DNA of 26,685 bases from a virus, in IMG/VR virus record IMGVR_UViG_3300024346_004737, positions 1 to 26,685 of that record; one strand, given 5' to 3'. The notes below the pieces were generated by a model, which saw nothing but the letters and a program-made list of their open reading frames with translations, was not told the origin of the DNA and searched no databases. Shown here piece by piece: positions 1 to 26,685 of this stretch. Every line of letters begins with the position of its first letter. The first letter of the stretch is position 1. Both the position numbers and the translations under genes were made by a program.

Positions 1-1598
1 AATCTTTAGTTGAAGAGGCTATCATCCAAATGAAAAATTTGGAAGAAGCGGTAGCTGAAAATGCAAAAGGAATACTTGCTTCTACAATGAAACAAGAAAT
101 CAAAGACCTAGTAAAAGAATCTCTATCAGAACAAGATGACGATGAGGTTGAAACTGATGACGTTGAAATGGATGAACCAATGGGTTCTGATGATATCGCT
201 GATATGGATATGGGCGACGATTCAGACGAAGAAGGTGACGAAATGGATACTGATGATATGGACGACGAAGACGATATGGACGACGAAGACGATATGGATT
301 TCGGTGACGAAGACGACGACGAAGACACTATCGACTTAACTCACGAAGAAGACGATGAAGAAGTATTTAAAGTATTTCAACTTATGGGACCGGATGATAA
401 TATTGTTGTTGTAAAAGACGACGAAGGAAACATTCACTTAAAAGATGATGAAACCGGTAAAGAGTATATGATTGTTGGAGAAAGTGAAGAAGACGACTAT
501 AAAATGTTTGATATGGAAGAGTCTTGGGACCAAATGGACGAAGAAATAGATGATGAACTTTACGAAGACAATATGATGGGTGAAGAATCTATAGAAGATA
601 TTGTTGGAAAAATGTTCGATAAAGAAGGTGATGATAAATTTTCATTTGACGACGATAGGGACTTTGAAGACTTTGACAAATTAGGAGAAATTGTTTATGA
701 AATTGAAATGGATGACAAAGATGAAGTGTTTGAATATGACGTTGAAATGGATGACAAAGATGAAGTGTTTGAATATGACGTTGAAATGGATGACAAAGAT
801 GAAATGTTTGAAGAAGACGATAATTTTAGACCAAAACGTCCAAAAATGTTTGAATCTAAAAAAATGTCAATCGCACCTAAAGGAGGTCCAAAATTCAAAT
901 ACGTTCCAAACCCTAATCAAGGAAAAGGTTTTGACACTAAAATGAAAGAAGGTGACAAAACAATGGGAACAGGTAAAGCAAAATTCGAGTACAAAGAAGG
1001 TGAAAATGCCGGAAGTAAATTTGGTAAAAACAAAATGGTTAAAAAAGTAGAATCTAAAGAAGGTTTGATTAGAAAACCAATGGTTAAAAAAGTTGAAACA
1101 AAAGAGGATTCACGTACTTTAGGTGCGGGGTCTAATTTCAGAAAAGGTGGTTTACCAAAACCAAGAGCACACTCATCTTTTAATACTGCAATAAAAGAAA
1201 GTTCTTCAAATAAAGAATTACAAATTCTTAGAGAAAAAAATGAAGAATACAGAAAAGCGCTTAATGTTTTTAGAAGTAAATTAAACGAGGTTGCGGTATT
1301 CAACTCAAACTTAGCTTACGCTACACGTTTGTTCACTGAACACTCAACATCAAAACAAGAAAAAATTAACATTTTAAGAAGATTTGATGGTGTTGAAACT
1401 ATCAAAGAATCTAAAAATTTATATCAAGTTGTTAAAAACGAATTATCATCAGGTACTAAATCTCAAACTATGAATGAGTCATTAGAAAGAACAATCGCAA
1501 AATCACCTTCAACAGGAGCGGTTAACTTACTTGAATCAAAAACATATGAGAATCCACAGTTCTTGAGAATGAAAGATTTAATGGCAAAAATAAAATAA
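1..1598 (+). CDS. Acidic prohead core/scaffold-like protein (gp22-position), 5' partial
   Basis: Probable internal scaffold (prohead core) protein on which the capsid shell assembles. The first ATG in the window is at 30, but the frame is open back to base 3 and those codons read like coding sequence, so the gene probably starts left of the window; numbering here counts from the ATG at 30 (522 residues). Residues about 36-110 are almost entirely Asp, Glu and Met; residues 226-261 hold a 13-residue tandem repeat (EMDDKDEVFEYDV); residues about 270-390 are basic and Gly-rich; about 395-480 are predicted helical, with a stretch around LNEVAVFNSNLAYATRLF that resembles C-terminal parts of large-phage scaffold proteins. 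It lies 37 bases before the capsid gene, the place of gene 22 in T4. Family assignment rests on position and composition, not on a clear T4 gp22 match. No Shine-Dalgarno is visible. Confidence 0.7.
   Translation, partial: SLVEEAIIQMKNLEEAVAENAKGILASTMKQEIKDLVKESLSEQDDDEVETDDVEMDEPMGSDDIADMDMGDDSDEEGDEMDTDDMDDEDDMDDEDDMDFGDEDDDEDTIDLTHEEDDEEVFKVFQLMGPDDNIVVVKDDEGNIHLKDDETGKEYMIVGESEEDDYKMFDMEESWDQMDEEIDDELYEDNMMGEESIEDIVGKMFDKEGDDKFSFDDDRDFEDFDKLGEIVYEIEMDDKDEVFEYDVEMDDKDEVFEYDVEMDDKDEMFEEDDNFRPKRPKMFESKKMSIAPKGGPKFKYVPNPNQGKGFDTKMKEGDKTMGTGKAKFEYKEGENAGSKFGKNKMVKKVESKEGLIRKPMVKKVETKEDSRTLGAGSNFRKGGLPKPRAHSSFNTAIKESSSNKELQILREKNEEYRKALNVFRSKLNEVAVFNSNLAYATRLFTEHSTSKQEKINILRRFDGVETIKESKNLYQVVKNELSSGTKSQTMNESLERTIAKSPSTGAVNLLESKTYENPQFLRMKDLMAKIK
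705..815 (+). repeat. 39-bp tandem repeat within the scaffold gene
   Basis: Two units, 705-743 and 744-782, are identical base for base, followed by a third, partial and diverged unit from 783. Each unit is 13 codons, so the reading frame is kept and the protein gains EMDDKDEVFEYDV per unit. Identity at the DNA level suggests recent duplication by slippage or recombination. A shorter 18-bp duplication encoding acidic residues lies at about 261-296 in the same gene. Confidence 0.9.
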
Positions 1599-1635
1599 AA
1601 ATAAAATAAATTAAAATTAATAAAAACCAAAAAAA

Positions 1636-3459
1636 ATGGGAGCATTATTAGAATCAGGTCTAGTTGGTAACATCGGGTTAAAACACCTTAAAGTTATCAA
1701 AGAAGACACAATCAACAAATGGGATAAATTAGGATTCCTAGAAGGTCTTAGAGGACATATGAGAGAAAACGTAGCTCAGTTATATGAGAACCAAGCGTCT
1801 TTCTTGATAAACGAAGCTACAGGTGAAGGTTCTAACGGAGCATTCGAAACTGTTGTTTTCCCAATCGTAAGAAGAGTATTCTCTAAATTATTAGCGAATG
1901 AAATCGTATCTGTACAAGCAATGAATTTACCAATCGGTAAATTATTCTTCTTTGTACCAAAAATTCAAGGGTATTCAGGTGGTACAGGTAACATTTCAGG
2001 TGAACACTACGCACCAATCGGTTCTCCGGGTAACTATTCACCTGCAGACAGAAATCAAGGTTACGGAGATTCAACGGGAGCTTATCAAAAAAATCTTTAT
2101 GATTTATTCTATGAAGGAACTGAACCAGGTTTAGACCCTGAAGGATTATTCGATTATTCTAAAGGTAGATGGTCGGCAATTACTGCTAGCTGTAGTACTG
2201 TAACTTGGCAAAATGGAGGATTAGCTCTTGGAGCTTATAGTGGTGAAACAAGAAAAATCATTGTAGCATTATCAGGTTTCTCTAACGTAGGTGATGGAAA
2301 ATTAATCGGACCTAATGGTCAAGAAATGGATACTGAAGAATTTTTATCAGGTCTTAAATTATTTACAACTGACGCAACTGTTGCATCTCAATTAGGAACA
2401 AATACATTTACTAACTTATTATTTAGAGTAGTAACTCAAAAATATGGTCAAGGTATTGTTCAGTATGGTAATACGACAACAACTCAATGGCCTACAACAG
2501 GTAACGGTGGTTCATTCAAAAATATCTGTTCTGCAGCAGGAACAATTTATTTAGAAATTGATGCTCAAGTACCTGTTTGTGTATCTTGTGCTCAATCAAC
2601 ACCTGATGGATACTCAGGAGTAACTTTACAAGCGGCTACTTGGAGTGGTGGTTCAGCAATTGAAAATAATATTAGAGCGGCTTACAGACGTTACGAAGAA
2701 TTAGAATTCGAAGATAAAATCGGTGAGGTTTCTTTCGACTTAGATTCTGTTACAGTTTCTGTTACTGAAAGAAAATTAAGAGCACAATGGTCTCCTGAGT
2801 TAGCTCAAGACGTTGCGGCTTTCCACAACATCGATGCTGAAGCTGAATTAACAGCTTTATTATCTGAACAAGTTGCGGCTGAAATCGACCGTGAAATCTT
2901 AAGAGATTTACGTAAAGGTGCAGCTTGGACTTTAAGATGGGATTACAACGGATGGAGAAGATTATCTGCTACAACATCTTACACTCAAAAAGATTGGAAC
3001 CAAACATTGATTACAGCAATTAACCAATTATCTGCTCAAATCCACAAATCTACATTAAGAGGTGGTGCTAACTGGATTGTGGTTTCTTCTGAAATCTCTG
3101 CTATCTTTGACGATTTAGAATACTTCCACGTATCTAACGCGTCTCCTGAGCAAGACCAATACAATATGGGTATTGAAAGAGTTGGAACATTAGCAGGACG
3201 TTACCAAGTTTACCGTGACCCTTACTTCCCAGCTAACACAGTGTTAGTAGGACACAAAGGAACATCATTGTTAGACACAGGTTACATCTACGCACCGTAT
3301 GTACCATTACAATTAACACCTACAATGTACAACCCATTCAACTTTACACCGATTAAAGGTATTATGACCCGTTACGCAAAAAAGATGGTAAATAATAGAT
3401 TTTACGGCAGAATTACTGTAGATGGTGTTAGAACATTCGATTTAAGAGAATTGAGATAA
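1636..3459 (+). CDS. 23: T4-like major capsid protein (gp23 family)
   Basis: Major head shell protein, 607 residues against 521 in T4 gp23. Residues about 385-421 (WSPELAQDVAAFHNIDAEAE and on to EIDREIL) match the conserved gp23 block that in T4 reads YSIELAQDLRAVHGMDADAE. The N-terminal region (about 50-100) also follows gp23: an ENQ...FL..E segment, then a VRR motif and VQAMNLPIG. The C-terminus (MTRYAKKMVNNRFYG) fits the family. A likely propeptide cleavage site is I58-N59-E60, which fits the (L/I)-x-E rule of the T4 prohead protease. The extra length lies mainly between about 120 and 340 and includes a CxxC pair (C315, C318). The start follows an A-rich tract without Shine-Dalgarno. The gene sits between the scaffold-like gene and a strong terminator and is probably strongly expressed late. 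Confidence 0.96.
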   Translation: MGALLESGLVGNIGLKHLKVIKEDTINKWDKLGFLEGLRGHMRENVAQLYENQASFLINEATGEGSNGAFETVVFPIVRRVFSKLLANEIVSVQAMNLPIGKLFFFVPKIQGYSGGTGNISGEHYAPIGSPGNYSPADRNQGYGDSTGAYQKNLYDLFYEGTEPGLDPEGLFDYSKGRWSAITASCSTVTWQNGGLALGAYSGETRKIIVALSGFSNVGDGKLIGPNGQEMDTEEFLSGLKLFTTDATVASQLGTNTFTNLLFRVVTQKYGQGIVQYGNTTTTQWPTTGNGGSFKNICSAAGTIYLEIDAQVPVCVSCAQSTPDGYSGVTLQAATWSGGSAIENNIRAAYRRYEELEFEDKIGEVSFDLDSVTVSVTERKLRAQWSPELAQDVAAFHNIDAEAELTALLSEQVAAEIDREILRDLRKGAAWTLRWDYNGWRRLSATTSYTQKDWNQTLITAINQLSAQIHKSTLRGGANWIVVSSEISAIFDDLEYFHVSNASPEQDQYNMGIERVGTLAGRYQVYRDPYFPANTVLVGHKGTSLLDTGYIYAPYVPLQLTPTMYNPFNFTPIKGIMTRYAKKMVNNRFYGRITVDGVRTFDLRELR

Positions 3460-3481
3460 TCAAAATCTTAAAATATTTAAC

Positions 3482-3509
3482 AAAAAGGGACTATATGTCC
3501 CTTTTTTTT
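3482..3509 (+). terminator. Rho-independent terminator after the capsid gene
   Basis: A-tract, then stem GGGAC (3487-3491), loop TATAT, stem GTCCC (3497-3501), then eight T. The flanking A and T runs extend the stem. It begins 23 bases after the capsid stop codon and should end the capsid transcript before the HNH gene. Confidence 0.9.
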
Positions 3510-3512
3510 ATG

Positions 3513-3520
3513 TATATTTG
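3513..3520 (+). promoter_or_regulatory. Possible Bacteroidota-type -7 element
   Basis: TATATTTG fits the Bacteroidota -7 consensus TAnnTTTG and lies directly after the capsid terminator, about 35 bases before the HNH start codon. No matching -33 TTTG is seen at the expected distance, which would fall inside the terminator, so the call is weak. Confidence 0.3.
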
Positions 3521-3542
3521 TGAACAATCAACTTTATGGTTG

Positions 3543-3550
3543 TATTTATA
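3543..3550 (+). promoter_or_regulatory. TATTTATA box 4 bases before the HNH start
   Basis: TATTTATA ends 4 bases before the ATG at 3555. It is the exact reverse complement of the T4 late promoter TATAAATA. Similar boxes stand 5 bases before the ATG at 4494 and 3 bases before the start at 11784. If it acts as a -10 box in this orientation, transcription would start at or near the A of the ATG. Confidence 0.4.
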
Positions 3551-3554
3551 ATAT

Positions 3555-4244
3555 ATGAAGAAAATAGTATTAGAAAAATCTGTTGTTGACGAAATTTTAA
3601 GATTATACAATGATGAAATGTTAGGTTCACCATCTATATCTGAAAAATTAAATATAACAAAACAAGTTGTGTTACGAACACTAAAAGAAAATGATGCGAT
3701 TATTGGTCCTTCCGGTAGAAAATTTAAGGGAGGAAAATCGGAATCGGATAAACGACATTACCTTAAAAATAGAGAAAAACGATTACAATATTTTTCTGAG
3801 TGGCAAAAAGATAATCAAGAACATCGTAAACAGTATCTTAAAGAATACCGTGAAAAAAATGTTGACAATATTAGAAAAACAAAACGTGATTACGAAAGAA
3901 ATCGTAAAGCGAGAGACCCCCTCTATAAACTAATCTCCAATTTCAGAACTGCAATCTACACAGTATTAAAGGAGAGTAACGTAGATAAATACGGACATTA
4001 CTTTGATGTTCTACAATACACTCCCGAGGAATTGATTAATCATTTAGAGAAACAATTTAAGGATGATATGACGTGGGATAACTATGGAGTTTGGCACGTT
4101 GACCATAAGTCACCTATTACATCTTTTGATATTCAGGAGATGGGTGACGAGGAATTTATGAGATGTTGGTGTTTGGATAACCTTCAACCAATGTGGGGTG
4201 AGGAAAATATCCGTAAGTCAAATAAAATATTAGAGGACAATTAG
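3555..4244 (+). CDS. Free-standing HNH endonuclease (homing type)
   Basis: Predicted DNA endonuclease of 229 residues. The C-terminal HNH domain shows H181-V-D183-H184, then a CW...DNLQP segment with N209, then an EEN motif with N218, the usual order for phage HNH homing enzymes. Residues about 1-45 resemble a helix-turn-helix (ISEKLNITKQVVLRTLKEN), followed by a long basic linker rich in Lys and Arg (60-125) likely to bind DNA. It has its own upstream signals after the capsid terminator, which fits an inserted selfish gene beside the conserved capsid gene. Its last codons form half of a terminator stem shared with the convergent gene at 4241-4465. The target site cannot be told from the window. 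Confidence 0.88.
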   Translation: MKKIVLEKSVVDEILRLYNDEMLGSPSISEKLNITKQVVLRTLKENDAIIGPSGRKFKGGKSESDKRHYLKNREKRLQYFSEWQKDNQEHRKQYLKEYREKNVDNIRKTKRDYERNRKARDPLYKLISNFRTAIYTVLKESNVDKYGHYFDVLQYTPEELINHLEKQFKDDMTWDNYGVWHVDHKSPITSFDIQEMGDEEFMRCWCLDNLQPMWGEENIRKSNKILEDN

Positions 4245-4260
4245 TCCTCTTTTTCTTTTT
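4232..4260 (+). terminator. Terminator hairpin formed by two overlapping 3' gene ends
   Basis: Perfect 7-bp stem AGAGGAC (4232-4238) / GTCCTCT (4244-4250) with loop AATTA and a T-rich tail on the plus strand. The stop codons of the HNH gene (TAG, 4242-4244) and of the convergent minus-strand gene (TAA, 4243-4241) both lie in the loop and its edge. The other flank is A/T-rich (AATAAAATATT), so termination in the minus direction is also possible. Confidence 0.8.
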
Positions 4261-4465
4261 TGGAAGTTACTCTAATTGATTTTGAGATAACTTCACATTC
4301 CCCCAATGAGAATATCCCGGCTTGGTAAGCATATTTCACGGCTTGGGTTAGGTAGTAGATACCGTGTTCTTTATCCATAGTTTCAAGGATGGCTTCTAAG
4401 TGTTCTTCGGATTGGATTGGTATTGATTCGAATAGCTTTCCAAATAGTTCAGGTTGTTGTTCCAT
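4241..4465 (-). CDS. Small hypothetical protein (74 aa)
   Basis: Function not recognised. The protein is acidic in its first half, has a central segment YYLTQAVKYAYQAG that looks like an amphipathic helix, and ends with a charged KKEKED tail encoded inside the terminator stem. It overlaps the HNH gene end by 4 bases on the opposite strand and is divergent from the metallopeptidase-like gene, with 28 bases between the two start codons. The TATAAATA box read on the minus strand (4488 to 4481) lies 15 bases before its ATG and could be its late promoter. Confidence 0.65.
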   Translation of the reverse strand: MEQQPELFGKLFESIPIQSEEHLEAILETMDKEHGIYYLTQAVKYAYQAGIFSLGECEVISKSIRVTSKKEKED

Positions 4466-4480
4466 AATTAAATTTTAGTA

Positions 4481-4488
4481 TATTTATA
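4481..4488. promoter_or_regulatory. TATTTATA/TATAAATA box in a divergent gap
   Basis: On the plus strand TATTTATA ends 5 bases before the ATG at 4494. On the minus strand the same bases read TATAAATA, the T4 late promoter consensus, 15 bases before the ATG at 4465. The whole divergent gap is only 28 bases, so this box is the best candidate to drive one or both genes. Confidence 0.45.
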
Positions 4489-4493
4489 AGTAT

Positions 4494-5258
4494 ATGAACA
4501 AAAATAACAAAATACAGATTAAAGAGGTGACTGGTAATGGTGGTTATAACATTAATCAGAACTCCGGTAAAAAAGGTCATAAGATATCCCCCATTGTAAC
4601 GGAATGGGTTGAGATAACTGAAGATACCGTATTAAGTGATATTGTCCCAAACGGTCTAAAAACGACCTCTAATTACGATAAGATAATTAATAAATTTAGA
4701 AAAGATATTCCTGATAATAAAATGAAGGAATATGATTTAATATCTGAGAAGATAAAAAATTTTATTCAGGATAGAGGATATACAATAAAAGTATTAAACT
4801 CTTGTAACACCGGATTTAAAGGTGTAAGAACAAGTAATATGATAATATTATGTTCACCTGAAACATTACCAAATTTTGCATCATTTGTTTATATATTATT
4901 CCACGAATTAAAACACGAACAACAAATGAGTGATTTTGATATGAAAGATTCTTATATGGGAGATATAGAGGATTTTGAAGAATTTTTTAAAATCTATTGG
5001 GAAATGGAAATGGATGCTGATAAGTATGGTAAAGATTGGGTTAACAAAATTGGGGGTGTGTTAAAATTACCTAACGATGTTTATTATTTGGATAAGATGA
5101 TAGAACATTACCCTACAATGTCAACTATGGTTAGACAAATGATGTTACACTTACATAGAGAGGTTCAGACGTTAAAAAGTCGAGGAATGACCTATACGGA
5201 CATTAGTGATTTAGATGTTGTTAAAAGACACTTAAATAGTATTGAAGATATGTTTTAA
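4494..5258 (+). CDS. HExxH metallopeptidase-like protein
   Basis: Predicted zinc metallopeptidase fold, 254 residues. The segment YILFHELKHEQQ carries H137-E138-x-x-H141, and a downstream EMEMDADKYG segment (E172, D174, D176) provides a candidate third metal ligand in the E-x-x-A-D style seen in small bacterial metallopeptidases. Residues 1-60 are polar and low in complexity, perhaps a flexible arm. No signal peptide or membrane segment is seen, so it probably acts in the cytoplasm or on the virion. It stands alone between a divergent gene and a bidirectional terminator. A role in head maturation, lysis or inactivating a host protein are all possible and none is shown. Confidence 0.7.
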   Translation: MNKNNKIQIKEVTGNGGYNINQNSGKKGHKISPIVTEWVEITEDTVLSDIVPNGLKTTSNYDKIINKFRKDIPDNKMKEYDLISEKIKNFIQDRGYTIKVLNSCNTGFKGVRTSNMIILCSPETLPNFASFVYILFHELKHEQQMSDFDMKDSYMGDIEDFEEFFKIYWEMEMDADKYGKDWVNKIGGVLKLPNDVYYLDKMIEHYPTMSTMVRQMMLHLHREVQTLKSRGMTYTDISDLDVVKRHLNSIEDMF

Positions 5259-5260
5259 AT

Positions 5261-5298
5261 AAAAAAAACCCTTACTAAGTAGGGGTTTTTGTTTTTTT
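5261..5298. terminator. Bidirectional terminator between convergent transcripts
   Basis: An A-tract leads into a stem of about 11 bp (5265-5275 with 5279-5289, one T-G pair, loop TAA) followed by a T-rich tract. Both strands end in T runs. The minus-strand stop codon (TAG at 5277-5275) lies within the hairpin, and the plus-strand gene stops just before it at 5258. It separates the plus-strand head region from the long minus-strand region. Confidence 0.9.
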
Positions 5299-5712
5299 GG
5301 AGTTATCCACTTTATCTAAAATACCTTTTAAAGAATACTTGATTTGGGATTTCATTTCATTTTTGAGTTCTTGTCTAATACGTTCTACTTTTGTGTCGTA
5401 CATTTTAGTTAATTTATCCCAATCTCTATTAGACATTAAGATATTACTGTAGTAGTATTCGTGATTGATTACACTAATTTTTTTATCGTCAAGTATAACA
5501 AAGATTCCAAGTTCGGAATGTTTAATATATCTCTGAGATGAAAGGGGGGCAATTAAAAATTTTGAACCTTCGCTTGTTATAAGTTTACGACATATTGATT
5601 TACAGATATGAACATCACCTAATAATCCCGGGTCTTGATAATCAAAATGACTTCTTGATTTAACAATTCGTCTGATTATTAATCTTTTAAAAAATTTAAT
5701 TATTTTATCCAT
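5275..5712 (-). CDS. Hypothetical protein (145 aa)
   Basis: Function not recognised. The N-terminus (MDKIIKFFKRLIIRRIVK) is strongly basic and amphipathic. The middle has short hydrophobic beta-like stretches (LGIFVILDDKKISVIN), and the C-terminal 50 residues look helical and charged (KVERIRQELKNEMKSQIKYS). It is the last minus-strand gene before the bidirectional terminator and is separated from the upstream gene by a 102-base AT-rich gap with its own possible promoter signals. Confidence 0.7.
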   Translation of the reverse strand: MDKIIKFFKRLIIRRIVKSRSHFDYQDPGLLGDVHICKSICRKLITSEGSKFLIAPLSSQRYIKHSELGIFVILDDKKISVINHEYYYSNILMSNRDWDKLTKMYDTKVERIRQELKNEMKSQIKYSLKGILDKVDNSKKTKTPT

Positions 5713-5814
5713 TTTATATTTGATTTATTATTATGGTACAAATATATGGATATTTTTATAAATAAAAAAAATAAAACACAAAAAAATAAAAAAAAATAAT
5801 TTATCTTGTTTTAT
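5713..5814. promoter_or_regulatory. AT-rich gap with possible minus-strand promoter
   Basis: This 102-base gap holds no gene. It is nearly all A/T, with long A runs at 5765-5800. On the minus strand TATATTTG (5746 to 5739) fits the Bacteroidota -7 element TAnnTTTG, 26 bases before the ATG at 5712; no -33 TTTG is found at normal spacing. TATTTATA on the minus strand (5764 to 5757) lies 44 bases before that ATG. No terminator hairpin is visible for the upstream gene ending at 5815. Confidence 0.35.
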
Positions 5815-6198
5815 TTAATTATTTAGACCATTAGGTCCTCCTATTGTAACTGTATTATTTTGTGAGATAGCTCTATTTTGTCCGTTGGTATATATTGCGT
5901 GAGGCATTGTTGTTGCGGTCACAGTACCTGTACCACAATCATCACAATTAAATGATGTTACACCGGCACTATTAACAGGTGTAATACATTGGGTACAAGA
6001 AGTGTATGGTCCATAAAAAATACCGGCTGTAGTATTATTGGTTGTTGTTGCCCCTGAAGCTGTTAAGGTAATACACGTACCATCACCTAATTGATAAATT
6101 TTGTTAAGTGCGTTTGCTAAAATGATGGTGTCGTCCGCAATGAATGTGGTAACACCGCTTAATAAACAAGTTGTTCCTGTAAATAATCTATTTGGCAT
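5815..6198 (-). CDS. Small Cys-containing virion-type protein (127 aa)
   Basis: Probably a small structural or fibre-associated protein. It is rich in Thr, Gly, Asn, Ala and Ile with little charge, as expected for beta-structured surface proteins. Two close cysteine pairs are visible, in YTSCTQC and NCDDCG. It lies at the end of a run of tail/baseplate-type genes on the same strand. The start at 6198 follows an A-run and the palindrome TATTTATAAATA. No named family is recognised, and a metal-binding role of the cysteine pairs would be speculation. Confidence 0.65.
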   Translation of the reverse strand: MPNRLFTGTTCLLSGVTTFIADDTIILANALNKIYQLGDGTCITLTASGATTTNNTTAGIFYGPYTSCTQCITPVNSAGVTSFNCDDCGTGTVTATTMPHAIYTNGQNRAISQNNTVTIGGPNGLNN

Positions 6199-6207
6199 TA
6201 TTTTTTT

Positions 6208-6219
6208 TATTTATAAATA
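6208..6219. promoter_or_regulatory. Palindrome TATTTATAAATA before the 127-aa gene
   Basis: A perfect 12-base palindrome made of overlapping TATTTATA and TATAAATA. On the minus strand TATAAATA ends 9 bases before the ATG at 6198, a suitable place for a T4-type late promoter with a very short leader. Confidence 0.45.
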
Positions 6220-6224
6220 TCTGA

Positions 6225-7685
6225 TTATTCCAAATACTTTAGATTTACTATTTGGAATTTGATTTGTTTTTTATATGTATTTATTTCACCACTATTAATA
6301 ATCTTCATATCGACATAATATTCGTTTGGAATTTTATCTCTTGTGTCAAACATAAAGTAATATTCGTTTGGAGTTCTGTTTATTTTTGTCCAATCTTGAA
6401 CTTGAACTTCTGTTTGTCCTTCTCTAACATATACTCTGTAATGAGCTTCAACATTTGGTTGTAATTTATTTGTTGTATAAGCTTGTTTGATTACTACACC
6501 AACTTTTCTAATATCGGTATTGTATATTTTTTCGTCTTGTTTAATACCGTAAAAATCAAATCCATAAACTTTTGGGTCTTGAGTTGTCGTTCCAATTTGA
6601 ATTGATTTTTTAAATGGGTATAATGTAAAAGTATTTGTAATTGAGTCAACGGCAAATCCGTTGATATATAAATTACTCCAAACATCGTAAAATGAACAAG
6701 GTGTTTTGTATCCTAATAATGGTGGAATAATAACCTCGTATACACCTTTTGTTCTTTGACAAACATCTAAATTAGGGGTTGACAAACCTAAAATTGGGGT
6801 TCCGTTTGCGTCTGAAATAGATACTGACGGTAATGAATCTAAATTAATTGGGTTACCATCCTCATACAGATATAAGTATAATTTATTTACTTTACCTAAT
6901 GAAAAAGTATTTCTATCGTCTTCAATAATGTCATTATAGTTTGTTTCTAAAAATGGTTCATAAAATGTTTGAGTGTGTCTGGTGAAGAATTGAACCTCAT
7001 AGTTTTCAGTCAATCCGGTTAGATTTTCTATTTGAGGTAAGTAAGCAATACCCCAACCAGTAACTCCGGTTAATCCACCTGTTAAAATATTATTAATTTC
7101 ACTTGTCATATCAAATGAAACATTTTCATTACCAAATTGGAAGTGTTGTGTATCCACAATAGTTAGTGAACTATATGGTGTTGAACCTGAATTAATATTA
7201 CTATAAATACCTTGTGATGTCCAACCACTTAATGTTGTTGTTTGAATCCAATTAGATGGTCTTGTTGAGAAATTTTTATCTGAATTACTATAATCATATA
7301 TTAAATCAGCAAAGTCATATCCAACACCTTCATCCCATAATTGATTGTTAGGTATTCTAAATAATATTAAATCAAATGATGTCGCTCTTAATCTACCTTG
7401 AGATGTTGTTGTATTTAATGTCTCAAGATTAAAAGTTGATGTGTTAATCATTCTTAATGTGTGAGTCATTATATCATTACAAGTTGTTGATATAGTTCCG
7501 TCAGAAACTTTTTCTTGTAGTAAAGATAGGTCTAAATCAAATATAAAACGACTGTATCCGTTAGGGTACTGTGATGTGGCTAACGAACCATAAAATATCT
7601 CAGTCACAGGATTTCTTCCTGTGTTTGTTAAGCTATTTGATATGAGTGTGTTATTCTTACTAAAATAGGAATTGTTAATTGACAT
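6225..7685 (-). CDS. Predicted virion structural protein (tail/baseplate-associated)
   Basis: Family not recognised. A protein of 486 residues, rich in Asn, Thr, Ser and aromatic residues with alternating beta-type pattern throughout, as in phage tail, collar or fibre proteins. The frame is open to 7700 with a TTG codon, but the ATG at 7685 (protein starting MSINNSYFSK) is preferred. Residues about 80-250 resemble secreted beta-sandwich modules (for example VSFDMTSEINNILTGG followed by GWGIAYL). The C-terminal third has repeated Ig-like patches (VSISDANGTPI, HYRVYVREG). It follows the spike-like gene by 22 bases and probably shares its transcript. Confidence 0.7.
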   Translation of the reverse strand: MSINNSYFSKNNTLISNSLTNTGRNPVTEIFYGSLATSQYPNGYSRFIFDLDLSLLQEKVSDGTISTTCNDIMTHTLRMINTSTFNLETLNTTTSQGRLRATSFDLILFRIPNNQLWDEGVGYDFADLIYDYSNSDKNFSTRPSNWIQTTTLSGWTSQGIYSNINSGSTPYSSLTIVDTQHFQFGNENVSFDMTSEINNILTGGLTGVTGWGIAYLPQIENLTGLTENYEVQFFTRHTQTFYEPFLETNYNDIIEDDRNTFSLGKVNKLYLYLYEDGNPINLDSLPSVSISDANGTPILGLSTPNLDVCQRTKGVYEVIIPPLLGYKTPCSFYDVWSNLYINGFAVDSITNTFTLYPFKKSIQIGTTTQDPKVYGFDFYGIKQDEKIYNTDIRKVGVVIKQAYTTNKLQPNVEAHYRVYVREGQTEVQVQDWTKINRTPNEYYFMFDTRDKIPNEYYVDMKIINSGEINTYKKQIKFQIVNLKYLE

Positions 7686-7707
7686 AAAATCTTTTAACAA
7701 TAAATAT

Positions 7708-9276
7708 TTAGTTTATTCGAATATTTTGATTTAAGACAGTATTATTTACGTCGGCTAGTAATTGGTTAATACTGGTCTTAGTTGTTTTGGAACCTTGAGT
7801 TGCTTCATCCGGAACCATATTAGCGTGGGGGTGAACGTGATTGTTTAAGAAATCAACTATTTTTTCGATTACTTTAACTAATTCCTCCCCTCTAACAGTT
7901 GAATAAGTTTTTTCAAATAATGTATCTCCGGCACCAACAAATTTATCTTGTGGGATACCATATAGTGTATTTGCAAGATTAATTTGTCCTTTAGGACTTG
8001 TTGAATTTTGGGATAATAAAAACACTTTCTGAGCCCCTAACACACCATATGTAATGTCTTCACTTTGAAATGTGGTTGGAGTGACTGTTTCTTCTTTTAA
8101 CGTTCCTTGAGGACCAAATAACGGTGTACCACCTTTATTTTCTGAAACTAAAAACCATCCTTCTTCAGTTGAATTATTTAATTTAATTTTGTTATAAAAT
8201 CTTTTGTAATTAATGTATTCAAGTATTTCTGTCAATGCGTTACTAGGGGTAAATTTCTTACCTGTTTCGTATGTTTGTTTTGATGGTGTTACAATAAAAG
8301 GAAATTGTTGTGTAATGTTTTGTGGGTTGTTGATTGTAATTCCTGTAAATGTAACATTTGGGTTAAATATTTTAGAAATAAAATCATTAATAATTTTAAC
8401 AGATTCTGAAAATGATTTACCAACAAATGAAACCGATTCTAATTCCGCACCATAATCTTCACCACTTGTTAAGTTTAATATTGTATCAAATTTAAAGTTG
8501 TCAGTATTAACTTTAGGTCCAGGTTTTAGATTATATAGTTTAACAGACCCTGTAAAAACACTTCCTGAAGTATCTAAATTCGCAATATCCCAAACAATCA
8601 TTTTTTGTACTAATTGAACATTTTGTACTAATCTATATTTGGTTTCACTAGGTAATGTTTTTTTAGTTTGTGTAAATCTTGTTAACTGTAAAAAGGCTCT
8701 ATCTTGATTACCTATTGGAAATTTATCTTTGGATAGTTCTTTTGTTTTACCGGCACGAATTAACACTTCATTTTCTTTTACAATGACATCGGCGGTTCCT
8801 CGACCCAATAAAGCATTATCTCCGGGTTCAGGAAAAACACCTTGACTATTTTGGTCACGATATTCACCATCTTGATTTTTAAGGCTCATTCCTTGTTTTA
8901 TTCTGTCACCAACAGCTAAGAATTTTTTTGCACCTTGAAAATTTTCAAAAGGTGTTGTCATTGGAGATGAAAATGGACCTTGTATATAAAATTGACTTTG
9001 AAAAGGGAATTCTTTATTCATATATATAATATGAACATACTCATCTTTTTTAGGTGTTTGACTAATATAAAAAGGTAATAATGGTATAAAAATTAAAGGG
9101 TCTCTCGATGTCCAAGGGTCAGTATCCTCATTCCAATTAACAACTGATGCGATAATATCGTCATAGTTTTTTGTTTCAGGGATAACTCTAAGTCGACCCA
9201 ACATCATTGGGTCCTGATTATTATAGACATATCCGGGAAATAATATTTGATGTTCGTTTTTTTTAGTTATCTCCAT
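7708..9276 (-). CDS. Baseplate hub/spike OB-fold protein (gp5/VgrG-like, no lysozyme domain)
   Basis: Probable central baseplate spike or hub protein, 522 residues. The N-terminus (residues about 10-120) has the OB-fold spike signature: YNNQDPMMLGRLRV resembles the DP..LGRVRV motif at the start of gp5 and VgrG-like OB domains, followed by a DPWTSRDPL segment and a hydrophobic PLLPFY strand. The middle has no recognised domain and no visible lysozyme catalytic motif, unlike T4 gp5. The C-terminal region has a short coiled stretch and NNHVHPHA, similar to the histidine motifs seen in baseplate assembly proteins. It overlaps the 74-aa gene upstream by 14 bases. Confidence 0.72.
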   Translation of the reverse strand: MEITKKNEHQILFPGYVYNNQDPMMLGRLRVIPETKNYDDIIASVVNWNEDTDPWTSRDPLIFIPLLPFYISQTPKKDEYVHIIYMNKEFPFQSQFYIQGPFSSPMTTPFENFQGAKKFLAVGDRIKQGMSLKNQDGEYRDQNSQGVFPEPGDNALLGRGTADVIVKENEVLIRAGKTKELSKDKFPIGNQDRAFLQLTRFTQTKKTLPSETKYRLVQNVQLVQKMIVWDIANLDTSGSVFTGSVKLYNLKPGPKVNTDNFKFDTILNLTSGEDYGAELESVSFVGKSFSESVKIINDFISKIFNPNVTFTGITINNPQNITQQFPFIVTPSKQTYETGKKFTPSNALTEILEYINYKRFYNKIKLNNSTEEGWFLVSENKGGTPLFGPQGTLKEETVTPTTFQSEDITYGVLGAQKVFLLSQNSTSPKGQINLANTLYGIPQDKFVGAGDTLFEKTYSTVRGEELVKVIEKIVDFLNNHVHPHANMVPDEATQGSKTTKTSINQLLADVNNTVLNQNIRIN

Positions 9277-9487
9277 TTGGTTTTATTCTTTTTTGATATT
9301 CTTTTAATATGGTATTGTAAGTTAACTCTAACTTATCTAATTGTTCTGTGCCCTTTAATACCATATTTTTGGTAAATTCAAAATCTTCTTGAATACAATC
9401 CATAGCTAAAGTTAAATCTTTATTTGATGATGTTTTGTATTCTTTTATTATTTGTAATACTTTTTCAGATTTTTCTTTTTGAGTCAT
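9263..9487 (-). CDS. Small coiled-coil hypothetical protein (74 aa)
   Basis: Function not recognised. The whole protein is predicted helical and charged, with heptad-like spacing in KGTEQLDKLELTYNTILKEY. It lies between two large virion-type genes, 2 bases after the upstream gene's end and overlapping the spike-like gene by 14 bases, so it is probably co-translated with them. It may be a small assembly factor or chaperone for the tail, but that is inferred only from place and size. Confidence 0.7.
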   Translation of the reverse strand: MTQKEKSEKVLQIIKEYKTSSNKDLTLAMDCIQEDFEFTKNMVLKGTEQLDKLELTYNTILKEYQKRIKPNGDN

Positions 9488-9489
9488 AA

Positions 9490-11397
9490 TTAGAATTTTT
9501 TACCGTATGAACTGGTAGGTATAGTCAAAAACGCTGGTGTTACCACTAATGGACCTACAGCAACTTGAAGTTTATTATTTTCGGCTTCTTCAATAGCCAT
9601 TGCTTTCATTTGTCCAAATTTACCTAATAAATCAAAATTTGGTGCTCCACTTGGCATCGCCCCTGTTGGGATTCCCATACTTTGTAATTCTTCAATTGCA
9701 CCAATAAACGCTCTTGATTCAGAGTAACCATCCAATAATTGTGCAGCATATAAGATTGGTAATGGAATATCTGCACCAAATCCGGGAATATTTAATAAAT
9801 TTAATAATGCCAAAATATCATCAATTAAATTTTTACATTTACGATAATCGGTTATTAACCCAATAATTGCTAAAAGTAATGCCAATAACTTTAATATCAT
9901 CGCATATTTTTTAACAATTTTTTCTTTTACTATATCTTTAATTATTTGTTGGACAAGTTTTAAAATATCTTCTTTAATTAATTTATATAATTCCTCGACA
10001 AAAATAGCACCTACTTTAGACACTAAATTAATAAAGAATTTTTTAAATATTTTAGCAAAGTCAACAAACGATTTTATATTATCAGCCAATGTATTACCTA
10101 ATGCTTTATACATAACAATAATAGGTAATATCATTTTTGGAGTGATTAACGCTCCAATCATACCATTAGTTATTAATTTTATAAAATTTGTATCGACAAC
10201 AACTTGTGGGTTAACATTTATTCCAACACCAAGCCAAGCCGGATTATTAGCTAAAACATCGGTTATGTTATTCGCGGCATTTTCAAATTCAGAACCTTCA
10301 TAAAAATTTAATTGACCTAACGCACCAACAATTTCGTTAAAATTAACAGGTAAATCAACATTACCACAATCTTCAAATTGGATAACTCCTTTTTTTATGT
10401 TTGCGGTTCTAATATCTATATTTCTTAAATCAATATCGGTAAATTCAAAAAATGAATCATCTATACCATCTAACTCGGCAATTTTAGAAATACCACTAGT
10501 ATCTATCTCTCCATCACTTGCACCACTATCAAAACAAAGACCTAAAATTCTTGCCAAGATTAATTCAGCTTGACTAGCATTTTGAACCTGAGATGTTCCC
10601 GCATCTATTTTCATAGATATAGCTCCGGATAAGGACTCCATAATAGAGGCGATAATATCAGTATCTTCGGACATTCTTATGGTATCGTAATAATCAACCA
10701 TAAATTCACCTACCTTAAGAGGGTTATTTCTTCCTTGTAAATCAACTTCAAACCAAGGACCTGTGGCACCACCTAAAGCTAAAGGTTGGTTTTCCATATA
10801 GGTAATATTAAATAAAGGTTGACCGGATTTACCCACATAATTGTATATGGTAGATTGAGTTGTTAATGTATGTAATTGTCGATTCATTGAAAATGGAATC
10901 TGACCTGATTGAGGTAAGTTTTTCTCATAAACAACAACACCAACTTCATCTTGGGGGTCAATTAATAATCTATTAAATAAATCAATTGAACTAACTTTTA
11001 CATAAATTTTGCCTGTTGTGTATGCTTGTTGTTGGTCACAACCTAATGCGGTTAAACAATCTGAAATAACTATTGTTCTTAATCTTGGTTGAACATTTTT
11101 AATTGTTCTAATTAACAATCTTTTAATATATGATGGTGAACCACTACCATTTCCACCTGTAGTATTGGTTAAATCTAATAGTTGTTCAAATTGGTTTTTA
11201 ACTTGTTTTTGATATCTTTTTGTTTGATTTTTAACACTAGTTAATGATTCTGAAACTTGAGATTTAGTTTTTTCAAAAGAATCTCCAACTTTTTTGTTCG
11301 CATCATCATATTGGGACTTAATGTCCGCAAAAGATTTAGTCGCATTAAGTTTTTTTTGAATTTTATTATAATCAAAATTAATATCTAATGATGGCAT
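9490..11397 (-). CDS. Large structural protein with hydrophobic C-terminal helices
   Basis: Family not recognised; likely a tail or baseplate component, perhaps a hub or tape-measure-like protein. Of 635 residues, 1-75 are Lys/Gln/Ser-rich and probably coiled coil, followed by a glycine linker (81-87). Residues about 105-250 look beta-structured (IYVKVSS, EVGVVVYEKN), about 300-400 acidic and mixed. From about 410 to 540 the protein is hydrophobic and helical, with the clearest membrane-type segment at 499-516 (AMILKLLALLLAIIGLIT). Such segments occur in phage proteins that pass into the host membrane during DNA entry. It is directly upstream of the small coiled-coil gene and the spike-like gene. 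Confidence 0.65.
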   Translation of the reverse strand: MPSLDINFDYNKIQKKLNATKSFADIKSQYDDANKKVGDSFEKTKSQVSESLTSVKNQTKRYQKQVKNQFEQLLDLTNTTGGNGSGSPSYIKRLLIRTIKNVQPRLRTIVISDCLTALGCDQQQAYTTGKIYVKVSSIDLFNRLLIDPQDEVGVVVYEKNLPQSGQIPFSMNRQLHTLTTQSTIYNYVGKSGQPLFNITYMENQPLALGGATGPWFEVDLQGRNNPLKVGEFMVDYYDTIRMSEDTDIIASIMESLSGAISMKIDAGTSQVQNASQAELILARILGLCFDSGASDGEIDTSGISKIAELDGIDDSFFEFTDIDLRNIDIRTANIKKGVIQFEDCGNVDLPVNFNEIVGALGQLNFYEGSEFENAANNITDVLANNPAWLGVGINVNPQVVVDTNFIKLITNGMIGALITPKMILPIIVMYKALGNTLADNIKSFVDFAKIFKKFFINLVSKVGAIFVEELYKLIKEDILKLVQQIIKDIVKEKIVKKYAMILKLLALLLAIIGLITDYRKCKNLIDDILALLNLLNIPGFGADIPLPILYAAQLLDGYSESRAFIGAIEELQSMGIPTGAMPSGAPNFDLLGKFGQMKAMAIEEAENNKLQVAVGPLVVTPAFLTIPTSSYGKKF

Positions 11398-11403
11398 CTT
11401 GTG

Positions 11404-11784
11404 TTATTTTTTCATTTTATAAGAATCATTATCTTTTGAGATATCCTTCTCCATTAGAGTTCTAAATAACTCGTCATCCCCTAAATCAGTTATTGAGAAT
11501 CCACCACCATTATCTTTATTGGAGTTAGATTTTTCCCACATAGAAGATTGTAGTTTAGATAGTGTTAATTTTTTCTCAATACAGTCGTTTACAATTTTTT
11601 GTTGTTTTTCAATTACCGGACCAATAACTGTCATATCTTCCGGCTCTTTCATCATTGTCAACATTTTGTTTTGAATTCTTATTGCAGTGTTTCTTTGTTC
11701 TACAACTTCGTTATAGATTTCCTGCATCAACGATAACATTGATTCTTTTGAAAGATTTATCTCTTTTTTTGTTGGTCTTCCCAT
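11404..11784 (-). CDS. Hypothetical protein next to the late sigma factor (126 aa)
   Basis: Not recognised. It begins GRPTKKEINLSKE, has helical, Met/Gln-rich middle parts, a Gly/Asn-rich hinge near residue 92 and an acidic ending DLGDDELFRTLMEKD. It lies 25 bases after the gp55-like gene and 6 bases before the large structural gene. Two guesses fit the context: a small terminase-like protein (by its N-terminal RPTKK start) or a gp33-like late co-activator (by its neighbour), but no sequence match supports either. The box TATTTATA stands 3 bases before its start codon. Confidence 0.68.
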   Translation of the reverse strand: MGRPTKKEINLSKESMLSLMQEIYNEVVEQRNTAIRIQNKMLTMMKEPEDMTVIGPVIEKQQKIVNDCIEKKLTLSKLQSSMWEKSNSNKDNGGGFSITDLGDDELFRTLMEKDISKDNDSYKMKK

Positions 11785-11787
11785 AAC

Positions 11788-11795
11788 TATAAATA
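11788..11795 (-). promoter_or_regulatory. TATTTATA box 3 bases before the 126-aa gene
   Basis: Read on the minus strand, TATTTATA (11795 to 11788) is followed by GTT and the ATG at 11784. On the plus strand it reads TATAAATA. It lies in the short gap after the gp55-like gene and may start a late transcript for the downstream structural genes. Confidence 0.42.
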
Positions 11796-11809
11796 TATAA
11801 TACTGAATT

Positions 11810-12559
11810 TTATTTAACCATAGTTTGGACTAATTCAAAATACATATTTTTATATTTTTTCATAGACCCTCTAATTTCTTTAGTTGAAAGATTTGTCATT
11901 TCTCTTAATGAAAGTAATATGATATTCTTATTGAATTTATTATTATCATTTCCAACAAAGATATTTTCATAATTGTCGAATAAATCGTATAATGCTTGAC
12001 CAAGTTTAATTTCATTTTCATTTAGATTTTCATTTTTAATGAATAAATCTAATTTAATTAAAAAGTGATGAATAATTCTTTCAGAATCTAAATTATCGTT
12101 TTCAATATAATAAGCAAATCCTTCATCGTTTTCTAAACTAGTTGAAATGTCTTCATAGGATATTTTCCTATTCATTTCTTTTTGGTCTTTAATTATTTGG
12201 CCCATAAGGTAATTTTTACATATGGTTCCAAAATAAGAGTAAGCCTTCTTTTCTTTAGAAGGCTTAAACTTATCTATTTTTGTTATTAAGAATGAGTGAG
12301 TATCTGTATGGATTTCGTTAAAATCCATATCTTTTCTGTATAATTTATATCTTCTAATAATTGAAGATATCATCTTATCTAAAGGTTTTAACAAAAACTC
12401 ATTATAAATTTTATTTCTTTCGTGGTGACACTCAGTTTCTAAAAACCGAACAACAGCTAGTTCTTCTCGAACATCAAAATAATTTAATTGGGTCGGTTTT
12501 CTACCTTTCTTCTTTAACTCAACACTGGTGTCTCCTGTCAAATTAATAATTTCTGTCAT
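11810..12559 (-). CDS. 55: gp55-like late transcription sigma factor
   Basis: Likely phage sigma factor that directs host RNA polymerase to late promoters. Residues about 85-135 carry a sigma region-2-like segment: KFKPSKEKKAYSYFGTICKN, followed by YLMGQIIKDQKEMNRKISYE. T4 gp55 has the matching arrangement ([20 protein letters not shown], then a basic KKERKE). At 249 residues it is longer than T4 gp55 (185) because of extra N- and C-terminal parts. The C-terminus is Met/Lys-rich and lacks an obvious sliding-clamp-binding end such as LDFL. It abuts the GT2 gene (stop and start share base 12559) and contains a perfect 10-bp inverted repeat at 12241-12267. Confidence 0.8.
   Translation of the reverse strand: MTEIINLTGDTSVELKKKGRKPTQLNYFDVREELAVVRFLETECHHERNKIYNEFLLKPLDKMISSIIRRYKLYRKDMDFNEIHTDTHSFLITKIDKFKPSKEKKAYSYFGTICKNYLMGQIIKDQKEMNRKISYEDISTSLENDEGFAYYIENDNLDSERIIHHFLIKLDLFIKNENLNENEIKLGQALYDLFDNYENIFVGNDNNKFNKNIILLSLREMTNLSTKEIRGSMKKYKNMYFELVQTMVK
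12241..12267. repeat. Perfect 10-bp inverted repeat inside the sigma gene
   Basis: TAAGCCTTCT (12241-12250) and AGAAGGCTTA (12258-12267) form a perfect stem with a 7-base loop in the coding region for the KPSKEKKAY segment. There is no T run on either side, so it is not a standard terminator. It could affect translation or mRNA stability, or be chance in an AT-rich gene. Confidence 0.8.
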
Positions 12560-13371
12560 TACGATTCTTGAGATTCGTATTTTATGGCTCTATCATTAAT
12601 AAAGAAAAATTCTTTTTTTGCTGATTCTACCCAAAATTTAACCTCATCAGGTGTTATAACATCATCTCCATTTTTATAGTTCCAAAAAATAGAACCTTCT
12701 CTTAAATTCATATGTTTGTATCCGATTTTAGGGATTGACATAATCTTTATTGAGTTATACGTCATTCTTAAAAAGAATTCATAACCAAATGTTAATTTAA
12801 AAGATGGTTTTAATAAACCATAATCAATAAATGAATCTTTTTTAATTACAATTCCCGATAATTGGAAATTTTGATAATCCATTAATGTCTCGTTAGTTAA
12901 GATTCCCATTTCAGGTGTAAAATTAGCAGCAAATGTTGCCTCATTTGTAAAACCTGCGAATTTCTCAGCATTATCAACATCAACAACTATTGGTAAAAAT
13001 GACTGTACGTCAGGGTATACTTCAGAATATTTTAAAACATTCTTAAACCAAATTGATGAATATTCATCATCAAATTCAAATAATGATACCCAAGTTGATT
13101 TAGCACTTCTAACACCGTAATTAATTTGTGATGAGTAATTAGGGTCTTTAGTCCATTCAACTTTAACTACAGGTAAATCACCAAAATCAAACCCATTTAG
13201 ATATTCAACTAATGAGGTTTCATTTGTGTGAACAATAACAAGTTCATTTATTTCTGTTTTTTGTGTTTTTAATGATTCAATACATTTTTTAAAGTATTCA
13301 TCAAAATCTCTTACTTTAGATGATTTAATTGGTAAAATTACCGATACATCAAATTTTTTAATTTCTTCCAT
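12559..13371 (-). CDS. GT-A (family 2-like) glycosyltransferase
   Basis: Predicted glycosyltransferase of 270 residues. The N-terminus (VSVILPIKSSK) is the usual first strand of GT2 enzymes, followed by an NELVIVHTN strand, an INYGVRSAKSTWVSLFEFDD segment and the D101-D102 pair in the DxD position that binds the metal and nucleotide-sugar. The C-terminal half (GYEFFLRMTYNSIKIMSIPK) also follows GT2 pattern. It lies between the gp55-like gene and a GT-B gene, away from the main sugar cassette. Acceptor and sugar are unknown; it could glycosylate virion protein, DNA or a host glycan. Confidence 0.8.
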   Translation of the reverse strand: MEEIKKFDVSVILPIKSSKVRDFDEYFKKCIESLKTQKTEINELVIVHTNETSLVEYLNGFDFGDLPVVKVEWTKDPNYSSQINYGVRSAKSTWVSLFEFDDEYSSIWFKNVLKYSEVYPDVQSFLPIVVDVDNAEKFAGFTNEATFAANFTPEMGILTNETLMDYQNFQLSGIVIKKDSFIDYGLLKPSFKLTFGYEFFLRMTYNSIKIMSIPKIGYKHMNLREGSIFWNYKNGDDVITPDEVKFWVESAKKEFFFINDRAIKYESQES

Positions 13372-13378
13372 ATTGTTT

Positions 13379-14434
13379 TTAGATTGTTTGTAGTTTAGAT
13401 AATTGTTCTGTAAATGACTCTTGTCTAGTTGTTAGATAACCATCAAATAGTTTAACTGATTCTTTTTCAAAACTTTCTTTGGTTGGTAAAGAATCTACCG
13501 TTTTTTTCATCTCAATAAATAAATTTTCATTTACGTTATCCTCTAACCAATTTTGTAAATAATCAGCGATAAAATCAACCAATTGTATTTTATTATTAAT
13601 CCATAGTCCGTTATCTTCACTCAACCATTCAGGGAGTAAATTAGGGACTAATCCCAATACAGGTACACCACATTTCATAGATTCTAATGGGAATGTTCCA
13701 TAAGCACTTGTTTCATCAATCCAAACTGACAAACAAGATTCGTTTAATCCTGTTGCAAACTCTTTTTCAGTTAAACTTCTCATATCTCTAAATGTTATCC
13801 ATCGATATTGAGGAAACTTAATATAAAAAGTTTTAATTAAGTTTACAGTATCTCTTTGGTCTCTTGAGTGGACCGTAATAATTGGTTTTGCTGGAAACTT
13901 CTGAGGTTTAAAAATATCGGAAATATAAGGTGTTAATACATCAAATGAAACATTTCTCATAACGGTTTGAATTTGTTCTTTTTGTTTTTCAGAAGTTGTA
14001 ATACATTTTAAAAACCCTAAATCATTCCAAGTTTGGCCTGGTTGTAATGTTTCTAACATATAGTCATAAGATTGACAAAGAACAATTTTACCACAAGGTA
14101 AGTTTGTTATTTGAGACATAATGAAACCATATAATTCAGGAATAATAATTAAATCTTCCGGAGATACTTGTAAATTTTGACCTTCAATAGATTGATGAGG
14201 TAAAGTCATATATTCCTCACCTAACCATTCAGACACTCCTTTATAATCGGGAGTTTCGTGTAAAATAATCGGATTGTATCCTGCGTTTAATAATGCCAAA
14301 CCTAATCTGTAGATATAAGCAATAGATGCTTTGGCGTTACCTTTTGTGTCTTGAGTAATAAGATAAATTTTAGATATCTTATTTTTCATATTCTCAATCG
14401 ACAACTCTAATTTTGTAATTTGTTCTTGATTCAT
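13379..14434 (-). CDS. GT-B (family 4-like) glycosyltransferase
   Basis: Predicted glycosyltransferase with two Rossmann-like halves, 351 residues. The N-terminal half includes NAKASIAYIYRLGLALLNAG and a strand IIIPELYG. The C-terminal half has YGTFPLESMKCGVPVLGL (about residues 245-262), the typical donor-binding E-x-M-x-CG-x-PV motif of GT4-type enzymes. It is 7 bases upstream of the GT2-like gene, so the two may act together. The start at 14434 is preceded by AAATTATAAT and no Shine-Dalgarno. Donor sugar is unknown. Confidence 0.8.
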   Translation of the reverse strand: MNQEQITKLELSIENMKNKISKIYLITQDTKGNAKASIAYIYRLGLALLNAGYNPIILHETPDYKGVSEWLGEEYMTLPHQSIEGQNLQVSPEDLIIIPELYGFIMSQITNLPCGKIVLCQSYDYMLETLQPGQTWNDLGFLKCITTSEKQKEQIQTVMRNVSFDVLTPYISDIFKPQKFPAKPIITVHSRDQRDTVNLIKTFYIKFPQYRWITFRDMRSLTEKEFATGLNESCLSVWIDETSAYGTFPLESMKCGVPVLGLVPNLLPEWLSEDNGLWINNKIQLVDFIADYLQNWLEDNVNENLFIEMKKTVDSLPTKESFEKESVKLFDGYLTTRQESFTEQLSKLQTI

Positions 14435-14435
14435 A

Positions 14436-14714
14436 TTATAATTTGTTTAGTAAATTTTTATATAATAACGTATTAAACGCTATTTTAAATGGTATTGATA
14501 TGTTATTTGTTCCTTTAGCACCTAATTGTTCATCAATCTCTTCCGGTTCATCCATAATGATTTCTAACATTAATTTAATAGTTTCGTATTTAATAATGCT
14601 GATTGCCGTATTTTCAGTTTCCCCTGAAATATTTCCTTTAGTTTCTTTAATTTGGACATAATCATCAATTTTGTCTAAATCTAAATAGTAATGTTCTCCT
14701 AATACTTTTAACAT
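14436..14714 (-). CDS. Small hypothetical protein (92 aa)
   Basis: Not recognised. The N-terminus (MLKVLGEHYYLDLDKIDDYV) reads like short beta strands and the rest is helical, with an acidic patch MDEPEEIDEQLG. It lies between the HAD-like gene (sharing base 14714) and the GT-B gene (1 base gap), so it is part of the same transcript. Confidence 0.7.
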   Translation of the reverse strand: MLKVLGEHYYLDLDKIDDYVQIKETKGNISGETENTAISIIKYETIKLMLEIIMDEPEEIDEQLGAKGTNNISIPFKIAFNTLLYKNLLNKL

Positions 14715-15310
14715 TATAATAATTTTGTTAATTCACTTTCTAATTCTTTAATACTTGTTATTGAATAGTCCGTTGAAATATGTTTATTGTATTCCGTTTG
14801 ATATTTTATTATTTTTTTATCGGTCGGATGTTCTAATAATAAGGTAGGATTAGATGTAAGTAAAACATCAATTTCGTCCCACATAGAATTTATTGTAATA
14901 TTACTATAAAATTTGACCTTTTCTAACTGACATCCAAATTTTGATAAGAAGAATAACGACGCTGGTTTTGACCTACCCATTTCATCTGAAACTATTAATA
15001 ACTCGTGGTTATCTCTTAATTTTATGTATAAATCGTTTAAATCATTAAATGTTGAATATTCTGAAGATTGTGAATGACCAAATATTTCCATAGGGAACTC
15101 CTCATATAAAAACGAATACAATTCTTCGTCTGTTTGGAATTTAAAGTGATTTCTAAGGTTTAAACTATCGACCGGTAATGATATCTCATATTTGAAAGAT
15201 TCTTCCTCTTCTAAACCCTCCGTCTTATCTATCATATATTTTTGATAGGTTTGTTCTATTTTATCTATAGTATTTCTTAATACTCCGTTAATCTCAATTG
15301 CTATTCTCAT
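14714..15310 (-). CDS. HAD-like protein with lost catalytic aspartates
   Basis: Resembles small HAD-superfamily phosphatases or 5'-nucleotidases (198 residues), but the active site is altered. Motif I, normally DxDGVL, reads E6-I-N8-G9-V-L. Motif II is probably S108 in LLIVSDE, followed by K115 in GRSKPASLFFL. Motif IV, normally DDxxxN-like, reads IDVLLTSNPTLL (about 147-158), with Thr and Ser where acidic residues are expected. So the fold seems kept while the nucleophile and metal ligands are gone; it may bind rather than hydrolyse a ligand. It overlaps the end of phoH by 17 bases. Confidence 0.6.
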   Translation of the reverse strand: MRIAIEINGVLRNTIDKIEQTYQKYMIDKTEGLEEEESFKYEISLPVDSLNLRNHFKFQTDEELYSFLYEEFPMEIFGHSQSSEYSTFNDLNDLYIKLRDNHELLIVSDEMGRSKPASLFFLSKFGCQLEKVKFYSNITINSMWDEIDVLLTSNPTLLLEHPTDKKIIKYQTEYNKHISTDYSITSIKELESELTKLL

Positions 15311-16055
15311 CCGGTTCGTTATCGTATTTACGTAATATCTTACTAATTAATGGGTTCCTTACAATATCATTTTTGTCTTTAAACTCAAATGTTGATACAT
15401 AATCATCTTCTCTAAATTTTTCAATCGCGTCCCATAAACCACTATGAGTTTTATTTTTATATTTATCGGATTGTTCCACGTCACCTGAAATAAAGAATTT
15501 ACTGTTAAACCCAATTCTTGTTAAAAGAAGTTTCATTTGACTTGGAGAAGCATTTTGACCTTCCTCAAATATTAATATCGAATTATCAATATTCATACCT
15601 CTCATAAACGCTAACGCAAATACTTCAATAACTTCTATCTCTTTAAGTTTTTCACGAGATTCTTTTCCAATAATTTTATTTAATAAATAATAAGATGGGA
15701 AAATATATGGGTCTAATTTTTCTTCTACGTTACCTGGTAGTGAACCTAATTTTTCTTCGGCTTCGACTGCCGGCCTAACAATAATAATTTTCTCGTAAGG
15801 AGTTTTTGGGTCCGACAATAAATCAATCGCCGCTTTCATTGTTATGTAACTTTTACCAACACCTGCTGGTCCGGAACAAACTGTAATTTCACTTTCAATT
15901 AGAGTATCGTAATACTTCTTTTGATTTACGGTTAGAAACTTTTCTTTAGTTTTTCGTTTAATGATTTGACCAATTAAATCTTTTTTACTTACCGGTTTAC
16001 CGGTGACTTCCGGAGTCGGAGTTGTTGTTGGTTTTCTTTTTCTAGCTTCAGCCAT
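15294..16055 (-). CDS. phoH: PhoH-like ATPase
   Basis: PhoH-family P-loop ATPase of 253 residues, a gene very common in T4-like and marine phages with an uncertain role in RNA metabolism or phosphate stress. Walker A is G62-PAGVGK-S69 after the LTVNQKKYYDTL segment; the PhoH region VRPAVEAEEKLGSLPG follows at about 93-108. The Walker B segment is ILIFEEGQNAS (160-170), where the family more often has DEAQN; Glu replaces Asp and Gly replaces Ala. A GD motif (FISGDVEQ) follows. The N-terminal 25 residues are a basic, Pro/Thr-rich tail. It is 7 bases after the gmd stop, at the end of the sugar cassette. Confidence 0.92.
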   Translation of the reverse strand: MAEARKRKPTTTPTPEVTGKPVSKKDLIGQIIKRKTKEKFLTVNQKKYYDTLIESEITVCSGPAGVGKSYITMKAAIDLLSDPKTPYEKIIIVRPAVEAEEKLGSLPGNVEEKLDPYIFPSYYLLNKIIGKESREKLKEIEVIEVFALAFMRGMNIDNSILIFEEGQNASPSQMKLLLTRIGFNSKFFISGDVEQSDKYKNKTHSGLWDAIEKFREDDYVSTFEFKDKNDIVRNPLISKILRKYDNEPDENSN

Positions 16056-16062
16056 TTTTTAA

Positions 16063-17052
16063 TTATTGTTGTTTATAATATGTTAACCAATGTTCAATCA
16101 TTTCGTCTAACATAGTTTCAAAGGTATAGTCGTGAGACCAACCTGTGGCTTTTACTAATTTTGAGGAATCTCCTTTTAAATTATGTAATTCTTCTGGTCT
16201 TAAAAATTTTTCATCTTGTGTTACATATAATTTCCAATCTAATTCTAACTTACCAAATACATACTCACATAAATCTTGAACTGAATGTGAAATACCGGTT
16301 GAACAAACAAAATCATCTGATGTTTCTAATTGTAAAATTTCCCACATTGCTTTAACATAATCTTTTGCGTGACCCCAATCTCTTGTAGCATCTAAATTAC
16401 CTAATTTTAATCCATTAGATAATCCTAATTTAATTTTCACGGCTTCTTTACACACTTTATTTGTGACAAAGTTAGTTCCTCGTCTTGGTGATTCGTGATT
16501 AAATAAAATACCGTTTGAAACAAACATTCCATAAGAATTTCTATAATTACGGCAAATGTTATAACTAAAAACTTTTGCACATCCATATGGTGATACTGGA
16601 TTTAATGGAGTTGATTCTCTTTGATAACCATCTGAATCTATTGAATTCCCAAACATTTCTGAAGAAGACGCTTGGTAAATTTTAATAGATGAATCTAATA
16701 ATTTAACCGCCTCTAAAACATTTAAAGTTCCTATTCCCGTAACATTTGCGGTGTATAATGGTTGGTCAAATGATATTCTTACGTGTGATTGTGCGGCTAA
16801 ATTATATATTTCAATTGGTTTAACTTCACTAATAACTCTAACTAATGATGACAAATCAGTTAAATCAGCATAATGTAATTTAACTTTATCGTATACTTTA
16901 TCTAATCGTGATGTTTGGTTTTCTGAAACAGAATTTCTTTTTAAAGTTCCGTGAACTTTATACCCTTTTTCTAATAAAAATTCTGAAAGATACGACCCAT
17001 CTTGACCGTTTATACCTGTAATTAACGCTATTTTATTTTCTTGTTTTTTCAT
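16063..17052 (-). CDS. gmd: GDP-mannose 4,6-dehydratase
   Basis: Converts GDP-D-mannose to GDP-4-keto-6-deoxy-D-mannose, the branch point to GDP-fucose, GDP-colitose, GDP-perosamine or GDP-rhamnose. An extended SDR of 329 residues (E. coli Gmd 373). The NADP-binding motif G13-x-x-G16-x-x-G19 (TGINGQDGSYL) is clear, followed by a LAAQSHV segment, the ASSSEMFG segment with S131 and E132 near the catalytic position, and YGCAK with Y156 and K160. FNHESPRRGTNFVT is diagnostic for GMD. It overlaps the fcl-like gene by 20 bases, pointing to coupled translation. Confidence 0.95.
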   Translation of the reverse strand: MKKQENKIALITGINGQDGSYLSEFLLEKGYKVHGTLKRNSVSENQTSRLDKVYDKVKLHYADLTDLSSLVRVISEVKPIEIYNLAAQSHVRISFDQPLYTANVTGIGTLNVLEAVKLLDSSIKIYQASSSEMFGNSIDSDGYQRESTPLNPVSPYGCAKVFSYNICRNYRNSYGMFVSNGILFNHESPRRGTNFVTNKVCKEAVKIKLGLSNGLKLGNLDATRDWGHAKDYVKAMWEILQLETSDDFVCSTGISHSVQDLCEYVFGKLELDWKLYVTQDEKFLRPEELHNLKGDSSKLVKATGWSHDYTFETMLDEMIEHWLTYYKQQ

Positions 17053-17935
17053 AATTTTTTATAAACCAATTTATTGTTTCTTTTAACCCTTCTTCGATTG
17101 GGGTAAACTCAAAATTAGGTAAATACGATTTTAATTTTGAATTGTCGGATGGTTTTCTAAATTGACCATCAGGTTTTGTTTTGTCAAAGATTACTTTCCC
17201 TTTAAAGTTAAACTCATTAACTAATAAATCAACCAAATCTTTAATACTAATTTCATTTGAATTACTGAATATAATAGGTTCCGATTCGTTATAATTATCT
17301 AACGCCCATTCAGATAATTTGGCAATATCTTTAGAATATATAAATTCTCTTAACGGTGTTCCACTACCCCAAACAACAAAGTCCGTATTTTCTCTTTGAG
17401 CAATATACATTTTATGTAGTAACATTGGTATTACGTGCCCGGATTCTAATGAAAAGTTATCGTTAGGTCCGTAAATGTTTGTAGGTATAACTGAAACATA
17501 TTCTAAACCATATTGTTCTCTATACGCTCTGATTTGAATATCCGCCATTCTTTTTGCGTAAGCATACGGATAATTTGACGAGTGAGGTTCACCCAAATGA
17601 ATTTTTTTTTCTGTTATAGGGTATTCAATGTTGTCGGGGAATACACAAGTTGATAAAAAAGATACTAATTTTTTAACGTTATGTAACCTTGATGACTCAA
17701 TAACATTTGTATTTATCATTATATTATCATAAAAGAATTCTCCTTTATAATTCATATTAGCGCTAAGACCACCTACTTTACCGGCACAATGGATAACGTG
17801 TGTTGGTTTATAATCGTTAAACATTTTATTAGTTTCCTCAACATTTCTTAAATCGTATTGCTTTCCGATTTTTATTTCTGAGGTGATTGATGAACCAACT
17901 AACCCATTACCTCCGGTTACTAATAATTTTCTCAT
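17033..17935 (-). CDS. fcl: GDP-L-fucose synthase / GDP-colitose synthase type epimerase-reductase
   Basis: SDR enzyme of 300 residues that epimerises and reduces a GDP-4-keto sugar. It has VTGGNGLVGS at the N-terminus, then AGKVGG, and the catalytic set of the Fcl family: S95 and C97 in LSTCVFP, Y124 and K128 in YPYAYAK, and H167 in SGHVIP. Fcl makes GDP-L-fucose from the Gmd product. The related ColC makes GDP-L-colitose from the ColD product, and the two families cannot be told apart by eye. Since a ColD-type gene lies directly upstream (4-base overlap) and gmd downstream (20-base overlap), a ColC role is as plausible as Fcl. Confidence 0.9.
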   Translation of the reverse strand: MRKLLVTGGNGLVGSSITSEIKIGKQYDLRNVEETNKMFNDYKPTHVIHCAGKVGGLSANMNYKGEFFYDNIMINTNVIESSRLHNVKKLVSFLSTCVFPDNIEYPITEKKIHLGEPHSSNYPYAYAKRMADIQIRAYREQYGLEYVSVIPTNIYGPNDNFSLESGHVIPMLLHKMYIAQRENTDFVVWGSGTPLREFIYSKDIAKLSEWALDNYNESEPIIFSNSNEISIKDLVDLLVNEFNFKGKVIFDKTKPDGQFRKPSDNSKLKSYLPNFEFTPIEEGLKETINWFIKNYEKTRK

Positions 17936-19083
17936 ATATTCTCGTTAACAATTTTAATTACCTTAGTTACTTCTTCTTCAGTCATTTGGTGGTTATTAGG
18001 TAAGTATAAACCATATTCGTGAACTAATTTTGAGTTTGGCAATTCTTGTTTACCATATCTTTCGTACCAAAATGGATGTTCATTTATTGACCCACAAATT
18101 AAAGGTCGACATTCAATATCATTATTTTGTAATTCAGTTATCAATCTGTCAAGATTCTTAGTTATTATAGGATAAGAAAAATTTGACACATAGGAATTAC
18201 TTGTTGGTGTTACATTCCAAAAACTATTCTTAATACCTTCTTTATATCTCAAATAATTTTTATATCTAGACTCAACAATGTGGTCTAATTTATTCATTTG
18301 TTGTATACCAATAAATGCTTGTAAGTCGGTTGCTCTTAAATTAAACCCCGGATAATAAAAGGTGTATAATGATTTGAAATCATTAACTTTATATTTTTTA
18401 CGTAACTCTTTTTGTTTTGATTTTGGTAAATCTCTATCCCACCCGTGTGACCTAATAGATAATAAAATGTGATACAATTCTTCATTATCCGTTGATACCA
18501 TACCACCCTCTATTGTTGACATATGATGACCAAAATAGAATGAAAATGTTGACAAGTCACCAAAGGTACCCAAATGTTTTTCACCATATTTGGAACCAAT
18601 TGATTCACAAGTATCCTCAATTAATAAAATATCGTTTTCTTTACATAATTCGATAATTTCTGTCATATGGTTTGGAAACCCTAATACGTGAACCAAAATG
18701 ATTGCAGATGGGTTCTCCTCTTTAATTAACGTTTTTAAATGGTTAATGTCCAAACCTAAATTATCCATATCACAATCACACATAATTGGGGTTAAACCCA
18801 ATTGTATTGCCGGTGTTACAGTGGTTACCCAAGACACAGCCGGTACAATAATTTTATTATTCTTTAACTTACCGGACAATATTAATGAATATATTGCAGC
18901 TAAATTAGCTGATGACCCTGAATTAACAAACACAGAATATTTACAACCTAACCATTTAGACCACAAATCTTCAAAAGTCGTGGTTAATTCTCCTTTAGTT
19001 AATCTTGGGTTAGTTTTCAACCACTCTATTAGCTTGTTGATATCATCAAAATCAATTGTGTCTTTTACTAATTTAATACTCAT
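17932..19083 (-). CDS. colD: ColD-type PLP 3-dehydratase (DegT/DnrJ family, His in place of Lys)
   Basis: A DegT/DnrJ/EryC1-family protein of 383 residues (ColD about 388). The PLP-site stretch reads SFYFGHHMSTIEGG. In aminotransferases of this family the first position of HH is the Lys that binds PLP (as in SFHPTKN). Here it is H186, almost the same number as the His188 of E. coli ColD, GDP-4-keto-6-deoxymannose 3-dehydratase, which removes the C3 hydroxyl instead of adding an amine. Other family marks are SGSSANLAAI (55-64), PAVSWVTTVTP and the IEDTCESIGS segment (155-164) with the Asp that contacts the pyridine nitrogen. With gmd and an Fcl/ColC-type gene next to it, GDP-L-colitose synthesis is the best reading. 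It overlaps both neighbours. Confidence 0.82.
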   Translation of the reverse strand: MSIKLVKDTIDFDDINKLIEWLKTNPRLTKGELTTTFEDLWSKWLGCKYSVFVNSGSSANLAAIYSLILSGKLKNNKIIVPAVSWVTTVTPAIQLGLTPIMCDCDMDNLGLDINHLKTLIKEENPSAIILVHVLGFPNHMTEIIELCKENDILLIEDTCESIGSKYGEKHLGTFGDLSTFSFYFGHHMSTIEGGMVSTDNEELYHILLSIRSHGWDRDLPKSKQKELRKKYKVNDFKSLYTFYYPGFNLRATDLQAFIGIQQMNKLDHIVESRYKNYLRYKEGIKNSFWNVTPTSNSYVSNFSYPIITKNLDRLITELQNNDIECRPLICGSINEHPFWYERYGKQELPNSKLVHEYGLYLPNNHQMTEEEVTKVIKIVNENI

Positions 19084-19858
19084 ATATGTCTTTAATTGTT
19101 AAGTTAATTAGGTCGTTATAATTTATTGTTTTATTGCAACAATAATATCCACCTCGTTTTGTTTTTAGATTATTAGAATCGTCGTATTCAATGTAATCTA
19201 TAATGTTTTTATTCAATTTTGTAAATATGTCCTCAATAAATTTTTGAACGTTAATTAATTCTCCGGAACCAATAATACAATCTTCATCGGCCTTTAATGA
19301 AATATCTACAATATTTTTTGGGTGAGTTAAATCTCTATTAAAATTTATATTTCCAATGGATATTTTTCTATTATTTAATATTGAATCAAATATTTTACCA
19401 AAAAGAAATCCTTCTTTTCGATAAACAGAATTAAAATTAAATGGGTATATAATAATTACGTTAGGGTAAATGGTTCTATTATTGTTAATGTAATTACAAA
19501 GAATCTCTTTTGATTTAATGTATGGGGAATAATTATAATTATATTTATCTTTTAACGATATACATCCATCATATTTGTTCCACAATTCTGACGTTGAATA
19601 AATAATAATTTTATTTGAGATATCTTTAAATTTATTAATAACCTCTATAGTATAATCAACATTAGTTTTTATAAAAAAATCCTCTGACTCATTTAAAAAA
19701 GTCCTTTGTTCCGCAAACAATATAAAAACTTTATCATATTGTCGAGAACAAATATTTTCAAATTCAATATTTCTAGATGATATTTTTTCAAAAGTATCAG
19801 GGAAATAATAACTTAATTGGGACGTATCACCTATTATTAAAGAAGGGTTGTATACCAT
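19073..19858 (-). CDS. Extended SDR (NAD-dependent epimerase/reductase-like)
   Basis: Predicted nucleotide-sugar epimerase or 4-keto-reductase of 261 residues. The catalytic set is visible: S88 and S90 in YSTSELW, then Y113-IKS-K117 in SPYIKSKE. A following segment (FNFNSVYRKEGFLFGKI) is like the substrate-binding part of extended SDRs. The dinucleotide motif is altered: IIGDTSQLSYYF in place of GxxGxxG, keeping only the first Gly. It overlaps colD by 11 bases. It could act on a keto sugar from the cassette; the exact reaction is not clear. Confidence 0.7.
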   Translation of the reverse strand: MVYNPSLIIGDTSQLSYYFPDTFEKISSRNIEFENICSRQYDKVFILFAEQRTFLNESEDFFIKTNVDYTIEVINKFKDISNKIIIYSTSELWNKYDGCISLKDKYNYNYSPYIKSKEILCNYINNNRTIYPNVIIIYPFNFNSVYRKEGFLFGKIFDSILNNRKISIGNINFNRDLTHPKNIVDISLKADEDCIIGSGELINVQKFIEDIFTKLNKNIIDYIEYDDSNNLKTKRGGYYCCNKTINYNDLINLTIKDIYEY

Positions 19859-19862
19859 AATT

Positions 19863-20627
19863 TTAATTTTCTCCCCAAGTATGGAAGCTAATAACTTCTT
19901 TGTCTAAATTACTATTAATTAATTCTGTTATTTCTGAGTCAGTCCAAAATTGGTTATGTGTGGATTCTCTCCCAAAAAAATTATAGTTTAAATGTTTAAC
20001 ATTTACTTTATCATTATGATATTTGATGCAAAAATTACCATATAATTCGTAATCTGCCGGATAACAATCTCCATTTACGTTATTATATATAATTTCTAAA
20101 AAATCATAAACATCTTTACAGTTTGATTTACTTAACAAATCTTTTACAATTTGTTTATTATACATCATAAATTCAGAAATAAATGAATGGTTATATTCTC
20201 TCCCAAACCCTAATAAATTATTAAAGTTAAAATATGGTGTGTGGTTTTGGTCTCGACACAAGTATAATGTTGTTTTATCCTCTTCAAAAAAGTTAATTTC
20301 TTTAAGTATTAAACAATCAGATTCAATAATTAAAAAATCATCATTTAAGGTAACATTTTGAAAAATTTTCAATAACATTTGATAAATCCAATTTGGTCTA
20401 TGATTAATTCTTGATTTATCTACCTTTAAAATATTACTTTCTAAATGTAAAAATACTGGTTTATCTGTTAAAGTTTTTAACAATTCTAAATCGGTGAATT
20501 CTTTTCTTTCACTTAAAATTAAGTGAATTGAGTCAAACTTTAAGTTTTTTTGAGAATACTCAACAATAAATTTAATATTGTTGAAATCTTTTTCGTGGGA
20601 TACAATAACTATGTCGTAGTTTTTCAT
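19863..20627 (-). CDS. DUF6492-like putative glycosyltransferase
   Basis: Putative sugar transferase of 254 residues. It starts YDIVIVSHEKDFNNIKFIVE, then RPNWIYQMLLKIF, then the acidic LIIESDCLIL (E102, D104) in the usual place of a DxD metal site, and later FISEFMMYNKQIV. This order matches the DUF6492 type found in polysaccharide gene clusters. The C-terminus ends with a FHTWGEN segment. It lies 4 bases upstream of the SDR gene. Sugar and acceptor are unknown. Confidence 0.65.
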   Translation of the reverse strand: MKNYDIVIVSHEKDFNNIKFIVEYSQKNLKFDSIHLILSERKEFTDLELLKTLTDKPVFLHLESNILKVDKSRINHRPNWIYQMLLKIFQNVTLNDDFLIIESDCLILKEINFFEEDKTTLYLCRDQNHTPYFNFNNLLGFGREYNHSFISEFMMYNKQIVKDLLSKSNCKDVYDFLEIIYNNVNGDCYPADYELYGNFCIKYHNDKVNVKHLNYNFFGRESTHNQFWTDSEITELINSNLDKEVISFHTWGEN

Positions 20628-20638
20628 TTTAATTTATT

Positions 20639-21550
20639 TTAGCTTAAAAATAAGTTTAATCTTTTTGAGTGAATATGTAAAGAATTTATTTTATACCTAT
20701 TGTCATTATAAATGATGAATGGTGTTCTTAAATTATCGATAACTTCAAATATTATTGGTATATTAGAATAACTAAATTCGGTCCCAATAATACTATCAGG
20801 TATTAAACTTACACCCGGAGAACCTGGTGTACCATCAAGAAATTGTCCATATGTTGCCGGGTCAAAAACGGATTGATAAAATTCAAAATCTGTTGTTAAA
20901 TTATTATTCGGGGCAATAGGTAAATTGATTAATTTATCAGGGTTGTTTACTTGATATATGTGAAGTAAACCCATTTCATTTAAATGGTCAATACCGAATG
21001 AAAATAAATCTAGTTTAGATTCTAAATAGTGATTTATTTCTGTTAATAAATGATTGAAAGATTCTATAGTATCTACATACATAAATCCGGTCATAATTTT
21101 ATTATTAGTACCTCTTGTTATCGAAATTTGGTTATGATATAAATTATTTTTAACAATTAAATTATCAATAGTATTTAAATTTTCGTATAACATAATGTCG
21201 TTTTCAAAATGAAAAAATTTACTCACATTGTGTCTTAAACAATACTCATAAATAAAAAATAATCTTGCGGCTGTAACACACCAATAATCAGGCGCTCCAT
21301 AATGAATATTTTGGTGTACGGTATTAATGTTACCATAACCAAAATTATTAATAAAATTATTAACTCTATCGGTTATTAATTCCTCAATTGGGTAAGTTTT
21401 AATATTATGTGTTTTGAATATTTCATTATCACAATTAACTTGGTTAACCAAAAAAACAATTTCATAGTTATTGTTAAATTTTCTAACCTGTGTTAAAAAC
21501 GTATTTAAATAATCAGGTAGTTGAAGTCCTATGTGTGTAAGTATTAACAT
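20639..21550 (-). CDS. Putative glycosyltransferase (303 aa)
   Basis: Predicted GT-A-like transferase, family not named. An N-terminal strand LILTHIGLQLP is followed by YEIVFLVNQ, then AARLFFIYEYCLRHNVSKFF and HFENDIMLYENL with an acidic D-type site (E116, D118), as in transferases that read a DxD. The C-terminal half includes FDPATYGQFLDGTPG and INSLHIHSKRL, patterns often seen in polysaccharide-cluster transferases of marine bacteria and phages. It is directly followed by the DUF6492-like gene and is one base from the GT11 gene. Confidence 0.65.
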   Translation of the reverse strand: MLILTHIGLQLPDYLNTFLTQVRKFNNNYEIVFLVNQVNCDNEIFKTHNIKTYPIEELITDRVNNFINNFGYGNINTVHQNIHYGAPDYWCVTAARLFFIYEYCLRHNVSKFFHFENDIMLYENLNTIDNLIVKNNLYHNQISITRGTNNKIMTGFMYVDTIESFNHLLTEINHYLESKLDLFSFGIDHLNEMGLLHIYQVNNPDKLINLPIAPNNNLTTDFEFYQSVFDPATYGQFLDGTPGSPGVSLIPDSIIGTEFSYSNIPIIFEVIDNLRTPFIIYNDNRYKINSLHIHSKRLNLFLS

Positions 21551-21551
21551 A

Positions 21552-22364
21552 TTAAATATAAGTAAAAAAAGATGTTTTTATTCCGGGTGGTGAGAATGTG
21601 TCACCACTATTATAGTTGAACCAATTATTTGGTGCTATTGTTATTTTATTATTTTGTGATAACCAAGATGCCCACCAAGAAAAAGACGAGTTTGGAATTA
21701 TCTTGTATTTAGATTGTGAAATTAAATAAAAATCAATTTCTGTTGAGTTACTTAAAACCTCAAATTCGGGGAACATTTTTTTACCCTCATCAACATCATC
21801 GGTTATAACTAAAAATTTAATATTTGGGTTCAATTCTTTTATATGGTCGATTGCTTTCAAATAATAATTAATGGGTAAAAAATATTGTGGAATAGTTTTG
21901 TAATCAGTACCTCTTAAATGTATGTAGCAATATTCATCAACACTATATCTATCTAGTAATTCTTTAGATTCATTAACAATACTTTCATTAAACTTATACC
22001 AATCATTTAATATTATATCTCTATATTCTAACAGATATGAATCTGATTGATAAAAATCTACTAATAATGTTCCATCTGTAACGTTTTCAACATTTGTGTT
22101 ACCAATTGATTTATATATATGTCCGTCATTGATTCCATAATCGATAGTAAACAATTTTTCACCGGTCCAATAGTGTGGGTTTGATTCACAAGACATCTCT
22201 AAATATTGTGATGTTTTTTGTAAACAATAACCATAAAAAGAAATTGATTCTTCTCGATTTTTTGGTATGTAAAAATTACAATTTTGTTTTATTGACGATA
22301 TTCTACAAAAAGCGTATTGAAATAAGTTATTACCTAACCGGCCATTTAAATAAACCGATATCAT
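21552..22364 (-). CDS. GT11 fucosyl/colitosyl-transferase-like protein (copy 1)
   Basis: Glycosyltransferase family 11 member of 270 residues, using GDP-L-fucose or a close analogue. The N-terminal NGRLGNNLFQYAFC (7-20) matches the GGLGNQLFQY motif. The GDP-binding motif H149-L-R151-G-T-D154 is HxRxxD, where most members read HIRRGDY. The third motif is NSSFSWWASWL (225-235). The E. coli colitosyltransferase WbgN is also GT11, so this gene could use GDP-colitose. It is diverged from the second GT11 gene at 25425-26243, suggesting a different linkage or donor. It touches the methyltransferase gene at 22364. Confidence 0.88.
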   Translation of the reverse strand: MISVYLNGRLGNNLFQYAFCRISSIKQNCNFYIPKNREESISFYGYCLQKTSQYLEMSCESNPHYWTGEKLFTIDYGINDGHIYKSIGNTNVENVTDGTLLVDFYQSDSYLLEYRDIILNDWYKFNESIVNESKELLDRYSVDEYCYIHLRGTDYKTIPQYFLPINYYLKAIDHIKELNPNIKFLVITDDVDEGKKMFPEFEVLSNSTEIDFYLISQSKYKIIPNSSFSWWASWLSQNNKITIAPNNWFNYNSGDTFSPPGIKTSFFTYI

Positions 22365-22903
22365 TATAAATTTTTAGATTTTAAAATTAATGTTGGTGGG
22401 AATAATTCGGTTACACCGGTAACTTCAAAATCAACACTATATTTATGGAAAAAAGAACCTTCACCAACGTTATTAAAATCCATATCTGGCGAATGTACCA
22501 TTCCGGGACCAAAACCATTATAATAACAATAGTCGTGTAATATAATATACTTAGCATTATTTTTCATTTCGTCTATCGTAACTAATCTGGCATCCCAATC
22601 TCCCTGGTCCACAAAAATTAAATCATAATTTTTAATTTTTAAATCATCATAATTCATTGTTGACCAATCGACTACATTAAAATTATAATTGTTTAATTTA
22701 TATTTTTCTGACATACTAGTTAACCAACTTTCCTCGTGTTCAAAACAATCCACAGTTAAATTTGGGTTAGATTGTGCAAAAGTATGAAAAACAGAAGAAC
22801 TACCATCACCTGAACCAAATTCAAGGCAGTGGATTGGTGTTGAGTAATCGAAAGATTCTAAAATTTTATTTAATGTGTCTTGATGTGTGTAGTAAGCATT
22901 CAT
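22364..22903 (-). CDS. Class I SAM methyltransferase-like protein
   Basis: Probable sugar methyltransferase of 179 residues. Motif I is visible as CLEFGSGDGSSS (26-37), the acidic motif II is DCFEHEES, and motif IV is YDLIFVDQGDWDAR; YIILHDYCYYNG follows. These make a Rossmann-type SAM fold with a hydrophilic acceptor side. It overlaps the Gfo/Idh/MocA gene by 38 bases, the longest overlap in this region, but the N-terminus MNAYYTHQDTLNKIL looks genuine. Substrate is unknown; O-methylation of a cassette sugar is a reasonable guess. Confidence 0.72.
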   Translation of the reverse strand: MNAYYTHQDTLNKILESFDYSTPIHCLEFGSGDGSSSVFHTFAQSNPNLTVDCFEHEESWLTSMSEKYKLNNYNFNVVDWSTMNYDDLKIKNYDLIFVDQGDWDARLVTIDEMKNNAKYIILHDYCYYNGFGPGMVHSPDMDFNNVGEGSFFHKYSVDFEVTGVTELFPPTLILKSKNL

Positions 22904-23633
22904 TTTGTATTTTGTTTAAAAGTTTAATTGTGTTTAGGGTTATATTTTTATTAACCTCAAGGTTAATCTTATTATTTTGTAAATTATTAATTATTTCTGA
23001 TAATGGGTCATTTAACGGTTCTGAAAAATCTATGATGTGATTATCTAAAATTAATATTTTTTCTTTTTTATCTTTACAACTTCTATTATAATTAAATTCG
23101 GAAGTTAAATCGTTGTTAATTAACGATAATGTTAATCTGTCATCAAAAATATTGCACGATTTAATGTTCCACCCGTTATTTGATAAATTCAATAATAAAT
23201 ATAAGTCGTGGTAAAGTAATCTGTTTAATAAGTTTTCGTTAAATATATTTTCGTATTTATTCCATATAAATTTAATATTACTGAATATTGTGTTTTGTAT
23301 ATTAATAAATTCATATCGATATAGAAAAATATTATCAACAAAAATGTTTACATTATTTTTTTCAGATATTTCATATAATTCTTTTGCTTTATCGAAATCA
23401 CCGGTAAAAGGTTTTTCGCAAAAAACATTTTTATGGTGATTAAGACATTTTTTAACAATATCATAGTGTGTGTCAGTTGGGGTGCAAACAAAAACATAAT
23501 CAACATCAAACTTATTTAAAATATCGTCAATATTATCTTTAGAGTTTGCAACGTAGAGTAAATCAGTTTGAGTTATTAATTTAGACTGCACTATCGACCC
23601 CCAGTATCCGTTACCTATTAGTAGTGTTTTCAT
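22866..23633 (-). CDS. Gfo/Idh/MocA-type oxidoreductase (short)
   Basis: NAD-dependent sugar oxidoreductase-like protein of 255 residues. The N-terminal Rossmann fold has G7-x-G9-x-x-G12 (LLIGNGYWGS), then VDYVFVCTPTDTHYDIV and the diagnostic E73-K74-P75 in VFCEKPFTG. Family members are usually 320-350 residues; the C-terminal substrate domain is shortened here. It overlaps the FAD oxidoreductase gene upstream by 23 bases and the methyltransferase gene by 38 bases. It may oxidise or reduce a nucleotide sugar. Confidence 0.8.
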   Translation of the reverse strand: MKTLLIGNGYWGSIVQSKLITQTDLLYVANSKDNIDDILNKFDVDYVFVCTPTDTHYDIVKKCLNHHKNVFCEKPFTGDFDKAKELYEISEKNNVNIFVDNIFLYRYEFINIQNTIFSNIKFIWNKYENIFNENLLNRLLYHDLYLLLNLSNNGWNIKSCNIFDDRLTLSLINNDLTSEFNYNRSCKDKKEKILILDNHIIDFSEPLNDPLSEIINNLQNNKINLEVNKNITLNTIKLLNKIQNECLLHTSRHIK

Positions 23634-24660
23634 TTAATATTTTTAATATTTTTTCAGACATTAACCAACAAGTAGTTATTTTACCTGACAATAATGTTAT
23701 TATTTTTTTATCACCAACGTTATTGAGAGTTAACGTACTTAAACGTTCATCGTCATCGTTAATTGGTAATGCTCTAACGGTTCTCCAATAAGATATTTTC
23801 TCACAATCTTTTAAGAATGGGTAGTAAGTTTTTGAAGATTCGTATATTTCATTTATTTTGTCATTAATATACTCCGGGTCATTATTAACCCAATCATTTG
23901 GAATCACATAATCCTCAATTTGTTTAAGAACCGAGTGTTTTACGTGGTATAATAAAAAAGTATTCGTTTCAAACCCTTTTGGCATAATAGTACAATACTC
24001 ACCATCCATAATTGTTAAACCAATCTTATCAGAATTCATTTTAAATATTGGGACAATAACATCTTGTAATTTTAACTTTATGGGTTCAATATTGAACAAC
24101 TCATTAATTTTATTAATATTACGATACGTTGTATTAATAACGACATCAAACCCGGATAAGTCTGAAACAGACGTTATTGTTTTATTTAAAATTAGACTAA
24201 CTTTTGAATTTTCTAATCTTTCTGTTAAATCAATTTTAATAGATTCAAAATCAAATATTGGTTCATTAGTTATTGTTGATAAAGTAATATTACTCATATC
24301 TACTTCAATATTATTTGGGGATGATTCTTGATAATATATGTCTAATTCATCACAAAATAGTTTAAACTCATCACCAGATATTTTACCATTTTTCTCAATT
24401 AAATAATAATTTGGGAAATTAGTTAATACTGAATTTGAAAAATTATTATAAAATAAATCATATCCGTCTAAACTTTGTTTTGCAGTTTTAATACTTCTTG
24501 GATAGTGAAATCCGAAATGTAATCTATTGTGGTTACATTTACTGGCTTTAGTCATTATATCATTTTCACATTCTACTAATGTTACATTATATCCATTTTT
24601 GGATAATGTTAGTGCCGTTGTAATACCAAAAATACCGGCACCAATTACAATTATTTTCAT
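23611..24660 (-). CDS. FAD-dependent oxidoreductase (DAO-like)
   Basis: Flavoprotein of the D-amino-acid-oxidase type, 349 residues. The N-terminus is IIVIGAGIFGITTALTL with G7-x-G9-x-x-G12 and an acidic E30 that would bind the ADP ribose. The next stretch (ASKCNHNRLHFGFHYPRS) has the H-H-G-type pattern of this family; the C-terminal LLSGKITTCWLMSEK closes the FAD site. Such enzymes occur beside Gfo/Idh/MocA genes in surface-polysaccharide clusters. It overlaps the exostosin-like gene by 4 bases (ATGA). Substrate unknown. Confidence 0.85.
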   Translation of the reverse strand: MKIIVIGAGIFGITTALTLSKNGYNVTLVECENDIMTKASKCNHNRLHFGFHYPRSIKTAKQSLDGYDLFYNNFSNSVLTNFPNYYLIEKNGKISGDEFKLFCDELDIYYQESSPNNIEVDMSNITLSTITNEPIFDFESIKIDLTERLENSKVSLILNKTITSVSDLSGFDVVINTTYRNINKINELFNIEPIKLKLQDVIVPIFKMNSDKIGLTIMDGEYCTIMPKGFETNTFLLYHVKHSVLKQIEDYVIPNDWVNNDPEYINDKINEIYESSKTYYPFLKDCEKISYWRTVRALPINDDDERLSTLTLNNVGDKKIITLLSGKITTCWLMSEKILKILNENTTNR

Positions 24661-25421
24661 ATGGAATTTTGTATTTTATTCTTCCAATAATCAAAATCTA
24701 ATTTAGATAAATCAAATTTTGTCTCAATTATTCTTTTGTATTCAGATATTAAAAAATTTTCATCAGTTAATTGTTCCCAATCATCCAACCAACAAATTGG
24801 TAATTCCCTCCAATTACTATTATTAATATTTTTCTTTTGAATTGGTATTGTGTTAACGTATAAAGATTCCCAAGGCTGATGTACATCAATCCCATTACCT
24901 TCAGGACAAATCATAAACTTATGATTATATAGGTTATCAAGATATTCATCATAACCCAAACCATTCCTACCGTATTGTGTTGTGACATATGGTTTATCGT
25001 TTAACATATCATAAATGGGTTGTCTAACACCCGGATTATTTAATATATTTAAATTTAAATAAACCAAATTTTTAATATTTTTTGGTGTTGAATTAATGTT
25101 AAATAACTTCTCAATTTTTCTTGTTTCCGGAAACCATTGTGAATTTTCTAAACCAATAGGTAATGACTCGATAATCTCTGATTCGTAATTAAGATTTTGA
25201 CCAAACCATTTTTTTAAATTTTTAGGGATTTTTTTAACATCGGCATCAAAATGTCTGGTAGGGTTATCTGTTATGTTACCATCACTGTTGTGTGATACCA
25301 ACACAAAATCGTGTGTAAAATTAATATTATCAAAAAATGAATTTACATCGTGCGTGTCACAATAGTAAATTTTATTATTATCGTATATTTCTCTAAATTT
25401 TTGTCCTTGTAAATAATTCAT
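24657..25421 (-). CDS. Exostosin-like glycosyltransferase
   Basis: Predicted sugar transferase of 254 residues. The segment LYNHKFMICPEGNGIDVHQP (164-183), followed by ESLYVNTIPI, matches the donor-binding motif of exostosin/GT47-type and related enzymes (usually C-P-x-GNGxD-x-x-R-x-WE). A conserved RQPIYDML and YVTTQYGRNGLGYDEYLDNL stretch precede it. It lies 3 bases downstream of the second GT11 gene. Donor is unknown. Confidence 0.75.
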   Translation of the reverse strand: MNYLQGQKFREIYDNNKIYYCDTHDVNSFFDNINFTHDFVLVSHNSDGNITDNPTRHFDADVKKIPKNLKKWFGQNLNYESEIIESLPIGLENSQWFPETRKIEKLFNINSTPKNIKNLVYLNLNILNNPGVRQPIYDMLNDKPYVTTQYGRNGLGYDEYLDNLYNHKFMICPEGNGIDVHQPWESLYVNTIPIQKKNINNSNWRELPICWLDDWEQLTDENFLISEYKRIIETKFDLSKLDFDYWKNKIQNSI

Positions 25422-25424
25422 ATT

Positions 25425-26243
25425 TTAAAAAATTAATTTCCCTTCGGAATATGTTACGTTTATTTTTATCCAAGAGTCAACATAAATGTCTTCCCAATTA
25501 TATTCACCGGATGGTCCAAACCAAACACTTGGAACATATATTTTTTTATTTGTATTTTGATTTAAAAATCCTCCCCACCAAGAAAAGGTTGAATTCGATG
25601 TTATGTTATTTTTACATAACGACATCAACCACATCTCTTCATAATCCTCTAATCCTGTAACAACAATTTGATTTTGGTAAGATAGGTTTTGTTTAACCCA
25701 TTCGACATCATCAGAAAAAATAAATATTGTTGAGTAATCACCATTTTGTCTTATAGCTTCGTCAATATACGTTTTATCAATTACAGGAAGAACGTGACTT
25801 ATAGTTGTATAATCACCTCTTCTAATATGTAACGATATTGTTCCTTCATTATTAATTTCCGGATATAGTATGTTTACTTTATTAACGAATTCCTCAGTTG
25901 GCTGAAATAATTCTTTTATTTTTTCATCATAACCTAAAAAATTTTTATTACTCTGAAAGTAACCAAAAAACTCTACTGACGTATACCAAGAAGGATTTAT
26001 TGGTGTATGCCCCCAACCCGACTCAACTCGTACAACATCAGGTATATCGTTGGTGAACTCAACATTTCTAAAAATATTATCTAAATATTTTGTTGGTTGA
26101 TTTGCTTGCATAGGAGTATATGACGATGGTCTAAACTTAGACGGTATATTATTTTTCCAACCTTGACAAATTGCGTGGGACATTTGAAACATTTGATTAC
26201 CTAGTCCCCCCATTAAATAAGCTGTTGATATTATTTGTGACAT
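25425..26243 (-). CDS. GT11 alpha-1,2-fucosyltransferase-like protein (copy 2)
   Basis: Family GT11 transferase of 272 residues with a near-standard motif set: GGLGNQMFQ (12-20), H139-I-R141-R142-G-D144 (the HxRRxD GDP-binding motif), and NSTFSWWGGFL (217-227). It transfers L-fucose from GDP-fucose, typically to position 2 of galactose, or colitose in a few members. It is closer to the classical motif than copy 1 at 21552-22364. It lies one base after the GT25-type gene's end. The Gmd and Fcl-type enzymes coded in the same run could supply its donor. Confidence 0.92.
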   Translation of the reverse strand: MSQIISTAYLMGGLGNQMFQMSHAICQGWKNNIPSKFRPSSYTPMQANQPTKYLDNIFRNVEFTNDIPDVVRVESGWGHTPINPSWYTSVEFFGYFQSNKNFLGYDEKIKELFQPTEEFVNKVNILYPEINNEGTISLHIRRGDYTTISHVLPVIDKTYIDEAIRQNGDYSTIFIFSDDVEWVKQNLSYQNQIVVTGLEDYEEMWLMSLCKNNITSNSTFSWWGGFLNQNTNKKIYVPSVWFGPSGEYNWEDIYVDSWIKINVTYSEGKLIF

Positions 26244-26244
26244 A

Positions 26245-26685
26245 TTATTTTATTAACCAATTATAATCTGTTGTTGATTCTTGTATATCTGAAAAATTAA
26301 CTAATTGACTTGTTAATGCAGGTGTAAAAGAATAACAATTAAATATTTTTTGTAATTTAACGTATTCAACATCTAACGGTTGTTGACCCCTTTCTAATAA
26401 AACTTCTATATGGTCAAATACCGATGATTTAATCCCAATAAAATGTGCTGAATATGTTGAGTGTAGTTTTACAACTCTATCGTTAATTTGTTGAGGGGGA
26501 ATAACACCCATATGAGTATTGTGATTACCTCCCATATATAACATATCCCAATCATTCGGTAGTTGATTAAAATAATCTTCAAAATTAACAATCTCATCAT
26601 TGAACACACAATCGTCCTCAATAATTAAAATGGTCTTATGATTATTTTTTTTAGCATCTTTAATAATATCTAAATTAGATTTTAT
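26245..26685 (-). CDS. GT25-type glycosyltransferase, 5' partial
   Basis: Cut by the right edge. The frame is open to base 26685, and the codons beyond an apparent GTG at 26607 read ILIIEDDCVFNDE, a strong GT25 donor motif (E-D-D), followed by LPNDWDMLYMGGNH, also typical of GT25 (LPS glycosyltransferase) enzymes. So the GTG is internal and the real start lies outside. The rest (SAHFIGIKSSVFDHIEVLL) fits the family. It is the first gene in the window of the minus-strand sugar run. Confidence 0.85.
   Translation of the reverse strand: MKSNLDIIKDAKKNNHKTILIIEDDCVFNDEIVNFEDYFNQLPNDWDMLYMGGNHNTHMGVIPPQQINDRVVKLHSTYSAHFIGIKSSVFDHIEVLLERGQQPLDVEYVKLQKIFNCYSFTPALTSQLVNFSDIQESTTDYNWLIK

Follow-up and report, generated by a model that had tools for sequence, protein, structure and literature searches.

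An altered Bacteroidota-type promoter element as the probable late promoter of a large group of T4-like phages, with predicted leaderless and AAA-leader transcripts

Results

We note that the window, by which we mean the whole stretch of 26,685 nt that was analysed, holds seven exact copies of an octamer that reads TATTTATA on one strand and TATAAATA on the other, together with the gene for a gp55-like sigma factor. The boxes and the genes beside them are as follows, with class names that refer to the predicted 5' end of the transcript:

3513..3520, plus strand: host-type -7 element TATATTTG, upstream of gene 3555
3543..3550, plus strand: TATTTATA box, 4 nt before ATG 3555; putative leaderless class, T before the ATG
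3555-4244: endonuclease VII-like gene, downstream of the 3543 box
4481..4488, plus strand: TATTTATA box, 5 nt before ATG 4494; putative leaderless class (leader 0-2 nt), T before the ATG
5739..5746, minus strand: host-type -7 element TATATTTG, 26 nt before ATG 5712
5757..5764, minus strand: TATTTATA, 44 nt before ATG 5712
6212..6219, minus strand: TATTTATA, 13 nt before ATG 6198, one of two overlapping copies in the palindrome 6208-6219; AAA class, predicted RNA start 6208, a run of 8 A
7202..7209, plus strand: exact octamer within a gene and antisense to it
7699..7706, minus strand: TATTTATT, 13 nt before ATG 7685; AAA class, predicted RNA start 7695
11404-11784, minus strand: gene directly downstream of the sigma gene, its start preceded by the 11788 box
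11788..11795, minus strand: TATTTATA, 3 nt before ATG 11784; putative leaderless class
11810..12559, minus strand: predicted gp55-like late sigma factor, 249 aa, the proposed reader of the box

The first-pass annotation had placed every copy that it listed correctly. Its statement that copies occur only in gaps between genes holds for six of them; the seventh, 7202-7209, lies in a coding region, and because it is intragenic and antisense we take it to be a chance copy and not a part of the promoter system. Over the whole window there is no enrichment (7 exact octamers as compared to 9.2 expected). The gaps, however, which have a G+C content of 14%, hold 6 of the 7 copies as compared to 0.54 expected when the same gaps are shuffled by dinucleotide (P ~2e-4); the outcome set down in advance as counting against a promoter, namely that shuffled gaps would hold the octamer at least as often as the sequence upstream of starts, was looked for and not obtained. 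Three boxes do lie 3-5 nt before an ATG, as had been claimed, and TATTTATA is found 2-5 nt before an ATG at three starts where 0.04 would be expected in the window. It had also been proposed that a forward TATAAATA faces a gene in two cases, but none does, since both genes in question, 11784 and 6198, are encoded on the minus strand; the boxes at 3543, 4481, 11795-11788 and 6219-6212 all read TATTTATA toward the downstream gene.

Most of these boxes keep their distance to the ATG in relatives of the genes. The spacer is 3-5 nt in 91/94 starts related to that of the 11788 box, with diverged flanks, and 2-4 nt in 27/33 related to that of the 3543 box. It is 10-15 nt in 28/28 for the 6212 box and 11-17 nt in 109/109 for the 7699 box, which the earlier list had overlooked. 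No relatives of the gene at 4494 were found among the fetched loci. The copy at 5757, which had been counted among the promoter boxes, is not conserved, no box being present within 40 nt upstream in any of 75 related starts (0/75), and it is probably not a functional box. TAHHTTTG stands in a similar position in many of the starts related to the gene at 5712, and the host-type element at 5739..5746 is likely the real promoter of this gene. The host-type element at 3513..3520 is retained in the close relative L229 and in some others, and given its place upstream of gene 3555 this gene may be served by an early as well as a late promoter.

For the wider comparison we used five large related phage contigs of 272-322 kb and the cultured Flavobacterium phage immuto, with start codons assigned by a simple first-ATG rule. 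Prior-free counting of 8-mers placed ATATTTAT/TATTTATA among the top enriched upstream 8-mers of the five contigs, at ~10-fold over shuffles; the 8-mer is found in 47-63 gaps per genome as compared to 4-7 in shuffles, and in immuto in 24 gaps as compared to 2.0. The sense strand of the motif obtained by EM is TATATTTAT, which corresponds to TAHHTTTG, the -7 element of Bacteroidota, but with A in place of the G and a T after it. The position of the host G is A in ~79% of sites, so the motif is not a Bacteroidota sigma A promoter with G at -5, and nor does the sense strand carry the T4-type TATAAATA: in co-directional gaps the sense box is present in 29-48% and TATAAATA in 4-7%, such that the box points toward the gene. 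The motif is absent from the ~41 kb segment of each of the huge phages LR756508 and LR756511, and a Saprospiraceae genome segment has no comparable excess (11/267 gaps). Microcystis phage Mel-JY01 has ATATTTAT above expectation, but mostly ~30 nt upstream of starts and with SD-like sequences before the starts, for which reasons we did not take it for another instance of this arrangement of the box.

The genes downstream of the box are mostly late structural genes, including those for terminase, portal, protease, tail tube, baseplate and endolysin, and in immuto the box precedes those for terminase, portal, tail sheath and tape measure. Host-type boxes precede primase and proteases. The downstream genes, together with orientation and enrichment, support the proposal that the box is a late-gene promoter. 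On the other side, two replication genes, for helicase and polymerase, likewise carry an octamer that resembles the box, at a greater distance upstream.

Counted once per gene family, the distance from box to ATG is bimodal, with 73 families at 3-5 nt, 5 at 6-10 and 62 at 11-15, although in a wider, more divergent set spacers of 6-8 nt hold 17/270 and are hence not empty. The host-type box of the same phages peaks at a spacer of 4, and as the published distance from the Bacteroidota promoter element to the start site is 4-5 nt (PMC6847099), +1 would fall on the A of the AUG. In the Saprospiraceae segment merely 2/48 host-type elements are as near to an ATG. Codon periodicity next to the box begins at codon 2, and T directly precedes the ATG in 89% as compared to 51%. 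The class with a spacer of 3-5 nt thus fits leaderless mRNA with regard to its predicted start sites, and the proposal of leaderless late promoters is supported by the spacing from many start codons; at a spacer of 5 the transcript could have a 2-nt leader instead of being strictly leaderless.

Where the spacer is 11-16 nt, AAA stands at the predicted RNA start in 86% of families, against a background of 11%. A run of at least three A at the start site, as for a 5' poly(A) leader made by slippage, is present in 95/110 short-leader families and in 21/95 others, and for host-type boxes AAA is at the predicted start in 18/28 as compared to 4/85, so that the host-type promoters of these phages follow both rules, the close spacing and the AAA start. 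Because boxes at least 17 nt upstream include many chance hits, the contrast was re-run on conserved families only, where it is 18/18 as compared to 3/15. It is the box, rather than the ATG, that fixes the position of AAA.

The sequence of the putative sigma factor matches phrog_234 weakly (E 4e-4) and Pfam Sigma70_r2 below the family cut-off, and a tblastn search of 50,697 GenBank phage records gave no match at E 1e-3. Since a profile search against PDB sequences gave nothing credible, the fold was predicted and compared. The model is mostly helical (mean pLDDT 72) and has a region 2 fold; its top match is T4 gp55 (7d7c_F), with Z 10.3 over 128 residues, and nearly all the remaining matches are sigma factors, which bears out the first-pass suggestion of a gp55-like sigma in the window. 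The gene is present in one copy in each of the five relatives, and immuto carries a distant homologue along with the box. From this genomic company and the predicted fold, the box is most likely read by the phage gp55-like sigma on the host RNA polymerase.

Discussion

We propose, with a probability of roughly 0.78, that TATTTATA is the core of a late promoter in a large group of T4-like phages whose hosts, we infer, are probably Bacteroidota, and that it is read by a gp55-like sigma. The sense element would be (T/G)ATATTTATA, with RNA starting ~4 nt after the octamer. A spacer of 3-5 nt would place the start of the transcript at the AUG or within ~2 nt of it, for translation as leaderless mRNA, and a spacer of 11-16 nt would give a transcript with AAA at its 5' end and 8-13 nt of leader; lengths of ~3-7 nt would be avoided, and longer leaders would be free of the AAA rule. 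The first-pass reading anticipated the late-gene promoter, the leaderless spacing and the sigma nearby, but took the box for that of T4 and included the unconserved copy at 5757.

Among the alternatives, the one to which we would give some weight, though we consider it improbable, is that the promoter is read by unmodified host sigma A as a TAHHTTTG variant, or by a host sigma redirected by another phage protein, with the gp55-like protein doing something else. The box and the host element do have A-11, T-8, T-7 and T-6 in common (PMC6847099), and the phages use TATCTTTG too; against this, the near-invariant host G is mostly A, the Saprospiraceae segment is without such an excess, and late-box genes are mostly structural while host-type boxes stand before primase and proteases. 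It is far less probable that the box is a translation signal adjoining the start codon and no promoter at all. It is often near the ATG, and in Flavobacterium Shine-Dalgarno signals are lacking and A-rich starts are preferred (PMC6847099), but in some conserved families it lies 24-60 nt upstream, the AAA is tied to it and not to the ATG, and the host promoter element has the same geometry. Genes with small gaps have 20 matches in 730 as compared to 336 in 1007 for larger gaps, although small gaps leave little room for a box.

Slightly less credible still is a classic T4 late promoter TATAAATA, in its usual orientation or in both. The octamer is the exact reverse complement of that box and a gp55-like sigma is present, yet the sense strand of co-directional gaps favours TATTTATA by a wide margin, the flanks extend the octamer to TATATTTAT and the AAA start is downstream of TATTTATA; the functional strand is thus the altered Bacteroidota -7 element and not the T4 box read forward or backwards. 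The least plausible reading is that AT-rich gaps produced the octamers by chance. The low G+C content of the gaps and the lack of excess over the whole window would suit it, but shuffles of the same gaps fall far short of the count in the window, reach ~1/10 of that observed in five genomes and do not reproduce the fixed spacing, which is conserved at the 11788 and 7699 boxes. Chance is refuted at every site apart from 5757 and 7202, the site at 4481 being without relatives to compare.

A late promoter of the T4 type is served by gp55 together with gp33 and the sliding clamp. The present system resembles it in having a short promoter for late structural genes, a -10-like box, no obvious -35 element and a gp55-like sigma in the same genome, but differs in that TATATTTAT takes the place of TATAAATA, many boxes are 3-5 nt before an ATG, the inferred start is A and no Shine-Dalgarno-like signal was noticed by the box genes here. 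It resembles the Bacteroidota sigma A promoter, with its -7 element TAnnTTTG, in that A-11, T-8, T-7 and T-6 are shared and the start site is about as far away (PMC6847099, PMC9723704), and departs from it in having A, then T, for the near-invariant G at -5 and in standing mostly before structural genes. The leaderless share, taken here from predicted starts, is large as compared to 5.5% in F. psychrophilum. As in other bacterial and phage leaderless mRNAs, the start codon closely follows a -10-like box and a 5'-terminal AUG is predicted, but here the same genome holds a second class with AAA leaders of 8-13 nt and few boxes between. AR9 and phiKZ, giant phages too, have short late promoter motifs of their own (PMC5312081), but these phages encode multisubunit polymerases, the motifs are AACA-6N-TA/G or TATG, and AR9 leaders are 26-491 nt. 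A literature search, with most subscription journals outside its scope, found no leaderless late promoters in Bacteroidota phages and no Flavobacterium phage transcript maps.

The AAA class also recalls poxvirus late mRNAs, where a run of A is at the start site of genes with a very short encoded leader and 5' poly(A) leaders are made by polymerase slippage (PMC12722222); the poxvirus polymerase and host are unrelated, and slippage is here only a possibility. We might speculate, while considering it rather unlikely, that there is a strict 5'-end rule, the AUG itself or AAA-(5-10 nt)-AUG, in which AAA may allow slippage and the addition of non-templated A's, giving a poxvirus-like leader on which ribosomes without Shine-Dalgarno pairing could load where leaders would otherwise be too short.

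If the sigma assignment is true, specificity for TATATTTATA over TATATTTG and TATAAATA would be expected, and since the box and a distant homologue of the sigma are both present in the cultured phage immuto, much of the proposal is testable. For a common group of phages, known largely from metagenomes, the proposal would define a late promoter by its sequence, pair it with its likely sigma and supply a rule of leader length. It would also represent a natural experiment on how translation is started by the ribosomes of Bacteroidota, which lack Shine-Dalgarno pairing, with the phages apparently using leaders of zero or of at least 8 nt beginning AAA and avoiding the lengths between.

A probable late box and its orientation

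All of the octamer copies listed by the first-pass annotation are present in the window, and its placement of exact copies in gaps between genes holds for six of the seven; the additional copy, at 7202-7209, is intragenic. Over the entire window the octamer shows no excess (7 observed vs 9.2 expected); intergenic DNA amounts to only ~408 bp and contains 6 copies as compared to 0.54 in shuffles of the same gaps (P ~2e-4), so the proposal that the octamer is commoner before starts than in shuffled gaps stands. TATTTATA lies 2-5 nt before three ATGs in the window, against 0.04 expected.

Features relevant to the argument are:
11788-11795, octamer serving a minus-strand gene, sense reading TATTTATA
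6212-6219, octamer serving a minus-strand gene, sense reading TATTTATA
11810-12559, gp55-like sigma factor of 249 aa (phrog_234 late sigma factor, E 4e-4)

The same annotation had described forward T4 late boxes, TATAAATA, facing genes, and this is not borne out: relative to the downstream gene every functional copy instead reads TATTTATA. Among five related contigs (G001-G004 and G006; 272-322 kb, possibly partial genomes; genes called by a simple first-ATG rule), TATTTATA or ATATTTAT occurs in 29-48% of co-directional gaps of at least 12 nt, as compared to just 4-7% for the antisense TATAAATA or ATAAATAT. Only divergent gaps often contain the antisense form, which there represents the TATTTATA of the neighbouring gene.

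When all upstream 8-mers in these five genomes were counted without a prior, against dinucleotide shuffles, ATATTTAT and TATTTATA ranked first or nearly so in each (47-63 gaps vs 4-7 shuffled). A second strong motif, TATCTTTG (7-23 vs 0.1-0.3), is consistent with the Bacteroidota -7 element, TAHHTTTG (PMC6847099). An EM model of the phage box gives TATATTTAT, with A in ~79% and G in ~20% at the host's nearly invariant G position, and for this reason the box looks like a host -7 element with G changed to A, then T. In Microcystis phage Mel-JY01, upstream ATATTTAT is found 7 times vs 0.4 expected, mostly ~30 nt away and followed by SD-like sequences.

The phage, its predicted sigma factor and the genes probably served

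The window, a virus record of 26.7 kb, encodes a T4-type major capsid protein (phrog_138 match) and has many close relatives in IMG/VR; Flavobacterium phage immuto is a cultured but distant one. The gene preceding that of the capsid protein encodes a short acidic peptide, EMDDKDEVFEYDV, in three near-exact tandem repeats (700-820). After the structural genes comes a long stretch of sugar/glycosylation genes (12559-26685; epimerases, aminotransferase, glycosyltransferase-like), among them a dehydratase (16063-17052) 76% identical to its counterpart in a Bacteroidota assembly. Together with the cultured relative and the host-type promoter motif, this sugar gene suggests a Bacteroidota host.

The predicted structure of the 249-aa protein (mean pLDDT 72) has T4 gp55 as its top match (7d7c_F, Z 10.3), and nearly all other matches are sigma factors. 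Each of the five relatives carries one copy of the gene, and in immuto the "hypothetical" immuto26A_153 (MW353175.1 78174-78872; 28174-28872 of our locus L243) is a distant homologue (hmmsearch profile, E 4.5e-17). We infer that the sigma factor of the window reads the box.

Families bearing the box include terminase large subunit, portal, prohead protease, tail tube, baseplate hub, gp25-like baseplate wedge, head-tail adaptor and endolysin, and in immuto terminase, portal, tail sheath, tail completion, baseplate hub and tape measure; primase, ATP-dependent protease and peptidase lie downstream of host-type boxes. These gene sets fit the pattern expected of late and early promoters respectively, with the exception of a distant box-like octamer also found before two replication genes. 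At 3483-3554 a terminator-like hairpin and T run 3' of the major capsid gene are followed by a host-type TATATTTG, a leaderless late box and an endonuclease VII-like gene, which, being preceded by both elements, may have its own early and late promoters. A ~507-aa family without Pfam match (100423-101947 and further loci of contig G004, at least seven copies) has the box 3-4 nt before the ATG in nearly all copies, and is possibly an expanded or mobile cassette carrying its own leaderless promoter.

Two distances from box to start codon

Among gene families, each counted once, 73 have TATTTATA 3-5 nt before the ATG, 5 have it at 6-10 nt and 62 at 11-15 nt, where a flat distribution would give 54 families at 6-10 nt. 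In a broader set of 623 gene starts, with less redundancy, 24 boxes lie at 6-10 nt and 103 at 11-16 nt. Most conserved families retain their spacing class: relatives of the minus-strand gene starting at 11784 have a spacer of 3-5 nt in 91 of 94 cases, and those of the gene at 7685 one of 11-17 nt in 109/109, the flanks having diverged. For this latter gene (6225-7700) the ORF list gives a TTG start at 7700; the box, its spacing and a ATGTCAATT start, as conserved among relatives, indicate ATG 7685 instead.

Box-adjacent ATGs are real starts, since codon periodicity sets in at codon 2 and is lacking upstream of the ATG, and the preceding base is T in 89% as compared to 51% in operons. Host-type boxes in the phages likewise show a sharp peak at a spacer of 4 (35 of 160 genes with such a box), which, given that F. 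johnsoniae start sites lie 4 or 5 nt after the -7 element (PMC6847099), would put +1 at the A of the ATG. A 400-kb segment from a Saprospiraceae genome has 48 host-type elements, only 2 of which lie that near an ATG, in agreement with the 5.5% leaderless mRNAs of F. psychrophilum (PMC9723704).

AAA at the predicted RNA start

Boxes 11-16 nt before the ATG are followed, from 3 nt past the octamer, by AAA in 95 of 110 families (against a background of 11%) and in all 18 conserved families; at longer distances the figures are 21/95 and 3/15. The A's keep a constant distance from the box, not from the ATG, and 152 of 158 sites have AAA if a small shift is permitted. The 623-start set gives the same picture less sharply (76% of the 103 boxes at 11-16 nt). 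Host-type boxes have AAA at their own expected start site in ~18/28 cases at spacers of 10-17 nt vs ~4/85 at larger ones. That both promoter types follow this rule, each relative to its own start, points to a feature of the 5' end of short-leader mRNAs and lends support to the predicted start sites.

We envisage the following as the probable mechanism: the phage sigma factor, with host core polymerase, would open TATATTTAT, and RNA would begin on an A ~4 nt past the box. Were that A within the AUG, the mRNA would be leaderless, a form that ribosomes accept if it begins with the AUG (Brock et al. 2008, as cited in PMC5312081); were it outside, a leader of ~8 nt or more would be required, and short leaders would begin with AAA. 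The AAA may directly aid ribosome loading, or may reflect an initiator preference that is important only in short leaders; alternatively, it may permit slippage that adds A's, by analogy with poxviruses, in which A's are added in this way (PMC12722222).
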